A stretch of 64,000 bases of DNA from assembly GCF_025961225.1 (NCBI RefSeq), contig NZ_JAOQNG010000001.1, positions 2,948,001 to 3,012,000 on the forward strand, read 5' to 3'. This DNA comes from Azospirillum canadense (lineage in GTDB: Bacteria; Pseudomonadota; Alphaproteobacteria; Azospirillales; Azospirillaceae). How positions within the stretch are numbered: position 1 is the first letter of the stretch; every line of letters starts with the position of its first letter. The translations under genes were made by a program, and so were the position numbers. Under the pieces are notes generated by a model that was given only the letters and a program-made list of their open reading frames with translations, had not been told where the DNA came from and did no database searches. Shown here one piece after another: positions 1 through 64,000 of the stretch.

Positions 1-223
1 CAAGCCGAAGTTCGGATTTCACGCCCGTGACCGTCGACTCGACACCGACAAGCCCGGCTTTCGACTCCGCCCTCGGCTCGGCAATCAACGTCTCCAGCCG
101 GTGCTCGACCCGCTCCACGTCCGCCTTGCTCGCGGCTTGGCTATCCATGAAATCGGCCAGAGCCTCCACCTGCTCGGAAGAAAAGCCGGCCTTCTGGAGC
201 TTCAGGATGGCGGACGCGCTCAC
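1..223 (-). CDS. Coiled-coil hypothetical protein, N-terminal part (cut by window edge)
   Basis: A leftward reading frame runs open from a GTG at 221-223 to the window edge, giving about 74 residues. A strong ribosome site (GGGAGG, 4 bases before the GTG) supports the start. The visible part begins VSASAILKLQKAGFSSEQVE and continues with helix-forming, charged sequence (ADFMDSQAASKADVERVEHRLETL). This resembles small DUF1640/CCDC90-like coiled-coil proteins common in alphaproteobacteria, which often sit near mobile or regulatory genes. The remainder lies outside the window, so the family call is tentative and no function is assigned. Confidence 0.55.
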   Translation of the reverse strand, partial: MSASAILKLQKAGFSSEQVEALADFMDSQAASKADVERVEHRLETLIAEPRAESKAGLVGVESTVTGVKSELRL

Positions 224-292
224 CAAACCTCCCGGACATTGCGGATCAACACGCACCTACAATAGGGCGGCCCCTCCGTCCGGTAAAGCCCC

Positions 293-1699
293 CTACCGCG
301 GCAGGGTCACGGTCACCCGCAATCCCCCCTCCGCCCGGTTGGCCAGCGCGATGTCGCCGCCGTGGCCGCGCACCACCGTCCTTGCGGTCGCCAGCCCCAG
401 CCCGACCCCACCCGTGTCGCGGGAGCGGGAGCGTTCCAGACGGTAGAAGGGGGCGAAGACCTTCTCGAACTCCGCCTCCGGGATGCCGGGGCCGGTGTCG
501 TCGATCTCCACGCGGACGATAGACGTGGACGAGGGCCCGTCCTCCGGCCGCAGGCGCACGGTGAAGCCGCCGCCGTAGGCGATGGCGTTGTCCATCAGGT
601 TGGCGAAGGCGCGGCGTAGCGCCACCGGCCGGCCGTCGAGTGCCGCGTGCGCCGGTCCCTCGTAGACCGCGCTGTGCCCGGCGTCGACGCGGTCCTCGCA
701 CAGGCTCTGCAGCAGGTCGGCGAGGTCGAGGGGGCCGCGCGGCTCGCGCTTGGCGTCGTCGCGGGCGAAGGCCAGCGTGGCGTTGATCATCGCCTCCATC
801 TCGTCGAGGTCGGACAGCATCTTGCGCTGCATCTCCGGGTCCTCAACCAGCTCGGCGCGCAGGCGCAGGCGGGTCAGCGGCGTGCGCAGGTCGTGGCTCA
901 TGGCCGCCAGCATCTGGGTGCGGTCGGCGACGAAGCGGGCGAGCCGCGCCTGCATCCGGTTGAAGGCGCGGGTGGCGGCGCGCAGCTCCCGCGGGCCGCT
1001 TTCCGGCAAGGGCGGCGCCTCGCCGTCCACGCCCAGCCGCTCCGCCGCCACGGCGAAGCGCGCGATGGGCGCCGTCAGCCGCCGCGCCGTCCACAGCGAG
1101 ACGATCGCGATGGCGGCGACGATGCCGGCCATCCACAGCGCGAAGCGCAGCAGGCGGAACGGCCCCTCCAGCGGGTCGCCGCCGGCGAAGACCAGCCAGG
1201 ACCCGTCGTTCAGCTGCACCGACAGCCGCACGTCGCGGCCCCAGTGATGGTCCTCCGCCGGGAAGGGGCCGGTCATCGGCGGATCGCGGCGCAGCTCGAT
1301 CATCACCGAGCGGTCGCGGTCGTCCAGCCCGTTGCGGATGGCCCGGCGCAGCCGGTCGAAGGGGAAGCCTTCGCGCAGGTTGTCGGCCTTGAAGCGGGGT
1401 GCGTCCCGCTCCCACTCCACGCGCAGCACCGGGTCGTCGATGGCGCGCACCAGCCGCGTGCGCTCCGGCACGGGTGTGCTCTCGACCAGCTGGACGATGG
1501 AGGTGACGCGCTGCACCAGCACGCGCGGGCTGTGCACCGGCGGCCCTTCCGGGCGGTCGGTCAGGTAGACCAGCGCGCTGACCGCCTGGGTCAGCAGCAG
1601 GGCCAGCACGACCGTCAGCGCCATGCGCGCGGCGATGCTGTCGGGCAGCCGCAGCCAGCGGCGGGCGACGAGCAGGCGGCTTTTCCGCGCGGTCTCCAT
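293..1699 (-). CDS. Membrane sensor histidine kinase (EnvZ/CpxA-like)
   Basis: This is a 468-residue two-component sensor. A transmembrane helix lies near residues 24-46, a periplasmic sensing region of about 135 residues follows, and a second helix lies near 185-204. HAMP, HisKA (MSHDLRTPLTRLR, phospho-acceptor His near 269) and HATPase_c with the N box (LMDNAIAYGG), G1 (DTGPGIP) and G2 (GVGLGLATAR) come after. The ATG overlaps the TGA of the upstream response regulator (ATGA), so the pair is translationally coupled. Head-to-head with a Spy/CpxP-like gene, the system probably senses envelope stress. The signal itself cannot be read from sequence. Confidence 0.9.
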   Translation of the reverse strand: METARKSRLLVARRWLRLPDSIAARMALTVVLALLLTQAVSALVYLTDRPEGPPVHSPRVLVQRVTSIVQLVESTPVPERTRLVRAIDDPVLRVEWERDAPRFKADNLREGFPFDRLRRAIRNGLDDRDRSVMIELRRDPPMTGPFPAEDHHWGRDVRLSVQLNDGSWLVFAGGDPLEGPFRLLRFALWMAGIVAAIAIVSLWTARRLTAPIARFAVAAERLGVDGEAPPLPESGPRELRAATRAFNRMQARLARFVADRTQMLAAMSHDLRTPLTRLRLRAELVEDPEMQRKMLSDLDEMEAMINATLAFARDDAKREPRGPLDLADLLQSLCEDRVDAGHSAVYEGPAHAALDGRPVALRRAFANLMDNAIAYGGGFTVRLRPEDGPSSTSIVRVEIDDTGPGIPEAEFEKVFAPFYRLERSRSRDTGGVGLGLATARTVVRGHGGDIALANRAEGGLRVTVTLPR

Positions 1700-2439
1700 C
1701 ACGACCCCGCCCCCCCGGACCCGACGACCGGCGGCGTGAACAGATAGCCGCCGCCGCGCACCGTTTTGATCAGAGTCGGTTCCGCCGGGTCGGGTTCGAT
1801 CTTGCGGCGCAAGCGGCTGACCTGGACGTCGATGGAGCGGTCGAAGGGCACCGCCGACCGCCCGCGGGCGAGGTCCAGCAGCTGGTCGCGGGTCAGCACG
1901 CGCTGGGGATGCTCCACGAAGGCGACCAGCAGGTCGTACTCGCCGGCCGACAGCTGGACCAACACCCCGTCGGGGGAGCGCAGCTCCCGCTTGGCCAGAT
2001 CCAGCGTCCAGTCCTCGAAGCGCAGCAGCTTGCCGCCCTCCCCGCCCGGCGCCGCGGGGCCGGAGGCGCGGCGCAGCACCGCCTTGATGCGGGCCAGCAG
2101 CTCGCGCGGGCTGAAGGGCTTCGCCAGATAATCGTCGGCGCCCATCTCCAGCCCGACGATGCGGTCGGTTTCCTCCCCCATGGCGGTCAGCATGATGACG
2201 GGGGTCTGCGCCGTCTCCGGCGCGGCGCGCAGACGGCGGCACAGGCTGAGCCCGTCCTCCCCCGGCATCATGAGGTCGAGCACGATCATGTCCACCCGCG
2301 CGGTGTCGAGCGTGCGCATCATTTCGGCACCATCCTTGGCGCCGGTGACGCGGAAGCCGTGGCGCGTCAGGAACTGCGCCAGCAGCGAGCGGATTTCGCG
2401 GTCGTCGTCCACGACCAGGAGGTGGGGCGTGCGGTCCAT
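1699..2439 (-). CDS. OmpR-family response regulator
   Basis: An N-terminal receiver domain (HLLVVDDDREIRSLL; phospho-Asp in VLDLMMPGEDGL; the TA and K of the usual receiver site in MLTAMGEE and YLAKPF) is followed by an OmpR/PhoB winged helix ending near DVQVSRLRRKIEP and TVRGGGYLF. The chosen ATG gives 246 residues beginning MDRTPHLLVVDDD. An in-frame ATG three codons upstream and a longer frame exist, and no start has a strong ribosome site. The gene is coupled by ATGA overlap to the sensor kinase. Four GTAAC boxes upstream are probably its own binding site, implying autoregulation and control of the divergent spy-like gene. Confidence 0.9.
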   Translation of the reverse strand: MDRTPHLLVVDDDREIRSLLAQFLTRHGFRVTGAKDGAEMMRTLDTARVDMIVLDLMMPGEDGLSLCRRLRAAPETAQTPVIMLTAMGEETDRIVGLEMGADDYLAKPFSPRELLARIKAVLRRASGPAAPGGEGGKLLRFEDWTLDLAKRELRSPDGVLVQLSAGEYDLLVAFVEHPQRVLTRDQLLDLARGRSAVPFDRSIDVQVSRLRRKIEPDPAEPTLIKTVRGGGYLFTPPVVGSGGAGS

Positions 2440-2485
2440 GGCCCGCATGATCCGACGCGCGGGCGCGGGGGTGAAGGGAAAATGT

Positions 2486-2528
2486 GTAACGGCGCGTAAC
2501 GGCCGGGGCACCTGTTACACAGCGTTAC
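2486..2528. promoter_or_regulatory. Symmetric response-regulator boxes between the two-component operon and spy-like gene
   Basis: GTAAC occurs at 2486 and 2496 on the plus strand, and its complement GTTAC at 2514 and 2524. That gives two direct repeats of the form GTAAC-N5-GTAAC facing each other across 13 bases. The E. coli CpxR box is GTAAA-N5-GTAAA, so spacing and sequence both fit an OmpR/CpxR-type regulator. One half would serve each divergent gene. Binding by the adjacent regulator is inferred. Confidence 0.7.
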
Positions 2529-2637
2529 CAAATGACCGGTCGCCGGACATCAACCCGCAACGTAGGCGGCGCAGTCTCAGGCCATCGGGAAGGCACAAAG
2601 CCTTTCGAGAACGCCTTCGAAAACGAGGAGCACCACC

Positions 2638-3225
2638 ATGAAACGCGCCATGATGACCACCGCCGCTCTGGCTCTCGGCCTCGGCCTCGCCGTGCCGGTC
2701 TTCGCCCAGCAGCAGCCCGGTCCCGGCGCCGGTCCGGGGGCTGGTCCGGGCGCCGGCCGCGACCACGGCCGCATGTTCTCCCGGATGTGCGAGGACCAGG
2801 ACGCCCGGCTCGCCGGCATGCTGGCCTTCGCGGAGAAGAAGCTGAACATCACCGACCAGCAGCGCGCCGCCTGGACCAAGTTCGCCGACGCGGCGAAGGG
2901 TGCGGAAAAGCCGATGCAGGACCTGTGCGCCAAGTACAAGGACCAGCCGATGCCGACCACCGCGCCGCAGCGGCTTGAGCGCATGGAGGCGATGACGGCG
3001 GCCCATCTGGCCCAGATCCAGCAGGTCCGCCCGGCGGCGACCGACCTCTACGCCCAGCTGACCCCCGACCAGCAGAAGATCGCCGACCAGTTCATGAACC
3101 GCGCCGGCGGAGGCTTCGGCGGCCATCGCGGCATGCATCACGGCATGGGCGGGCATGGTATGGGTGGCCATGGCTTCGGCCCGGCGAACGGCCCGGCCGG
3201 CGGCCCTGGCCCCCGCAACGGCTGA
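2638..3225 (+). CDS. Spy/CpxP-like periplasmic protein (LTXXQ family)
   Basis: A 195-residue exported protein. The signal peptide is clear (MKRAMMTTAALALGLGLA, cleavage after VFA-Q). Two LTXXQ-like motifs follow: LNITDQQRAAW near residue 63 and LTPDQQ near residue 141, the signature of Spy/CpxP periplasmic chaperone or stress proteins. The C-terminal third is rich in Gly, His and Met (GGHRGMHHGMGGHGMGGHG), which could bind metal ions. An AGGAG ribosome site precedes the ATG. It is divergent from the two-component operon and shares the GTAAC-box region, as cpxP does with cpxRA. A factor-independent terminator follows. Confidence 0.85.
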   Translation: MKRAMMTTAALALGLGLAVPVFAQQQPGPGAGPGAGPGAGRDHGRMFSRMCEDQDARLAGMLAFAEKKLNITDQQRAAWTKFADAAKGAEKPMQDLCAKYKDQPMPTTAPQRLERMEAMTAAHLAQIQQVRPAATDLYAQLTPDQQKIADQFMNRAGGGFGGHRGMHHGMGGHGMGGHGFGPANGPAGGPGPRNG

Positions 3226-3249
3226 TCTCGCGCATCAGCCTTTCAAAAG

Positions 3250-3282
3250 ACGGGCCGCCGGTTCCCCCCGGCGGCCCGTTTT
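3250..3282 (+). terminator. Intrinsic terminator after the spy-like gene
   Basis: A 12-bp GC-rich stem (ACGGGCCGCCGG / CCGGCGGCCCGT) with a 6-base loop runs into TTTT. It lies 24 bases past the spy-like stop codon and could also serve the convergent reductase gene. Confidence 0.85.
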
Positions 3283-3292
3283 GCGTGTCAGA

Positions 3293-4315
3293 TCACTCCG
3301 CTCCCGGGACGCCCTTCGAGGTCGAATACTCGAAATGCAGCGCCTCGCCCGGGTGGACCAGCGGGTGGATGGCGTGGGCGGCCTGCGCCGCCTCCGAAAA
3401 GCCGCAGAGGATCAGCTTCAGCTTGCCGGGGTAGGTGGCGATGTCGCCGATGGCGTAGACGCCGGGGGCGCTGGTGGCGCAGCCGGGCAGGCTTACGCCG
3501 ATGTGGCTGCGCTCCAGGTTCAGGCCCCATTCGGCGATCGGGCCGAGGTTCATCGACAGGCCGAAGAAGGCCAGCAGCGCGTCGGCCGGCAGGTCCTTCT
3601 CGGCCCCGTCCATCGTGGCGACGCGCACGGCCGACAGCTGGCCGTTCTCACCGACGAGGCCCGCCAGCTGGTAGGGCACGACCATCTCGACCTTGCCCTC
3701 GCGCGCCAATGCGTCCATGCGGGCGACGCTTTCCGGGGCGGCGCGGAACTTCGGGCGGCGGTGGATGACGTAGACTTTCTCCGCCACGTCGGCCAGCGAC
3801 AACGTCCAGTCCACCGCCGAATCGCCGCCGCCGGCGATCACCACGCGCTTGCCGGCGAAGTCCTGCTTGCGGCGGACCATGTAGAAGACCGACGTGCCTT
3901 CATACCGCTCCAGCCCGTCCAGCGGCGGGCGGTTCGGGCCGAAGGCGCCGCAGCCGGCGGCGATGATCACCGCCTGCGTGTCGATTCGCGTGCCGATGCT
4001 GGTTTCCACCAGCCAGCGCCCCTCGTCCGTGCGGGTCAGCTTTTCGACCTGCTGGCCCAAGTGGTAGGTCGGCGCGAAGGGTGCGGCCTGCTCCGCCAGC
4101 TTGTCGATCAGGTCGGCGGCCTCGATGGCCGGGTGGGCCGGGATGTCGTAGATCGGCTTTTCCGGGTAGAGCGCGGTGCACTGCCCGCCCACCATGTCCA
4201 GCGCGTCCACGACGTGGCAGCGCATCTTCAGCATGCCGCATTCGAAGACGGCGAACAGGCCCACGGGGCCGGCGCCGACGATGACGACATCGGTGCGATG
4301 GACGGTCTGCGGCAT
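3293..4315 (-). CDS. Ferredoxin/flavodoxin-NADP+ reductase, thioredoxin-reductase-like type
   Basis: A 340-residue flavoprotein with an N-terminal FAD-binding motif (VVIVGAGPVGLFAVFECGM, residues 10-28) and a second dinucleotide fold for NADPH (VVIAGGGDSAVDW, near 170). The C-terminal FAD motif YAIGDIATYPGKLKLI is present. The CxxC redox pair of thioredoxin reductase is absent from the middle domain, which points to the YumC/TrxR-like ferredoxin-NADP reductase group and argues against true thioredoxin reductase. It would move electrons between NADPH and ferredoxin or flavodoxin in the cytoplasm. It is single-cistron and converges on the spy-like gene. Confidence 0.85.
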   Translation of the reverse strand: MPQTVHRTDVVIVGAGPVGLFAVFECGMLKMRCHVVDALDMVGGQCTALYPEKPIYDIPAHPAIEAADLIDKLAEQAAPFAPTYHLGQQVEKLTRTDEGRWLVETSIGTRIDTQAVIIAAGCGAFGPNRPPLDGLERYEGTSVFYMVRRKQDFAGKRVVIAGGGDSAVDWTLSLADVAEKVYVIHRRPKFRAAPESVARMDALAREGKVEMVVPYQLAGLVGENGQLSAVRVATMDGAEKDLPADALLAFFGLSMNLGPIAEWGLNLERSHIGVSLPGCATSAPGVYAIGDIATYPGKLKLILCGFSEAAQAAHAIHPLVHPGEALHFEYSTSKGVPGAE

Positions 4316-4482
4316 GGAAGCGCTACCCTTTGTTCCGAAAGTCCCAAGCGATGTGCCGCATTCAATGGGACGTTTTCGGGGTTGCGGTCAAGGCCGTCGC
4401 GACCGTCATGCGCCTTTGGCAGAGGAGGCGCGCGCAGAAATCGCACTTTTGTCTAAAATTTCTAATTTAACGCCCTTCATAC

Positions 4483-4501
4483 TGGAGTAGGGTATACTCC
4501 A
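4483..4501. promoter_or_regulatory. Inverted repeat with embedded -10-like TATACT
   Basis: A 7-bp perfect inverted repeat, TGGAGTA-GGGTA-TACTCCA, lies 26 bases before the next rightward start codon in an AT-rich intergenic stretch. TATACT inside it resembles a sigma-70 -10 element, but no -35 at the right spacing was found. An operator overlapping the promoter is a reasonable guess. Confidence 0.4.
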
Positions 4502-4526
4502 TGCATCGCCGACCGGAGCTGCTCTC

Positions 4527-4973
4527 ATGAAGGAATTGCGCTGCCTCGTGTTCACCGACCAGGAAGTGGTGAAGGCGGTGCTCGACCGCCGGCGGCGGAT
4601 GCGCGAGCCACTGCCGCGTGGGACCGTCGGCACGGTGACCTACCGCATGAACCAGGGCGTCGAGACGGTCATCCAGGTCACCGGGGATGAGGGCGACGAC
4701 CGGACCATGGTCCTGCACGAGGCGGAGGTGGCCGCCGCCATGGTCGCCTACTGCATGGGGCGCAAGATCCCCCTACCAGTCGATTCCGACAAGATGCTGC
4801 ACGTGATCAACGACAGCCTGACGCTGATGATCACCATGAACTTCAACAAGGCCCCGCGCCTGGTCGAGGGCAAGGCCGGCGAGGACAGGCAGGCCGCAGA
4901 CAAGCAAGCAGACGTGGAAACCATCGCGCCCCATGCCCTGAAGGCCCGCCGCCCGGCCACCGCCCGCATCTGA
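4527..4973 (+). CDS. Conserved-looking hypothetical protein
   Basis: A 148-residue cytoplasmic protein beginning MKELRCLVFTDQEVVKAVLD. It has no signal peptide or membrane helix. The first 110 residues read as a compact alpha/beta domain with the basic run DRRRRMREPLPRGTVG. The last 35 are a charged, low-complexity tail (EGKAGEDRQAADKQADVE). I do not recognise the family. Codon use matches the chromosomal neighbours. Its own upstream region has the 4483 inverted repeat, so it is probably regulated separately from the tsaE operon downstream. Confidence 0.65.
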   Translation: MKELRCLVFTDQEVVKAVLDRRRRMREPLPRGTVGTVTYRMNQGVETVIQVTGDEGDDRTMVLHEAEVAAAMVAYCMGRKIPLPVDSDKMLHVINDSLTLMITMNFNKAPRLVEGKAGEDRQAADKQADVETIAPHALKARRPATARI

Positions 4974-5065
4974 CTTCGGTCATTTCCGGCCGGGTCGTGA
5001 CCTTGGTCGCGGACCCGCCTTTCCGGCTTGCGGGCGGTGCCGCCGTTCCCCCACAATCCGGCGCC

Positions 5066-5569
5066 ATGACACAGCCGCCCCCTTCCCCGCCCGCCCGGCG
5101 CACCGTTCTCTTGCCCGATGAGGCCACGACCGCGCGGCTCGCTCAGCGGCTGGCGTCGGCGCTCGCCCCCGGCGACCTCATGGCGTTGCGCGGCGATCTC
5201 GGCGCCGGCAAGACCGCCCTGTCGCGTGCCCTGATTCGCGCGGTGACGGAAGAAGAGGCGGAGGTGCCCTCCCCCACCTTCACGTTGGTGCAGACCTACG
5301 AGACGGACATCGGCCCGGTCTGGCATTTCGACCTCTACCGCCTGTCCGGCCCCGACGAGGTGACCGAGCTGGGCTGGGACGAGGCGCGCGCCGAGGCCGT
5401 GCTGCTGGTGGAATGGCCTGACCGGCTGGGCCCACTGCTGCCGGCCGATCGTCTCGACATCACAATGACCTTCACCGGCCCGGACAGCCGCCAAGCCGAC
5501 CTGATCGGCCACGGCATGTGGGAAGACCGCCTCCGCACCTTCGACCTGTCGGGACTGGAGCAGCCGTGA
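5066..5569 (+). CDS. tsaE: tRNA threonylcarbamoyladenosine biosynthesis ATPase TsaE
   Basis: The 167-residue protein has the TsaE P-loop GDLGAGKTALSRALIRAV (near residue 47), the PSPTFTLVQTYE segment and HFDLYRL, all typical of the family. TsaE is the ATPase that works with TsaB and TsaD to make the t6A37 modification of ANN-decoding tRNAs. The ATG at 5066 matches the usual start. A longer frame from 4997 adds 23 untypical residues. The stop overlaps the GTG of the next gene (GTGA), so the two are coupled. Confidence 0.92.
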   Translation: MTQPPPSPPARRTVLLPDEATTARLAQRLASALAPGDLMALRGDLGAGKTALSRALIRAVTEEEAEVPSPTFTLVQTYETDIGPVWHFDLYRLSGPDEVTELGWDEARAEAVLLVEWPDRLGPLLPADRLDITMTFTGPDSRQADLIGHGMWEDRLRTFDLSGLEQP

Positions 5570-6582
5570 CTGACCGCGCATCCGCCATCGCGGCCTTCCT
5601 CGCCCACCACGGGCTGGACACGGCCAAGCGGCAACCGCTGGCCGGCGACGCCTCCGCCCGTCGTTACGAGCGCGTAACAACCACGGATGGCGGCACGCTG
5701 ATCCTCGTGGACACGCCGGCCCCGGCCGAGGATCTGCTGCCCTTCATCGCCATCGGCGACACGCTGTGCGGCCTGGGATTCTCCGTGCCCGGCATCGTCG
5801 CGGCGGAGGTGGAGGCCGGGTTGGCGCTCCAGGAGGATTTCGGGGACGACACCCTGTCGCGCCTGCTGGCTGCCGGTGCGGATCCGCGCCCGCTCTACGA
5901 GTTGGCGACCGACGTCCTGATCGAGCTGCACCGCCGCTTCCCCGTGAAGGAGGCCGCCCGCCTCGGCCTGCCCAGCTACGACGCCGCCCTGTTCGCGCAG
6001 CAGGTCGCCCTGTTCGCGGAGGTGTACGTCCCCGCCGCGACCGGAAAGGCAATTTCCGACACGGTCCTGGCCGACCTCGAAGCCGCTTGGGCGGCGGTGA
6101 TCCCCGCGGCCTGCGCCGGGCCGCAGTCGCTTCTGCTGCGCGACTACCACGTCGACAACGTGATGCGCCTGCCCCGCCCCGGCCTGAAGGCGGCGGGCCT
6201 GATCGACTACCAGAGCGCCGGGCTCGGCCCCGTCGCCTACGATCTGGTGTCGCTGTTGGAGGACGCGCGGCGCGACGTGCCCGCCGACCTCGCGGAGTCG
6301 TTGCTGAACCGGTACGTGTCCGCCTTCCCCGACCTGGACGCCGCGGCTTTCCGCCGCTCCTACGCGGTGCTGGGGGCCGTGCGGCACGCGCGGATCGTCG
6401 CCATTTTCGTGCGGCTGGCGCTCCAGCAGCGCCGCCGCGGCTACCTCGTCCACCTGCCGCGGGTCTGGCGGCTTCTGGAAGGCCAGCTGTCCAAGCCGGA
6501 GTTGGCCCCCATCGCCGACTGGTTCGCCCGTCACCTGCCGCCGGGAACCCGCGCGGACTTCGTCGTTCCGGAGCCGGATTGA
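5566..6582 (+). CDS. amgK: Anomeric N-acetylmuramate/N-acetylglucosamine kinase AmgK (APH family)
   Basis: A 338-residue aminoglycoside-phosphotransferase-fold kinase. It starts at a GTG inside the tsaE stop (GTGACTGACCGC). Visible marks are the GDASARRYERV glycine loop near residue 27, the catalytic LLRDYHVDNVM (residues 191-201; Brenner-type HxDxxxxN written as DYHVDN) and the metal-binding IDYQSAGLGPVAYDL. With the nucleotidyltransferase directly downstream, it matches the AmgK-MurU bypass that recycles peptidoglycan MurNAc to UDP-MurNAc. AmgK phosphorylates the sugar at C1. The substrate is inferred from context and family. Confidence 0.85.
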   Translation: MTDRASAIAAFLAHHGLDTAKRQPLAGDASARRYERVTTTDGGTLILVDTPAPAEDLLPFIAIGDTLCGLGFSVPGIVAAEVEAGLALQEDFGDDTLSRLLAAGADPRPLYELATDVLIELHRRFPVKEAARLGLPSYDAALFAQQVALFAEVYVPAATGKAISDTVLADLEAAWAAVIPAACAGPQSLLLRDYHVDNVMRLPRPGLKAAGLIDYQSAGLGPVAYDLVSLLEDARRDVPADLAESLLNRYVSAFPDLDAAAFRRSYAVLGAVRHARIVAIFVRLALQQRRRGYLVHLPRVWRLLEGQLSKPELAPIADWFARHLPPGTRADFVVPEPD

Positions 6583-6584
6583 GA

Positions 6585-7364
6585 ATGTCGCCTGTTGTAA
6601 CGCCCAAAAAAGCCCCCCAGAAAGCCCCCCAGAAAGTCCCGAAGAACGCCATGGTCATGGCCGCCGGCCTCGGCCTGCGCATGCGCCCGCTGACCCTGGA
6701 GCGGCCCAAGCCCCTGATCCCGGTGATCGGCAAGCCGATGCTCGACCACGCGCTCGACCGGCTGGAGGAGGCCGGCGTCCAGAAGGCCGTGGTGAACGCC
6801 CATTACAAGGGCGCGATGATCGCCGACCACCTGAAGGCGCGCACCCGCCCGACCATCGCCCTGTCGCCGGAAGACACGCTGCTGGAAACCGGCGGCGGCG
6901 TGAAGAAGGCCCTGCCGCTGCTGGGCGCGGACCCGATCTACGTCGTCAACGCCGACATCCTGTGGCTGGACGGCCCCTCCCCCACGCTGGCGCGGCTGGC
7001 CCGGCACTGGGATCCGGAGGCGATGGACGCGCTGCTCCTGCTGATGGCGACCACCAAGTCGGTGGGTTACGAGGGGCGCGGCGACTACCACATGGACCCG
7101 ATGGGCCGGCTGGTCCGCCGCAGCGAGATGGAGATCGCCCCCTTCGTCTTCGCCGGCGTCCAGATCGTCAAGCCGGAGCTGTTCGCGCAGGACACGCCCG
7201 ACGGCGCCTTCTCCACCAACCTGATCTGGGACCGCGCGCAGGAGGCCGGGCGCCTCTACGGCCTCGCCCACGACGGTCTGTGGTTCCACATCGGCACGCC
7301 CGCCGCACTCCAGGAGTCCGAGGATCTGCTGTCGATGAGCGACGTGTCGGTGGTCACCACCTAA
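6585..7364 (+). CDS. murU: N-acetylmuramate-1-phosphate uridylyltransferase MurU
   Basis: A 259-residue nucleotidyltransferase. After a Lys/Pro/Gln-rich leader (about 20 residues) comes the NTP-binding motif MVMAAGLGLRMRPLTLERPKPLIP, then VVNADILWLDG (metal-binding Asp), ALLLLMATTKSVGYEGRGDY and a C-terminal WFHIGTPAALQE. This is the arrangement of MurU/RfbA-type uridylyltransferases. The ATG is 2 bases past the amgK stop. Together they convert salvaged MurNAc into UDP-MurNAc, bypassing de novo synthesis. The leader repeat KAPQKAPQKVPK is unusual; an inner start at the second ATG (MVMAAG) is possible. Confidence 0.85.
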   Translation: MSPVVTPKKAPQKAPQKVPKNAMVMAAGLGLRMRPLTLERPKPLIPVIGKPMLDHALDRLEEAGVQKAVVNAHYKGAMIADHLKARTRPTIALSPEDTLLETGGGVKKALPLLGADPIYVVNADILWLDGPSPTLARLARHWDPEAMDALLLLMATTKSVGYEGRGDYHMDPMGRLVRRSEMEIAPFVFAGVQIVKPELFAQDTPDGAFSTNLIWDRAQEAGRLYGLAHDGLWFHIGTPAALQESEDLLSMSDVSVVTT

Positions 7365-7383
7365 AGCGTCGCCGCCGCAACTT

Positions 7384-7506
7384 TTCACCACAAAGGCACA
7401 AAGGCACAAAGAACGTCACAAAGGGGCTTCGGTGCGGCACAGTCATGCCCGTTGCATTTGATCTCTTCTTTGTGAAAATCTTTGTGTCCTTTGTGCCTTG
7501 GTGGTG
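7384..7506. repeat. Intergenic palindromic repeat (CACCACAAAGGCACAAAG type)
   Basis: Imperfect long inverted repeat: the left arm begins CACCACAAAGGCACAAAG at 7386 and the right arm ends CTTTGTGCCTTGGTGGTG at 7506, with internal GGCACAAAG repetitions. It fills the space between murU and addB. Sequences of this kind are a well known dispersed intergenic palindrome in many bacteria. It is far more AT-rich than its surroundings, and the transcript would fold into a long hairpin. Confidence 0.7.
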
Positions 7507-7541
7507 TCTAATCTCTACGACGTGAACGTTCCGGGACATCG

Positions 7542-10529
7542 ATGACCAGCAGCGCGGAACCGAAGGTCTTCACGATTCCCTCCGGCGTCTCCTTCGTGGA
7601 CACGCTGGCGGCCGGCATCGTGGAGCGTGTGGGCGACGACCCGCTGGCGCTCGCCGCGGTGACCGTCCTGCTGCCAACGCGCCGGTCCTGCCTGTCGCTG
7701 CGCGACGCGTTCCTGCGCCGCTCCGGCGGCCGGCCGATGCTTCTGCCCCGCATGAGCCCGCTGGGCGAGTTGGACGCCGACACGCTCAGCCTCACCGCGG
7801 AGGAGCTGCCCGGCGTCCCGCTGGAGCTGCCGGGCGCGGTCACCCCGCTGAAGCGGCAGCTTCTGCTGGCGCGGCTGATCCTCCAGGCCCACGGCGTCTC
7901 GGCCACCACCGCGCAGGCGGTGCGGCTGGGCGCCGACCTCGGCCGGCTGATCGACGCGGTGTGGACGGAGGGCGTGGCCTTCGACCGCCTCGCCTCCCTG
8001 GTGCCGGAGGATTACGCCCAGCATTGGCAGGTGACGCTGGAGTTCCTGAAGATCGTCACAGAGCACTGGCCGACCATCCTCGGCTCCATCGAGCTGACCG
8101 ACCCCGCCCAGCGCCGCAACATCGTGCTGGAGACGCAGGCCGCGCTCTGGCGGGCGGAGCCGCCACAGGGGCTGGTCATCGCCGCGGGCTCCACCGGCTC
8201 CATCCCCGCCTCGGCCGAGTTGCTGGCGGTGATCGCCCGCCTGCCGCAAGGCGCCGTCGTCCTGCCCGGCCTGGACCAGGAGGCCGACGACACGGCTTGG
8301 GACGCCATCCGCCGCGACGAATCGCACCCGCAGCACGGGCTGGCCCACCTGTTGGACCGGCTGGGCACCACGCGCGACGGCGTCCGGCGCTGGAACGATG
8401 TGGAGGAGCCGCGCGCCGTCCGCGCCCGCCTGATCGCGGAGGCCATGCGCCCCGCCGCCACCACGGAAAGCTGGCGGGCGCTGGAGGGGCTGGACGCGTC
8501 GGCGCTCGCCAACCTGACCCGAATCGACGCCGCCACGGCGGAGGAGGAAGCGTCGGCCATCGCGCTGCTGATGCGCCACGCGCTGGAAACGCCGGAAAAG
8601 CGCGCCGCGCTGGTCACCCCCGATCGCAACCTCGCGCGCCGAGTCGCCATGGCGCTGTCGCGCTGGGGCATCGCGGTGAACGACTCGGCCGGCCAGCCGC
8701 TCGTCCACACGGCGGTGGGCACCTACCTGCGCCTGACCGCCGAGCTGGCCGCCAGCCGCGCGCACCCGCTGGCCCTGCTGGCGCTCGCCAAGCACCCGCT
8801 GGCGGCCGGCGGGCGTGACCCGTCCGACTTCCGCAGCGCCGCCCGCGCGCTGGAGCGCACCGTCCTGCGCGGCCCCCGCCCGGCGGAGGGTTTCAGTGGC
8901 CTGATCGCCGCGCTGAAGGGCGCGGAGTATTTCGCGCAGCACGAGGGGCGCCGGGACCAGCAGGCCTTCCTGCTCGATTGGCTGGAGGATCTCAGCAAAC
9001 TCGCGGCCCCCTTCATGGAGGTGTTGTTCAGCGAGGCGCCGATCGCCGACCTCGTGCGCGCCCACATCGCCTTCGCGGAGAAGCTGGCCGCCCGCACCGA
9101 TATGCCCGGCGAGAAGTTCCTCTGGCTCCAGGCCGACGGCGAGGGGGCGGCCGGTTTCGTGCACGAGCTTCTGGAGGCCGCGGAGGGCTTCCCGGCCGTG
9201 CCCGGCACCGACTATCCGGCGCTGCTCGACGCGCTGATGGCGATGCGGCCGGTCTACCAGCGCTACGGCCTGCACCCGCGCCTGTCGATCCTCGGCCCCA
9301 TGGAGGCGCGCCTCCAGCATTTCGACCTGATGATCCTCGGCGGGCTGAACGAGGGCACCTGGCCGCCCGACCCGGCCGCCGACCCCTGGATGTCGCGCCC
9401 CATGCGCCGCGACTTCGGTTTGCCGAGCCCGGAGCGCATGGTCGGCCTGTCCGCCCACGACTTCACCCACGCCTGCGGCGCGCCGGAGGTGGTGCTGACC
9501 CGCGCGGAGCGCGTGGACGGCACGCCGACCGTGCCGTCGCGCTGGCTGCTGCGGCTGGAAACCGTGCTGCGCGCCCTGAACCTCGACGGCCGCATCGACC
9601 TCGCCGGGGAGCCTTGGCTGGCCTGGGCGCGCGGCCTGGACGAGCCCGACGCCGTGCGGCCCGTTTCGCCCCCGGAACCGCGCCCCCCCGTGACCGCGCG
9701 GCCGCGCAAGCTGTCGGTCACCAAGATCGAGCGCTGGATGCGCGACCCCTACGCCGTCTACGCGGAGCATGTGCTGCGCCTGCGCAAGCTGGACCCCATC
9801 GCCGCCGATCCGGGTGCCGCCGACCGCGGCCAGTTCATCCACGGCGCGCTGGACGCCTTCGTGCGCGAGTATCCCGGCCCGCTGCCCCAGGATGCGCTGC
9901 ACCGCCTGCTCGACCTTGGGCGCCAATCCTTCGGCCCACTGTTGCAGACCCACCCCGACGTCTGGGCCTTCTGGTGGCCGCGCTTCGAGCGCATCGCCGA
10001 ATGGTTCATTGCCCTGGAGCGCGACCGCCGCCTGACCGTGAAGCCGCTGGCGACCGAAGTCAGCGGCGAGCTGACGCTCAACGGCCCCGCTGGCCCCTTC
10101 CTGCTGACCGCCAAAGCCGACCGCATCGATTCGACCGGCGAAGGGTTGGTCCTGATCGACTACAAGACCGGTACCCCGCCCTCGACTCGCGAGATCGAGC
10201 TGGGCTTCGCCCCGCAGCTGCCGCTGGAGGCCGCCATCGCGCTGGCCGGCGGCTTCGGCGGCGTGGCGGCTGGTAAGGTTGCGGAACTGTCCTTCTGGCG
10301 CCTGTCCGGCGGCGACCCCGCCGGTGAGGAAAAGCCGGTGAAGGGCGACCCCGCGACGCTGGCCTCCGAGGCCCGCGCCGGCCTGGAAGAACTGATCCGC
10401 CACTTCGACGACCCCGCCACCCCCTACCGCTCCTGCCCCCGCCCGGCCATGGCGCCGCGGTATACGGACTACGCGCATCTGGCGCGGGTGCAGGAATGGT
10501 CCGCTGGTGGCGATGGGGGTGAGGGATGA
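7542..10529 (+). CDS. addB: Double-strand break repair protein AddB
   Basis: A 995-residue protein with the inactive-helicase-like fold of alphaproteobacterial AddB, and a C-terminal PD-(D/E)XK nuclease domain with LVLIDYKTGTPPSTREIELG (near residue 870) preceded by the RGQFIHGALDAF motif. AddB pairs with AddA to process DNA ends to 3' tails for RecA, replacing RecBCD. The nuclease Asp and Lys (IDYKTG) are intact. The paired Cys of the Bacillus iron-sulfur AddB are not evident. Its partner addA starts 157 bases downstream, separated by an extragenic palindrome. Confidence 0.93.
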   Translation: MTSSAEPKVFTIPSGVSFVDTLAAGIVERVGDDPLALAAVTVLLPTRRSCLSLRDAFLRRSGGRPMLLPRMSPLGELDADTLSLTAEELPGVPLELPGAVTPLKRQLLLARLILQAHGVSATTAQAVRLGADLGRLIDAVWTEGVAFDRLASLVPEDYAQHWQVTLEFLKIVTEHWPTILGSIELTDPAQRRNIVLETQAALWRAEPPQGLVIAAGSTGSIPASAELLAVIARLPQGAVVLPGLDQEADDTAWDAIRRDESHPQHGLAHLLDRLGTTRDGVRRWNDVEEPRAVRARLIAEAMRPAATTESWRALEGLDASALANLTRIDAATAEEEASAIALLMRHALETPEKRAALVTPDRNLARRVAMALSRWGIAVNDSAGQPLVHTAVGTYLRLTAELAASRAHPLALLALAKHPLAAGGRDPSDFRSAARALERTVLRGPRPAEGFSGLIAALKGAEYFAQHEGRRDQQAFLLDWLEDLSKLAAPFMEVLFSEAPIADLVRAHIAFAEKLAARTDMPGEKFLWLQADGEGAAGFVHELLEAAEGFPAVPGTDYPALLDALMAMRPVYQRYGLHPRLSILGPMEARLQHFDLMILGGLNEGTWPPDPAADPWMSRPMRRDFGLPSPERMVGLSAHDFTHACGAPEVVLTRAERVDGTPTVPSRWLLRLETVLRALNLDGRIDLAGEPWLAWARGLDEPDAVRPVSPPEPRPPVTARPRKLSVTKIERWMRDPYAVYAEHVLRLRKLDPIAADPGAADRGQFIHGALDAFVREYPGPLPQDALHRLLDLGRQSFGPLLQTHPDVWAFWWPRFERIAEWFIALERDRRLTVKPLATEVSGELTLNGPAGPFLLTAKADRIDSTGEGLVLIDYKTGTPPSTREIELGFAPQLPLEAAIALAGGFGGVAAGKVAELSFWRLSGGDPAGEEKPVKGDPATLASEARAGLEELIRHFDDPATPYRSCPRPAMAPRYTDYAHLARVQEWSAGGDGGEG

Positions 10530-10554
10530 TGATGCACGGATACCCCCACCCCGA

Positions 10555-10651
10555 CCCTCCCCCGCTGAGCGGGGGAGGGAGACAGGACCTTTGTCGGAAA
10601 TCAGCGGCAGTCCCCTCCCCCGCCCAGCGGGGAAGGGTTAGGGAGGGGGCA
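10555..10651. repeat. GC-rich extragenic palindromes between addB and addA
   Basis: A perfect 11-bp hairpin with a TGA loop (CCCTCCCCCGC / GCGGGGGAGGG, 10555-10579) is followed by a second unit, CAGCGGCAGTCCCCTC ... AGGGTTAGGGAGGGGGCA (10602-10651). The second unit recurs almost unchanged at 44637-44688. The pattern is that of a REP/BIME-type family dispersed in this genome. Inside a probable operon it may stabilise or attenuate the transcript. Confidence 0.75.
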
Positions 10652-10686
10652 CCCCCCGCCCGCACGTCGCACAAAGCACCAACGCC

Positions 10687-13600
10687 ATGAACCTCCTCGA
10701 CTTCCCCGCCCGCGAATTGCCGCTCGACCCCAACGTCAAGCAGCGCCAGGCCTCCAACCCGCTGTCGTCGGTGTGGGTGGGCGCGTCGGCCGGGTCCGGC
10801 AAGACCAAGGTGCTGACCGACCGCGTGCTGCGGCTGATGCTGGCCGGTACGGCGCCGGCGCGCATCCTCTGCCTGACCTTCACCAAGGCGGCGGCGGCGG
10901 AGATGTCCATCCGCATCAACCGCACGCTGGGCATCTGGGCGACACTGCCCGACGCCGACCTGGAGGACCGCCTCTACGACCTGTGCGGCGAGCGCCCCAC
11001 GGCGGAGACACGCACCGCCGCCCGCCGCCTGTTCGCGCAGGTGGTGGACTGTCCGGGCGGCATGAAGATCCAGACGATCCACGCCTTCTGCCAGTCGCTG
11101 CTGCGCCGCTTCCCGCTGGAGGCCGGGCTGGCCCCGCACTTCGAGGTGATGGACGAGCGCACCGCCGCCGGCCTGCTGACCGAGGCGCGCGATGAGGTGC
11201 TGCACGCCGGCCGCGCCGCCCCGGACACAGCCCTCGGCAAGGCCATGGCCCGCCTGACCGCCGACCTGAACGCGGAGGAGTTCGCCGACATCCTGGCGGA
11301 GTTGGCCAACGAGCGCGGCCGCATCCAGCGCCTGTTCGAGCGATTCGGGAACGTGGAGGGCGCCGTCGACGCCGTCCACCGCGAGTTGGGGGTGGAGCCC
11401 GGCACGACCGAGGCCGACATCCTGCATGAGGCCTGCGCCGACGCGTCGCTGGACGTGCCCACCCTGCGGGAGGCTTGCCGGGCGCTGAGCACCGGCACCA
11501 AGACCGACGAGGAGCGCGGCATCGGCATCCAGAGCTGGCTGGACGCCGCGGAAAGCCGCGTGCGCGCCTTCCAGGCCTACGCCCGCCTGTTCCTGACCGC
11601 CGAGGGCACGGCGCGCAAGACGCTGATCACCAAGAAGCCGGCAACCAACTTCCCCGCCGCCCTTATCGCGTTGGAGCGCGAGGCCGAACGGCTCGTTTCG
11701 CTGATGAAACGGGTGAAGTCGGCCGGAGTCGCCGCCTCCACCACCGCCCTCCTCACGCTGGCCGAAGCCCTTCTGCACGCCTATGACGCCAAGAAGAAGG
11801 GCAAGGCGCTGCTGGACTACGACGACCTGATCCTGGCGGCCAACACGCTGCTGCGCGGCAAGGACGGCGTCCCGGCGGTGCCCTGGGTGCTGTTCAAGAT
11901 GGACGGCGGCCTGGACCACATTCTGATCGACGAGGCGCAGGACACCAACCCGGAACAGTGGGCCGTCGTGTCCTCCATCGCCGAGGAGTTCTTCGCCGAC
12001 CTGTCCGCCCACAACAGCACCGGCACGACACGCACCGTCTTCGCCGTGGGCGACGAGAAGCAGTCGATCTTCAGCTTCCAGCGCGCCGACCCGGCCGAAT
12101 TCGCGCGCATGCGCCGGCATTTCCAGACCCGCGCCGAAACGGCGACGCGGATCTGGCACGCGGTGGAGCTGGACATCTCCTTCCGCTCCACCGCCGCCGT
12201 GCTGCAAGCGGTGGACGCCGTGTTCCGGCTGGACACCGCCAAGGACGGCGTGGCGTCGGAGGTCAGCCCGGTGATTCGCCACCGCGCCTTCCGCCGCGGC
12301 CACGCCGGGCTGGTGGAGCTGTGGCCGCCGGTCAAGCCGGCGGAGGTTGCCGACCCGCCCGCCTGGGCGCCGCCGGTGGAGCGCGAATCGGCCGATTCGC
12401 CCTCGGCCCGGCTGGCGGCGGTCATCGCCGACACGATCCGCGACTGGACGCAACGCGGGGAGACGCTGGAGTCGCGCGGCAGGCCGATCCAGCCCGGCGA
12501 CGTGATGGTGCTGGTCCGCCGCCGCACCAGCTTCGTAACGGAGCTGGTGCGCGCGCTGAAGGACCGCGCCGTGCCCGTCGCCGGCGTGGACCGCATGGTG
12601 CTGACCGAGCAGCTGGCGGTCATGGACCTGATGGCGCTGTGCGAGTTCCTGCTGCTGCCGGAAGACGACCTGACGCTGGCCACCGTGCTGAAGGGGCCGC
12701 TGATCGGCCTGACCGAGGAGCAGCTGTTCGACCTCGCACACGGCCGGCGCGGCACGCTGTGGCAGGCTCTGGTCGCCAAGGCGGAGGAAGATCCAGCCTA
12801 CCACCCGGCGCGCCGCTACCTGGGCGGCCAGCTCGCCCGCACCGACTTCCTGGCGCCCTACGAGCTGTTCGCCGGCCTGCTGGCCGCCCCCTGCCCGGCC
12901 GACGAGCGGTCGGGGCGCCGCGCCATCCTGAAGCGGCTCGGCCCCGACGCGCAGGACCCGTTGGACGAGTTCCTGGCTGTTTGTCTCGCTTTCGAAAAGA
13001 CCGAGCCGCCGTCCTTGCAGAACTTCCTCGCCTGGCTCGCCGCCAGTGAGGCGGAGATCAAGCGCGAGCTGGAGCAGGGCGGCGGCCGCGTGCGTATCAT
13101 GACGGTGCATGGGTCGAAGGGCTTGCAGGCGCCCATCGTCTTCCTGCCCGACACGCTGGGCACCCCGACGCAGAGCCCGCCGATCCTGTGGCCGGACGAG
13201 GGCTGCGCCGTCCCGCTCTTCGCCGCGCGCCGCAGCCAGGAGGACGCGCTGTGCGCCGAGGCGCGGTCCCGCGCCAACCGGCGCCGCGACCAGGAGTACC
13301 GGCGCCTGCTGTACGTGGCGCTGACCCGTGCGGAGGATCGGCTGTACGTCTGCGGCTACCAGGGCAAGCGCGACCCGTCGGAGGCCTGCTGGTACAAGCT
13401 GGTCGAATCCGCGATGGGCGAGATCGGCGTGCCGCATCCCTTTGATTTCGCATCTCTTTGTCCCGACGGCTGGACCGGGGACGGCTGGCGCCTGCACGAC
13501 CCGCAGACCGCAGCACCAAAGCCGGACGGCGCCGACGCTGGCCGCGTGGTGGAGGCGTACGCGCCGCTGCCCTGGCTGACCGCAAAGGCGCCGGAGGAGC

Positions 13601-14151
13601 CGGAGCCGAGCCGCCCCCTGACCCCTTCCCGCCCGGACGGGGACGAGCCGGCGGTGCGATCCCCCCTGGGCGAGGACGACGGGGCGCGGTTCAAGCGCGG
13701 CCTGCTGGTCCACCGGCTGATGCAGTCGCTGCCCGACCTGCCGCCCGACGCGCGGGAGGCCGCCTGCCGCCGCTTCCTCGCCCGCCCCGCGCACGAACTG
13801 GCGCCGGACCGGCAGGACGAGATCGCCCGGGAGACCATGGCGGTGGTGAACAGCCCCGACTTCGCACACCTGTTCGGCCCGAACTCCCGCGCCGAGGTGC
13901 CGGTGGTCGGCGTGGTGGAGGGGCGCGCCCTGTCCGGCCAGATCGACCGGCTGGTGGTGGAGGGCGACACGGTCTGGATCGTCGATTACAAGACCAACCG
14001 CCCGCCGCCCCGCCGGGTGGAGGACGTGCCGACGGTCTATGTGCGGCAGATGGCCGCCTACCGCGGCGCCATGGCGGCGGTCTATCCGGGCAAGCGCGTG
14101 CGCTGCGTCCTGCTGTGGACCGACGGTCCCTATTTGATGGAGCTTCCGTAA
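10687..14151 (+). CDS. addA: Double-strand break repair helicase AddA
   Basis: A 1154-residue UvrD/Rep-family (SF1A) helicase-nuclease. Walker A is VGASAGSGKTKVL (near residue 36), Walker B/motif II is HILIDEAQDTNPEQW (near 415), motif III VGDEKQSIFSFQRAD, motif V VRIMTVHGSKGLQAPIV and motif VI LLYVALTRAEDRLYV. The C-terminal nuclease core is VWIVDYKTNRPPP (near 1100) with the following QMAAYRGAM. It forms the AddAB heterodimer that resects double-strand breaks for RecA. All helicase motifs and the nuclease Asp/Lys are present, so it looks fully active. Confidence 0.95.
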   Translation: MNLLDFPARELPLDPNVKQRQASNPLSSVWVGASAGSGKTKVLTDRVLRLMLAGTAPARILCLTFTKAAAAEMSIRINRTLGIWATLPDADLEDRLYDLCGERPTAETRTAARRLFAQVVDCPGGMKIQTIHAFCQSLLRRFPLEAGLAPHFEVMDERTAAGLLTEARDEVLHAGRAAPDTALGKAMARLTADLNAEEFADILAELANERGRIQRLFERFGNVEGAVDAVHRELGVEPGTTEADILHEACADASLDVPTLREACRALSTGTKTDEERGIGIQSWLDAAESRVRAFQAYARLFLTAEGTARKTLITKKPATNFPAALIALEREAERLVSLMKRVKSAGVAASTTALLTLAEALLHAYDAKKKGKALLDYDDLILAANTLLRGKDGVPAVPWVLFKMDGGLDHILIDEAQDTNPEQWAVVSSIAEEFFADLSAHNSTGTTRTVFAVGDEKQSIFSFQRADPAEFARMRRHFQTRAETATRIWHAVELDISFRSTAAVLQAVDAVFRLDTAKDGVASEVSPVIRHRAFRRGHAGLVELWPPVKPAEVADPPAWAPPVERESADSPSARLAAVIADTIRDWTQRGETLESRGRPIQPGDVMVLVRRRTSFVTELVRALKDRAVPVAGVDRMVLTEQLAVMDLMALCEFLLLPEDDLTLATVLKGPLIGLTEEQLFDLAHGRRGTLWQALVAKAEEDPAYHPARRYLGGQLARTDFLAPYELFAGLLAAPCPADERSGRRAILKRLGPDAQDPLDEFLAVCLAFEKTEPPSLQNFLAWLAASEAEIKRELEQGGGRVRIMTVHGSKGLQAPIVFLPDTLGTPTQSPPILWPDEGCAVPLFAARRSQEDALCAEARSRANRRRDQEYRRLLYVALTRAEDRLYVCGYQGKRDPSEACWYKLVESAMGEIGVPHPFDFASLCPDGWTGDGWRLHDPQTAAPKPDGADAGRVVEAYAPLPWLTAKAPEEPEPSRPLTPSRPDGDEPAVRSPLGEDDGARFKRGLLVHRLMQSLPDLPPDAREAACRRFLARPAHELAPDRQDEIARETMAVVNSPDFAHLFGPNSRAEVPVVGVVEGRALSGQIDRLVVEGDTVWIVDYKTNRPPPRRVEDVPTVYVRQMAAYRGAMAAVYPGKRVRCVLLWTDGPYLMELP

Positions 14152-14292
14152 GGTGACGGCTCTTCCGTGACTTGACCGGCCGCCTTACGGCGACTCGGGC
14201 GCGCGAATGGTTTCGGGATCGGAACTTTTCAACGTGCGCCGGGTTGCAGGAACCGGCGGATTGGGTTGACCGGGCCGCATTTGCCGCTCTGC

Positions 14293-14322
14293 TTGACCGG
14301 ACCGGGGAGACGGCCCTACATT
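14293..14322 (+). promoter_or_regulatory. Possible sigma-70 promoter for trxA
   Basis: TTGACC (14293-14298), an 18-base spacer and TACATT (14317-14322) lie 85 bases before the trxA start, in the 255-base gap after addA. The match is 5 of 6 and 4 of 6 to consensus. No gene is seen in the rest of this gap. Confidence 0.35.
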
Positions 14323-14406
14323 TTGGCAAAGTTCCACGACAGGGATGGGATCGTCGGCGGTACGGTTTCCTTACGGCGGCATCCCTGAACCCAGGCAAGA
14401 GGTCAC

Positions 14407-14730
14407 ATGAGCAACCCCATCAAGGTCACCGACGACAGCTTCGAACAGGATGTGCTGAAGGCCGAGGGTCCGGTCCTGGTCGATTTCTGGGCGGAGTGGT
14501 GCGGCCCCTGCAAGATGATTGCTCCGGCGCTCGACGACCTCGCCAAGGAGTATGGCGGCAAGGTCACCGTCGTTAAGCTGAACATCGACGACAACCCCGG
14601 CACCCCGACCAAGTACGGCGTGCGCGGCATCCCGACGCTGATGATCTTCAAGAACGGCCAAGTCGCCGCCACGAAGATCGGCGCCCTGCCGAAGACCGCC
14701 CTGTACAGCTGGGTCGATCAGTCGCTCTGA
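14407..14730 (+). CDS. trxA: Thioredoxin 1
   Basis: A 107-residue classical thioredoxin: [18 protein letters not shown] with the WCGPC active site (Cys near residues 33 and 36), the cis-Pro in [11 protein letters not shown], and the usual total length. It is a cytoplasmic protein-disulfide reductase, reduced by thioredoxin reductase. An AGAGG ribosome site precedes the ATG. A strong intrinsic terminator follows, so it is probably transcribed alone from a promoter in the gap after addA. Confidence 0.97.
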
Positions 14731-14752
14731 TCCGCCTCACGGTGCGCGTTGC

Positions 14753-14781
14753 AAAAGCCCCGCCCCACGGCGGGGCTTTTT
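14753..14781 (+). terminator. Intrinsic terminator after trxA
   Basis: A 12-bp stem AAAAGCCCCGCC / GGCGGGGCTTTT with loop CCAC and a T-run; it works in both orientations. The downstream lysR-type gene begins only 33 bases later. Confidence 0.9.
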
Positions 14782-14813
14782 GCGTTACGGGATTTTTGCG
14801 TTACGGTGGGGGC

Positions 14814-15698
14814 ATGGCCTACCGTCTGCCCCCGCTCAACACCCTGCGTCTGTTCGAGGCCGCCGGTCGCCGCCTGAGCTTCAAGGCCGCGGCGGAGGAG
14901 TTGTGCCTCACCCCCAGCGCCGTCAGCCACGGCATTCAGACGCTGGAGGACTGGCTGGGGGTGGAGCTGTTCCTGCGCGGCAACCGCAGCCTGGCCCTGA
15001 CCCCGGCGGGCGAGGCCTATCTGCCGCGGGTGCGCGATGCGCTGCACTCCCTGGCGCTGGCCACGGAAAGCGTGCCCGGCCGCCAGCCCAGCGGCCGGCT
15101 GTCGGTCAGCGCCGCCCCGACCTTCGCGCTGCGCTGGCTGATCCCCCGCCTGCCCGCCTTCCGCGAGATCCACCCGACGCTGTCGGTCAGTCTGGACACC
15201 AGCCACCGCCGGGTCGAATTCCCGCGCGACGGCATCGACGTGGGCATCCGGCTGGGCCGCGGGCCCTGGCCGGGCCTCGCCGCGCTGAAGCTGCTGGACG
15301 AAGAACTGGTGCCGGTCGCCGCCCCGGCGCTGGCGGCGCGCGCCGCCACCCCGGCCGACCTCCTGGCGCTGCCGCGGCTGCACGTCGCCAGCGTGTCGGA
15401 GGACTGGGCCGCCTGGGCGGAAGGCGCCGGCCTGCCGCCCGCCGCCTTGGCCGAGGGCCTGCGCTTCGACGCCATCCACATGGCGGTGGACGCCGCCGTC
15501 CGCGGGCTCGGCGTCGTCATCGGCCGGCGCCCGACCATCGACCCGGAGCTGGAGGCCGGCCGCTTGGTCGAGGTCACCGGGCCGCGCCTGCGCGCCCGCG
15601 CCGGCTGGTGGATGGTGACCTCCCGCGACAGCCTGCAACGGCCGGAGATCGCCGCCTTCCGCGCCTGGATGCGCACGGAGTTCAATCACCAGCGATGA
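14814..15698 (+). CDS. LysR-family transcriptional regulator (GcvA-like)
   Basis: A 294-residue LysR regulator. The N-terminal winged helix (LPPLNTLRLFEAAGRRLSFK ... LTPSAVSHGIQTLEDWLGV, residues 5-53) matches the GcvA branch, including the LNTLRLFEAAGR opening. The substrate-binding domain begins near residue 92 (GRLSVSAAPTFALRWLIPRL). The ATG at 14814 has a GGGGG purine tract just upstream. It stands alone between the trxA terminator and a short palindrome. Its target and effector cannot be told from the sequence; GcvA homologues act on glycine cleavage, beta-lactamase and other operons. Confidence 0.88.
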   Translation: MAYRLPPLNTLRLFEAAGRRLSFKAAAEELCLTPSAVSHGIQTLEDWLGVELFLRGNRSLALTPAGEAYLPRVRDALHSLALATESVPGRQPSGRLSVSAAPTFALRWLIPRLPAFREIHPTLSVSLDTSHRRVEFPRDGIDVGIRLGRGPWPGLAALKLLDEELVPVAAPALAARAATPADLLALPRLHVASVSEDWAAWAEGAGLPPAALAEGLRFDAIHMAVDAAVRGLGVVIGRRPTIDPELEAGRLVEVTGPRLRARAGWWMVTSRDSLQRPEIAAFRAWMRTEFNHQR

Positions 15699-15705
15699 GC
15701 AGAAC

Positions 15706-15726
15706 CGGGTGAATTCCGCTCACCCG
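15706..15726. other. 7-bp inverted repeat after the LysR gene
   Basis: CGGGTGA-ATTCCGC-TCACCCG starts 8 bases after the LysR stop codon. There is no T-run, so it may be a weak stem-loop terminator or an operator for the DUF1127 gene that follows. GGGTGA recurs about 40 bases later. Confidence 0.4.
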
Positions 15727-15806
15727 AGACGGAAAAGCTCTCGTTTGCCGGGTGATGCCGTGCGCCGGATGCTGATGCTCCGTTCACCCCGCCGACGGAG
15801 CCAGCC

Positions 15807-16004
15807 ATGGCCATTCCCGTGTCTTTCCGCCCGCAGCCGCGCCACCTGTCCCTGGCGTTCCACCCCTTCACATGGCTCGCCCGCGTTTGGCGGCAACGCC
15901 GGGAGAACGCGCAGCTCTTGTCCATGACCGACCGGGAACTGCGCGACATCGGGATCACCCGCTACGAGGCGCAGATGGAATCCCGCAAGCCCTTCTGGCG
16001 CTGA
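15807..16004 (+). CDS. DUF1127 small protein (YjiS-like)
   Basis: A 65-residue basic protein with the DUF1127 signature: [28 protein letters not shown], in which RELRDIGI is the conserved core. A CGGAG ribosome site precedes the ATG. Small DUF1127 proteins in alphaproteobacteria have been linked to phosphate, stress or RNA-level regulation, but the role of this one is unknown. Its last 43 bases overlap the 3' end of the leftward phosphatase gene, so the two transcripts are antisense to each other at their tails. Confidence 0.85.
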   Translation: MAIPVSFRPQPRHLSLAFHPFTWLARVWRQRRENAQLLSMTDRELRDIGITRYEAQMESRKPFWR

Positions 16005-16486
16005 TCGGTATCTTCCGGCCTTTCACGCCGGATCGCCTCCAGCAGGCCGGCCGCCCCGGCCTCGCAGAGGTCCAGCACCTCGGCGAAGCCCTCGGCACCG
16101 CCGTAGTAAGGATCGGGCACATCGCGCCCCGCCGCAGTGGGCGCGTAGTCGAGGAACAGTGCGACCGTCGCACCGCTGGTGGGCGGCGCCATGCGGCGCA
16201 GTTGCGCCAGATGGCCGCGATCCATGGCCAGGATGTAGTCGAAGGCCGCGAAGTCGCCGCGCGTCACTTGGCGGGCGCGCAGGTCCGACAGGTCCACGCC
16301 GCGCGACCGGGCGGCGCTCTGGCTGCGGGAGTCCGGCGGTTCCCCCACATGATAGGCGTCGGTGCCGGCCGAATCGGCCTGGATGCAATGCTCCAGCCCC
16401 GCTTGCTTTACCAGGGTGCGGAACACACCTTCGGCGGTGGGCGACCGGCAGATGTTGCCCGTGCACACGAACAGGACCTTGACCAT
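15962..16486 (-). CDS. Low-molecular-weight protein-tyrosine phosphatase
   Basis: A 174-residue enzyme opening [20 protein letters not shown], which contains the CX5R(S/T) phosphatase loop (CTGNICRS, residues 8-15). The general-acid region [16 protein letters not shown], the second hallmark, lies near residue 125. It hydrolyses phosphotyrosine in the cytoplasm. The ATG at 16484-16486 gives the family's usual N-terminus; the longer open frame upstream is spurious. It diverges from the sirtuin gene across a 73-base gap and converges on the DUF1127 gene with a short overlap. Confidence 0.93.
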
Positions 16487-16559
16487 CCCGACTGCCTTCC
16501 TCTTTCCTTGCTCCGATCGAAAGAAGTACCAGCCGTTTCCCGATCCTGCCAGGGCGCCC

Positions 16560-17303
16560 ATGACGACCGTCAGCTCCACCATCGCGAACCACATCAAGCC
16601 GACCGACTCCATCGTCATCCTGACCGGGGCCGGCATCTCCAAGGAATCGGGCCTGGACACCTTCCGCTGCGCCGACGGCATCTGGGCCAAGGTGGACCTG
16701 GAGGACGTGGCGACTCCGCAGGGCTTCGCCCGCGACCCGAACCTGGTGCACCGCTTCTACAACGACCGCCGCCGCGGCCTGCTCGACCCGGCCATCCAGC
16801 CGAACGCCGCCCACACAGCGCTCGCCGAGCTGGAGCGCCGCTGGAAGGGGGAGCTTCTGCTGGTCACCCAGAACATCGACGACCTGCACGAGCGCGCCGG
16901 CTCCAAGACGCTGATCCACATGCATGGGGAGCTGCGGAAGGTCTTCTGCGTCCACTGCCGCACGGTGGAGACCTGGGACGGCGACCTGTCGGTGCACGAC
17001 ATCTGCCCGACCTGCGCGCGCAAGGGCAGCATGCGGCCGGACGTGGTGTGGTTCGGGGAAATGCCCTACCAGATGGACCGCATCTACCAAGCGCTGGGGG
17101 CCTGCGACCTGTTCGTTTCCATCGGCACGTCGGGCAACGTCTACCCCGCCGCCGGCTTCGTGGCGGAGGCCCGCGGTGCCGGCGCCCACACGGTGGAGCT
17201 GAACCTGGAGCCCTCGCTCGGCGCCAGCCACTTCGCCGAGGCGGTGAACGGCCCGGCGACCGAGGTGGTGCCCGCCTTCGTGGCCGAGCTTCTGCGGCTT
17301 TGA
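16560..17303 (+). CDS. cobB: NAD-dependent protein deacylase, CobB-type sirtuin
   Basis: A 247-residue sirtuin. The NAD-binding motifs are [17 protein letters not shown] (residues 20-36) and [12 protein letters not shown]; the catalytic His is in IHMHGEL. A zinc site is made by CVHC and CPTC. FYNDRRR near residue 66 carries the Tyr and Arg that mark class III sirtuins such as E. coli CobB and SIRT5, which remove succinyl as well as acetyl groups. The ATG was chosen because the family starts about 20 residues before GAGIS. Its TGA overlaps the TTG of the next gene, suggesting coupled translation. Confidence 0.93.
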
Positions 17304-17890
17304 CCGAATCCCTGGAGTCTCTGTTCGACCGGGCGCGCGCCTGCCGCCTTTGCGAGGGCTCGCTGCCGCACGGCTGCCGCCCGGTGCTGCGCGGCAGCCC
17401 CAAGGCGCGGCTGCTGATCGTCGGTCAGGCGCCGGGCGCGCGGGTGCACGCCACCGGCATCCCCTGGAACGACCCGTCCGGCGACCGGTTGCGCCAGTGG
17501 CTGGCCATGGACGGCGCAGCCTTTTACGACGAATCGTGCATCGCCGTGATGCCCATGGGGTTCTGCTACCCCGGCACGGCGCCGAAGGGCGGCGACTATC
17601 CGCCGCGTCCGGAATGCGCCCCGCTGTGGCACCCGCCGCTGCGCGCCGCGCTGGCCGGCGTGCGCCTCACCCTCCTGGTCGGCAGCTACGCGCAGGTTTA
17701 TTACCTGGGCGACCGCCGCAAGCGGACCATGACCGACACGGTCGCGGCCTGGCGGGATTATCTGCCGGAGTTCCTGCCCCTGCCGCACCCGAGCTGGCGC
17801 AACACCGCGTGGCTGAAAAAGAACCCCTGGTTCGAGGCGGAACTGGTCCCCGCCCTGCGCCGCCGTGTCGCAGAGGCGCTGGACGGCTGA
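17300..17890 (+). CDS. Uracil-DNA glycosylase superfamily protein
   Basis: A 196-residue protein: [27 protein letters not shown] (residues 38-64) is the motif-1 region and [11 protein letters not shown] near residue 157 is the motif with the conserved His of the UDG fold. N-terminal Cys residues (CRLC, near 14-17) recall the iron-sulfur-binding group, but only some of the four expected Cys are obvious. This subgroup is usually annotated as uracil-DNA glycosylase family, and its true substrate is uncertain. The TTG start within the sirtuin stop codon is the best available, with no ribosome site of its own. Confidence 0.8.
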
Positions 17891-18301
17891 TCACTCCATG
17901 CTTTCGATGCGCTCCATGTCGTCGTCGGAGAAGCCGAAATGGTGGCCGATCTCGTGGATCAGGACGTGGCGGACGATGGCGAACAGGTCCTCGCCGGTCT
18001 CGCACCAGTAATCCAGGATCGGGCGGCGGTAGAGGAAGATCATGTCCGGGCCGCTGCGCAGGTCCGCGACGCTCTGCCGGGTCATATCCACGCCGCGGTA
18101 GAGGCCCAGCAGGTCGAAGGGGCTTTCCAGCTCCATCTCGCGCTCGGTCTCCTCGTCGGGGAAGTCCTCGACCTGGATCAGAAGGTTCCCGACCGGGGCC
18201 AGAAGCTCCTTCGGGATGGTGTCCAGCGCCTCCTCCGCCATCCGCTCAAGGTCGGGCGTGGAGGGAGGAACGGTGTGGGTGTGTGCCGGTTTGCGGTTCA
18301 T
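17891..18301 (-). CDS. Zincin-like metallopeptidase family protein
   Basis: A 136-residue protein with the C-terminal zinc-protease motif HVLIHEIGHHFGFSDDDMERIE (HExxH within HEIGH, residues 117-121), preceded by a segment rich in acidic residues (DFPDEETEREMELESP). This is the compact family of about 120 residues (MMP-like) found beside housekeeping genes in alphaproteobacteria; substrates are unknown. The start MNRKPAHTH at 18301 is preferred over a frame 19 codons longer. Its stop codon abuts the stop of the UDG-like gene. Confidence 0.82.
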   Translation of the reverse strand: MNRKPAHTHTVPPSTPDLERMAEEALDTIPKELLAPVGNLLIQVEDFPDEETEREMELESPFDLLGLYRGVDMTRQSVADLRSGPDMIFLYRRPILDYWCETGEDLFAIVRHVLIHEIGHHFGFSDDDMERIESME

Positions 18302-18401
18302 GCCGAAAAGGTAGCGTCGCTTGCAGCCCAGGCCAAGCGGCGCTAAACCGGGATCCACGTTTGATGAATGTCTTTTAACGAACTACGGGGGGACGCAGGC
18401 C

Positions 18402-18704
18402 ATGTCGGACAAGCTGGTGGGCACCAAGAGACAGACCGCGCTGAAGGAACTGCACGGCTGGTCGGAGGTGCTGGAGCGCGACGCGATCCGCAAGACCTAC
18501 CATTTCCCCGACTTCCCCGCCGCCTGGGGCTTCATGAGCCAGGTCGCGCTGCTGGCCGAGCGCGTCGGCCACCATCCGGAATGGTTCAACGACATGGGCC
18601 GGGTGGAGGTGATCCTGTGCACCCGCACCGTCGACGGCCTGACCCAGGCCGACGTGGACTTCGCCCACCGCCTGGACCAAATCGCCCCCCGCGACGACCG
18701 GTAA
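18402..18704 (+). CDS. phhB: Pterin-4a-carbinolamine dehydratase
   Basis: A 100-residue protein with the PCD/DCoH signature RVGHHPEWFNDMGRVEVILCT (active-site His pair and Trp near residues 61-65) and the flanking TYHFPDFPAAWGFMSQVA. It dehydrates 4a-hydroxytetrahydropterin, regenerating the cofactor of aromatic amino-acid hydroxylases, and in many bacteria assists molybdopterin or folate-type pterins. A GGGGGGACGCAGG region upstream provides the ribosome site. No hydroxylase gene is visible in the window. Confidence 0.92.
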   Translation: MSDKLVGTKRQTALKELHGWSEVLERDAIRKTYHFPDFPAAWGFMSQVALLAERVGHHPEWFNDMGRVEVILCTRTVDGLTQADVDFAHRLDQIAPRDDR

Positions 18705-18719
18705 CGAGACGGCAGTTCC

Positions 18720-19552
18720 TTACGCCGGCTCCAGCGTCACCTTCACGTCGGCCGGGCGGCCGAAGAAGGGGGCGGTGGTGACCAGCAACGGGCAGCCGGC
18801 GGCGGCGTAGGCGGCGGCGTTCTCCTCCGTCACGCCCCCGGCCGCGGCGACGACCGGGACAGGCGTCAGGCCGCGCGTCGCCTCGATGACAGCGCAGGCC
18901 TCCTCTGGGCTGCGCTTTTCCAGCTGGATCACGTCGGCCCCGGCGTGGGCGAGCGCGATGGCTTCCTCCACCGAATCGGCCTCGACGACGATCTTCTTCT
19001 CCGGCGCCTTGCGGCGCGGCGCAGCGCGGCGATCCAGTCCTCCGGCGGGCCGGACAGGAAGGCGCGGTGCTCCGGGAAGACCAGCAGCGTTTCCGACAGG
19101 CCCAGCCGGTGCATCACCGCCCCGCCGGCCAGCACCGCCTTGACCGACAGGTCCTTGGCGCCGGGGAAATTCTTGCGCGTGCAGGCCACCGTCACACCAG
19201 GCGCGGCCTCCACAATGCGCCGCGCGCGGGTCGCGATGCCGGAGGCGTATTCGACCAGCGTCTGGGACACCTTCCAGGCCCGGTGCAGGGCGCCGGCGCT
19301 GCCCGTCCCCTCCAGGAACACCGCACCGGCCTCCACCGCCGTGCCGCTGGGGCGGACGGACGACACAGTCCCGCCGGCCTTCTCGATCAGCCGCGCGGCT
19401 TCTTCCGTGCCGGCCAGCACCATGGCCCCGCGCGCGGCGAAGCGGATGCGCGCGGGCGCGTCGGCGATGCCCAGGCTGTCGGTGGTCAGGTCGCCGTAGG
19501 GAACGTCCTGGGCGAGAAGCGCATCGAGCGCGGCATCGGACAGGACGATCAT
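18720..19552 (-). pseudogene. modD: ModD-type pyrophosphorylase (nicotinate-nucleotide pyrophosphorylase paralogue), frameshifted
   Basis: The N-terminal 180 codons (from 19552) give QPRTase-like sequence: DVPYGDLTTDSLGI, VACTRKNFPGAKDLSVKAVL and GGAVMHRLGLSETLL. Near 19005-19020 the frame must slip by one base to continue as KAPEKKIVVEADSVEEA, then GADVIQLEKRSPEEACAVIE and VVAAAGGVTEENAAAYAAAG to a stop at 18720. Joined, the protein has the family's full length of about 277 residues. The slip lies in a GCGCCGCGCCGC run, so a sequencing or assembly error is as likely as a true mutation. ModD is normally tied to molybdenum uptake loci, but no mod genes are visible here. Confidence 0.8.
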
Positions 19553-19577
19553 CGGCGAAGCCTCTTTTAAGGTCGGA

Positions 19578-20570
19578 TCAGAGCCACCCGCGGCGGCGGA
19601 AGTACCAGAGCGGCACGACGGCCGACAGCACCATCATGACGATCGCCATGGGGTAGCCGAAGTCCCAGTCCAGCTCCGGCATGTGGTGAAAGTTCATGCC
19701 ATAGGCGGACGCGATCAGCGTCGGCGGCATCAGCGCCACGGCCACCACCGAGAAGATCTTGATGATGGCATTCTGCTCGATGTTGATCAGCCCCAGCGTG
19801 GCGTCGAGCAGGAAGTTCGCCTCGTGCGCCAGGAAGCCGGCGTGCTCGTTCAGGGAGCGCAGGTCGCGCGACAAGGTCTTCAGCGCGGCCTTCTGCTCCT
19901 TGGTCAGGCGGCCGGCGCTGACCGAGGTCAGGAAGGCGACCAGCCGGTCGAGGCCCGCCAGACTGTCGCGCACCTTGTGCGTCAGGTCGCCGGCCCGGCC
20001 GATGCCGCGCAGCACGTCCTGCAGCTCGTCCGGCTTCTTGGCCTGCTGGCCGAAGCCGTTGCTGTCAAGCGATTCGGTGAAGATGCGCGTGGACAGCCCG
20101 TCGATGCGGCCGCCGATCAGCTCCAGCACGTCAGCGACCCGGTCGATGACCGCGTCCAGGATGCCGAGCAGCGCGTCCTCGGCGCTCGCCAGCAGCTCCG
20201 GCTGGCGCATGGTCCGCGCGGCGAAGGTGGCGACGGAGCGGGGCTCGGTGAAGCGCACCGTGATCATATGGCGCGGGGTCAGGACGAAGGTGATCTCGCC
20301 CTGCTCCGGGTAGGGCGTGTCGGCCCGCGCGATGACGGAGGAGGTGAGATAGAGCGCGTCGCCTTCCGTGTAGAGCTGGCTGGATGCCTCAATCTCCTTC
20401 ATCTCCTCGCGCGTCGGCAGGTCGCAGCCGGTGGCGGCGCCCACATGGGCGCGCTCCGCCTCATCCGGGCGCAGCAGGTCGATCCACACCGTGCCGGCCG
20501 GCAACGGTTCGCCGAGGCTGAGCGGCTGCTCGACGACCCGGCCGCCAACACGGGCGTGGACCGTGATCAT
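19578..20570 (-). CDS. corA: CorA-family magnesium/divalent-cation channel
   Basis: A 330-residue protein. A cytoplasmic N-terminal domain and a long helical stalk lead to two C-terminal membrane helices, the first ending in the signature YGMNFHH (GMN near residue 292). The C-terminus RRRGWL is basic and cytoplasmic, as usual. CorA pentamers admit Mg2+ and sometimes Co2+ or Ni2+. The ATG overlaps the stop of folD (ATGA), so the two are coupled, and the modD-like reading frame follows 25 bases later. Confidence 0.93.
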
Positions 20571-21472
20571 GCAAGAGCCTCGGCGGGAACCGGCGCACCG
20601 GCGGCGCGGCAGGCGGCGGCCAGCGTGTTCAGCATCAGGCAGGCGATGGTCATCGGCCCGACGCCGCCCGGCACCGGGGTGATGGCGCCGGCGACCTTCA
20701 CCGCCTCCTCATAGGCTACGTCGCCGACCAGCCGGGTCTTGCCGGCTTCCGTGCCGGGCACGCGGTTGATGCCGACGTCGATCACCACAGCGCCCGGCTT
20801 GATCCAGTCGCCGCGCACCATCTCCGGCCGGCCGACGGCGGCGACCAGGATGTCGGCGCGGCGGCACTCGCCGGGCAGGTCCTGCGTGCGGGAATGGGCC
20901 ACCGTCACCGTGCAGTCCTGCTGGAGCAGAAGCTGCGCCATCGGCTTGCCGACGATGTTGGAGCGGCCAAGCACCAGCGCCCGCTTGCCCTTCAGGTCGT
21001 TGCCCAGCACGTCGCGGATCAGCAGCAGGCTGCCCAGCGGCGTGCAAGGGACGATGGCGCCGGGGCTGCCGATGGCGAGCAGGCCGGCGTTGACGACATG
21101 AAAGCCGTCGGCGTCCTTCTCCGGCACGATGCGGGCCAGCACCTTGGCCGTGTCGATGTGCTTGGGCAGCGGCAGCTGGACCAGGATGCCGTGCACGGCC
21201 GGGTCGGCGTTCAGCCGGTCGATCAGGGCCAGCAGGTCGGCCTCCGCCAAGTCGGCGGGCGTGTGGTGGTCGAAGCTGTTCATGCCCAGTTCGACCAGCG
21301 CGCGCTCCTTGGAGCGGACGTAGACCTGGCTCGCCGGATCCTCGCCCACCAGCACGACCGCGAGGCCGGGGGTGACGCCGTGGCTGGCCTTGAGGGCGGC
21401 GACACCCTCCGCGACGCGCGCGCGAAGGCCGGCCGCGAAGGCCTTGCCGTCGATGATCTTCGCCTCAGCCAT
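20567..21472 (-). CDS. folD: Bifunctional methylenetetrahydrofolate dehydrogenase/cyclohydrolase FolD
   Basis: A 301-residue enzyme with both FolD signatures: the [14 protein letters not shown] segment, containing the catalytic Lys, and the second signature [12 protein letters not shown], with the intervening [11 protein letters not shown] and the NADP site [18 protein letters not shown]. It interconverts 5,10-methylene- and 10-formyl-tetrahydrofolate. The C-terminal [20 protein letters not shown] is typical. It sits in a leftward run yggT-yggU-folD-corA with every junction overlapping. Confidence 0.96.
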
Positions 21473-21794
21473 CGGTACCCTCCTCGCTCAACAGCGCCGT
21501 CAACCGGCGCATCAACTCGGCCGGGTCGCCGGCCACATGCACGATCTTGTTCCGGTCGGTGGCGCCCGCCACCACCGTCAGGCTGGTCTTGGGCAATTTC
21601 CACGCCTTGGCCAGCAGCTTCACCACTGCCTCGTTGGCCTTGCCGTTCTCCGGCACGGCCGTCACCATCACCTTCAGCGCCTTGTTCCCCGACGCCGTGT
21701 CGGCCAGCCCGGATATGGCGTTGCGCGACGCCTTGGGCGTCACGCGCAGCGCCAGACGGACTCCGTCGGAAACGGCGTCAATGGGACCCGGCAT
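21465..21794 (-). CDS. yggU: DUF167/YggU family protein
   Basis: A 109-residue protein with the YggU hallmarks: [18 protein letters not shown] near the start and [42 protein letters not shown]. The function of this small alpha/beta family is unknown. The ATG overlaps the yggT stop, and its own stop lies within 8 bases of the folD start. The yggT-yggU pairing is widely conserved. Confidence 0.9.
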
Positions 21795-22078
21795 CAGAAG
21801 CGCGGCCAGTATTCCGCCATCAGGTTGCGGACGAAGAAGATCAGCAGGATCAGGATCATCGGCGACAGGTCCATGCCGCCGAAGTTCGGCATGACGCGGC
21901 GAATCGGCCGCAGCGCCGGCTCCGTGATCCGGTAGAGGAAATCGCCGATCGCGTACACCGCGCGGTTGCGCGTGTTGACCACGTTGAAGGCGACCAGCCA
22001 GCTCAGCACCGCCGAGGCGATCAGCAGCCAGACATAGAAGCTGAGAACGGTGTCGATCAGCAGGTACAGCGCAATCAT
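21794..22078 (-). CDS. yggT: YggT family membrane protein
   Basis: A 94-residue inner-membrane protein with hydrophobic segments at about residues 2-30 and 70-88. Between them lies the family motif (R)[23 protein letters not shown]. YggT proteins occur with yggU and have been linked to osmotic shock and membrane organisation. It is first in the leftward yggT-yggU-folD-corA run, and its promoter would lie in the 195-base gap up to the tRNA gene. Confidence 0.9.
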
Positions 22079-22219
22079 GCCCGGCCCGTCCCAATTCGTT
22101 CGATTTTGCGGGGCACCCTAAGCACAAGCGGCAAGGCCTGTCCAGTGCCGCGCGGAGGGCCGGCGCCCGCCCCTTTCGGGCGGTGTCGCGGGGCCGCGAT
22201 TTGGGTGTGTTCAGAAGGC

Positions 22220-22248
22220 TTGACAGGCCCGGCCCGCATCACCATTAT
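22220..22248 (+). promoter_or_regulatory. Promoter of tRNA-Ala
   Basis: A perfect -35 TTGACA (22220-22225), a 17-base spacer and CATTAT (22243-22248) place the start near 22255, about 19 bases before the mature tRNA. In the integrated state the same transcript would run on into the island integrase, because no terminator follows the tRNA here. Confidence 0.75.
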
Positions 22249-22273
22249 CCGCCCCACGCCGGTGACGGTGTGT

Positions 22274-22349
22274 GGGGCCGTAGCTCAGCTGGGAGAGCGA
22301 CGCGTTCGCAATGCGTAGGTCGGGAGTTCGATCCTCCTCGGCTCCACCA
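22274..22349 (+). tRNA. tRNA-Ala (anticodon CGC)
   Basis: A 76-nt cloverleaf: acceptor GGGGCCG / CGGCTCC, D-stem GCTC/GAGC, anticodon stem ACGCG/TGCGT with loop TTCGCAA (CGC at positions 34-36), T-arm GGGAG-TTCGATC-CTCCT, and an encoded CCA end. It reads GCG codons, frequent in this GC-rich genome. Its last 22 bases are the attachment core of the 22-kb island; the original downstream DNA, including a terminator, is now at 44436. Confidence 0.95.
22328..22349 (+). other. Attachment core, left (attL)
   Basis: The 22-bp tRNA 3' end (from TCGATCC to GGCTCCACCA) is repeated exactly, in direct orientation, at 44414-44435 and, inverted, at 24969-24990. The outer direct pair defines the integration site. 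The island's copy restores the tRNA 3' half, so the tRNA stays intact. Confidence 0.92.
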
Positions 22350-22369
22350 TTACTTGTGTTCCCATTGAT

Positions 22370-24025
22370 TTGGTTGGGAAATCCGCCCCTGATGGGGCGT
22401 TGAACCCGGTGTGTGACACCGCCCTGTCGCACGCGGCGTCGGCCGAATCGCCTCCATCCCCTTCAAAATCCGCCGTTTCAGCCCGTCCTGGGTGTCGCAC
22501 ATCCCTGTCGCCCAAGCGGCGTCCCACAGGGCTGTGGATGCGGGGAGCCGTGTGGCAGTACCGGACACGGGTTCCGGCCGACCTCCACGCGGTGCTGGGC
22601 CGGAGCCACATCAACCGATCCCTCAGGACCAGCAGCTACCCCGACGCGATCCGGGCGGCTCGCCGGATCGCCTTCGAGATCGAGCAGGAATTCGATGCGG
22701 CTCGCGGGGGCGCCGGAAGCGACCCGGCCGACGCCGCGTGCGACAGGGCCTGCCCGCCGCCATCCGTCCCATCGGTGACGGCCGACGCCGTCTTGTCCGA
22801 GCCCACCGGCCCCGCCATCCACATCGACCTCGATGCCCTGGCCAGCCGCATTGCCGAAAAACTCCAGGCCGCCCAACAGGTCGCCGCGGAGGCGGCTGTG
22901 CCCGCCGCCGAGCCCGCCAAGGGGAAGACCATCCAGCAGGTCTACGACGCCTACATGGCCGATCCTGGCGTCATCCGGTCCGGTAAGACCGTTCTGGCCT
23001 ACGAGACGGTGTTCGGCCTGCTGATCGAGATCATCGGCCAGAACACGCCGGTGTCCGACATCGGTCGGGAGACCTGCCGCGAGGTCATGGACACCCTCCG
23101 GTGGCTGCCGCCTAACTCAACCAAGCGGTACCCGAACCTGACCGCCCGCGAGATTGTCCAGAAGACCCGCGCCGCCGGCAAGGCATCCGGCCTCAGCCCC
23201 GCGACCGTGAACGGGTACATGACCAAGCTCTCCGCCCTCCTGACCTGGGCGGTCAACGAGGGATTTATCGACCGGAATCCTGCCAAGGGGCTTGGCGTCG
23301 TGGACACCACCAACCGCAAGGACAAGCGGCAGCCGTTCACCCCGAAACAGCTTCAAGCCATCTTCACCGCCCCCCTCTACACCGGTTGTCAGGACGACGA
23401 CTACGGCTACGCCAAGCCCGGAGAAGCCCGTCCCCGGCGGGGACGCTTCTGGGTGCCGCTGATCGGCGTGTTTTCGGGGATGAGGCTCAACGAGATCTGC
23501 CAGATGAACACGGAGGATGTCCGGGTGATCGACGGCACCCTGTGCTTCGTCGTCACGGCCGAGGCGATCAAGGGGACCGACGACAAGCGGCTCAAGACTG
23601 GCAGCAGCGAGCGGGTCATCCCAGTCCATCCGACGCTGCTCGCGGCGGGATTCGAAGAGTATGTCAGCGAGCAGCGGCGGAAGAAGAACGCCAAACTGTT
23701 TCCGGAGCTACTTCCTGCAAAAACCGGTTATTATTCGGACGTATTCTCGAAGTGGTTCCGCCGCTTCCTACAGAAGGCGGGTGCGTCGGCGGGCAGGACG
23801 TGCTTCCATAGCTTCCGCCACAATTTCCGCGATGCTCTCCGGGAGGCTCGGGTTGACCGTGAACTTGCCCTGGCCCTTGGCGGTTGGGCCGGCGACAACG
23901 GCGACATGGGCTCGGAAAGTGCCGAGTTCTATGGCCGGGGGTTCCGGGCATCGACCCTGTTGGCGGCTATTTCCAGGGTCAGCTACCCGGAACTTGATCT
24001 TTCTCATCTGCGCACCTCTCTGTGA
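22370..24025 (+). CDS. Tyrosine integrase of the island (DUF6538 N-terminus)
   Basis: About 551 residues. A DUF6538-like region (WMRGAVWQYRTRVPADLHAV) precedes a core-binding domain (TIQQVYDAYMADPG ...) and a catalytic domain with FSGMRLNEICQM (Arg), FHSFRHNFRDAL (HxxR), LALGGWAG and the nucleophile Tyr in EFYGRGF. It should catalyse integration and excision at tRNA-Ala. In the integrated state the only upstream starts are TTG 22370 or GTG 22409, then ATG 22538, none with a good ribosome site. On the circle the frame extends upstream through the att core to ATG 44411, which has GAGGG four bases before it. Its 5' 424 bases recur as a truncated copy at 24525-24948. Confidence 0.88.
   Translation: MVGKSAPDGALNPVCDTALSHAASAESPPSPSKSAVSARPGCRTSLSPKRRPTGLWMRGAVWQYRTRVPADLHAVLGRSHINRSLRTSSYPDAIRAARRIAFEIEQEFDAARGGAGSDPADAACDRACPPPSVPSVTADAVLSEPTGPAIHIDLDALASRIAEKLQAAQQVAAEAAVPAAEPAKGKTIQQVYDAYMADPGVIRSGKTVLAYETVFGLLIEIIGQNTPVSDIGRETCREVMDTLRWLPPNSTKRYPNLTAREIVQKTRAAGKASGLSPATVNGYMTKLSALLTWAVNEGFIDRNPAKGLGVVDTTNRKDKRQPFTPKQLQAIFTAPLYTGCQDDDYGYAKPGEARPRRGRFWVPLIGVFSGMRLNEICQMNTEDVRVIDGTLCFVVTAEAIKGTDDKRLKTGSSERVIPVHPTLLAAGFEEYVSEQRRKKNAKLFPELLPAKTGYYSDVFSKWFRRFLQKAGASAGRTCFHSFRHNFRDALREARVDRELALALGGWAGDNGDMGSESAEFYGRGFRASTLLAAISRVSYPELDLSHLRTSL
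22421..22445. repeat. 25-bp inverted repeat within the integrase 5' region, copy A
   Basis: A 25-bp sequence (beginning GCCCTGTCGCACGCGG) occurs here and in perfect inverted orientation at 22725-22749. It encodes ALSHAASA here and DAACDRA there, outside the recognisable integrase domains. Because the region is duplicated at 24525-24990, four copies exist in the island. It looks like a small dispersed palindromic element inserted in-frame. Confidence 0.6.
22725..22749. repeat. 25-bp inverted repeat within the integrase 5' region, copy B
   Basis: Exact reverse complement of 22421-22445, 279 bases downstream. The flanks also show partial matching (TCGCYTCC beyond the core), so the ancestral unit was a little longer. 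Confidence 0.6.
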
Positions 24026-24144
24026 AGCCGTGCAGCAGACGGCGAGATGGCTGCTCGGTTGACAGATCTCGGCTCTATGATAGCGGACAGAGGTTCGGGA
24101 GGAGCACCTGTGTCCGAGTTGCTTTCCGCTGACCTAAATGCGGG

Positions 24145-24525
24145 TTGAGGCGACCGATGAAGCGTCTGTGGACCATAGTCGAATGCTCTATTGGCTCGTG
24201 GACGGCCACCGTCGGCCTTGATCTTTGGTCATGGTGTATTGGAGCCGGTTGGGATTTGCGACCATCCAATTTTTGGATTGAAATCGGTCCTGTTTACTTC
24301 GATATTAACCATGAAGAGCCATGGCCGGCAGATTTTGAGAGTATTCCAAATTTTACAACCCTCCTTCATCGACTCGTATATGGGAAGCTCGACGTAAAAT
24401 TCGAAATCGACATCAACATATGGCGGATCGGTGTCAGTATGGCTGATCCACGTGATTGGGGTCTGTACTGTGGACCTCTAAATGTTCAAATCGAGTACTG
24501 CAAAAGGTATGCCGAAAAGCGCTGA
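24145..24525 (+). CDS. Orphan hypothetical protein, AT-rich
   Basis: A 126-residue protein beginning MRRPMKRLWTIVECSIGSWT, rich in Trp (eight or more), Ile and acidic residues. There is no signal peptide or clear domain; repeated W-x-I/V-x patterns suggest a beta-rich fold. It is much more AT-rich than the chromosome. I do not recognise the family. Together with the 3' part of the integrase it is the only content of the island's small single-copy region. Its TGA (24523-24525) ends on the first base of the inverted repeat, so the repeat boundary lies exactly at the end of the gene. The 119 bases before it hold no gene. Confidence 0.6.
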   Translation: MRRPMKRLWTIVECSIGSWTATVGLDLWSWCIGAGWDLRPSNFWIEIGPVYFDINHEEPWPADFESIPNFTTLLHRLVYGKLDVKFEIDINIWRIGVSMADPRDWGLYCGPLNVQIEYCKRYAEKR

Positions 24526-24948
24526 GACGGCGTCGGCCGTCACCGATGGGACGGATGGCGGCGGGCAGGCCCTGTCGCACGCGGCGTCGGCCGGGTCGCT
24601 TCCGGCGCCCCCGCGAGCCGCATCGAATTCCTGCTCGATCTCGAAGGCGATCCGGCGAGCCGCCCGGATCGCGTCGGGGTAGCTGCTGGTCCTGAGGGAT
24701 CGGTTGATGTGGCTCCGGCCCAGCACCGCGTGGAGGTCGGCCGGAACCCGTGTCCGGTACTGCCACACGGCTCCCCGCATCCACAGCCCTGTGGGACGCC
24801 GCTTGGGCGACAGGGATGTGCGACACCCAGGACGGGCTGAAACGGCGGATTTTGAAGGGGATGGAGGCGATTCGGCCGACGCCGCGTGCGACAGGGCGGT
24901 GTCACACACCGGGTTCAACGCCCCATCAGGGGCGGATTTCCCAACCAA
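24525..24948 (-). pseudogene. Truncated 5' copy of the island integrase
   Basis: The reverse complement of 22370-22793, encoding the first 141 codons of the integrase (leader and DUF6538 region) and then breaking off at the orphan gene. It has no catalytic domain. Unlike the full gene it has an intact upstream start: the open frame continues through the att core to an ATG at 24991-24993 with GAGGG upstream. Confidence 0.85.
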
Positions 24949-24968
24949 ATCAATGGGAACACAAGTAA

Positions 24969-24990
24969 TGGTGGAGCCGAGGAGGATCGA
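24969..24990 (-). other. Internal attachment core, inverted (attP-like)
   Basis: An exact 22-bp copy of the tRNA-end core, in the opposite orientation to the outer two. On one side is the end of the HNH-containing arm and on the other the start of the integrase, as expected for the attP of the circular element. Confidence 0.9.
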
Positions 24991-25354
24991 CATGTAGCCC
25001 TCGATCAGGATCGTCGGTTGGCATTGTCGGTCGCTCTTCGCCAGCCGTCGAGACGATCTTGTCCGGGGAGGGGCGTGGCAGACGGCCGTGCGGCAGTGCG
25101 CGGGCATGTTCGCCTGTGTCGGTCCGCGCGTTACCCCGGTCTCATCGCGGCTTGGCTGAGGATTTCCAGGACCACATGGATCTTGGGGAAATCCATGACG
25201 GTGTGGATTCAGTCAGCCCTGTTCGGGATGGCTGTCTGGACCCGCCACAGCGGGAGCGGGTTCCAGAGCAACATGGATGTGGCCCCAGACTCCTATGGAA
25301 TCTCTCCTGCCGATGCTGCGATGGTCACCCGCTGCGGCGCGGCGATGTCGCCGG
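24991..25354. other. Outer part of the repeat arm: no clear gene, outward leader frame
   Basis: These 364 bases lie between the HNH gene and the att core; the mirror copy is 44050-44413. An outward-reading frame (ATG at 25107, minus strand) runs through the att core, but only its last part, from ATG 24993 with GAGGG four bases before it, has a good ribosome site. Nothing else convincing was seen. This is the likely arm-binding and integrase-leader region of the attachment site. Confidence 0.5.
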
Positions 25355-25894
25355 TCAGCGAGGCAAGGGGCGGGGATCGCCCAGGGGCTCGGTGCCATCG
25401 TGGCCTTGCTGGAGGCCAACAGAACGTCGGCGGAGCCGGTCCAGGATGTCCTGGATCTCGGGGCTGGGCGGCTGGCTGGCGGCGATCCGGACTTCCAACT
25501 GCTTGCGGGCTTCAGCCTCGATGTACTCTGGTCTCGTCATGAACCGGAAGCGGGAATTGGCATCGGCCTTGATCTGGGCCCACTGGTAGACCTCCTGCTT
25601 GATCTGGGTGAGCAGCCGATCCTCGTCCGACTTCACCGTCATGTGGTCGGGGTGGATGCAGCATCGGTCGCCGCACGTCATCTGGATCTGTGGGCGGGAA
25701 ACCAGATCGGAGTGGAGTGGCTCGCCCCGGAAGACGGCGTAGGCCAGCGGGCGGACGCTCACGCGCCGTCCATCGACTTTGATCTCGGGGTACCCGTTCT
25801 TGTCCACCCGACCCTTCCAGATCAAGCATCCGGTTCCTGGAACATACTCGCTGTTTTCGATCAGCCGTTCCTCAATTGGTCTGGGTTTCTTCAT
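25355..25894 (-). CDS. HNH-endonuclease-like protein (left repeat copy)
   Basis: A 179-residue protein. GCLIWKGRVDKNGYPEIKV, then VRPLAYAVFRGEPLHS and MTCGDRCCIHPDHMTVKS follow the layout of small phage-type HNH proteins (W-G-x(n)-Y, R-x(4)-Y-x(3)-G, C-x(3)-C-x-N/H-P-x-H-L). The first His of the usual H-x-C-D step is replaced by Met, so nuclease activity is uncertain. The last 90 residues are charged and helical. GGAAG six bases before the ATG is the ribosome site. The gene reads outward, towards the att core. An identical copy is at 43510-44049. Confidence 0.7.
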   Translation of the reverse strand: MKKPRPIEERLIENSEYVPGTGCLIWKGRVDKNGYPEIKVDGRRVSVRPLAYAVFRGEPLHSDLVSRPQIQMTCGDRCCIHPDHMTVKSDEDRLLTQIKQEVYQWAQIKADANSRFRFMTRPEYIEAEARKQLEVRIAASQPPSPEIQDILDRLRRRSVGLQQGHDGTEPLGDPRPLPR

Positions 25895-26040
25895 ACAATT
25901 CTTCCATTTTTCTGGAAATACTTTATACCATGCCGCATCTTTTCTGGTCGAAACTCCAGCCGTGACTTTGTTCTTGGCAGAACCCCATCCTGCCCCCGGC
26001 CATTCTGGAGACTCGGCCAGACGGTTGCGGTGGCCGTATG

Positions 26041-26530
26041 CTGGTTCCAGGCCGGCCTGGGCCAGGGTTCACGCTGGTGCTGACCGGAACCGGGATGCCA
26101 ACGGGGAGAGGCTCGTTGGCCACGCCTACGGCGCGGCCAACGCCTGGAACGAGCCCAATCGGGTTTGAGGCGAGGAGGTCGGCAACACGCTGGCTCCGCC
26201 AGCGAAAGCGGGCCCGAGCCGGCCAGGGGGCCGGCGGCAGGATCGGTACGGCTCCGCCCCCCTCCCGTACCAGGACACGGTGCCGGACGGAGCGGACGAG
26301 CGAAGCGAGACCGCGAAGGGCGGGCACCGCAGGTGCGACCATGACCCAGATCAGGACGGCATGGCCCGATGCCATGTCGATGACGCAGTCACCAACACGG
26401 GGCGGAGCAGTCCCAAATCGAGGGCGAAGCCCGAGATTGGGGCGGCGAGCCCCAGTGTTAGGCTTGGTCTGTCTTGGCAGGCCAGGAGTGAGGCGGGGGA
26501 GTGGGTCTTCTCCTTCGGAGAAGAACACTT
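26041..26530. other. GC-rich multi-hairpin region (left copy)
   Basis: About 490 bases packed with stem-loops: CCAGGCCGGCCTGG (26047-26060); GGCTCG...CGAGCC enclosing TTGGCC...GGCCAA (26110-26155); CGCTGGC-TCC-GCCAGCG (26188-26204); GCCGGCC-AGGG-GGCCGGC (26218-26235); GTACGG...CCGTAC; GCACC-GCA-GGTGC (26324-26336); GGCAT-N6-ATGCC (26358-26373); a CCCAA/TTGGG stem with tandem G-A steps and a GGGC-GAA-GCCC tip; GGGGC-GGCGA-GCCCC; and TCTTCTCC-GAA-GGAGAAGA. Long frames across it are low-complexity and not coding-like. It may be a structured RNA, a replication origin or recombinase-binding DNA. Confidence 0.65.
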
Positions 26531-26602
26531 TCCCCCCCTTATTCCGGGTTTGGCAAGGGAGAGCGGTGCCTTTTAGTTGGTAGAACGCTTTCCCCCCTTT
26601 AT
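26522..26602 (-). repeat. Pair of 20-bp direct repeats (left copy)
   Basis: Two near-identical units, ATAARGGGGGGAAAGYGTT on the minus strand, 60 bases apart. They lie between the hairpin cluster and the stop of the 72-codon gene. The mirror pair is at 42802-42882. They resemble iterons or paired protein-binding sites. Confidence 0.6.
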
Positions 26603-26613
26603 GGGCAGTGGGC

Positions 26614-26832
26614 TCAAGCCCAAGCGTCGGTGAGCCGGTCCAGGACGGCCTGGGACGAGCATTGAGCCCGCACAACAATCCGGTCCTCGCCGTCCTGGCG
26701 GGCATCCAGGATCGTGACGCCGTTCTCGCCGTCGTGGAAGAAACTGTGGAACCGGGACCAGTTCAGGAGGTCCAGAACCAGGACGGCGGTGTGGCAGCAG
26801 GAGGCGGAGTTGCGGCGGATGTCGGTGATCAT
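26614..26832 (-). CDS. Small hypothetical protein, 72 residues (left repeat copy)
   Basis: It begins MITDIRRNSASCCHTAVLVL and contains WSRFHSFFHDGENGVTILDARQDGEDRIVVRAQ. A GAGG ribosome site lies 7 bases before the ATG, and codon usage is orderly, so it is probably real. It looks like a small alpha/beta protein; the family is not recognised. It lies between the small recombinase and the hairpin region and reads outward, like the other arm genes. GGGC-TTGA-GCCC overlaps its stop. Confidence 0.55.
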   Translation of the reverse strand: MITDIRRNSASCCHTAVLVLDLLNWSRFHSFFHDGENGVTILDARQDGEDRIVVRAQCSSQAVLDRLTDAWA

Positions 26833-27088
26833 GGCGGAACCTCATGGTGACGGTTGCCCATCCGGGCACGGGGTATTTACACCGGGGGGTCGCCGCGGCC
26901 GTTCCAGGGGAGCCTGGATCTCCGGTGCCACGATGCCGTGCGGACCGCCGGTGCCGACGGTGACAGCCGGCGCGATTCCTGGGATGAGATCCACGCCCCC
27001 TGGAAGGAGCCCAGGAGGTCGTGGACATTCGCCTGCCGCCGCTTCCAGGTGGGCTTGGACCGGCCTCAAACGCACCGGTGGGGACCCG

Positions 27089-27670
27089 TCAGACCAAGTC
27101 CACCAGCTTCCGCTTCGCCTCGGAGTCGCCCTCGATGTACCGGCTGGTGGTCTGGAGGCTGCGATGGCCGGCCATCTCCATCACGTCCTTCAACGACCCA
27201 CCGACCGTGCTGGCCTTCCTCGCCGCCGCGGTGATGAAGGTCCGCCGGCCGGAGTGGCTGCTGCACCCGGTAAAGCCCAAGCGGGTGTACAAGTCGTGGA
27301 ACCATCGGACGACTGATCCGGCCGACATCGACCGGCCCCGCTCGCTGTAGATGACCGGGTCCTCAGGCCGCGGCCTCCGGACCCGGTGCAATTCGATCAG
27401 GGCCTGTCGCAGGTCCCGGTTGAGTGGTATCTGCCGGCCGGACCGCATCTTGGCCGCTCTGTCCTCCAGGGCCAGCACTTCGGCGATGTCGCTGTTGGCG
27501 TCCATCACCATGCTCCAGGTGAGCATGGCGACCTCCCTGGCCCGCAACCCGGCCTTGGCCGACAGGAGGAACATGACCGTGTCGCGGGCCGCGTTGCGGG
27601 TCCCCGACAGGTACATCAACACCGCCCTGGATTGGGCCACCGTCAGCACCTTCGCCTGCTTCCCGGCCAT
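27089..27670 (-). CDS. Short tyrosine recombinase (left repeat copy)
   Basis: A 193-residue catalytic-domain-only tyrosine recombinase: AGLRAREVAMLTW (Arg I), SSHSGRRTFIT (HxxR), MAGHRSLQTTSRYIEG (His and nucleophile Tyr). The N-terminal SAM-like core-binding domain of XerC/integrases is missing, as in other minimal recombinases. The ATG at 27670 starts MAGKQAKVLTVAQSRAVL; a longer frame adds 17 residues. It reads outward from the BREX cargo. The identical copy at 41734-42315 faces the other way. Being inside the inverted repeat, it is a candidate enzyme for repeat-specific inversion. Confidence 0.8.
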   Translation of the reverse strand: MAGKQAKVLTVAQSRAVLMYLSGTRNAARDTVMFLLSAKAGLRAREVAMLTWSMVMDANSDIAEVLALEDRAAKMRSGRQIPLNRDLRQALIELHRVRRPRPEDPVIYSERGRSMSAGSVVRWFHDLYTRLGFTGCSSHSGRRTFITAAARKASTVGGSLKDVMEMAGHRSLQTTSRYIEGDSEAKRKLVDLV

Positions 27671-28030
27671 GTCGGACTCACAAGGAAATCGTCGATCTCC
27701 CGCAGGGTATGACGAGTCCAAAAGCTGTCAACGTGGCCCAGCCCGTGAACCCGTTGGAAACCCTCAATTCACAAGAGATCCCGGAAAAGATGGTGAGACT
27801 CCACGGCCCCATGAGGTGACCCGCCGCCGCTCCCGCAGAACGGCGCCGGACCCCTGGGGCTCGACCAACGCGGCCGTCACCTTACGCGATGGAACCCGCC
27901 CGTCGAGCCGGAAGCACTCGACCGACGGCATGATGTCATTTTGGTTCAAGCTGTGGTAATCAAAAGGGGCACCACCTTTGCGAGCCGGCTGGCCCGAAGC
28001 CTACCGGATGCGAACAGTCACGAGCGGGCT

Positions 28031-28501
28031 ATGGAAGCTGCCGATGCATGTCTGCACGCCATTGAAGAGGTTGCCGGATTGTACCATCGCCTCTTGCTTC
28101 TGGTAGGTACCGATCCGGCAACAGTGAGTGACTGCATCAAAAATGTGGCCGGCAGGTTCAACCTCCCGGTGACCAACCTGAATGCAGAGTTGGCAGCCAT
28201 GTTGTTGGAAGTGCCTTCTCGTCAGCGTCAGATAAGGGCCAACAAGGCAGTGGGTGACATTTTGGATTCCACGTCGATGGACATGGTCATGCTTGACCAT
28301 ACGGATCTCCTGTTCAGTCCCTCTCTCCGGCTCGACCCATTGGCTCTTTTGAAGAGCCTATCCAGGAACAAGACCATTGTTGCCGCATGGCCAGGGGCGG
28401 TAAGAGGGGACGTTCTGATGCACGCGGAAAACTGGCACCCAGAGTACCAGCAGCATCCTGTAGACGGTGTTCGGGTCTTCTCGGTTGATCAACAAAACTA
28501 A
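28031..28501 (+). CDS. brxF: BREX-3 P-loop protein BrxF
   Basis: A 156-residue protein: MEAADACLHAIEEVAGLYHRLLLLVG leads into a degenerate P-loop (LLLLVGTDPATVSD), then MVMLDHTDLLFSPSLRLDPLALLKSL and TIVAAWPG, the pattern of BrxF, first gene of type 3 BREX. The ATG at 28031 gives the family's usual length. A TTG at 27941 would add 30 residues untypical of BrxF. The 175 bases before it, from the repeat boundary at 27855, show no strong promoter match. It is followed at once by brxC, and the order of the six-gene operon supports the call. Confidence 0.82.
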   Translation: MEAADACLHAIEEVAGLYHRLLLLVGTDPATVSDCIKNVAGRFNLPVTNLNAELAAMLLEVPSRQRQIRANKAVGDILDSTSMDMVMLDHTDLLFSPSLRLDPLALLKSLSRNKTIVAAWPGAVRGDVLMHAENWHPEYQQHPVDGVRVFSVDQQN

Positions 28502-28534
28502 TGATTGTCAAACTATAAGCTGGGGCGCCAGGGT

Positions 28535-31500
28535 ATGAAGTACGGGGATTTGGTCAGGTTTGACCCAATTGAGTCGGTGATCGAGCTTCGTCACGCAGAC
28601 AAGGCGGAAAGGGCGAGAGCCCTGGTCGAGACTTATGTCATCTCCGACGAGATGGCCGACCGCCTGAAGTCTATCATCATTCCAAATCTCCAGTTCGAAA
28701 CCCCCTCTGACAACAAGGGGCTGCTGGTAGTCGGCAACTACGGTACCGGTAAGTCGCACCTGATGGCGGTGCTGTCCGCTTTGGCGGAAAACGCCGAGCT
28801 ATTGCCGTCGGTCCGCAACAACGCTGTGCGGACGGCAGCCGGTGCGATGGCTGGTCGGTTCAAGGTGGTGCGCACGGAGATCGGCTCAACCAAGATGCCG
28901 CTGCGGGACATCATCGTTCAGGAGATCGAAAGTCACCTCGCCGAGCTTGGCGTGGCCTACAGCTTTCCCCCCGCGGAGACCTTGAGGAACCACAAGGGCG
29001 CCTTTGAGGAGATGATGCGGGTATTCCACGAGGAATTCCCCGACCACGGACTGCTGATGGTCGTGGACGAGTTGCTCGACTACCTGCGGAGCCGCAACGC
29101 CCAGGATCTCATTCTCGACCTCGGCTTCCTCCGTGAGGTGGGGGAGGTCTGCAAGGATTTGCGCTTCCGGTTCGTCGCGGGCGTCCAGGAGGCGATCTTC
29201 AACAATCAACGGTTCTCCTTCGTCGCGGACGACCTGCGTCGGGTCCAGGCCCGGTTCGACCAGATCCTCATCGCGTCGCGCGACATCAAATACGTTGTGG
29301 CAGAGCGTCTCCTGCAAAAATCGGCTGACCAACAGTCGAAGATCCGGGCACACCTCTCCAAGTTCACCAAGTTCTACGGCCGCATGAACGAGCAGTTGGA
29401 CGAGTTCGTCCGGCTGTTCCCGATCCACCCGGACTATTTCTCAACCTTTGAACGTGTTCAGGTCGCGGAAAAGCGGGAGGTGCTGAAGACCATCTCGCAC
29501 TCCATCAAGCGGGTGCTGAACCACGATGTTCCAACGGGGCAGCCGGGGTTGATCGCGTACGATCAGTACTGGGCGACCTTGTCCACGGAACCGTCTCTCC
29601 GTGCGGTACCGGAGATCCGCGACGTGATCACATGCGCGACCACACTTGAAGATCGGATCGACAAAGCGTTCACCCGCCCCCAGTACAAGCCCCTGGCGAA
29701 GCGAATCATCCACGCCCTGTCGGTGCATCGCCTCACTACAGGGGACATTTACCGGCCGCTGGGTGCCACTCCGGAGGAGTTGCGGGACGGTTTGTGCCTC
29801 TTCCAGCCCGGCATTGAGGAGATGGGCGGCGATCCCGCCGAGGACCTCCTCACCCAAGTCGAGGCGGCGATCCGCGAGATCCACAAGACGGTGTCGGGCC
29901 AGTTCCTCACCATCAACAAGGAAAACCGGCAAGCCTACCTCGACCTGCGGAAGACCGACGATTACGACGCCCTGATCGACAAGCGGGCGGAGACCCTGAG
30001 CGACGACCAATTGAATCGCTACTACTACACCGCCCTGAAGCAGGCGATGGAGTTGACCGACGTTCCAACACAGGTGACTGGGTTCCATCTATGGCAGCGG
30101 GAACTGGAGTGGCGGGACCGCATGGTCACGCGTCGGGGCTATCTGTTCTTCGGAACGCCGAACGAGCGGGCAACAGCGATCCCGGTGAGGGATTTCTACA
30201 TTTACTTCCTCCAGCCCTTCGACACGCCGGTCTACAAGGACGAGCAGCGACAGGACGAGATGCTTCTGCGGTTGGACCAGCGTGACGAGACCTTCACCAA
30301 GGCGTTGCGGGGCTACGCGGGAGCCCTGGAGCAGTCGGCGTCGGCGTCCGGGCAGGCCAAGGACACCTACGATACGAAGGCTCGCGGGTATCTGAAGGCG
30401 CTCGTCGCGTGGCTCCGCGAGAACGCCACGCGCTGCTTCGAAGTCACCCACCAGGGCAAGTCTAAGTCGTTGTTGGAGTGGCTGAAGGGGGGCTCGGTTC
30501 GTGACCGATTGAACCTCGGACCGAATCAGACGGCCGACTTCCGACAGATCATCGATCTGGTGGGGTCTGTCTGCCTGTCCAAGTGGTTTGAGGAGCAAGC
30601 GCCGGAATATCCGACCTTCACACGTCTCCTGACTGCGGAGACGCGACGCACCGCCGTGGCGGATGCTCTGCGAGCCATCGCCGGTGGGCCGCGCACCCAG
30701 CAGGCAAATGCGGTTCTGGATGCCCTGGAATTGCTGGACGGCGACAAGATTCAGCCGACCAAGTCCCGGTACGCCAACCTCGTCCTGACGAAGCTCAAAG
30801 CCAAGGGACAGGGGCAGGTCGTCAACCGGTCGGAGTTGCTGGAAGATGACAACGGGGTGGAGTATTTCGCCGTCAAGCCGTTCCGCCTGGAGCCAGAATT
30901 GCTCCTCGTCGTGTTGGCCGCCCTTGTCCACGGCGGCCACCTCGTCCTTTCCATCCCCGGCGACAAGATCGACGCCACCAAACTCGGCACCTTGGCGGCG
31001 ACGCCGCTCGACGACGCTCTCCAATTCAAACATATCGAACAGCCGAAGGATCTGAACCTGCCGGCCATCCGGGCATTGTTCGATCTCCTGGGTCTCGGCG
31101 GTGGTCTCGCGAACAACGTCGCCCAAGGGCAGGATAAGCCGGTCACGGAACTCCAAGATAAGGTCGCCGCGTCGGTGAAGAAGCTGGTGGAGGTACGGCA
31201 CCAGATCGCGGGCGGGGTGAACTTCTGGAAGGCCCAGGTCATCGATGAGGCGGAGCGCGACAAGATCATCGTCAAGCTGGACGCTGCCAAGGCTTTCCTG
31301 GAGAGCCTCCAGGCGTTCAACAGCCCCGGCAAGCTGAAGAACTTCCGTCACGATGAAGCGGCGGTGAAGGAGCACGAAGCCGCGTTGGCGACCCTGACCC
31401 AGGCCGAACGGCTGGTGGAATTGATCCGCGATCTGATGCCTGAGGTCGGCTACATCTCGGAGGCGGAACTGGTGCTGCCCGTGGATCATCCATGGATGGC

Positions 31501-32290
31501 TCAAGTCACCGCCGTCAGGAACGCGGTGATCGCGGAACTGAAGGATGATGCCCGAAGGACGGAGACCGGCTTCGTGAAGTCGGTCAAGGACCGCATCGGC
31601 CAACTGAAGCGGGACTACGTCAAGGCGTATTCCGATCTGCACACCAGGGCGCGGCTGGGGCCATCCGACGACAGCAAACGGTCCCGCATCCTGCGCGACG
31701 ACCGGTTGGACGCCTTGCGGATGCTGGTGACCATCGACCTTCTGAACAAGGCCGAATTGACCGACCTCCAGAACGACCTCAACGGGCTGAAGGAGTGCTC
31801 GAAGCTCACGGAGACGGAGTTGGAGCAGCAACCGATCTGTCCCCACTGCAACTTCCGGCCGGCGGTCGAAAAGGTCGAGGTCTCCGCCTCGCAACGGCTG
31901 GATCAGTTCGGTGACCGGCTGGATCGGATTCTGCTGGGCTGGACGCAGAACCTCTACCTGAACCTCAAGGACCCCACCGTGAAGGAGTCCCTGGAACTGC
32001 TACCACCGGAGCAGAAGGGGCTGGTCGAGGACTTCCTGGAAGAAGCCGTCCTGCCGGACCCTGTGGACGCCCGCTTCGTCACCGCAGTGTCGGAGGCCCT
32101 GAAGGGGTTGCAGAAGGTGGTCTTGACCACCGACCAAATCCGGGACGCTTTGCTGAAGGGGGGCTCTCCCGCCGGCATCGAGGACCTCAAGGAGCGCTTC
32201 AAGGCATTCCTGGACGACGCGACCAAGGGCAAAGAGAAGAACAAGGTGCGGGTGGTCATCGCCGCCACCACCACCGACGGGAAGGATTGA
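28535..32290 (+). CDS. brxC: BREX-3 ATPase BrxC (DUF6079)
   Basis: A 1251-residue protein. It opens MKYGDLVRFDPIESVIELR, the usual DUF6079 start, so the ATG at 28535 is preferred over a TTG ten codons upstream. Walker A is VGNYGTGKSHLM (residues 66-77) and Walker B GLLMVVDELLDYL (near 172-184). A long helical middle and a C-terminal CPHC pair near residue 1101 follow. BrxC/PglY is the large AAA-type ATPase of BREX complexes, needed with PglX and PglZ for host-DNA methylation and phage exclusion. It overlaps none of its neighbours but is spaced tightly with them. Confidence 0.93.
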   Translation: MKYGDLVRFDPIESVIELRHADKAERARALVETYVISDEMADRLKSIIIPNLQFETPSDNKGLLVVGNYGTGKSHLMAVLSALAENAELLPSVRNNAVRTAAGAMAGRFKVVRTEIGSTKMPLRDIIVQEIESHLAELGVAYSFPPAETLRNHKGAFEEMMRVFHEEFPDHGLLMVVDELLDYLRSRNAQDLILDLGFLREVGEVCKDLRFRFVAGVQEAIFNNQRFSFVADDLRRVQARFDQILIASRDIKYVVAERLLQKSADQQSKIRAHLSKFTKFYGRMNEQLDEFVRLFPIHPDYFSTFERVQVAEKREVLKTISHSIKRVLNHDVPTGQPGLIAYDQYWATLSTEPSLRAVPEIRDVITCATTLEDRIDKAFTRPQYKPLAKRIIHALSVHRLTTGDIYRPLGATPEELRDGLCLFQPGIEEMGGDPAEDLLTQVEAAIREIHKTVSGQFLTINKENRQAYLDLRKTDDYDALIDKRAETLSDDQLNRYYYTALKQAMELTDVPTQVTGFHLWQRELEWRDRMVTRRGYLFFGTPNERATAIPVRDFYIYFLQPFDTPVYKDEQRQDEMLLRLDQRDETFTKALRGYAGALEQSASASGQAKDTYDTKARGYLKALVAWLRENATRCFEVTHQGKSKSLLEWLKGGSVRDRLNLGPNQTADFRQIIDLVGSVCLSKWFEEQAPEYPTFTRLLTAETRRTAVADALRAIAGGPRTQQANAVLDALELLDGDKIQPTKSRYANLVLTKLKAKGQGQVVNRSELLEDDNGVEYFAVKPFRLEPELLLVVLAALVHGGHLVLSIPGDKIDATKLGTLAATPLDDALQFKHIEQPKDLNLPAIRALFDLLGLGGGLANNVAQGQDKPVTELQDKVAASVKKLVEVRHQIAGGVNFWKAQVIDEAERDKIIVKLDAAKAFLESLQAFNSPGKLKNFRHDEAAVKEHEAALATLTQAERLVELIRDLMPEVGYISEAELVLPVDHPWMAQVTAVRNAVIAELKDDARRTETGFVKSVKDRIGQLKRDYVKAYSDLHTRARLGPSDDSKRSRILRDDRLDALRMLVTIDLLNKAELTDLQNDLNGLKECSKLTETELEQQPICPHCNFRPAVEKVEVSASQRLDQFGDRLDRILLGWTQNLYLNLKDPTVKESLELLPPEQKGLVEDFLEEAVLPDPVDARFVTAVSEALKGLQKVVLTTDQIRDALLKGGSPAGIEDLKERFKAFLDDATKGKEKNKVRVVIAATTTDGKD

Positions 32291-32297
32291 GTTCGCC

Positions 32298-35126
32298 ATG
32301 CCGAAGAACACCGACACCGGACACCTGCTGACGCCAGCCCAGCCCGATCTCTATGACACTTCGTACGAGGAGCGGGTTGAACGGGGCGAACTTCGCCCCG
32401 TGGAGTGCCTCGGCCGCACCTTTCCGTCTGACGATGCCCGGCGCGCCCACTACCTTGGGCTGCTCCGCGAGAAGCTGAAGGACCCCGCATTCCGCAACCA
32501 GCCGGGTTTCCCCGTCGGGAGCGACGAGGACATCCTGCGGCTGTCAGACCCGCCCTACTACACGGCCTGTCCGAACCCGTTCCTGGGCGAGTTCGCCCGG
32601 CACATCGGCACCCCGTACGACGCCGATGACGACACCTACTCCAGGGAGCCCTTCGCCATCGATGTCAGCGAAGGGAAGACCGACCCGCTCTACACCGCCC
32701 ACGGATACCACACGAAGGTTCCGCACAAGGCGATCATGCCAGCCATCCTGCATTATACGAAGCCGGGCGACGTAGTCCTGGACGGCTTCTGCGGGTCGGG
32801 CATGACCGGCGTCGCAGCCCAGATGTGCGGCTTCCCCGATGCGCCGTTGAAGAAGCAGATCGAGGACCAGTTCAAGCGGAACGGTTTGGACCGCCCCGTC
32901 TGGGGCCCCAGGAAAGCAATTCTGAACGATCTTTCGCCCGCCGCCACTTTCATCGCCGCCAACTACAACACGCCGTTCGATGTGAAGGCGTTCGAGCGGG
33001 AAGCAAAGCGCATCCTGAAGGAACTCCGGACTGAAATCGGGTGGATGTACGAGACCACCCATACCGATGGAAAGACCAAGGCAGTCATTGACTATGTGGT
33101 CTGGAGTGAAGTCTTTTCTTGTCCGGACTGTTCGGGCGAAATCGTGTTCGTAAAGGAAGCTCTCGATCCGGCGACAAAAAAAACCCGAGAGAAATTCCCC
33201 TGCCCTCATTGCGGGTGTGAGGTGAACAAGGACAGCCTGGAACGACGTTTCACCAATCTCGCCGACCCGGTGACGGGAGAGGCATGGGAGAGAATTCGGC
33301 TGGACCCCGTTCTGGTTTGCTACTCGATGGGGAAGAAAAAGTACCAAAAAGATCCTGACAGGACGGATATTGACATAATTTCCAGAGTGTCCTCCCTGCC
33401 GCTTCCTTCTGGGTTCCCGAGTTCAGCTTTCCCCGTCGAGAATATGTATCATGGGTCTCGGATTCAGCCGAAGGGGTTCACGCGGGTTCACCATTTCTTC
33501 CTGCCCCGAGCAGCACAGGCTCTTCATTCCGCATGGAAAAAATCGACCGAAGTCGGCGATGTTCGTCTACGGAATGCTCTGCTGTTCTTCTTCGAACAGG
33601 CGATCTGGGGCATGTCTGTATTGAACCGATATTCACCAAGTCATTTCTCCCAGGTAAATCGTCAACTAACCGGGGTTTACTACGTTGCATCGCAACATTC
33701 CGAAGTTTCTCCGTGGTATAATCTGGATGGAAAACTCGGGAGAATTGTAGCGGTCTTTAGTCGAAGCTATCACAGCGTCAATGGAGCGATGGTTCGGTGC
33801 GGTTCGGCGACCCATTTGGGCCTTCCCGAGCATGCGGTTGACTATATTTTTACCGACCCACCTTTTGGGGCGAACATATTCTACGCTGACCTCAACTACT
33901 TGGTAGAATCGTGGCATGGTGTCTGGACCAACGTCGGCCCCGAAGCAATTGTTGACAGCGCCAAGGACAAGACGCTGACCGACTACCAGAGGCTCATGCG
34001 GGACTGCTTCGCCGAGTATTTCCGGGTCCTAAAACCCGGCCGGTGGATGACGGTGGTGTTCCACAATTCCCAGAATGCCGTATGGAATGCGATCCAGGAG
34101 GCCCTGCTCTCCGTTGGCTTCATTATCGCCGACGTGCGTACCCTAGACAAGCAACAGGGGTCCTACCGGCAAGTCACCAGCACCGCTGTCAAGCAGGATC
34201 TGGTCATCTCGGCCTACAAGCCGTCGGAGCGGTTTGAGCGGAGCTTCGAGGTCAAGGCCGGCACCGATGACGGAGTCTGGGAATTCGTCGATGCCCACCT
34301 TGGGCAGCTTCCCGTATTTGTCTCGGCCAAGGAGGAGCAGGTGGACGTGGTGGCCGAAAGGCTGGACCATCGGCTGTTCGACCGGATGGTGGCGGTCCAT
34401 CTCCAGCGGAACGTGTCGGTTCCAATGTCGGTGGCTGCGTTCTACGCCGGTCTGGAGGATCGCTACCGCAAGCACGACGGCATGTACTTCCTCGCCACGC
34501 AGGAGGACGAGTACCTGAAGAAGCGGGCGAAGGTGCAGGAGGTTCGTCATCTGGAGATGTTCCCGGATAGTGAGGCCAACACGATCCAGTGGCTCCGGCA
34601 GGAACTGGGCCGCCGGCCGCGATCCTACGCCGACACCCAGCCGGAGTTCATGCGGTTGTCGGTGGGCTGGGCGAAGCACGAGAAGCCGGTGGAGTTGGCG
34701 GACATCCTGGACCAGAATTTCCTGCTGTATGACGGCACGGGCGACGTTCCGAGTCAGATCCATGCCTATCTTTCGACCAACTACAAGGAACTGCGCAACC
34801 GGCCCAAGGACGACCCTGAGCTTCGCCGGAAGGCCAAGGACCGATGGTACGTTCCCGATCCCAACAAGCTCCAGGACATGGAGGCGAAACGCGAGAAGCA
34901 GCTTCTCCGGGAATTCGACAGCCTTCTGGATTCCCGTGAGAAGCGGATCAAGCAGCCGCGTCACGAGGTGATCCGTGCCGGGTTCAAACGAGCCTGGGGC
35001 CTGCGAGACTACACCACCATCAAGGCCGCTGCTGCTAAGGTCCCCGAGGAGGTGATCCAGGAGGATCAGCAGCTATTGATGTGGTACGACATGGCAATGA
35101 CCCGGCTCGGTGAAGACGGGTTCTGA
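32298..35126 (+). CDS. pglX: BREX-3 adenine-specific DNA methyltransferase PglX
   Basis: A 942-residue DNA methyltransferase. The SAM motif I is GDVVLDGFCGSGMTGVAAQ (DGFCGSG at 162-168) and the catalytic motif IV is DYIFTDPPFGANIFY near 517-531. A second DPP motif, LSDPPYYTACPNPF at 82-95, precedes motif I. Between them lies a zinc-ribbon-like pair (CPDC ... CPHCGC, residues 274-308). It should methylate host DNA at N6-adenine in a non-palindromic BREX site, marking self. It starts 7 bases after brxC. Part of the middle (33100-33900) is noticeably more AT-rich than the ends. Confidence 0.92.
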   Translation: MPKNTDTGHLLTPAQPDLYDTSYEERVERGELRPVECLGRTFPSDDARRAHYLGLLREKLKDPAFRNQPGFPVGSDEDILRLSDPPYYTACPNPFLGEFARHIGTPYDADDDTYSREPFAIDVSEGKTDPLYTAHGYHTKVPHKAIMPAILHYTKPGDVVLDGFCGSGMTGVAAQMCGFPDAPLKKQIEDQFKRNGLDRPVWGPRKAILNDLSPAATFIAANYNTPFDVKAFEREAKRILKELRTEIGWMYETTHTDGKTKAVIDYVVWSEVFSCPDCSGEIVFVKEALDPATKKTREKFPCPHCGCEVNKDSLERRFTNLADPVTGEAWERIRLDPVLVCYSMGKKKYQKDPDRTDIDIISRVSSLPLPSGFPSSAFPVENMYHGSRIQPKGFTRVHHFFLPRAAQALHSAWKKSTEVGDVRLRNALLFFFEQAIWGMSVLNRYSPSHFSQVNRQLTGVYYVASQHSEVSPWYNLDGKLGRIVAVFSRSYHSVNGAMVRCGSATHLGLPEHAVDYIFTDPPFGANIFYADLNYLVESWHGVWTNVGPEAIVDSAKDKTLTDYQRLMRDCFAEYFRVLKPGRWMTVVFHNSQNAVWNAIQEALLSVGFIIADVRTLDKQQGSYRQVTSTAVKQDLVISAYKPSERFERSFEVKAGTDDGVWEFVDAHLGQLPVFVSAKEEQVDVVAERLDHRLFDRMVAVHLQRNVSVPMSVAAFYAGLEDRYRKHDGMYFLATQEDEYLKKRAKVQEVRHLEMFPDSEANTIQWLRQELGRRPRSYADTQPEFMRLSVGWAKHEKPVELADILDQNFLLYDGTGDVPSQIHAYLSTNYKELRNRPKDDPELRRKAKDRWYVPDPNKLQDMEAKREKQLLREFDSLLDSREKRIKQPRHEVIRAGFKRAWGLRDYTTIKAAAAKVPEEVIQEDQQLLMWYDMAMTRLGEDGF

Positions 35127-35141
35127 CGCCGGGAGTCGTTC

Positions 35142-37919
35142 ATGCTAGAGCCTGGGGGGTGGCGCTGGAGCCGGGACTACAGGCAGTTCTGCCGGGTCGT
35201 CGAGACGGAGACCCTGTGGGGGCAGAGCTTCTGCCGGGTCTGGCTCACCGGCCAGGACGTGATCGTCCGGGTGGCGGCCGACCGTCTCGACGACCTGGAG
35301 CCGGCCCTGGCGACGGAGGCCGACCGCATCACCTTCCTGGCGTCGGCGGCCCGCGTTTCCGAAGCGGTCGCGCACGACACGCTGCTGGCCCCCATCGCCG
35401 CCTCGGTGGTGCCCCTGCCGCACCAGATCACGGCCCTGTCGCGGGCAGTTTCGGACGACCGGGTCAGGTACCTGCTCGCGGATGAGGTTGGTCTGGGTAA
35501 GACCATCGAGGCGGGGCTGATTATCCGAGAGTTGAAGCTCCGGGGACGGGTGAAGCGGGTGCTGGTGCTGGCGCCTAAGGGGCTGGTGACGCAGTGGGTG
35601 GCCGAGATGCAGACCCATTTCGGCGAGGACTTCCGCCTCCTGCTCCCGAACGATTTCGCCGCCTACCGGCGGGTGACCGGGGAGGACAACATCTGGTCGG
35701 CCTTCGACCAAGCCATCGTCCCGATGGACTCCGTCAAACCCTTGGACAAACGGCGGGGGTGGAGCCGGGAGCGCATCGCCGCGTTCAACCGCGACCGCTT
35801 CAACGACCTGATCGCCGCCAACTGGGACTTGGTGGTGGTCGATGAGGCCCATCGTCTCGGCGGAAGTACCGATCAGGTCGCCCGGTTCAAGCTCGGGCAG
35901 GGGTTGGCAGAGGCGGCGCCCTACCTCCTGCTGCTGTCGGCGACCCCGCACCAGGGCAAGACCGACAACTTCCACCGGCTGGTCTCGTTGCTCGACGCCA
36001 AGATGTTCCCCGACACGGGCAGCGTGACCAGGGAGCGCGTTGCTCCGTACGTGATCCGGACCGAGAAGCGGGATGCCGTGGACTGGGACGGCAAGCCCCT
36101 GTTCCGCCCCCGCCAGACGCAGTTGTTCCAGGTGGGCTGGCAGCACCGCCACGACCTTCAGCGACAGCTTTACGAGGCGGTCACCGACTACGTCCGGTTC
36201 GGGTACGCCCAAGCCCTGAAGCAAAAGAAGCGGCACATCGGTTTCCTGATGATCCTGATGCAGCGGCTGGTGACCTCGTCCACCGCCGCCATCCGGGCAA
36301 CCCTGGAGCGGCGCCTGGAGATCCTGGCGGAACCGGACGACCAGCTTTCCCTCTTCCCCGCCATGGACGACGATGATTTCTCCGAGATGGACGCCCAGGA
36401 CGCCCTGGATGCCCTGATTCACGCCCGCTCGGCCAATCGCAACGAGCGGGCCGAGATCCAGGTGTTGCTCGACCTTGCAAAGCGGACCGAAGCGGCGACG
36501 GCGGACGTGAAGGCGGAGGCCCTGCTGGACACCGTCTACCGGCTACAGCAGGAGGAAGCCGATCCGAACCTCAAGGTGCTGATCTTCACCGAGTTCGTGC
36601 CGACCCAGGCGATGTTGGCCGCATACCTCGAACAGCGGGGTTTCGCCGTTGTCATCCTCAACGGCTCCATGGACATGGATGAGCGGCGGGAGGTGCAGCG
36701 GGCGTTCGCCGACGAGGCTCGGGTGCTGATTTCGACCGATGCGGGCGGCGAGGGTCTGAACCTCCAGTTCGCGCATGTCGTCATCAATTTCGACCTGCCG
36801 TGGAACCCGATGCGGTTGGAGCAGCGGATCGGCCGCGTGGACCGTATTGGCCAGCGACACACCGTGCGGGCCATCAACTTCACCCTCCAAGGCACCGTGG
36901 AGAGCCGCGTTCAGGAGGTGCTGGAGAGCAAGCTGGCGGTCATCTTCGAGGAGTTTGGGGTGGACAAGGCCGGCGACGTGCTCGACTCGGGGCGGGCCGA
37001 GCAGTTGTTCGATGACCTGTACGTCGAGGCGATCCGCGACCCGGATCGGGTAAACGAGATGGTCAACACCCTCGTGGAACAGATCCGCGACGACGCCCGC
37101 TCGGGCCGGGCTGCCTTTTCCGTACTCGGCCCCGCCCAGAACATCAATCAAGATGAGGCTCGCCGAATCATGGATCATCCGATGCCCGCCTGGGTGGAAA
37201 GGATGATGGTCAGCCACGTGCGCGCCCAGGGGGGCGTTGCCGAACGCCGGGAGCGGGCGTGGTCGTTGACATGGCCGGGCGGCGAGACGTGGCCGAAGGT
37301 TTCCTTCAGCCCGCCGACAACCGACACCTCGCCCGACCTTGTTCATATGGGTCTGGAGAACGAGCGGGTTCGCGGCCTGACCCTGGGAATCCCCCGGTTT
37401 TCGGAAGGACAGCCAATTCCGGTCGTCCGCCTTGCCGGTATCTCCGGCGATCTGGCCGGCATCTGGTCGCTGTGGCGGGTCGCGCTTCAGGCCGGCGACT
37501 GGAAGCGACAGCGGATCGTCCCCGTGTTCGTGCACGATGACGGACGAGTCCTCGGGCCTACCGCCCGTCACATTTGGGACCGGCTGCTCACCGACGACGT
37601 GAGCGTGATTGGCTACCGCGATGGGGCCCTGGCCGCGACATTGGCCGCGCGCAGCCAGCGGGAAGCGGAACCCCACTGCCGGCCCGCCTATGATGAACTT
37701 CTCACCGCCCACCGAGCCCACCTGGACCTGGAGAGGGAACGCAATCAGCATTCCTTCGCCGTGCGGCGAAAAGCCATCGAGAGCATCGGTTTGCCCCAGG
37801 TAAGGGTTCACCGCCTCACCAAGCTGGAGCAGGAGGCGGCGGCGTGGCAACAAGCGGTGGACGCGATGACGCGGGTGGTACCGACGCTCGACCCGCTGCT
37901 GATGATCACCTTGGGATGA
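35142..37919 (+). CDS. brxHII: BREX-3 SNF2-type helicase BrxHII
   Basis: A 925-residue SF2 helicase: PHQITALSRAV Q-motif region, Walker A LADEVGLGKTIEAGLI (112-127), VVVDEAHRLGG (DEAH near 233), LLLSATPHQGKTDN, then STDAGGEGLNLQFAHVVINFDLPWNPM and the QRIGRVDRIGQ arginine-finger motif near 560. This is the DEAD/SNF2-like helicase specific to type 3 BREX. It follows pglX by 15 bases and precedes pglZ by 7. The C-terminal 300 residues are unlike ordinary SNF2 proteins and may contact other BREX subunits. Confidence 0.92.
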   Translation: MLEPGGWRWSRDYRQFCRVVETETLWGQSFCRVWLTGQDVIVRVAADRLDDLEPALATEADRITFLASAARVSEAVAHDTLLAPIAASVVPLPHQITALSRAVSDDRVRYLLADEVGLGKTIEAGLIIRELKLRGRVKRVLVLAPKGLVTQWVAEMQTHFGEDFRLLLPNDFAAYRRVTGEDNIWSAFDQAIVPMDSVKPLDKRRGWSRERIAAFNRDRFNDLIAANWDLVVVDEAHRLGGSTDQVARFKLGQGLAEAAPYLLLLSATPHQGKTDNFHRLVSLLDAKMFPDTGSVTRERVAPYVIRTEKRDAVDWDGKPLFRPRQTQLFQVGWQHRHDLQRQLYEAVTDYVRFGYAQALKQKKRHIGFLMILMQRLVTSSTAAIRATLERRLEILAEPDDQLSLFPAMDDDDFSEMDAQDALDALIHARSANRNERAEIQVLLDLAKRTEAATADVKAEALLDTVYRLQQEEADPNLKVLIFTEFVPTQAMLAAYLEQRGFAVVILNGSMDMDERREVQRAFADEARVLISTDAGGEGLNLQFAHVVINFDLPWNPMRLEQRIGRVDRIGQRHTVRAINFTLQGTVESRVQEVLESKLAVIFEEFGVDKAGDVLDSGRAEQLFDDLYVEAIRDPDRVNEMVNTLVEQIRDDARSGRAAFSVLGPAQNINQDEARRIMDHPMPAWVERMMVSHVRAQGGVAERRERAWSLTWPGGETWPKVSFSPPTTDTSPDLVHMGLENERVRGLTLGIPRFSEGQPIPVVRLAGISGDLAGIWSLWRVALQAGDWKRQRIVPVFVHDDGRVLGPTARHIWDRLLTDDVSVIGYRDGALAATLAARSQREAEPHCRPAYDELLTAHRAHLDLERERNQHSFAVRRKAIESIGLPQVRVHRLTKLEQEAAAWQQAVDAMTRVVPTLDPLLMITLG

Positions 37920-37926
37920 TGCTGAC

Positions 37927-39888
37927 ATGAATTGGGTCGATGCGGTCACGAAGGACCTGAATCCGGAAATCGCCCCACTCGTTGCGGTCATCGACCCCGA
38001 CGGCATCTTCCGCGAGGAGGCTGTGCTCGCCGCCGTACAGGCCAGAGGTTACGCCGTCGTCCAGTTCGAGGACGAAATCCAGTTCCGCGTCGAATTTGAG
38101 GCGAAGTTCCGGGGCCGGGAGGATAGGCACCTTCTGATCGTGCACCACGGTGGGCGACGGGAAGACCTGCCCTACGATTTGGTGTCGGCCGCGACGGTGG
38201 TGTCGGCCAGCCTGCCCTCCTTGTTTCCAAACCTCAGCTACCCCGTCCTCCGCGGTTTGGACCCGAACGACCTTCCGGTGTTGTTTGGCGTGCAGCAGGC
38301 GGAGAACCCCAGTCGGATGAACGACGGAGAGACCAAGAAGTTCGCCCTGCTCCACGTCTACGGGATCGTCCCGGAGCTTCTTCGGTCGCCGGCCGATCTG
38401 CTTCGGGAACTTCTTCGTCTCCACCACGCGGCGCGAACCCTTCCGCCGGTGTTGGCGAACTGGTTGGTGGAGCGGCTGAAGGTATCCGGGGGGCTGAGCG
38501 GGTACCCGCTGGACGACATAGTCACCGACCGCTCCGTGTTCTTCTCCTTCCTTCAGCGGCGCTGGACAGCCTTCCTTTACAAGTTGGCCAGACTGCCCTT
38601 GCCGGAATCCATTGAGCCGTTGCCCGATGTGCCGTTCGACCACCCGAATGTGAGGGTCTACATTGACAACCTGTTCATCGACGGCACCCTCTCGCCGGTG
38701 GAGTTTCCGTATGACCTGAACACTGGCGACGAATGGGTGCAGGTCGGCGTCGCCGGCGCTGGCGACGAGGGGACCCGAAACCAAGACCGCCTTGCCAGAC
38801 TCCTGCCGGTTTTGGAACACGACGTGCCGGATGAAGATGCTCGGGCAAGAGCGTGGACCGCCTTTGCCTACCGCTGGGCGGAGGCGTCAGTACTGTGGCA
38901 CCGGCTCAATCCCGCAACCAAGACCGAGTTTGCCTCGCAGTTCCAGGGGCTCCAGAATCTGATCGACGACCGTTTCGAACGGTGGCTCACCCTGCGGTAT
39001 TCCGGTCTGCACAGCCAGCCCCCGGTGCCGCCCGCCGTGCTGCACCACGTACCGCGGTCGATGGCACGGCGGTTGGAGGACCGCAAGGCCAGAAAGGCGG
39101 CGCTGCTTGTCCTGGACGGCTTGGCCCTTGACCAGTGGCTGCTCCTCAAGGATGCGGTGGTCGCCGCCGTGCCAACCAGCACCACCATGGTGGAGGAAGC
39201 GGTTTTTGCCTGGATTCCTACTTTGACCTCGGTCAGCCGGCAGGCGTTGTTCTCCGGCCGGCCGCCGATCCAGTTTGCCGGGTCTATCGCGACCACGGCG
39301 AAAGAAAAGGCACAATGGCTCCAGTTCTGGATGGACCACGGGTACACCAGCAAGCAGGTCGAATACCGCAAGGGTTTGGGCGTCCAAGGAGATCTTCTTC
39401 AAATAGAAGAGCTTGCCTCCAATCCCAACGTCAAGGTAGTTGGTCTCGTCGTGGATAAAATCGACAAGATCATGCACGGCATGGAGCTTGGAATGGGCGG
39501 GATGCATAATCAGATTGACCTATGGGCTCGGTCAGGATACTTGTCCGCCCTCGTCAAGCTGCTTTTGGACAATGAGTTCCACATCGTCATCACCTCCGAC
39601 CACGGGAACGTGGAGGCGTCGGGAATCGGCCGCCCGTCGGAAGGGGCAATAGCCGAAGAGCGGGGAGAGCGCGTGCGGACCTACTCCTCCCAGCTATTGC
39701 GCGAGCAGATGATGAAAGCCTGTCCCACGGCGGTGCAGTGGGCCCCCGTAGGGCTTCCGGCCGATTACCTTCCCCTTCTCGCCCGCGGCCGGGACGCGTT
39801 TGTTCCGGCGGGGGAGGTCGTTGTTGGACATGGCGGTGCCTCTATCGAGGAGGTAATCGTCCCATTCATTCGTATCGAAGGACTGTAG
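37927..39888 (+). CDS. pglZ: BREX-3 alkaline-phosphatase-fold protein PglZ
   Basis: A 653-residue PglZ. The alkaline-phosphatase-like metal sites are visible: LLVLDGLALDQWLLLKD near residue 392, then LTSVSRQALFSGRPP, and IITSDHGNVEASGIG near 553, followed by GHGGASIEEVIVPF. The N-terminal half is the PglZ-specific region. PglZ is the core gene by which BREX loci are recognised; it is needed for both methylation and defence. Its TAG is followed directly by the ATG of brxA. Confidence 0.94.
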   Translation: MNWVDAVTKDLNPEIAPLVAVIDPDGIFREEAVLAAVQARGYAVVQFEDEIQFRVEFEAKFRGREDRHLLIVHHGGRREDLPYDLVSAATVVSASLPSLFPNLSYPVLRGLDPNDLPVLFGVQQAENPSRMNDGETKKFALLHVYGIVPELLRSPADLLRELLRLHHAARTLPPVLANWLVERLKVSGGLSGYPLDDIVTDRSVFFSFLQRRWTAFLYKLARLPLPESIEPLPDVPFDHPNVRVYIDNLFIDGTLSPVEFPYDLNTGDEWVQVGVAGAGDEGTRNQDRLARLLPVLEHDVPDEDARARAWTAFAYRWAEASVLWHRLNPATKTEFASQFQGLQNLIDDRFERWLTLRYSGLHSQPPVPPAVLHHVPRSMARRLEDRKARKAALLVLDGLALDQWLLLKDAVVAAVPTSTTMVEEAVFAWIPTLTSVSRQALFSGRPPIQFAGSIATTAKEKAQWLQFWMDHGYTSKQVEYRKGLGVQGDLLQIEELASNPNVKVVGLVVDKIDKIMHGMELGMGGMHNQIDLWARSGYLSALVKLLLDNEFHIVITSDHGNVEASGIGRPSEGAIAEERGERVRTYSSQLLREQMMKACPTAVQWAPVGLPADYLPLLARGRDAFVPAGEVVVGHGGASIEEVIVPFIRIEGL

Positions 39889-40650
39889 ATGAACACGAGC
39901 CCGGTGGTCGGCTTCAACCAGCGCATCAAGCTGGAGTGGATGGCGGCGACCGCCAGGATGGTGACAAGCGGGTCCCCGTATAGTGAAATTGTCGGGGGTC
40001 TTCGTGAACTGCTGAAGGACGAACTCTCGGTTGGCGGTGACCCAGAGCGGGGCAACCGAGAAAAGGCGATCACCATCTTGAAGCGGATTTGGCTGACAGT
40101 GGATGAGCAAAACATTCAGTTGCGAGACGACGGACTCGCATTGCTTGTCCGGCTGCCAAACCACCTTCATGTTGCCGTTCACTGGTCCATGGCGATGGCC
40201 GCATACCCGTTTCTTGGCGAGGTCGCCCAGGTGGTTGGGCGTCTTCTTCAGCTTCAGGACGAAGTCGCCGCTACCCAGGTTCAACGTCGGCTTCGGGAGC
40301 GTTTCGGAGAACGTGAGACAGTTGCGCGGGCGGCACGGCGAGTGCTTCGTACGTTTATTGATTGGGGGGTTCTACAAGAATCTGGTGTGAAGGGTATCTA
40401 CCACCCTGTACCGCGGGTGTCTCTGAAGGACGACATACTGCTCTCGTGGATGGCCGAAGCATTCATCCGTTGTTTCGATAACCAGATGCGGTCGGTTGAG
40501 GAAATACGGCGAGCCCTCGCCTTCTTCCCGTTTGATACTACGCCTCTTGACACGACCGCTTTGCCGTCGAATGCGCGGCTGGAGGTGTTTCGGCAGGGAG
40601 TCGGTGAGGTTTTGGTGAGGATCAGCAAACGAGAGGCGATTGATCACTGA
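39889..40650 (+). CDS. brxA: BREX protein BrxA-like (DUF1819)
   Basis: A 253-residue helical protein. It starts GFNQRIKLEWMAATARMVTSG, then MAMAAYPFLGEVAQVVGRL, QRRLRERFGERETVARAARRVLRTFIDWGVL and DILLSWMAEAFIRC, consistent with BrxA, the small DNA-binding-like subunit at the end of type 3 operons. Identification leans on position (last gene, zero-base gap after pglZ) as well as sequence. Helical wing-like segments near residues 125-170 (RRVLRTFIDWGVLQESGVKGIYHP) suggest a winged-helix module. Confidence 0.78.
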   Translation: MNTSPVVGFNQRIKLEWMAATARMVTSGSPYSEIVGGLRELLKDELSVGGDPERGNREKAITILKRIWLTVDEQNIQLRDDGLALLVRLPNHLHVAVHWSMAMAAYPFLGEVAQVVGRLLQLQDEVAATQVQRRLRERFGERETVARAARRVLRTFIDWGVLQESGVKGIYHPVPRVSLKDDILLSWMAEAFIRCFDNQMRSVEEIRRALAFFPFDTTPLDTTALPSNARLEVFRQGVGEVLVRISKREAIDH

Positions 40651-41020
40651 CGCTACCGCTACCTGGAAGCCCGGAGATCAAATTGCGAACATCACCTCTT
40701 GGTTGCGTTGACGGGATCATAAACACTTGACATCGCCAATACCCTCTATGGGGGTGGTCGACGCCAACGGGTAACTTATAGTAGTGGAAATTCATTCGCT
40801 TTTTTTATTGCATTCCGCTGCAACAGCTATCGGGACTGGTCGGACTTTTGGGAAACACAGGATTTTCAACGGTTTATCGGATTTCGCGACTGGGCCAAAA
40901 AAGTGTGGTAGTTCACGGCTGGAATTTTGCTTGTAGTATCTGGTTGCCGATAGAAAGGACTCCTGACTTCCCCACGTCTTGGTTCACAGAAACCGAGGCG
41001 GCTGAACATGGAGTTATCGA
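40651..41020. other. AT-rich intergenic region after BREX
   Basis: A 370-base region with no convincing gene. TTGACA at 40727 and TATAGT at 40777 both look like promoter parts but are not spaced as one promoter. A seven-T run at about 40801 has no obvious stem before it. It probably holds the end of the BREX transcript and the promoter of the next gene. Confidence 0.4.
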
Positions 41021-41548
41021 ATGCCGGATTTTCGAACTGACCCCGAATACTACTTCTATTCTGATGGAAGCATCTGGGTCCCTTGGGCTCTGGATGACCG
41101 GCGTATGTGCGCACGCTCCAAGGGGCACAGACATGAAATTGTGGAGGAGTACAACAAGTACTCTCATCCGAGTTTCGGCCCAGATGGATATCTGTACTTC
41201 CGCGATGGGGAGTACATGGGGGCCCTTTTTTCTTTGATCACTGACGCCATCGAGTATGTCGAAGAGGAAATCAACGCTCAAGTTCTGTTCGACCGCAAAC
41301 TCTGGCCAACGCTCATGGGCACAATTTCGGCCAAAGACCGCGACCGGATTTTGGCCGAGAAATTCTATCAAAGCCGGCTTGACCTCGTCAGCTTTGCTGA
41401 AGAAGGACGAGATCTGCCGCTGCCTTCTGAGTACCCTCCGGAAATCCACACTCCGAGTGCTTCTGACATTCTCCGTTATGTCACGAGCATTGAGGGAAAA
41501 CTCTTCCTCATCGATAGCCAAGGGGATACGGAAGCAGAGGACAATTGA
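41021..41548 (+). CDS. Hypothetical protein, possible BREX-island accessory
   Basis: A 175-residue acidic soluble protein beginning MPDFRTDPEYYFYSDGSIWV. Aromatic-rich strands (FGPDGYLYFRDGEYMG) are followed by a helical half (FSLITDAIEYVEEEINAQVLFD; DRDRILAEKFYQSRL) and an acidic tail. GGAG lies about 8 bases upstream of the ATG. The family is not recognised. It is co-oriented with BREX but separated by 370 bases. Its TGA (41546-41548) ends exactly one base before the inverted repeat, so it closes the large single-copy region. Confidence 0.6.
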   Translation: MPDFRTDPEYYFYSDGSIWVPWALDDRRMCARSKGHRHEIVEEYNKYSHPSFGPDGYLYFRDGEYMGALFSLITDAIEYVEEEINAQVLFDRKLWPTLMGTISAKDRDRILAEKFYQSRLDLVSFAEEGRDLPLPSEYPPEIHTPSASDILRYVTSIEGKLFLIDSQGDTEAEDN

Positions 41549-41733
41549 AGGGGTCCGGCGCCGTTCTGCGGGAGCGGCGGCGGGTCACCTCATGGGGCCG
41601 TGGAGTCTCACCATCTTTTCCGGGATCTCTTGTGAATTGAGGGTTTCCAACGGGTTCACGGGCTGGGCCACGTTGACAGCTTTTGGACTCGTCATACCCT
41701 GCGGGAGATCGACGATTTCCTTGTGAGTCCGAC

Positions 41734-42315
41734 ATGGCCGGGAAGCAGGCGAAGGTGCTGACGGTGGCCCAATCCAGGGCGGTGTTGATGTACCTGTCGG
41801 GGACCCGCAACGCGGCCCGCGACACGGTCATGTTCCTCCTGTCGGCCAAGGCCGGGTTGCGGGCCAGGGAGGTCGCCATGCTCACCTGGAGCATGGTGAT
41901 GGACGCCAACAGCGACATCGCCGAAGTGCTGGCCCTGGAGGACAGAGCGGCCAAGATGCGGTCCGGCCGGCAGATACCACTCAACCGGGACCTGCGACAG
42001 GCCCTGATCGAATTGCACCGGGTCCGGAGGCCGCGGCCTGAGGACCCGGTCATCTACAGCGAGCGGGGCCGGTCGATGTCGGCCGGATCAGTCGTCCGAT
42101 GGTTCCACGACTTGTACACCCGCTTGGGCTTTACCGGGTGCAGCAGCCACTCCGGCCGGCGGACCTTCATCACCGCGGCGGCGAGGAAGGCCAGCACGGT
42201 CGGTGGGTCGTTGAAGGACGTGATGGAGATGGCCGGCCATCGCAGCCTCCAGACCACCAGCCGGTACATCGAGGGCGACTCCGAGGCGAAGCGGAAGCTG
42301 GTGGACTTGGTCTGA
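41734..42315 (+). CDS. Short tyrosine recombinase (right repeat copy)
   Basis: Identical to the 193-residue protein at 27089-27670, with the full R...HxxR...H...Y set. The 185 bases between the repeat boundary and this start are also identical in both arms, so both copies should share promoter elements. Two identical expressed copies facing away from each other give dosage but no obvious division of labour. The 256 bases after it, up to the 72-codon gene, hold no gene. Confidence 0.8.
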   Translation: MAGKQAKVLTVAQSRAVLMYLSGTRNAARDTVMFLLSAKAGLRAREVAMLTWSMVMDANSDIAEVLALEDRAAKMRSGRQIPLNRDLRQALIELHRVRRPRPEDPVIYSERGRSMSAGSVVRWFHDLYTRLGFTGCSSHSGRRTFITAAARKASTVGGSLKDVMEMAGHRSLQTTSRYIEGDSEAKRKLVDLV

Positions 42316-42571
42316 CGGGTCCCCACCGGTGCGTTTGAGGCCGGTCCAAGCCCACCTGGAAGCGGCGGCAGGCGAATGTCCACGACCTCCTGGGCTCCTT
42401 CCAGGGGGCGTGGATCTCATCCCAGGAATCGCGCCGGCTGTCACCGTCGGCACCGGCGGTCCGCACGGCATCGTGGCACCGGAGATCCAGGCTCCCCTGG
42501 AACGGCCGCGGCGACCCCCCGGTGTAAATACCCCGTGCCCGGATGGGCAACCGTCACCATGAGGTTCCGCC

Positions 42572-42790
42572 ATGATCACCGACATCCGCCGCAACTCCGC
42601 CTCCTGCTGCCACACCGCCGTCCTGGTTCTGGACCTCCTGAACTGGTCCCGGTTCCACAGTTTCTTCCACGACGGCGAGAACGGCGTCACGATCCTGGAT
42701 GCCCGCCAGGACGGCGAGGACCGGATTGTTGTGCGGGCTCAATGCTCGTCCCAGGCCGTCCTGGACCGGCTCACCGACGCTTGGGCTTGA
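42572..42790 (+). CDS. Small hypothetical protein, 72 residues (right repeat copy)
   Basis: Identical to 26614-26832. The ribosome site GAGG precedes the ATG by 7 bases. The last codons run into GGGC-TTGA-GCCC, a short perfect stem overlapping the stop, and then the first of the two 20-bp repeats. The function is unknown. Confidence 0.55.
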   Translation: MITDIRRNSASCCHTAVLVLDLLNWSRFHSFFHDGENGVTILDARQDGEDRIVVRAQCSSQAVLDRLTDAWA

Positions 42791-42801
42791 GCCCACTGCC
42801 C

Positions 42802-42882
42802 ATAAAGGGGGGAAAGCGTTCTACCAACTAAAAGGCACCGCTCTCCCTTGCCAAACCCGGAATAAGGGGGGGAAAGTGTTCT
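42802..42882 (+). repeat. Pair of 20-bp direct repeats (right copy)
   Basis: ATAARGGGGGGAAAGYGTT occurs at 42802 and at 42862, differing at two positions. The exact 60-base period (nearly six helical turns) would put bound proteins on similar faces. The mirror pair is at 26522-26602. Confidence 0.6.
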
Positions 42883-43363
42883 TCTCCGAAGGAGAAGACC
42901 CACTCCCCCGCCTCACTCCTGGCCTGCCAAGACAGACCAAGCCTAACACTGGGGCTCGCCGCCCCAATCTCGGGCTTCGCCCTCGATTTGGGACTGCTCC
43001 GCCCCGTGTTGGTGACTGCGTCATCGACATGGCATCGGGCCATGCCGTCCTGATCTGGGTCATGGTCGCACCTGCGGTGCCCGCCCTTCGCGGTCTCGCT
43101 TCGCTCGTCCGCTCCGTCCGGCACCGTGTCCTGGTACGGGAGGGGGGCGGAGCCGTACCGATCCTGCCGCCGGCCCCCTGGCCGGCTCGGGCCCGCTTTC
43201 GCTGGCGGAGCCAGCGTGTTGCCGACCTCCTCGCCTCAAACCCGATTGGGCTCGTTCCAGGCGTTGGCCGCGCCGTAGGCGTGGCCAACGAGCCTCTCCC
43301 CGTTGGCATCCCGGTTCCGGTCAGCACCAGCGTGAACCCTGGCCCAGGCCGGCCTGGAACCAG
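42874..43363. other. GC-rich multi-hairpin region (right copy)
   Basis: Mirror image of 26041-26530: the same ten or so stem-loops in reverse order, ending about 145 bases before the HNH-like gene. The tandem G-A hairpin is best formed by RNA made from the minus strand here (plus strand in the left copy), that is, from a transcript running inward towards BREX. Confidence 0.65.
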
Positions 43364-43509
43364 CATACGGCCACCGCAACCGTCTGGCCGAGTCTCCAGA
43401 ATGGCCGGGGGCAGGATGGGGTTCTGCCAAGAACAAAGTCACGGCTGGAGTTTCGACCAGAAAAGATGCGGCATGGTATAAAGTATTTCCAGAAAAATGG
43501 AAGAATTGT

Positions 43510-44049
43510 ATGAAGAAACCCAGACCAATTGAGGAACGGCTGATCGAAAACAGCGAGTATGTTCCAGGAACCGGATGCTTGATCTGGAAGGGTCGGGTGG
43601 ACAAGAACGGGTACCCCGAGATCAAAGTCGATGGACGGCGCGTGAGCGTCCGCCCGCTGGCCTACGCCGTCTTCCGGGGCGAGCCACTCCACTCCGATCT
43701 GGTTTCCCGCCCACAGATCCAGATGACGTGCGGCGACCGATGCTGCATCCACCCCGACCACATGACGGTGAAGTCGGACGAGGATCGGCTGCTCACCCAG
43801 ATCAAGCAGGAGGTCTACCAGTGGGCCCAGATCAAGGCCGATGCCAATTCCCGCTTCCGGTTCATGACGAGACCAGAGTACATCGAGGCTGAAGCCCGCA
43901 AGCAGTTGGAAGTCCGGATCGCCGCCAGCCAGCCGCCCAGCCCCGAGATCCAGGACATCCTGGACCGGCTCCGCCGACGTTCTGTTGGCCTCCAGCAAGG
44001 CCACGATGGCACCGAGCCCCTGGGCGATCCCCGCCCCTTGCCTCGCTGA
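43510..44049 (+). CDS. HNH-endonuclease-like protein (right repeat copy)
   Basis: Identical to 25355-25894. The start MKKPRPIEERLIENSEY has GGAAG six bases upstream, in a short AT-rich stretch (TATAAAGTATTTCC) that could hold its promoter. The gene reads towards attR. Confidence 0.7.
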   Translation: MKKPRPIEERLIENSEYVPGTGCLIWKGRVDKNGYPEIKVDGRRVSVRPLAYAVFRGEPLHSDLVSRPQIQMTCGDRCCIHPDHMTVKSDEDRLLTQIKQEVYQWAQIKADANSRFRFMTRPEYIEAEARKQLEVRIAASQPPSPEIQDILDRLRRRSVGLQQGHDGTEPLGDPRPLPR

Positions 44050-44413
44050 CCGGCGACATCGCCGCGCCGCAGCGGGTGACCATCGCAGCATCGGCAGGAG
44101 AGATTCCATAGGAGTCTGGGGCCACATCCATGTTGCTCTGGAACCCGCTCCCGCTGTGGCGGGTCCAGACAGCCATCCCGAACAGGGCTGACTGAATCCA
44201 CACCGTCATGGATTTCCCCAAGATCCATGTGGTCCTGGAAATCCTCAGCCAAGCCGCGATGAGACCGGGGTAACGCGCGGACCGACACAGGCGAACATGC
44301 CCGCGCACTGCCGCACGGCCGTCTGCCACGCCCCTCCCCGGACAAGATCGTCTCGACGGCTGGCGAAGAGCGACCGACAATGCCAACCGACGATCCTGAT
44401 CGAGGGCTACATG
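44050..44413. other. Outer part of the right arm, with integrase start signals
   Basis: No gene of its own. At its end GAGGG-CTAC-ATG (ATG at 44411) opens a frame that passes through the att core in phase with the integrase as it would be joined on the circle. Here, after integration, that frame instead runs into chromosomal sequence and is meaningless. Confidence 0.55.
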
Positions 44414-44435
44414 TCGATCCTCCTCGGCTCCACCA
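44414..44435 (+). other. Attachment core, right (attR)
   Basis: The same 22 bp as the tRNA end at 22328-22349, in direct orientation. To its right lies the sequence that originally followed the tRNA gene. Confidence 0.92.
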
Positions 44436-44467
44436 ATTCCCCCTCGCGGTCGAGGGGATGGACGATG

Positions 44468-44490
44468 AAGCGGCCTGGGGCCGCTTTTTT
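44468..44490 (+). terminator. Intrinsic terminator, original terminator of tRNA-Ala
   Basis: AAGCGGCC-TGG-GGCCGCTT followed by TTTT, 33 bases beyond attR. No rightward gene ends here now. Before the island inserted, this hairpin would have stood 33 bases behind the tRNA. Confidence 0.8.
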
Positions 44491-44512
44491 CATGCCCGAA
44501 ATTTTAAAAAAG

Positions 44513-44693
44513 GGCGACGGCCCCCTCCCACCCGCTCCCGCGGGCACCCTCCCCCGCTCTCGGCGGACCAAAGGTCCGCCTGCCGCGTCAGCGCAAACCT
44601 TTGGTTTGCGCGAGAGCTTCGCGGTGGAGGGAGGGACAGCGGCAGTCCCCTCTCCCGCAACGCGGGGGAGGGTTAGGAAGGGGGCAACAGTGC
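44513..44693. repeat. Cluster of extragenic palindromes after attR
   Basis: Three units: a CCCGCTCCCGCGGG-type hairpin, a CTCTC...GAGAG-bounded unit (44557-44616) containing GGCGGACC-AAA-GGTCCGCC and a GCGCAAACC...GGTTTGCGC stem, and a CAGCGGCAGTCCCCTC...GGGGGCA unit (44637-44688). The second recurs at 46120-46177 and the third at 10602-10651. They fill the gap to the ABC transporter operon. Confidence 0.75.
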
Positions 44694-45383
44694 CTACCCC
44701 CGTGCCCGCAAGTACGGCGTCATGCGCCACTCCGCGTAGCGGATCAGCCGCGAGGCGAGGAAGTTCAGCAGCAGGTAGATGCTGCCCGCCACGATGAAGA
44801 TTTCGAACACCGCGAAGGTCTGGGCGATGATCTTGCGGGCGATGCCGGTGATCTCCAGCAGCGTGATGGTGCTGGCGAGCGAGCTGGCCTTCACCATCAG
44901 GATCACCTCGTTGCCGTAGGCCGGCAGCATCTGGCGGATGGCGATCGGCAGCACGATGCGGCGGAACAGCAACGTGCGCGACATGCCGCAGGCGCGCGCC
45001 GCCTCGATCTGGCCCTGCGGCACCGACAGGATGGCGCCGCGCAGAATCTCGCTGGTGTAGGCGCCGGTGTTCAGCGTCAGCGCCAGGATCGCGCACCAGA
45101 AGGGCTCGCGCAGGAAGGTCCACAGGAAGCTGCCGCGCACCGCCTCGAACTGGCCGAGCCCGTAGTAGATCAGGAAGATCTGCACCAGCAGCGGCGTGCC
45201 GCGGAAGACGAACACGTAGGCGGCCATCAGCCGCTCGGCCACCGGGTTGCCGGACAGGCGCAGCAGCGCCGCCGCGAAGGCGACCGCGGCGCCGAACAGC
45301 AGCGCCAGCCCGACCAGTTCCAGGGTCACGGGGATGCCGCCCAAGAGGGTCGGGACGCTGTCCCACATCAGTTCCCAGTTCAC
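44694..45383 (-). CDS. Polar amino-acid ABC transporter permease (HisM-like)
   Basis: A 229-residue inner-membrane protein of the HEQRo/BPD_transp_1 family with about five membrane helices. The EAA loop is QGQIEAARACGMSRTLLFRRIVLP (near residue 119), with TSEILRGAILSVP before it. It is the last gene of a leftward operon (ATPase, binding protein, two permeases) and lies 3 bases after the other permease. Together they import a basic or polar amino acid, probably of the His/Lys/Arg/ornithine group; the exact substrate is not determinable. Confidence 0.9.
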   Translation of the reverse strand: MNWELMWDSVPTLLGGIPVTLELVGLALLFGAAVAFAAALLRLSGNPVAERLMAAYVFVFRGTPLLVQIFLIYYGLGQFEAVRGSFLWTFLREPFWCAILALTLNTGAYTSEILRGAILSVPQGQIEAARACGMSRTLLFRRIVLPIAIRQMLPAYGNEVILMVKASSLASTITLLEITGIARKIIAQTFAVFEIFIVAGSIYLLLNFLASRLIRYAEWRMTPYLRARG

Positions 45384-45386
45384 CGG

Positions 45387-46091
45387 TCAGGCCCTCCGCA
45401 CGCCGCGGTTCGCGCGGCGCTCCGCCCGCTCGAACGCCGCCGTCGAGACGGTGGTCAGCACGAGGTAGAGCGCGGCCGCGGTGGTGTAGAACAGGAAGGG
45501 CTGGCGGGTGGAGCCCGCCGCCACATGTGCCACGCGCATGATCTCGGCCAGCGCCGTGACGGAGATCAGCGCCGTGTCCTTCAGCGTCAGCTGCCACACG
45601 TTGCCGAGCCCCGGCAGGGCGTAGCGCATGGTCTGCGGCACAAGGATGCGGCGCAGGATCAGCCAGCGGCTCATGCCGCAGGCGCGCGCCGCCTCGATCT
45701 GGCCGTGCGGGACCGCCTGCACGGCGCCGCGGATCACCTCCGTCGAATAGGCGCCGGAGATCAGCCCGACCGACACGACGCCGACCGTGAAGGCGTTGAG
45801 TTCGATGTAGCCCTCGTAGCCGAAGACCCGGCCGATCGCCATGACGATGCCGCCGCCGCCGAAGAACAGCAGGTAGATGACCAGCAGTTCCGGCACACCG
45901 CGGACGATGGTGGTGTAGACCTCGGCAAGGCCGTTCAGGACGACGTTGCGGCTGAGCTTGGCCGACGCCCCCAGCGACCCGAAAACAAGGCCGAGCGCGA
46001 AGGACGACAGCGACACGGCGACGGTCATCGCCGCCCCGCCCAGAAGCTGGCCGCCCCACCCGTTCGGGCCGAAGGAGAGAAGTTCGAACAT
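45387..46091 (-). CDS. Polar amino-acid ABC transporter permease (HisQ-like)
   Basis: A 234-residue membrane protein with the coupling loop PHGQIEAARACGMSRWLILRRILVP. It pairs with the HisM-like permease as a heterodimer. ATG 46091 is preferred because a GAG lies about 7 bases upstream; a GTG two codons earlier is possible. Between this gene and the binding-protein gene is a palindromic repeat that may lower downstream transcript or protect the upstream one. Confidence 0.9.
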   Translation of the reverse strand: MFELLSFGPNGWGGQLLGGAAMTVAVSLSSFALGLVFGSLGASAKLSRNVVLNGLAEVYTTIVRGVPELLVIYLLFFGGGGIVMAIGRVFGYEGYIELNAFTVGVVSVGLISGAYSTEVIRGAVQAVPHGQIEAARACGMSRWLILRRILVPQTMRYALPGLGNVWQLTLKDTALISVTALAEIMRVAHVAAGSTRQPFLFYTTAAALYLVLTTVSTAAFERAERRANRGVRRA

Positions 46092-46106
46092 GGACACTCG
46101 GCATTA

Positions 46107-46199
46107 GGCCCCTCTCCCGCTCTCAGCGGACCAAAGGTCCGCCTGTCGCGTCAGCGCAAACTTCGTTTGCGCGAGAGCCGGGGGGCGGGAGAGGGGTAG
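46107..46199. repeat. Extragenic palindrome within the ABC operon
   Basis: Outer arms CCCCTCTCCCGC / GCGGGAGAGGGG enclose a CTCTC...GAGAG unit (46120-46177) nearly identical to 44557-44616, with the same GGTCCGCC and GCGCAAAC half-stems. It lies between the binding-protein and permease genes, a usual place for REP-like transcript-stabilising elements. Confidence 0.75.
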
Positions 46200-46209
46200 A
46201 AGGCAGCGG

Positions 46210-47052
46210 TTACTTGATCGAGATGTCGTAGCCGAAGTGCTGGGTGCTCAGCTTGGTGATCGTGCCGTCCGTGTTGGCCTCGGCGATCGCCTTGTTGAAC
46301 AGCTCCTTCAGGTCGGCGTCCGCCTTGCGCAGGCCGACGCCCACGCCCTTGCCCAGCACGCCGCGCGTGAAGCCCGGGGCGAACAGGGTCATGTCCTTGC
46401 CCGAGTCGGACTTGACGATGGCGCTGACGGCCGAACGGTCGCCGAAGATGGCGTCGACGCGGCCGGCGGCCAGGTCGATGCCGGCGTTGTCCAGCTTGTC
46501 GTAGGTGCGCACGGCCACCTTCGGCAGGTACTTCTCCATGAAGTTGGCCTGGATGGTGGAGGTCTGCACGCCGACCGTCTTGCCCTTCAGGGCCTCGCCC
46601 AGCTTCTCGATGGCGGCCTTGCCGGCCGGGTCGTCCTTGGAAAGGTCCACGCGCTCCGCCTCAAAGGCGACCTTGGTCAGCGGCGAGGACTTCATGGTGC
46701 CGAACATCGACGGCTCGCTGCCGTAGGGGCCGGCGAAGGTGATGACCTTCTCGCGCTCGTCGGTGATCGACATGGCGGCCATGATGGCGTCGTACTTGCC
46801 CTGCTGGAGCGCCGGGATCATGCCGTCCCAATCCTGGGCGACGATCTCGCACTCGGCGTTCATCTTCTTGCAGAGCGCCATGGCGAGGTCCGGCTCGAAG
46901 CCGACCAGCTTGCCCGACGGGTCCGTCGCGTTCCACGGGGCGTAGGCGCCCTCGGTGGCGATGCGGATCTTCTTCCAGTCCTTGGCTTCGGCCATGCCGC
47001 CGACGGACGCAACAATGGCGCCCAGCGCCAGCGCCGCAACGATCTTCTTCAC
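46210..47052 (-). CDS. Periplasmic polar amino-acid-binding protein (HisJ/ArgT-like)
   Basis: A 280-residue exported protein. The signal peptide is MKKIVAALALGAIVASVGG with cleavage after AEA. The family-3 solute-binding signature GFEPDLAMALCKKMNAECEIV follows (near residue 51), with IATEGAYAPWNATDP as the ligand-pocket start and AIMAAMSITDEREKVITFAGPY. It captures the substrate for the flanking permeases. The ATPase gene lies upstream on the same strand across a 113-base gap, which may contain a second promoter. Confidence 0.92.
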   Translation of the reverse strand: MKKIVAALALGAIVASVGGMAEAKDWKKIRIATEGAYAPWNATDPSGKLVGFEPDLAMALCKKMNAECEIVAQDWDGMIPALQQGKYDAIMAAMSITDEREKVITFAGPYGSEPSMFGTMKSSPLTKVAFEAERVDLSKDDPAGKAAIEKLGEALKGKTVGVQTSTIQANFMEKYLPKVAVRTYDKLDNAGIDLAAGRVDAIFGDRSAVSAIVKSDSGKDMTLFAPGFTRGVLGKGVGVGLRKADADLKELFNKAIAEANTDGTITKLSTQHFGYDISIK

Positions 47053-47165
47053 GGAAAACCTCCTCTGTTCAGATGCCTTTTATGGACGGTTCTTCTGACC
47101 GGGCAGGCACTGAGCTTTACGGTTTCACAACGCCAGTCAAGTACATTAAGCGTTCAGCCACCCCT

Positions 47166-47972
47166 TCAGCCGCCGTTCGACAGGTGACGCGAAAGGAACT
47201 GTCGCACGCGCTCCGATTCCGGATTGACCAGAACCCGCTCGGGCGGCCCTTGTTCCTCGATTCGGCCCTGGTGGAGGAAGACGACCTCCGACGCGACCTC
47301 GCGGGCGAATCCCATCTCGTGCGTCACCAGGATCATGGTGTTGCCCTCCTCCGCCAACTGGCGGATGACCAGCAGCACCTCGCCCACCAGTTCGGGGTCG
47401 AGCGCCGAGGTCGGCTCGTCGAACAGCATCACCTTGGGCTGCATGGCGAGCGCGCGGGCGATGGCGGCGCGCTGCTGCTGCCCGCCGGAGAGCTGGACCG
47501 GGTAGCTGTCGGCCTTGGACAGGATGCCGACCTTGTCGAGCAGCGCGCGGGCGCGGTGCACCGCCTCCGCCTTCGGGACGCCCAGGACGTGCACGGGCGC
47601 CTCGATGACGTTCTCCAGGATCGTCATGTGGGTCCAGAGGTTGAAGTTCTGGAACACCATGCCGAGCCGGGTGCGCAGGCGATCCACCTGCCGGGCGTCG
47701 GCCGGGATGGTGCGCCCGCCGCGGCCCTTCTTCAGCCCGATGGCCTCGCCGCCGATGACAATGCGCCCCTCGTCCGGCACCTCCAGCATGTTGATGCAGC
47801 GCAGAAGCGTGCTCTTGCCGGAGCCGGAGGAGCCGATCAGCGTGATGACGTCGCCCTCGTGCGCCGTCAGGGACACGCCCTTCAGGACCTCCAGCGGACC
47901 GAAGCGCTTGTGGAGATTGTCGACGATGACGGCTTCGGGGGCGTTGGGATTGGTGGGCGGATGTCGGTGCAT
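47166..47972 (-). CDS. Polar amino-acid ABC transporter ATPase (HisP-like)
   Basis: A 268-residue ATPase: Walker A LIGSSGSGKSTLLRC (near 47), Q-loop MVFQNFNLW, signature LSGGQQQRAAIARAL and Walker B VMLFDEPTSALDPE with the H-loop VTHEMGFAREV. All catalytic residues are present. It is the first gene of the leftward importer operon. The insert GLKKGRGGRTIPADARQVDRLR after the Walker A region is typical of HisP/OccP-type subunits. Confidence 0.93.
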   Translation of the reverse strand: MHRHPPTNPNAPEAVIVDNLHKRFGPLEVLKGVSLTAHEGDVITLIGSSGSGKSTLLRCINMLEVPDEGRIVIGGEAIGLKKGRGGRTIPADARQVDRLRTRLGMVFQNFNLWTHMTILENVIEAPVHVLGVPKAEAVHRARALLDKVGILSKADSYPVQLSGGQQQRAAIARALAMQPKVMLFDEPTSALDPELVGEVLLVIRQLAEEGNTMILVTHEMGFAREVASEVVFLHQGRIEEQGPPERVLVNPESERVRQFLSRHLSNGG

Positions 47973-48088
47973 TCGGGCCTGTTGGCGGGGAGAGAGGTAC
48001 GACCAATCATGGACTTCGCCGATAAGCTAGACCGCCGGCCAATCCCCCGCAACGCGGATTTTGCAATTCCCCTCTGGTAAATAGCAAC

Positions 48089-49791
48089 TTACCAGAGCAT
48101 GAGCACCAGCAGTTGCGGCGCCAGGATGCGCAGACACATCGCCAGCGGGTAGACGGTGGCATAGGCCAGCGCCGGCGCCTCCGACGTCACCAGTGCGTTG
48201 GCGTAGGCCAGCCCCGGCGGGTTGGTCTGCGCCCCGGCCAAAACACCGCAGATGGTCAGGAAGTTCAGCCCCATCACGCCCCGCGCCACCAGCCCGGTCA
48301 GCAGCAGTGGGACCAGCGTGACCAGCACGCCCCAAGCCATCCAGGGCAGGCCGGCGCCGCTCGCCATCGTCTCCACGAAGCGGTCGCCGGACGCGATGCC
48401 CAGCACCGCCAGGAACAGGACGATCCCCAGCTCGCGCAGGGCCAGATTGGCGGCCGGCGGCATGAACCAGACCAGCGGCCCGAGATGGCCGAGCCGCGCC
48501 AGCAGGATCGCCACCACCAGCGGCCCGCCGGCCATGCCGAGACGCAGCGGCGCCGGCATGCCCGGCAGGAACAGCGGAATGGAGCCGAGTGCCGCGCCCA
48601 GCGTGATGCCGACGAAGACCGGGATCATCTCCGCCGTCTGCAGCCGCCGTTCCGAATTGCCGATGATGCAGGCGACGGCGCGCAGGTCGTCGGGCTTGCC
48701 GATCACCGTCAGGATGTCGCCGAACTGCAGCTTCAGCGCGGCGTCCGGCACCAGCTCGATCCCGGTGCGGGTGACGCGGCTGACCACCACGTCGCACACG
48801 CCCTTCAGGTTCAGCGCGGCGATGGACTTGCCCAGCGCGGCGTTGGCGGTGACCACGATGCGCTCCCACCGCAGGTCACTGCCCTGGGTGGTCAGCCGCA
48901 CCTCGGCCGGCACGCCCAGCAGCATGCGCGCCTGCTCCAGCTTCAGCCGCGGGCCGACCACGTGCAGCACGTCGCCGCAGGCCAGCCGCGTATCGGCGGT
49001 CGGCACGCGCAGCTGCCCGTCGCGCAGCAGGCGGGACACGCAGACGCCCAGGCTGTCCAGGATGGTCAGCTCGGCCAGCCGCACGCCGTGGACCGACAGG
49101 TTCCGCACCGCGATGTCCATGGTTTCCAGCGCCGCGACCTCCGCCCGGCGCGCCGCCTCGAAGCCGCGCGCCTCGGCCTGCGGGTCGATGCCGAAAACGG
49201 CGCGCACCCCGGCCATGGCCAGCAGGTTGCCGGCGATGCCGAAGGGGTAGGTGACGGCGAAGGCCAGCCCGGGCAGCGCCATCACCGCGGCGTCGGCCCC
49301 CACCTCCTTCAGCACCTGCTGGGACGCGGCCAGCGCCGGGGCGTTGGTCACCCCGCCGGCGAAGACGCCGAGGCCGGAGCCAGCGGCAGCAGGCCGGCCA
49401 GAACCAGCAGGGCGGTGATCAGGATGCTCGACCCGACCATCAGCAAAGCGAGGCCGTTCAGCGCCAGCCCGGACTTCTTCAGCGCGGCGAAGAAGCCGGG
49501 GCCGACCTGGATGCCGATGGTGTAGACGAACAGAATCAGCCCGAAGTCGCGGATAAAGTCGAGCATCTCGCCGTCGAAACTCACGCCGGCCTGTTTGGCG
49601 AGGTGCCCGCCGGCGATGCCCGCGAACAGCACGCCGCCGATGCCCAGCCCCACGCCGCGCAGCTTGACGTGCCCCAGCGCCAACCCCGCGGCGGAGGTGA
49701 CGCCCAGCATGAAGACCACCCGCGCGATGGGCGGCATGCCCTGAAAAACGTTGATAAAGATTGCGGCGAACAGGTCGGCGAGCGCGTGCAT
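48089..49791 (-). pseudogene. AspT/YidE-type transporter, frameshifted (second of two)
   Basis: Read from 49791, the first 140 codons give GLGIGGVLFAGIAGGHLA and FGLILFVYTIGIQVGPGFFAALKKSG, as in the neighbour gene, then run into a premature stop. The rest, from SGLGVFAGGVTNAPALAAS onward to 48089, is in another frame. One extra C at 49380-49381 (CTGGCTCC to CTGGGCTCC on the coding strand) would join them as PLGSGLGVF. Downstream domains (two TrkA_C regions, the second membrane half ending VYPLAMCLRILAPQLLVLML) are intact. The change lies in a short G run, so a sequencing error is possible; otherwise the gene is recently dead. Confidence 0.82.
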
Positions 49792-49833
49792 GGCCCAGTT
49801 CCTCGCGGTGGAGGGAAAGGACCGCCCCCGCCC

Positions 49834-51513
49834 CTACCAGAGGAAGAGGACGATCAACTGGGGGGCCAGGATACGCAGGAACATTACCACCGGGTAAACC
49901 GTGGCGTAGGCCAGGGCCGGCGCCTCCGACGCGCTCATGGCGTTGGCGAAGGCGAGGGCTGGCGGATCGGTCATGCTGCCGGCCAGAAGCCCGCAGATCG
50001 TCAGATAATTCTGCCGTTTCACGGCGCGGGCGTAGAGCCCGACGACGAGCAGTGGAATCAGTGTGACCAGCGCGCCGCAGCCGATCCACAGCAGCCCGTC
50101 GCCCTCCACCAGCGTCTCCACGAAGCGGTCGCCGGACAGCAGCCCGACCACCGCCAGGAACAGCACGATGCCGATCTCGCGCAGCGCCAGGTTGGCGGCC
50201 GGCGGCATGAACCACACCAGCGGCCCGATGTGCCCGATGCGCGCCAGCAGGATCGCCGCGACCAGCGGCCCGCCGGCCAGCCCCAGCTTCATCGGGGTCG
50301 GCATGCCCGGCAGGTAGATGGGGATGGAGCCCAGGATCACGCCCAGCATGATGCCGAGGAAGACCGGCACGAACTCCACCTGCTGGAGCCGGCGCGCCGA
50401 GTTGCCCATCAGCGCCGCCACCCGGTGCAGGTCGGACGGCTTGCCGATGGCGGTCAGGATGTCGCCGAACTGCAGGTGCAGCGCCGGGGTCGGCACCAGT
50501 TCGACGCCGGCGCGGTTCACCCGGCTAACCACCACGTCGTAAGCGTCGGCGAGACTCAGCTGCCCGATGGTCTTGCCCAGCACATGCTCGTTGGTGACGA
50601 CCAGCCGCTCCCACCGCATGTCGGTGCCCTTGGTGGTCAGCGTCACCTCCGCCTCCTGCCCGAGATAGGTCTTCATCCGCTCCAGCTTTTCCCGCGGACC
50701 GACCAGATGCACCACGTCGCCCGGGTGCAGGCAGGTGTCCGGGTGCGGCACCTGGAGGTGCCCTTCCCGCAGCAGCCGCGACACCATCACGCCCAGGTCG
50801 CCGAACAGCTGGATGTCGCGCAGCGGCGTGCCGAAGGCCGCCGGGTTGCGCACGGCGACGTCCAACGTCTCCAGCGTCTCCACCTCCGCGCGGCGCGTAC
50901 GCTCGAACGCCTCCGCCTCTGCCACGGGGTCGACTCGGAACAGGACGCGGACCACTCCCATGGCGATCAGGATGCCGACGATGCCGAAGGGATAGGCGAC
51001 GGCGTAGCCGAGGCTGGGCGTGTTGATCTCGGCGGCGCTCGCCCCGACCTCCCGCAGGATGCCCTGGGCGGCGCCCAGCGATGGGGTGTTGGTCACGGCC
51101 CCGGAGAAGATGCCCAGCACCGCCGGCAGCGGCACCCCGCCGACGAGGTGGATCGCCACCGCCACCAGCACGCCCAGCCCGACCAGCGACGCGGCCAGCG
51201 CGTTCAGCGTCAGGCCGGACTTCTTCAGCGCGGCGAAGAAGCCGGGGCCGACCTGGATGCCGATGGTGTAGACGAACAGGATCAGCCCGAACTCCCGCAG
51301 GAAATGCAGGACGTGCAGGTCGAAGGTGAGGCCCAGCGCCTTGGCGACGTGCCCGCCGGCGATGCCCGCGAACAGCACGCCGCCGATCCCCAGCCCGACC
51401 CCGTGCAGCTTCACCTGCCCCAGCGCCAGCCCCGCCGCCGCGACGGCGCTGAGGGCCAGCATGATTCGGGCGATGTCGGGCAATCCATTGAACAGGTCGA
51501 GCAGGGAGATCAT
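49834..51513 (-). CDS. AspT/YidE-family putative transporter (aspartate:alanine exchanger family)
   Basis: A 559-residue protein with the duplicated AspT/YidE/YbjL membrane domain: first half with GLILFVYTIGIQVGPGFFAALKKSG (near residue 75) and GIFSGAVTNTPSLGAAQ; two cytosolic TrkA_C-like domains (about 195-370); second half with GHIGPLVWFMPPAANLALREIGI and CGLLAGSMTDPPALAFAN. Related proteins exchange aspartate and alanine or succinate. The substrate is unknown here. It stands in tandem with a closely similar, frameshifted paralogue 42 bases downstream, evidence of gene duplication. Confidence 0.88.
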   Translation of the reverse strand: MISLLDLFNGLPDIARIMLALSAVAAAGLALGQVKLHGVGLGIGGVLFAGIAGGHVAKALGLTFDLHVLHFLREFGLILFVYTIGIQVGPGFFAALKKSGLTLNALAASLVGLGVLVAVAIHLVGGVPLPAVLGIFSGAVTNTPSLGAAQGILREVGASAAEINTPSLGYAVAYPFGIVGILIAMGVVRVLFRVDPVAEAEAFERTRRAEVETLETLDVAVRNPAAFGTPLRDIQLFGDLGVMVSRLLREGHLQVPHPDTCLHPGDVVHLVGPREKLERMKTYLGQEAEVTLTTKGTDMRWERLVVTNEHVLGKTIGQLSLADAYDVVVSRVNRAGVELVPTPALHLQFGDILTAIGKPSDLHRVAALMGNSARRLQQVEFVPVFLGIMLGVILGSIPIYLPGMPTPMKLGLAGGPLVAAILLARIGHIGPLVWFMPPAANLALREIGIVLFLAVVGLLSGDRFVETLVEGDGLLWIGCGALVTLIPLLVVGLYARAVKRQNYLTICGLLAGSMTDPPALAFANAMSASEAPALAYATVYPVVMFLRILAPQLIVLFLW

Positions 51514-51739
51514 GGAGCGGATCCAGGCCGGTCACGGGTCGCGCGGCGCGCGTGGTTGTGGTTATGGATGCCCGCACAATTCCGCATTGGCAATGGGGGC
51601 TTTTCCGGAGGGCATTAGCCCGTCCGATACCCCAATCAAAATTTCGCCACTTTCTCGGCATAGACAGAGGACAGCCGTCAGGCACGATGTGACCAGGAAG
51701 GGACGTGACCCCCGTCCCCGACCTCTGCGACACACACAT

Positions 51740-51781
51740 CGCGACTGACACTGCGCGACCGACACCGCGCGACTGATAGGG
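51740..51781. repeat. Three 14-bp tandem repeats
   Basis: CGCGACTGACACTG, CGCGACCGACACCG and CGCGACTGATAGGG follow one another without gaps. They lie 206 bases before ccmA and 43 bases before an intrinsic terminator, in a 433-base region without a gene. Confidence 0.65.
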
Positions 51782-51824
51782 CGACCGCCACGCGGCGCCC
51801 CCAGCCAGGCCCCGGCTGGATCCG

Positions 51825-51867
51825 CGGCCATCGCAAGAACCCCCTTGCGATGGCCGTTTCTTTTTGG
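51825..51867 (+). terminator. Orphan intrinsic terminator upstream of ccmA
   Basis: A 13-bp stem (CGGCCATCGCAAG / CTTGCGATGGCCG) with loop AACCCC is followed by TTTCTTTTT. It points rightward, but no gene ends there. It sits 79 bases before the ccmA start. It therefore ends a short unannotated transcript (51514-51867) or attenuates the ccm operon. Confidence 0.75.
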
Positions 51868-51946
51868 GGCCGTTTCTTTTTGGCCTCTCCGCTCCCTGTG
51901 CTATAGCTCCCCGGCCTCCGTCCACAGCACGAGCCCGCCCGTCCCC

Positions 51947-52630
51947 ATGCCCGTCTTCGCCGGTACCGAGCTGACCTGCCTTCGCGGCGACCGGCTGGTC
52001 TTCACCGGGCTGGATTTCCGGATCGAGCCGGGGGAGGCGCTGGTCCTGCTCGGCCCCAACGGCAGCGGCAAGTCGAGCCTCCTGCGGGTGATGGCCGGTC
52101 TGCTGAAGCCGCTGCGCGGCCAATTGTCCTGGGACGACATCGCGGTGACCGAGGATCCCGACGGCCACCGCTCGCGCATCCATTACGTCGGGCACCTCGA
52201 CGCGGTGAAGCCGGTGCTGAGCGCGGTGGAGAACCTGGCCTTCTGGGCAAACCTGGGCGGGGCCGCCGACCCGCGCACCAGCGCGCGCGCCGCGCTGGAC
52301 CGTTTGGGCGTGCCGCACATCGCCAACGTGCCGGGCCGCTACCTGTCGGCCGGGCAGAAGCGCCGCCTGAACCTCGCCCGCGTGCTGGCCGCGCCGGCCA
52401 CCCTGTGGCTGCTGGACGAGCCCACCGTGGCGCTCGACCGCGCGGCCATCGCGCTGTTCGAGGAAATCATCGCGGAGCACCGCGCCGGCGGCGGCATGGT
52501 GGCCGTGTCCACCCACGTGGACATCGCCATGCCCGGCGCCCGCGACCTGCACCTGGACGACTTCACCCCCATCCCGCACGACGCGGACGAGGATGTGGAC
52601 GAGGATATGGAAGGGGAGCACGCGGCATGA
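51947..52630 (+). CDS. ccmA: Haem exporter ATPase CcmA
   Basis: A 228-residue ABC ATPase: LVLLGPNGSGKSSLLRVMAGL (Walker A), RYLSAGQKRRLNLARVL (signature) and TLWLLDEPTVALD (Walker B). It powers CcmB/CcmC-dependent haem handling, releasing holo-CcmE from the CcmABCD complex in System I cytochrome c maturation. The ATG at 51947 gives the family length; an open frame begins 34 codons earlier. The acidic C-terminus (HDADEDVDEDMEGEH) is unusual. It overlaps ccmB by four bases. Confidence 0.94.
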   Translation: MPVFAGTELTCLRGDRLVFTGLDFRIEPGEALVLLGPNGSGKSSLLRVMAGLLKPLRGQLSWDDIAVTEDPDGHRSRIHYVGHLDAVKPVLSAVENLAFWANLGGAADPRTSARAALDRLGVPHIANVPGRYLSAGQKRRLNLARVLAAPATLWLLDEPTVALDRAAIALFEEIIAEHRAGGGMVAVSTHVDIAMPGARDLHLDDFTPIPHDADEDVDEDMEGEHAA

Positions 52631-53292
52631 CCCGCTTCCTGCGCCTGGTCGGGCGCGACCTGCGGCTGGCGCTGCGCCAGGGCTCCGACGCGTCCATCGC
52701 CGTGATGTTCTTCGTGCTGTGCGTCGTGCTGTTCCCCTTCGGCGTGGGGCCGGAGCCGAACATCCTCGCCCGAATCGCGGCCGGCGTGATCTGGGTCGCG
52801 GCCCTGCTCGCCTCGCTGCTGTCGCTGGAGCGGCTGTTCCAGAACGATTACGAGGATGGCTCGCTGGAACTGCTGTCGCTCTCCACCCTGCCGATGGAGG
52901 CGGTGGTGCTGGCCAAGACGCTGGCGCATTGGCTGGTGACCGGCGTGCCGCTGATCGTCGCGGCCCCCCTGCTGGCCGTGCTGCTGAACATGAACGCGGA
53001 GGGCTTCGGCATCCTGGTGCTGACCCTGCTGGTCGGCACCCCCATCCTCAGCCTGATCGGCAGCATCGGCGCTGCCCTGACGCTGGGCGCCCGGCGCGGC
53101 GGCGTGCTGCTGTCGCTGCTGATCCTGCCGCTCTACATCCCGGTCCTGATCTTCGGCGCCGGGGCCATCGACGCCGCGCTCAACGGCCTCACCCCACGCC
53201 CGCACCTGCTCCTGCTCGGCGGCCTCCTGGCCGGCGCCCTGCCGCTGGCCCCTTGGGCGAGTGCTGCGGCGTTGCGGCAAGCGGTTGAGTAG
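52627..53292 (+). CDS. ccmB: Haem exporter membrane subunit CcmB
   Basis: A 221-residue protein with about six membrane helices, opening MTRFLRLVGRDLRLALRQG, with FQNDYEDGSLELLSLSTLP near residue 75, a conserved CcmB region. The start lies within the ccmA stop (ATGA). It is the membrane partner of CcmA. Normally ccmC follows directly, but here a remnant toxin-antitoxin pair on the other strand lies between. Confidence 0.93.
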   Translation: MTRFLRLVGRDLRLALRQGSDASIAVMFFVLCVVLFPFGVGPEPNILARIAAGVIWVAALLASLLSLERLFQNDYEDGSLELLSLSTLPMEAVVLAKTLAHWLVTGVPLIVAAPLLAVLLNMNAEGFGILVLTLLVGTPILSLIGSIGAALTLGARRGGVLLSLLILPLYIPVLIFGAGAIDAALNGLTPRPHLLLLGGLLAGALPLAPWASAAALRQAVE

Positions 53293-53334
53293 GGGTCGAT
53301 CATCGCAGTGCGTTGAGGGCGACGATCATCCCTT

Positions 53335-53571
53335 TCAGTGACGGAAAGCGCTCCGCAGGTCCATCAACCCGGTCGTCGCGTCACGCCTCGGGATCTCCCC
53401 TTTCCGAACACGCAGCCACAAGATGTTGGCGCATTCAACGAGAAGAAGTTCCGGGGCGGCCAAGGTCCGCCCCTCCGCAACCGCTTCGGCTGTGCCGCTG
53501 TCGGGTTCCGGAGCCAGCCACTTCACGGCGACGCTCGCATCCACGATGATGGTGGTGCCGAGCCGGTTCAT
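53335..53571 (-). pseudogene. VapC-type PIN-domain toxin, truncated
   Basis: Only 78 residues (PIN toxins have about 130). The N-terminal active-site parts remain: TIIVDASVAVKWLAPEP (first Asp) and LLLVECANILW (Glu). The frame ends soon after DLRSAFRH, losing the later Asp cluster, at the edge of ccmB. It overlaps the antitoxin stop by four bases. It is unlikely to be an active ribonuclease. Confidence 0.75.
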
Positions 53572-53822
53572 GACCGGCCCAATTGTTCGGAACGCTCGTC
53601 GCGCATCTCACGCAGGATGTCGGCACTGTCCGAAAACACCCGGTTGCCGTAACTCGCCCGGCGCTGGCGCATGCGTTCCCAAAAGTCCGGGGGCGGCACG
53701 TTGACCGACTGCTCCAGGGTTTCCCGGATTTCCTCCTCCAGCGAACGGCCGGCGGCGCTGGCGCGCTCGTTCAGCGCCCGCAGCACCGATTCGCCGATGT
53801 CCCGCACCGTGATCATGCCCAT
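53568..53822 (-). CDS. FitA/VapB-like antitoxin (ribbon-helix-helix)
   Basis: An 84-residue protein: MITVRDIGESVLRALNERASAAGRSLEEEIRETLEQ is the ribbon-helix-helix DNA-binding part of FitA-like antitoxins, followed by a toxin-binding tail (RMRQRRASYGNRVFSDSADILREMRDER). The ATG has GGGAG five bases upstream. The antitoxin is intact while its toxin is cut, the usual order of decay of such modules. Confidence 0.82.
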   Translation of the reverse strand: MGMITVRDIGESVLRALNERASAAGRSLEEEIRETLEQSVNVPPPDFWERMRQRRASYGNRVFSDSADILREMRDERSEQLGRS

Positions 53823-54052
53823 GGGAGCTCCCTGAGAACGCTGGTCCTTTCGCGCATCACGCACCATCGTAGCATGGAACCCCCGGGACGGGGTGTCGTA
53901 CCGTCTACGCAAGGCCCCAAGGCTTGGCAGAACGTGGCCCCCACCCCGAAATCGCCCTACCGCCGGGGCTTGCGGGATGACCAAGATCAAGGCGAATCCC
54001 CTCGCGCTGGGGCATCAGTGCGCTTATATCGTCCGCAGCACGACCAGAGGTC

Positions 54053-54781
54053 ATGGGACCTATGCACCGTTTCGCCAACCCTGCCCGCTTCCAGCGCCTG
54101 TCGGCGGCGATCCTGCCGTGGAGCGCGGGGGCGACCGTGATCCTGCTGATCGTGGGGCTCTACATCGCCCTGTTCAGCTCCCCGGCGGACTACCAGCAGG
54201 GCAACACGGTGCGGATCATGTACATCCACGTCCCTGCGGCGTGGATGAGCCTGTTCGTCTACGTCAACATGGCCATCGCCGCCGCCTGTGGGCTGGTGTG
54301 GAAGCACCCGCTGGCCGACCTGTTCGCCAAGGCCGCCGCCCCGGTGGGCGCGGGCTTCACCTTCATCTGCCTGGTCACCGGCTCGCTCTGGGGCGCGCCG
54401 ATGTGGGGGACCTGGTGGGTGTGGGACGCGCGGCTGACCAGCGTGCTGATCCTGTTCTTCCTGTATCTGGGCTACATGGCGCTGGTGAACGCCTTCGACG
54501 ACCCGCAGCGCGGCATGCGCGCGGGCAACGTGCTGCTTCTGGTCGGCGTGGTGAACGTGCCGATCATCAAGTTCTCGGTCGAGTGGTGGAACACGCTGCA
54601 CCAGCCGGCCAGCGTCATCCGCATGGGCGGTCCGACCATCGACCCGTCGATGCTGGTCCCGCTGGTGGTCATGGCGCTGGGCTTCACCACCTATTTCGTC
54701 ACGGTCGTGCTGCTGCGCCTGCGGTCGGAGATCGTGCAGCGCAAGATCCAGACCCTGCGCCTCACCGAGGCACAAGGCTAG
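54053..54781 (+). CDS. ccmC: Haem transporter CcmC
   Basis: A 242-residue protein with six membrane helices and the tryptophan-rich haem-binding segment GAPMWGTWWVWDARLTSVLIL (near residue 122), with conserved His in YIHVPAAWM and WNTLHQPASV. It presents haem to CcmE. Two in-frame ATGs (54053, 54062) are possible; GAGG precedes the first. It is separated from ccmB by the vapBC remnant, so a new promoter may be needed in the 230-base gap at 53823-54052. Confidence 0.94.
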   Translation: MGPMHRFANPARFQRLSAAILPWSAGATVILLIVGLYIALFSSPADYQQGNTVRIMYIHVPAAWMSLFVYVNMAIAAACGLVWKHPLADLFAKAAAPVGAGFTFICLVTGSLWGAPMWGTWWVWDARLTSVLILFFLYLGYMALVNAFDDPQRGMRAGNVLLLVGVVNVPIIKFSVEWWNTLHQPASVIRMGGPTIDPSMLVPLVVMALGFTTYFVTVVLLRLRSEIVQRKIQTLRLTEAQG

Positions 54782-54802
54782 GGGCGCGGGGCTGAGGAGC
54801 GG

Positions 54803-55036
54803 ATGATGGCTGAGTTTTTCGCGATGGGCGGCTACGCCGCGTATGTCTGGCCGGCCTACGGGCTGGCGGCGCTGGTGATGGTCGGATTGCTCGTCGCCAC
54901 GCTGAAGGGGCTGCGCGGGGCGGAGACGACCCTGAAGGTGCTGGAAGGCAGCCGCCCCGCGCGGCGGCGCCCTCGCCACAAGGATTCCAAAGGGCAGGCC
55001 GCGGCCCCGTCCGCGGCGGAGGTGAGCGAAGGATGA
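54803..55036 (+). CDS. ccmD: Haem exporter protein CcmD
   Basis: A 77-residue protein with one membrane helix ([27 protein letters not shown]) and a basic cytoplasmic tail. The [12 protein letters not shown] opening is the CcmD signature. It stabilises CcmE in the CcmABCDE complex. It overlaps ccmE by four bases. Confidence 0.88.
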
Positions 55037-55488
55037 CCCGCAAGAAACGGCGCCTCTACATGCTGGGGCTCGCCCTGCTCGGCCTGGGTGCTGCTACCGC
55101 CCTGACCCTGACCGCCTTCGAGGACAACATCGTCTTCTTCTTCAGCCCGACCCAGCTGCAGGCGCAGCCCGTTGGCGACCGCAACTTCCGCCTGGGCGGG
55201 CTGGTCGAGCAGGGCAGCGTGACGAAGCTGCCGGACGGCGTCACCACCCGCTTCGTGGTGACCGACACGGTCAACTCCGTCCCCGTCACCTACCGCGGCC
55301 AGCTGCCGGACCTGTTCCGCGAGGGCCAGGGCGTGGTGGCCGAGGGCCGGATGGCCAGCGGCGTCTTCCAGGCGCGCGAGGTGCTGGCCAAGCACGACGA
55401 GAACTACATGCCGCCCGAAGTGGCGGACGCGCTGAAGCAGGCCGAGCATTTCAAGGCGACGGCCAAGACGCTGAAGCCCAGCTCATAG
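55033..55488 (+). CDS. ccmE: Haem chaperone CcmE
   Basis: A 151-residue periplasm-facing protein anchored by an N-terminal helix ([20 protein letters not shown]). The haem-attachment motif is [14 protein letters not shown] (covalent His near residue 123 and Tyr four residues on). It carries haem from CcmC to CcmFH. Its ATG overlaps the ccmD stop. Confidence 0.95.
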
Positions 55489-55530
55489 CTTGTTTCTAAA
55501 GGGTTTATTTCTGAAGGGAGCAGCGGGACC

Positions 55531-57525
55531 GTGATCCCCGAACTCGGCCATTACGCGCTGGTGCTGGCGCTGTTCGTGGCGCTGGTGCAGTCCGGCGTTC
55601 CCCTGGTTGGTGCCGCCACCGGCAACGCCGCCTGGATGGGCGTCGCCCGCCCCGCCGCCGTGGCGCAGATGCTGCTGGTCCTCGTCGCCTACGGGGCGCT
55701 GACCTGGGCGCATGTGGTGTCCGACTTCAGCGTGATGAACGTCGTCCAGAACAGCCACTCCGCCAAGCCGATGCTCTACAAGGTGTCGGGAGTGTGGGGG
55801 AACCACGAGGGCTCGATGATGCTGTGGATCGTCATGCTGACGGTCTTCGGCGCCGCCGTCGCGGTCTTCGGGCGCAACCTGCCGCCCAGCCTGAAGGCGC
55901 GCGTGATCGCGGTGCAAGGGCTGATCGGCGTCGGCTTTCTGCTGTTCATCCTGACGACCTCCAACCCCTTCATCCGCGTGGTCCCGGCGCCGCTGGACGG
56001 CAACGACCTGAACCCGCTGCTGCAGGACCCCGGCCTGGCCTTCCACCCGCCCTTCCTCTACGCGGGCTATGTCGGCTTCTCCATCGCCTTCTCCTTCGCG
56101 GTCGCAGCATTGATCGAGGGGCGTGTGGACCCGGCCTGGGCGCGCTGGGTGCGGCCCTGGACGCTGGCCGCCTGGTCGACCCTGACCGCCGGCATCGCGC
56201 TGGGCTCCTGGTGGGCCTACTACGAGCTGGGCTGGGGCGGCTGGTGGTACTGGGACCCGGTGGAGAACGCGTCCTTCATGCCCTGGCTGGCCGGCACGGC
56301 GCTGCTGCACTCCGCCATCGTGGTGGAAAAGCGCGACGCGCTGAAGACCTGGACCATCCTGCTGGCGATCATCACCTTCTCGCTCTCGCTGATGGGCACC
56401 TTCCTGGTGCGCTCCGGCATCCTAACCTCGGTGCACGCCTTCGCGGTGGACCCGGCACGCGGCGTCTTCATCCTGGTTCTGCTGGGCATCGCCACCGGCG
56501 GCTCGCTCCTGCTCTACAGCCTGCGCGCGCCGACCCTGAAGGCCGGCGGCCTGTTCGCGCCGATCAGCCGCGAGGGCTCGCTGGTGCTGAACAACCTGCT
56601 GCTGTCCACCGCGACGGCGACGGTCTTCATCGGCACGCTGTACCCGCTGTTCCTGGACGTGATGAAGCTGGGCAAGGTCTCCGTCGGCGCGCCCTTCTTC
56701 AACGCCACTTTCGTGCCGGTCGCCATCCCCATGGTGATCGCCATGGTGGTCGGCCCCTTCCTGGCCTGGAAGCGCGGCGACCTGCCCGGCGCGCTGACCC
56801 GCCTGTGGTCGGCCGGCGTCGCCGTGGTCGTGTGCGTCGCCATCGCCGCCTACATCACCAACGGCGGCGGGCCGCTGCTGGCGCTGGTCGGCATTGCGCT
56901 GGCCGCCTGGGCCTTCTTCGGCTCGCTGGCGGAGTTCGCGGAGCGCATCCGCCTGTTCCGCGTGCCGGTGAAGGACAGCTGGAACCGCGCCGTCCACCTG
57001 CCGCGCAGCGCCTGGGGCATGACCATCGCCCACGCCTGCATGGGCATCTCCATCCTCGGCATGACCGGGACCTCGGCCTGGCAGACGGAGGTCATCCAGG
57101 CCATGAAGCCGGGCGAGACCGCCCAGCTTGCCCAGTATTCCGTCCGCTTCGACAGCGTGGGCGAGGTGCAGGGCGCCAACTTCCGCGCCGAGGAGGGTGT
57201 GTTCACCGTCACCCGCGACGGCCAGACGGTCGCCACCCTGAAGCCGCAGCGCCGCAGCTACCCGGTCACCCGCATGACGACGACCGAGTCGGCCATCCAC
57301 ACCACGGTGTTCAGCGACGTCTACATCGCGCTGGGCGACCCGACGCAGAACGGCACGGCCTGGATCGTGCGGCTCTACCACCACCCGCTGGTGCCGTGGA
57401 TCTGGCTGGGCGCCTTGGGGATGATGGCGGGCGGCCTCGTCAGCCTGTCCGACCGCCGCTTCCGCGTCGGCGCGCCGGAGCGCCGCCGTTCCGCCGCCAA
57501 GCCCACGTTGCAGCCTGCCGAGTAA
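55531..57525 (+). CDS. ccmF: Cytochrome c haem lyase subunit CcmF
   Basis: A 664-residue polytopic membrane protein with the WWD-type haem-binding segment LGWGGWWYWDPVENASFMPW (near residue 233) and conserved His-bearing loops (KVSGVWGNHEGSMMLW near 90). It begins at GTG 55531 with GAAGGGAG upstream. CcmF ligates haem delivered by CcmE to apocytochrome CXXCH sites, together with CcmH and CcmI. The gap to ccmE is 42 bases. Confidence 0.95.
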   Translation: MIPELGHYALVLALFVALVQSGVPLVGAATGNAAWMGVARPAAVAQMLLVLVAYGALTWAHVVSDFSVMNVVQNSHSAKPMLYKVSGVWGNHEGSMMLWIVMLTVFGAAVAVFGRNLPPSLKARVIAVQGLIGVGFLLFILTTSNPFIRVVPAPLDGNDLNPLLQDPGLAFHPPFLYAGYVGFSIAFSFAVAALIEGRVDPAWARWVRPWTLAAWSTLTAGIALGSWWAYYELGWGGWWYWDPVENASFMPWLAGTALLHSAIVVEKRDALKTWTILLAIITFSLSLMGTFLVRSGILTSVHAFAVDPARGVFILVLLGIATGGSLLLYSLRAPTLKAGGLFAPISREGSLVLNNLLLSTATATVFIGTLYPLFLDVMKLGKVSVGAPFFNATFVPVAIPMVIAMVVGPFLAWKRGDLPGALTRLWSAGVAVVVCVAIAAYITNGGGPLLALVGIALAAWAFFGSLAEFAERIRLFRVPVKDSWNRAVHLPRSAWGMTIAHACMGISILGMTGTSAWQTEVIQAMKPGETAQLAQYSVRFDSVGEVQGANFRAEEGVFTVTRDGQTVATLKPQRRSYPVTRMTTTESAIHTTVFSDVYIALGDPTQNGTAWIVRLYHHPLVPWIWLGALGMMAGGLVSLSDRRFRVGAPERRRSAAKPTLQPAE

Positions 57526-57537
57526 GGGTCCCGTCCG

Positions 57538-58074
57538 ATGCGCCGCCTGATCTTCCTGTTGCCGCTGCTGCTGTTCGTCGGCGTCGGCGTGGCCTTCCTC
57601 CTGGGCTTCGAGCGCGACCCGCGCGACATCCCCTCCGCCCTGATCGACAAGCCAGCGCCGGAGTTCGCCCTGGCGCCGCTGCCCGGCCACAAGGAGGGCG
57701 TGTCGTCGGCCATGCTGAAGGGCGACGTGACGCTGGTGAACGTCTTCGCCTCCTGGTGCATCCCCTGCAAGGCGGAGCACCCGGTCATCACCCGCCTGTC
57801 GAAGGAGCTGGGGGTGACGGTGCGCGGCATCAACTACAAGGACAAGACCGAGGACGCGCTGGACTGGCTGAAGCGCAACGGCGACCCCTACGCCAGCATC
57901 GGCGCCGACCAGGACGGCCGCGTCTCCATCGACTGGGGCGTCTACGGTGTGCCGGAGACCTATCTGATCGACCGCCAGGGCCGCATCCGCTTCAAGCAGG
58001 TCGGCCCCCTGACCCCGCAGGTGGTGGACGAGCAGATCCTGCCCATGATCAAGCATCTGAGGGCCGCGTCATGA
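57538..58074 (+). CDS. ccmG: Thiol:disulfide interchange protein CcmG (DsbE)
   Basis: A 178-residue membrane-anchored periplasmic thioredoxin: a hydrophobic N-terminus (LIFLLPLLLFVGVGVAFLLG) and the active site NVFASWCIPCKAEHP (WCIPC), then GVYGVPETYLIDRQG with the cis-Pro. It keeps apocytochrome c cysteines reduced for haem attachment. The stop overlaps the ccmH start. Confidence 0.94.
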   Translation: MRRLIFLLPLLLFVGVGVAFLLGFERDPRDIPSALIDKPAPEFALAPLPGHKEGVSSAMLKGDVTLVNVFASWCIPCKAEHPVITRLSKELGVTVRGINYKDKTEDALDWLKRNGDPYASIGADQDGRVSIDWGVYGVPETYLIDRQGRIRFKQVGPLTPQVVDEQILPMIKHLRAAS

Positions 58075-58547
58075 AGGCTGTCATCCTCGCCGCCTTCCTG
58101 GCGTTGACGCCCCTGACCGCCTTCGCTGTCCAGCCCGACGAGGTGCTGCCCGACCCGACGCTGGAAGGCCGCGCGCGCGAGATCAGCAAGGACCTGCGCT
58201 GCCTCGTCTGCCAGAACCAGTCGATCGACGACTCCAACGCCCCGCTCGCCCGCGACCTGCGCCTGCTGGTGCGGGAGCGGCTGAAGGCCGGCGACAGCGA
58301 CCAGCAGGTCGTCCATTTCGTCACCGACCGCTACGGCGACTACGTGCTTCTGCGCCCGCCTTTCAAGGCGACGACGCTGGTCCTGTGGATCGGCCCCTTC
58401 GCCATCCTGGCGATCGGCGCCATCGGCACGGCCCTGTACCTGCGCGGCCGCAAGAGCGCCGCCGTCGCCGCCGGTGGTGACACCGCCCCCCTGACCGAGG
58501 ACGAGCGCCAGCGTCTGGACGCCTTGCTCCGGAAGGAAGACGCCTGA
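58071..58547 (+). CDS. ccmH: Cytochrome c-type biogenesis protein CcmH
   Basis: A 158-residue protein with a signal sequence (MKAVILAAFLALTPLTAFA), the redox motif LRCLVCQNQSIDDSNA (RCxxCQN, residues 43-53) and one C-terminal membrane helix (TLVLWIGPFAILAIGAIGTALYL). It reduces apocytochrome thiols with CcmG. It is ATGA-coupled to ccmG and shares one base with ccmI. Confidence 0.94.
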   Translation: MKAVILAAFLALTPLTAFAVQPDEVLPDPTLEGRAREISKDLRCLVCQNQSIDDSNAPLARDLRLLVRERLKAGDSDQQVVHFVTDRYGDYVLLRPPFKATTLVLWIGPFAILAIGAIGTALYLRGRKSAAVAAGGDTAPLTEDERQRLDALLRKEDA

Positions 58548-59959
58548 TGCTGTTCTGGATCGTCGCCGCCGTGATGACGGCGGGCGTGGTGATGCTGATC
58601 GTGCCGCCCCTGCTGAAAAGCCAGGCCGCCGCCCCCGATGCCCGCGCCGACTTCGACCTGGAGGTCTACCGTGACCAGCTGGCCGAACTGGAACGCGATC
58701 AGGCCCGCGGCCTGATCAGCGAGGCCCAGGCCGCCGCCGCGAAGGCGGAGATCGGCCGCCGCATGCTCGCCATCGCGGACCATCCGAACGCCGCCTCTAA
58801 ACCGGCCGCCGCCCCGCGCAGCGGCAAGGTCCTGGCCGGCCTGCTGGTCCTGGCCCTGCCGCTCAGCGCGCTGGCGGTCTACGGCAAGCTCGGCCGGCCG
58901 GAGCTGCCGGCCCAGCCGCTGGCTTCCCGCGACCTGAACCAGGAGCGCGGCGCCCCGCCCAAGAACGTGCTGGCCGCGCTGGAGAAGCTGAAGGCGCAGT
59001 TGGACCAGAACCCGGACGACGCGCAGGGCTGGTCCATCCTCGGCCAAGCCTACGCCAAGATGGGCCGCGTGCAGGAGGCGGCCGACGCTCTGCGCAAGGC
59101 GGCCACCCTGTCCAAGGGCGACCCGGACATCCTCGGCACCTACGGCGAGGTACTGATCAGCGCCAACGGCGGCACGGTGACGGAGGAGGCGCGCACGGCC
59201 TTCGAGACCATCCTGACCAAGGACGCGAAGGAGCCGCGCGCCCGCTTCTATCTGGCGCTGGCCCGCCGCCAGGCCGGCGACGTCAAGGGGGCGCTGGAGC
59301 GCTGGGCCGCCCTGATGGCCGACTCGCCCGCCGACGCCCCCTGGGTGCCGGTGGTGCAGGGCCAGATCCAGCAGGCCGCGAAGGAGCTGGGGCTCGACCC
59401 CGCCGCCGTCACGCCCAAGACCCTGCCGCCGGAACAGGCGCCGGCCGCTCAGAACCAGAATCCGGGCCAGGGCCAGGGCCAGGATCAGGGCGGTTCGCCG
59501 CAGGACCGCGAGCAGATGATCCGCGGCATGGTCGCCAACCTCGCCGCGAAGCTGGAGGCCAACCCCGCCGACGTCGACGGCTGGCTGAAGCTCGCCCGCT
59601 CCTACAACGTGCTGGGCGAGCGCGACAAGGCCGCAGAGGCCGCGCGCAAGGCCAAGGAGCAGGCACCGGACCGCCCCGACGTCCTGGTCGCCTACGCCGG
59701 CGCGCTGCTGTCCATGGAACCCCCGACCGACAAGCCCGGCCCCATGCCGGCCGAGGCGGTGGGCGCTCTGCGCCAGGCGCTGACCACTGAACCGACGAAC
59801 CGCGACGCGCTCTGGCTGCTCGGCCTCGACGCCGCCGACACCGGCCGGACCGCGGAGGCGTCGGACCTGTGGAACCGCCTTCTGGCGCAGTTCCAGCCGA
59901 ACGACCCGGAATACGCGCTGATCCGCGCCCGCATCGACTCGCTGAAGGCCGGGGGCTGA
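58547..59959 (+). CDS. ccmI: Cytochrome c-type biogenesis protein CcmI (TPR)
   Basis: A 470-residue protein. Two N-terminal helices (LFWIVAAVMTAGVVMLIV; VLAGLLVLALPLSALAVYG) flank a CcmI-specific coiled coil (VYRDQLAELERDQARGLISEAQA). Two TPR blocks lie near 150-270 and 345-450, joined by a Gln/Gly-rich linker (NPGQGQGQDQGG). CcmI binds the C-terminus of apocytochromes and hands them to CcmFH. It ends the ccm operon. Confidence 0.92.
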   Translation: MLFWIVAAVMTAGVVMLIVPPLLKSQAAAPDARADFDLEVYRDQLAELERDQARGLISEAQAAAAKAEIGRRMLAIADHPNAASKPAAAPRSGKVLAGLLVLALPLSALAVYGKLGRPELPAQPLASRDLNQERGAPPKNVLAALEKLKAQLDQNPDDAQGWSILGQAYAKMGRVQEAADALRKAATLSKGDPDILGTYGEVLISANGGTVTEEARTAFETILTKDAKEPRARFYLALARRQAGDVKGALERWAALMADSPADAPWVPVVQGQIQQAAKELGLDPAAVTPKTLPPEQAPAAQNQNPGQGQGQDQGGSPQDREQMIRGMVANLAAKLEANPADVDGWLKLARSYNVLGERDKAAEAARKAKEQAPDRPDVLVAYAGALLSMEPPTDKPGPMPAEAVGALRQALTTEPTNRDALWLLGLDAADTGRTAEASDLWNRLLAQFQPNDPEYALIRARIDSLKAGG

Positions 59960-60133
59960 TCCCGGCCGGCGGCGCCCTCGCCGCAAAAGATCACGCCGGA
60001 TCCCGGCGCCGGGGTCGTAGGAACGGGCTCCCTTGGGTCCTAGGCCATTCGTACGCAAACCAAAGGCCGAGTCCACCACCTTCCGATGCACGCTAAATTG
60101 GCGTGTGGTCCCACCATCCGGTTTCCTCACTCC

Positions 60134-61825
60134 ATGCCCAAAGACAACGGCCCGGCCACCGCATCGCCCGCGGCGGCCACACCGCCGCTTCGCCGCCCGC
60201 GGCTGGAGGCCGCCATCGGCTGGCTGGCGGCGGCCGGGCTGGTGTTCCTGCTGGCGGTCATGGCCGTGGTGGCCTACGAGTCGCGCCAGCGCGCCATTGA
60301 GGAGGCGACGGAGCGGGCGGAATCCGCGGCCCACGTCCTGGCGGAGCACGCTGCCCGCCTGTTCGACGCCTCCGACCTGCTGGTGGAGCACACCGCGCAG
60401 CGCATCCGCGACCTGAGTTGGGACGAGATCGAAGCGTCGAAGGAAACCTGGGACAGCCTGCGCGCGGAGGTCGGGCACCTGCCCTTCCTGGACGCGGTCT
60501 GGCTGAACGACCAAGCCGGGCTCCTGCGGCTCAGCACCATCGGTTTTCCCACGCCGCCGTCCGACGCCCACGACCGCGACGCCTTCCTCGCGCATCTGTC
60601 CGGGCCCGACCACCCCTACATCAGCCAGCTGATCGTCGGCCGCGTGACGCAGAAGCCGACCTTCCTGGTCAGCCGGCGCCTGGGCAACCGCGACGGCACT
60701 TTCCGCGGGATCGCCTCGGTGACGGTGGATCCCGCCTATTTCGAGGAGTTCTACCGCAACCTCGACCTGCCCAGCGATCCGTCCATCCTGCTGTTCCGGG
60801 CCGACGACCTCGCCGTCCTGGTCCACCACCCGGACGGGAACCCGCAGGCGCCCGCCCCGGTGCCGGACTTCGTCAAGCGTTCGGTGCAGGCCCATCCCGC
60901 CATGGCCGTCGCGACCGGCGACGACGCCATCGTCGCCCACCGGCGGGTGGAGAATTGGCCGGTCTATGTCGCCGTCCGCATCGGCCTGGAGCCGGTCCTG
61001 GCGGACTGGCGCGCGGCGCTCGCCCCCTACGCCGGGCTGGCCGCCCTGGCCGCCGCGGCCCTGCTGGTCCTGTCCGCCTTCGGCTTCCGCCAAGCCCACG
61101 CCGCCCGCCTGGTCCAGGAACGTCTGGAAGCCCGCGTGCAGGAGCGCACCGCCTCGCTGGAAACGGCGCTCGCCCAGCGCGACGCGGTGCTTGCCCAAAA
61201 GGACCTGCTGATGCGCGAGGCCAACCACCGCATCAAGAACAGCCTGCAGGTGATCTCCAGCCTGTTGTCGCTGCAGGGCCAGAGCACCGGCAACGCCGAG
61301 ACCCGCGAGAGCCTGCACGAGGCCGGCCGCCGCGTCCACGCGGTCAGCGACATCCACCAGCTGCTCTACAAAGTCGACGACATCCAGCTCGTTCCCTTCC
61401 ACGAGTATCTGACCGCCCTGTGCCGCGACCTGGAACGCTCCGCGCTCGCCGAGAGCGACGGCTGGCGGCTGACCCTGACGGTCGAGCCGGTGGAGGTGCC
61501 GAGCGACCAGGCCGTGCCGCTGGGGCTGATTGCCAACGAGCTGTTGATGAACGCGGTCAAGCACGCCTATCCCAGCGAAGGCCCAGGCGCTGGATCCAAG
61601 CCCATCGTGGTCGGCCTCCGCCACGATGGTGACTCCGTGCGCCTGATCATCGAGGACGACGGCGTCGGCCTGCCGGACGGGTTCGACTGGCGGCGCAGCC
61701 GCAGCCTGGGCATGCGGCTGGTCCACGCCCTGACCAACCAGCTCGACGCCACCCTGTCGGTGGAGCCGCGCCGGCCCGGCACCAGCTACCGGCTGGACAT
61801 GCCCCTCGTCCTGGTCGCCTCCTAA
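60134..61825 (+). CDS. Membrane sensor histidine kinase (Cache sensor, HisKA_2)
   Basis: A 563-residue kinase. Membrane helix one lies at about residues 30-52, a periplasmic Cache-like domain at about 60-285 (DAVWLNDQAGLLRLS; GIASVTVDPAYFEEFY) and helix two near 295-318 (YAGLAALAAAALLVLSAFGF). A short coiled coil leads to HisKA_2, with LMREANHRIKNSLQVISSLL (phospho-His in NHRIKN), and a HATPase with IANELLMNAVKHAYP, DDGVGLP and LGMRLVHALTNQL. No response regulator is adjacent; such kinases often act in general stress or chemotaxis-like signalling. A start 16 codons upstream (60086) is possible. The 174-base gap after ccmI holds nothing recognisable. Confidence 0.88.
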   Translation: MPKDNGPATASPAAATPPLRRPRLEAAIGWLAAAGLVFLLAVMAVVAYESRQRAIEEATERAESAAHVLAEHAARLFDASDLLVEHTAQRIRDLSWDEIEASKETWDSLRAEVGHLPFLDAVWLNDQAGLLRLSTIGFPTPPSDAHDRDAFLAHLSGPDHPYISQLIVGRVTQKPTFLVSRRLGNRDGTFRGIASVTVDPAYFEEFYRNLDLPSDPSILLFRADDLAVLVHHPDGNPQAPAPVPDFVKRSVQAHPAMAVATGDDAIVAHRRVENWPVYVAVRIGLEPVLADWRAALAPYAGLAALAAAALLVLSAFGFRQAHAARLVQERLEARVQERTASLETALAQRDAVLAQKDLLMREANHRIKNSLQVISSLLSLQGQSTGNAETRESLHEAGRRVHAVSDIHQLLYKVDDIQLVPFHEYLTALCRDLERSALAESDGWRLTLTVEPVEVPSDQAVPLGLIANELLMNAVKHAYPSEGPGAGSKPIVVGLRHDGDSVRLIIEDDGVGLPDGFDWRRSRSLGMRLVHALTNQLDATLSVEPRRPGTSYRLDMPLVLVAS

Positions 61826-61832
61826 ACAAGCT

Positions 61833-62330
61833 TTAGGACCCCGCTCGCAGAGGAATGTCCAGCCGCTGCACCGCGCAGGTGGCCGGACCGCTTCGGCAAT
61901 GGCGGAATTCCACCCGCATCATCCCGTCGTTGCGGTCGGGATCGGCGAAGCGGACCGGCCCTTTCAGCGGCAGGACCGCGCGCAGAGGCCCATCCTCCCT
62001 CTCCGACCGGATCGCGGCGGGAAAGCGTCCGGCTATGCGCGCGCGCAGCAGGGCCGGCACGTCGACGCGCAGCACGGGCGGAACGACCCGCACCCCGGCT
62101 TCCGGCTTCAGGGTCAGGACCAGCGCGCTCTCCTTGCCACGGGTTTCCAGGGTGGCGGACAGCGGGCCGGCGGGCGTCGGCGCGCGCCACGCCCGCGCCG
62201 GATCGGCGGCGCAGGCCGTGGGAATGGACAGCGGGCCGATCACCGGGACGACCGCCAGCAGCATGACGGCGGCGCAGGCGGCGGTGCGGCTGGCGGAGAC
62301 GTTCATCGGATGACGCTTGCGTGAGGGCAT
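61833..62330 (-). CDS. Small secreted hypothetical protein
   Basis: A 165-residue protein with a signal peptide (MNVSASRTAACAAVMLLAVV ... CAADPARA) and a beta-rich domain (SALVLTLKPEAGVRVVPPVLRVD; LRAVLPLKGPVRFADPDRNDG). Two Cys (RHCRSGPATCAV) near the C-terminus probably form a disulfide. The family is not recognised. The start may be ATG 62330 or 62306; neither has a good ribosome site. It converges on the kinase gene with a 7-base gap. Confidence 0.6.
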   Translation of the reverse strand: MPSRKRHPMNVSASRTAACAAVMLLAVVPVIGPLSIPTACAADPARAWRAPTPAGPLSATLETRGKESALVLTLKPEAGVRVVPPVLRVDVPALLRARIAGRFPAAIRSEREDGPLRAVLPLKGPVRFADPDRNDGMMRVEFRHCRSGPATCAVQRLDIPLRAGS

Positions 62331-62428
62331 GACAGGAGGGAGGATGCAACCGGGCGTAACGGCCGGCAAGCCCTCCGACACGGGAACCGGCCGGGCGCCT
62401 TCGGCTTGCTCCCACCGACGAGACGCGC

Positions 62429-63397
62429 GTGCCCGATTCCGCACCAACGCCCCGAGCACCCGGCCAACCCCTCGCCGCCGTGGGCTGGATGCTGGTCTGC
62501 GCGCTTCTCGTGGCGGTGGGAAACACCCTGGTCCGTCATGTGACCGTGGAGTTGCACGCGTTCGAGGTCGTGTTCTTCCGCAACCTGTTCAGCGTTCTGT
62601 TCGTTCTGCCCTGGCTGGCGGCGTCGGGGTTCGACAGCCTGCGCACCGGCCGGTTGCGGCTGTACGCCTCGCGTTCGCTGACCAGCCTCCTGGCGATGCT
62701 GGCGTGGTTCTACAGCGTGGCCCACATGCCGTTGCCGGAGGCCACCGCGCTGGCCTTCACGGTGCCGCTGTTCGTCACCATCGGCGGCGCGCTGTTCCTG
62801 GGGGAACGGGTGCGCCTGCGCCGCTGGGCGGCCGTCGCGGTCGGCTTCGCCGGCGTGCTGGTCATCATCCGGCCGGGTGCGGCGAGCGTCAGCCCGGTGA
62901 CCTTCGTCCTGATGTTCCACTGCGTCGCGGCCGCGGCCACCACCCTGCAGGTGCGCGCGTTGGCCATGAAGGACAGCGTGCTGGTCGTCGTCGCCTACAT
63001 GGGGCTGTTCCTCACCCCCATGGCCCTGCTTCCGGCCCTGTTCGTCTGGACGTGGCCCAGCTGGACGGCGCTGGGCTGGCTGGCCGTCCTCAGCGCGGTC
63101 ATGACGTTGGCGCAGCTCGCCATGACCCGCGCCTTCAGCCTGGCCCCGGCGTCGGCCATGATGCCCTACGACTACATCCGCCTGCCCTTCACGGCGGTGC
63201 TCGCTTGGCTGCTGTTCGGGGAGGTGATGGACGCCTGGGGCTGGGCCGGCGCCGCGGTGATCGCGGCATCGGCGCTCTACACCGCGCACCGCGACGCGCT
63301 CCAGAACCGCGCCCGGAAGCTCCGGGGCGCGGACGTCCGGGAGGAGGCGCCGGCCCCGCTGCCCCCCTCCGCGGCCGGGTCCCGCCCGCTGCGCTGA
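62429..63397 (+). CDS. EamA/DMT-superfamily transporter
   Basis: A 322-residue protein with ten predicted membrane helices in two EamA halves: AFEVVFFRNLFSVLFVLPWL and ALAFTVPLFVTIGGALFLGE in the first, and MTRAFSLAPASAMMPYDYIRLP and LAWLLFGEVMDAWGWAGAAVI in the second. The family exports amino acids or other metabolites; the substrate is unknown. It starts at GTG 62429. It diverges from the small secreted protein gene and converges on the DUF1232 gene. Confidence 0.88.
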   Translation: MPDSAPTPRAPGQPLAAVGWMLVCALLVAVGNTLVRHVTVELHAFEVVFFRNLFSVLFVLPWLAASGFDSLRTGRLRLYASRSLTSLLAMLAWFYSVAHMPLPEATALAFTVPLFVTIGGALFLGERVRLRRWAAVAVGFAGVLVIIRPGAASVSPVTFVLMFHCVAAAATTLQVRALAMKDSVLVVVAYMGLFLTPMALLPALFVWTWPSWTALGWLAVLSAVMTLAQLAMTRAFSLAPASAMMPYDYIRLPFTAVLAWLLFGEVMDAWGWAGAAVIAASALYTAHRDALQNRARKLRGADVREEAPAPLPPSAAGSRPLR

Positions 63398-63404
63398 AAA
63401 ACGC

Positions 63405-63827
63405 TTACGTGGGCGTGAGGCGCCGCCGCTCCGCCTCCAGGACGGCGCGGGCGCGCTCCTGGTGTTCCGGCTTCATGCTGCTGCGCACGGCCTGGATCGC
63501 CGCCGTCACGACGGCGGCGTCGTCCGCGAAGCCGATCACGGCCACCCAGTCCGGCACCGCGTCGGACGGCAGGATGAAATAGGCCAGCGCCCCCATCAGC
63601 ATCGCCTTGGCCCGGAAGGGCGTCACCGGGTCCGTGGCGCAGAAATAGGCAGCCAGGGCCTGGTCCAGAACCGGGACGCGGTGCAGGTTGGCGCGCAGCT
63701 TGTCCCAAAGGCGGCGGCGGACATAGCGCTCGTCCCGCTCCGCGCGGACACGGTCGATCACCGCGGGCAGTTCTCGCCGCGTCCCTGGGCCTGTCTCCGT
63801 CCTTGCCCCGTTGTCGGCGGTCTGCAT
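63405..63827 (-). CDS. DUF1232 (YkvA-like) protein
   Basis: A 140-residue protein with the DUF1232 core: KAMLMGALAYFILPSDAVPDWVAVIGFADDAAVVTAAI, in which the short hydrophobic stretch and YFILPSDAVPD are characteristic. The flanks are basic and helical. The function is unknown; members are thought to be membrane-associated. It converges on the EamA gene with a 7-base gap. Confidence 0.85.
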   Translation of the reverse strand: MQTADNGARTETGPGTRRELPAVIDRVRAERDERYVRRRLWDKLRANLHRVPVLDQALAAYFCATDPVTPFRAKAMLMGALAYFILPSDAVPDWVAVIGFADDAAVVTAAIQAVRSSMKPEHQERARAVLEAERRRLTPT

Positions 63828-63977
63828 GGCGTCCTTCCCAGGCCCGAACGCCGCATCCCCCGGGCTCGTGTTCCGGCGGGGGCGGCGCTCTGTTACACAG
63901 ATGCGTGGACCGTGAACGCGGCAGCCACGTCCGCGGTCCCGCGGAGGCCATGGAAAAAACGGAGGAGGACCAACGCC

Positions 63978-64000
63978 ATGACGATGAAAAAGGGCTACAA
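63978..64000 (+). CDS. Start of a further gene (cut by window edge)
   Basis: ATG 63978 opens MTMKKGY and runs off the window. GGAGGAGGA nine bases or so upstream is a strong ribosome site. Too little is visible to name it. Confidence 0.5.

Follow-up and report, generated by a model that had tools for sequence, protein, structure and literature searches.

Attachment sites within the gene of their own integrase are known from the archaeal suicidal integrases of SSV1, pTN3 and pT26-2, which have been described as exclusive to archaea (PMC8371274) and whose families carry the domain Phage_integr_3 (PF16795) (PMC8371274). For ICEKp1, ICEEc1 and ICEclc it is the int promoter that moves between the ends of the element upon excision (PMC13023037), and in mycobacteriophages such as BPs an integration-dependent immunity is tied to the attachment site (PMC4557955). 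The gene affected in immunity of the BPs type is the repressor. The yeast 2-micron plasmid is circular and contains a pair of long inverted repeats, with a tyrosine-recombinase site in each.

The island analysed here, one of a family of Azospirillum islands, resembles the archaeal suicidal integrases of SSV1, pTN3 and pT26-2 (PMC8371274) in that attP lies inside the gene and, putatively, in that integration would separate the gene and excision would require intact integrase from elsewhere. It differs from them in that it belongs to a bacterium and encodes a DUF6538 integrase, that the cut would remove only the start codon and a promoter-like region instead of dividing the protein, and that the gene could be restored via a further attP that the element contains. 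Because Phage_integr_3 (PF16795) is absent from its integrase, for which Pfam gives DUF6538, Phage_integrase and Phage_int_SAM_5, we describe the latter as working like a suicidal integrase, and not as a member of that family. With ICEKp1, ICEEc1 and ICEclc the island shares an integrase gene located beside a tRNA gene on the same strand, a displaced tRNA flank and, putatively, a right-end promoter (P3'end and Pcir in the known elements) that reads into int on the circle. Their switch, as described in that paper, is transcriptional, whereas here the start codon itself would move, and a second, inverted attP is present in addition; the paper describing those elements (PMC13023037) contains no mention of 'start codon' or 'translation'. 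In contrast to BPs-type mycobacteriophages, the part affected here would be the integrase's own start. The 2-micron plasmid provides an analogy of layout only, since our island integrates at a tRNA gene and is not known to amplify. As inferred from sequence alone, the island combines features of suicidal integrases and of promoter switching, in a bacterium, in another integrase family, and together with an inverted second attP. A search of titles and abstract openings in the open-licence literature revealed neither an integrase start codon that is moved by integration nor two inverted attP sites in one island, nor any paper on DUF6538.

The island and the integrase frame across the core

The window, that is, the whole stretch of 64,000 nucleotides that was analysed (G000:C1:2948001-3012000), comes from a genome of 9.73 Mb in 10 contigs and contains an island inserted at a tRNA-Ala(CGC) gene (22274-22349, + strand), its integration target. 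A 22-nt core is present in three identical copies: in attL at the tRNA gene (22328-22349, +), at an internal site in inverted orientation (24969-24990, -), and in attR (44414-44435, +). The integrase gene adjoins the tRNA gene on the same strand, and the downstream flank of the latter is displaced to the other end of the island (44436-44490, +), where it contains the sequence GCGGCC-TGG-GGCCGC-T6. A similar flank is found 3' of uninterrupted tRNA-Ala sites in G037, G043 and G011; a terminator scan gave no call at this sequence.

Comparison of repeats within the window delineates a right arm next to attR (41549-44413, +), which recurs together with the core (41549-44435) as an exact inverted copy of 2887 bp at 24969-27855 (-). 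Likewise, the left attachment arm (22328-22793) has an exact inverted copy of 466 bp at 24525-24990 (-). The internal site thus represents right arm, core and integrase 5' end, i.e., the junction of the circle in inverted orientation; an ATG (24993-24991) followed by the core and a truncated integrase N-terminus opens a frame of 171 aa there (24478-24993, -). Between both copies of the right arm resides a BREX-like cargo (27941-40650, +; brxF at 27941, brxC at 28505, pglXI at 32298, brxHI at 35142, pglZ at 37927 and brxA at 39889), which was called by matches to BREX models (PADLOC; Pfam was also run) and which we take to be a type III BREX. Its flanking by perfect inverted repeats of 2887 bp means that homologous recombination could flip the whole defence cluster. 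No conjugation gene was named among those ORFs of the window that were given to Pfam and PADLOC, although no dedicated search was made.

In the integrated state, the integrase frame spans 22350-24025 (+) and matches DUF6538, Phage_int_SAM_5 and Phage_integrase in Pfam (E-values of 2.3e-20 and 3.5e-10, given for DUF6538 plus Phage_integrase), without a start common to its relatives. The frame is closed upstream by TAG 22316-22318, which the sequence of the tRNA itself provides, and candidate starts are limited to TTG 22370, TTG 22400 and GTG 22409 5' of the domain, and to ATG 22538 and GTG 22550 within the first residues of DUF6538. An earlier note on this stretch had claimed that the integrated frame possesses only weak TTG, GTG or late ATG starts downstream of a TAG in the tRNA. 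This claim held, with the refinement that the late ATG (22538) falls at the third residue of the DUF6538 match.

At the other end of the island, the sequence GAGGG-CTAC-ATG (44402-44413, +), composed of a ribosome-binding-like site (44402-44406), a spacer (44407-44410) and a start codon (44411-44413), directly precedes the core. When the right arm is joined in silico to the left arm at the core, as it would be on the circle, a single frame of 566 aa results from ATG 44411. The earlier note's claim that this ATG is in phase through the core and yields 566 residues is thus confirmed, but a further in-frame ATG at 44297, in a frame closed only by TGA at 44189, implies that 566 aa is not the longest reading. 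That the frame runs through the core, with attP lying inside the coding frame of the integrase, is shown by the sequence; which start is actually used remains an inference.

An arm-like inverted repeat of 35 bp lies inside the 5' coding stretch of the integrase, with one copy at 22421-22455 (+) and its partner at 22715-22749 (-), that is, at 94-128 and 388-422 from the core. It is listed in 7 of 10 sequences, the exceptions being the attL copy of G044, G080 and G002, and a search for the 35-bp motif in the right arms found it absent from all seven arm sequences. The repeat may possibly be an arm site of the integrase, and part of the conservation of the stretch between core and domain (the 'extension') may then be at the level of DNA. 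The RNA structure of the attL leader is not unusual (z -0.21). A structure model of the integrase was uninformative on the extension, with a mean pLDDT of 58.4 and residues 1-197, including DUF6538, all below 50.

Start codons in the left and right arms of related elements

Some match to the integrase, mostly distant, exists in 37 of the 45 genomes of the genus; no relatives were found in viral contigs, and those on plasmids show only <60% identity. The comparison covered 12 attL copies located at tRNA-Ala (window, G044, G018, G020, G080, G016, G002, G022, G017, G025, G006 and G023); starts were counted in 8 attL together with 4 internal copies, and later in all 12 attL copies. Whole integrases are present only in the window, G044, G018 and G080; the others are broken by an insertion (G020), by deletion or divergence (G017, G022, G006, G023) or at contig ends (G016, G002, G025). 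The core and the residues GLW of the domain (GLS in G006) are separated by exactly 67 stop-free codons in 12/12 copies, with a mean nucleotide identity over this stretch of 0.70 and a minimum of 0.50, and an in-frame TAG is present in the tRNA in all copies except that of G002, which is located at tRNA-Ala(GGC). Gaps occur in 2 of 181 alignment columns of the extension versus 121 of 249 upstream of the tRNA; this comparison is not matched for divergence, as the mean identity is 0.54 upstream of the tRNA and 0.70 in the extension.

No start position is common to all 12 copies. Position 42 from the core (TTG 22370 in the window) is the commonest one before the domain and provides a start in five copies, among the four whole integrases only in that of the window; positions 69 and 81 do so in two copies each, and G020 is devoid of any ATG, GTG or TTG before the domain. 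The commonest position overall is 222 (GTG 22550 in the window), which lies inside the domain and carries ATG or GTG in 7/12 copies, including three of the four whole integrases; it is GTC in G044, itself whole. ATG 22538 is present in one of the 12 copies, and was for this reason rejected as the start. Hence, the two candidates by which the earlier note would have considered its idea refuted, TTG 22370 and ATG 22538, are both weak, and GTG 22550, which it did not name, is the most frequent one yet inside the domain, and remains a possible late start.

For comparison, we considered six integrases that are encoded beside tRNA-Glu or tRNA-Gln and all match DUF6538; other related integrases adjacent to tRNA genes (tRNA-Gln, tRNA-Thr, tRNA-Ser) were left out of this control set. 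In 6/6 controls a start is located 4-6 codons before the DUF6538 match (GTG in G015, G031 and G029, TTG in G037, ATG in G046 and G034), the starts having been picked by the analyst from a list of candidates. The tRNA-Ala attL copies have a start at this place in 0/12 cases, the nearest being an ATG 2 codons before the domain (G022) and a GTG 9 codons before it (G023). By sequence, a well-placed start is thus absent at attL, although the alternative starts at positions 42 (5/12) and 222 (7/12) are not excluded. One control, G037, resembles the tRNA-Ala copies in that its sole start is a TTG and its frame extends open into the tRNA. No second exact copy of the 18-nt core was found for attR of the control elements in the stretches examined; allowing two mismatches in G015 and G031 yielded one further copy, in G015.

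Whether the extension is translated cannot be read from substitution ratios, which give no support for coding. In 9 sequences, dN/dS of codons 28-66 is 0.64-0.69 in the true frame, and other frames score alike (0.64-0.67 in the reverse frame, 0.77-0.79 in the +1 frame); codons 8-27 yield 1.1-2.3 and DUF6538 yields 0.27-0.28. Since the +1 frame of codons 28-66 is stop-free in these sequences as well, an open frame is not decisive by itself. The case for beheading of the integrase rests instead on the constant in-frame length in 12/12 copies, on the start missing at its usual place, and on the start that is found across the core.

Right arms were collected for six elements by similarity of protein or DNA, without requiring a start codon (window, G044, G018, G080, G022 and G027). 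As the DNA search scored ~9 candidates per genome, further arms may have escaped it, and six is to be read as at least six; the right arms of G020, G017, G016, G002, G006, G023 and the tRNA copy of G025 were not identified and stand outside the count. In 6/6 elements an ATG or GTG in the integrase frame immediately precedes the core or lies at its edge, namely ATG-TCG-ATC in the window, ATG-ACC in G044 and G027, ATG-ATC in G022, GTG-TCC in G018 and ATG-CCC in G080, and stands in each of them two or three codons before CTC-CTC-GGC. The presence of these right-arm start codons is shown and exceeds chance: over the ends of the seven arm sequences, only 2.1-3.0% of positions carry an ATG or GTG. 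The six elements represent about four arm types and are not fully independent, the last ~85 bp of G018 being 77% alike to those of G044. In G044 and G022 an in-frame TGA 5 codons upstream makes the ATG at the core edge the first possible start. Shine-Dalgarno-like stretches are seen in the window, G080 and G018, and no clear one precedes the ATG in G044, G022 and G027.

In the window, a promoter-like pair CTCGAC-N18-GACAAT is located at 44352-44381 (+). The pair (with N19 in G080) ends 36-38 nt before CTCCTCGGCTCCACCA in all seven arm sequences of the six elements, G027 contributing two. Its spacing suits a promoter, and it would move along with the start codon, an addition to the earlier note; promoter activity is inferred, and a scan with the E. 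coli sigma-70 consensus gave no match. Those five arms that were found solely by a start-codon pattern (G025, G037 twice, G078, G079) lack it. Because the latter search demands a TG ahead of the core, it is blind to misses, and the 6/6 count does not draw on it; class-wide, the pattern RTGNNCCTCCTCGGCTCCACCA occurs in 1 of 385 genomes. Overall, the claim that integration moves the translation start is supported by open frames in 12/12 attL copies, by control-like starts in 0/12 of them versus 6/6 controls, and by starts in 6/6 right arms, although it remains an inference.

Several further observations concern the right arms. The ATG-core sites of G037 (two) and G025 are associated with another arm type that has CTTGAC upstream; those of G037 are not followed by an integrase, and that of G025 is followed by a frameshifted integrase start. 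The internal right arm of G027, on contig C33, is 99.8% identical to that of G044, and its own attR arm differs (~83% and 92% in two stretches), a comparison from which right arms appear to be exchanged as modules. A serine resolvase-like protein is encoded in the right arms of G044 (Pfam Resolvase) and, by similarity, of G080, G018, G022 and G027; the right arm of the window gave no match to it. The gene of G044 is located at L087:6269-6910 (-), and the copies of G018 and G022 are only ~29-31% identical to those of G044, G080 and G027. A small product of 72-80 aa is common to the right arms of the window (42572-42787, 72 aa, no Pfam match), G044, G018, G022 and G027; in the attR arm of G027 it lies within an ORF of 122 aa.

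A second, inverted attP inside the island

The inverted internal junction recurs in G044, in G080, which belongs to another genus, in G018 and in G027, and this recurrence is likewise shown. In G044 the inverted right arms extend over 2854 bp with 100% identity and the integrase ends over 566 bp with 91% identity; the corresponding values for G080 are 3740 bp with 99.97% and 641 bp with 99.84%. For the draft genome G018, contig C187 ends in the start of the right arm and the core; this end is overlapped by the start of C201 (internal) and also by that of C355 (attR), and the opposite end of C187 leads into a single contig. G027 possesses an inverted pair whose arms agree at 83% and 92% over two stretches, and its internal copy is truncated by a contig end. 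Recurrence of this internal inverted attP across the family is an addition to what the earlier note had proposed.

The last codon of the integrase fragment at the internal site is approximately 155 (window), 187 (G044 and G018, which have the same junction), 185 (G022) and 213 (G080). Since it ends at different codons between elements, its C-terminus is not conserved, and we do not favour the view that the fragment is a conserved separate protein. The shortest fragment, that of the window, still covers both arm-like repeats, and we infer that the differing ends are more readily explained if the attachment site, rather than a protein, has been retained.

The earlier note had further claimed that inversion at the internal attP restores the gene. 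An inversion made in silico between attL and the internal core indeed yields the same 566-aa gene at the internal site and leaves a fragment of 170 codons at the tRNA; that such inversion takes place is inferred. In all four elements whose orientation is readable (window, G044, G080 and G018) the whole integrase is located at the tRNA, i.e., in what we call the OFF state. No genome in the ON state, which itself is an inferred one, was found.

The same layout is seen at tRNA-Met in elements from a further genus of the family (L105/L107, G079:C1:2071069-2135233; L127/L128, G078:C1:2263347-2327094): one core adjoins the tRNA, a second sits internally in inverted orientation together with the arms of both ends, and a third is distal. 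Their inverted arms comprise 3963 bp with 100% identity in G079 and are rearranged in G078. In G079 the duplicated arm contains an entire 366-aa Phage_integrase ORF, which is located ~70 nt downstream of an ATG-core site of the tRNA-Ala type and is out of its frame. The tRNA-Met element of G079 thus possesses an inverted second attP even though its integrase is not beheaded, which counts against the explanation proposed below. The cargo of the G044 island (L033:10553-18669) includes genes for HsdR-like (type I restriction), ParA-like and Mrr-like proteins, the Mrr-like one being convergent with the integrase.

Proposed working, rival readings and significance

We consider it likely that integration beheads the integrase by leaving its start codon at attR. 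No protein, transcript, circle, expression, excision or inversion data stand behind this beheading or behind a switch, both of which rest on sequence only. In the proposed working, the island would be an integrative element with the gene of its tyrosine integrase extending across the attachment site. In the circular form, the promoter-like pair and an ATG or GTG would come from the right arm and read through the core into the integrase, and Int would be made. Upon integration into tRNA-Ala, promoter and start would stay with attR, and the body of the gene would be located beside the tRNA without a proper start (OFF). The second attP, kept inverted inside the element and composed of right arm, start, core and ~0.47-0.64 kb of integrase 5' sequence, would mean that the circle holds two inverted attP sites. 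If integration went via the one beside the whole integrase, OFF would result; if it went via the other, the interior of the island would contain a whole integrase complete with its start (ON). The two states would be interconverted through Int- or homology-driven inversion, for which attL and the internal attP would serve as end points. It is tempting to speculate further that the choice of attP, or a later inversion, is a heritable choice between a beheaded, locked and a whole, active integrase, so that the island would represent a bacterial suicidal integrase with a built-in reset and an absorbing OFF state. We put this bolder reading forward tentatively, with doubt outweighing belief: the four OFF elements out of four fit an absorbing OFF state, and are also compatible with no switching at all.

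Two rival readings deny the moved start. Even when integrated, the island might make Int from a non-canonical or late start, with the transcript arising at the tRNA promoter; candidates are TTG 22370, TTG 22400, GTG 22409, ATG 22538, and GTG 22550, which lies in the first strand of DUF6538. The ATG of the right arm would then be incidental. In ICEKp1, transcription of the tRNA indeed reads into int (PMC13023037); a start is present at position 42 in 5/12 attL copies and an ATG or GTG at position 222 in 7/12, including 3/4 whole integrases, and G022 has an ATG just before the domain. However, no position is common to all copies, position 222 is GTC in the whole integrase of G044, and a start there would leave the DUF6538 match without its first residues. 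Moreover, this reading, which we regard as unlikely, leaves unexplained why an in-frame start exists in 6/6 right arms and an open extension of constant length in 12/12 left ones. Even less probable, in our view, is that the extension is only an attachment arm with its spacing set by arm-binding sites of Int, the protein starting downstream. The 35-bp inverted repeat in 7/10 sequences and a dN/dS not distinct from that of other frames speak for it, but arm sites alone would neither keep 12/12 copies in frame and stop-free over 67 codons nor put a start codon into that frame in 6/6 right arms, and the repeat is not listed for three copies.

The internal site, in turn, might be an inert remnant of an old duplication, its inverted attP and integrase N-terminus being kept alike by gene conversion without any role in switching. 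This is consistent with the differing 3' ends of the fragments, with the lack of an ON-state genome and with the frameshift in the copy of G025. Against it stand the recurrence of the site in two genera with start codon, core and >=466 bp of the integrase side, and the fact that the right arms are 100% (G044) or 99.97% (G080) identical within an element and only patchily alignable between elements. On balance we lean marginally away from an inert remnant. That the inverted repeats are an artefact of assembly might be suspected from the 100% identity of both repeat pairs in the window; it is virtually ruled out, and we reject it, since the architecture recurs in diverged form in other genomes, with the same layout in G044 (integrase 5' copies 91% identical) and in G080 (isolated mismatches), and with contigs of the draft genome G018 ending at the expected overlaps.

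If beheading of the integrase by integration holds true, integration itself would silence the recombinase, which would lose its start codon and probably also its promoter, and so constitute a mobility lock that requires no regulator. The island would then provide a bacterial case of a self-disrupting integrase, a type said to be restricted to archaea (PMC8371274), with a second, inverted attP able to undo the lock. Since start codons and promoter-like sites are conserved and attP sites are paired, beheading and switch are open to direct test. If the inverted second attP of the unrelated tRNA-Met elements is taken in as well, the layout with two attP sites would turn out to be a more general architecture of islands. 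Finally, since at least two of the islands, those of the window and of G044, carry genes for phage defence or restriction, the switch would bear on the spread of such genes.
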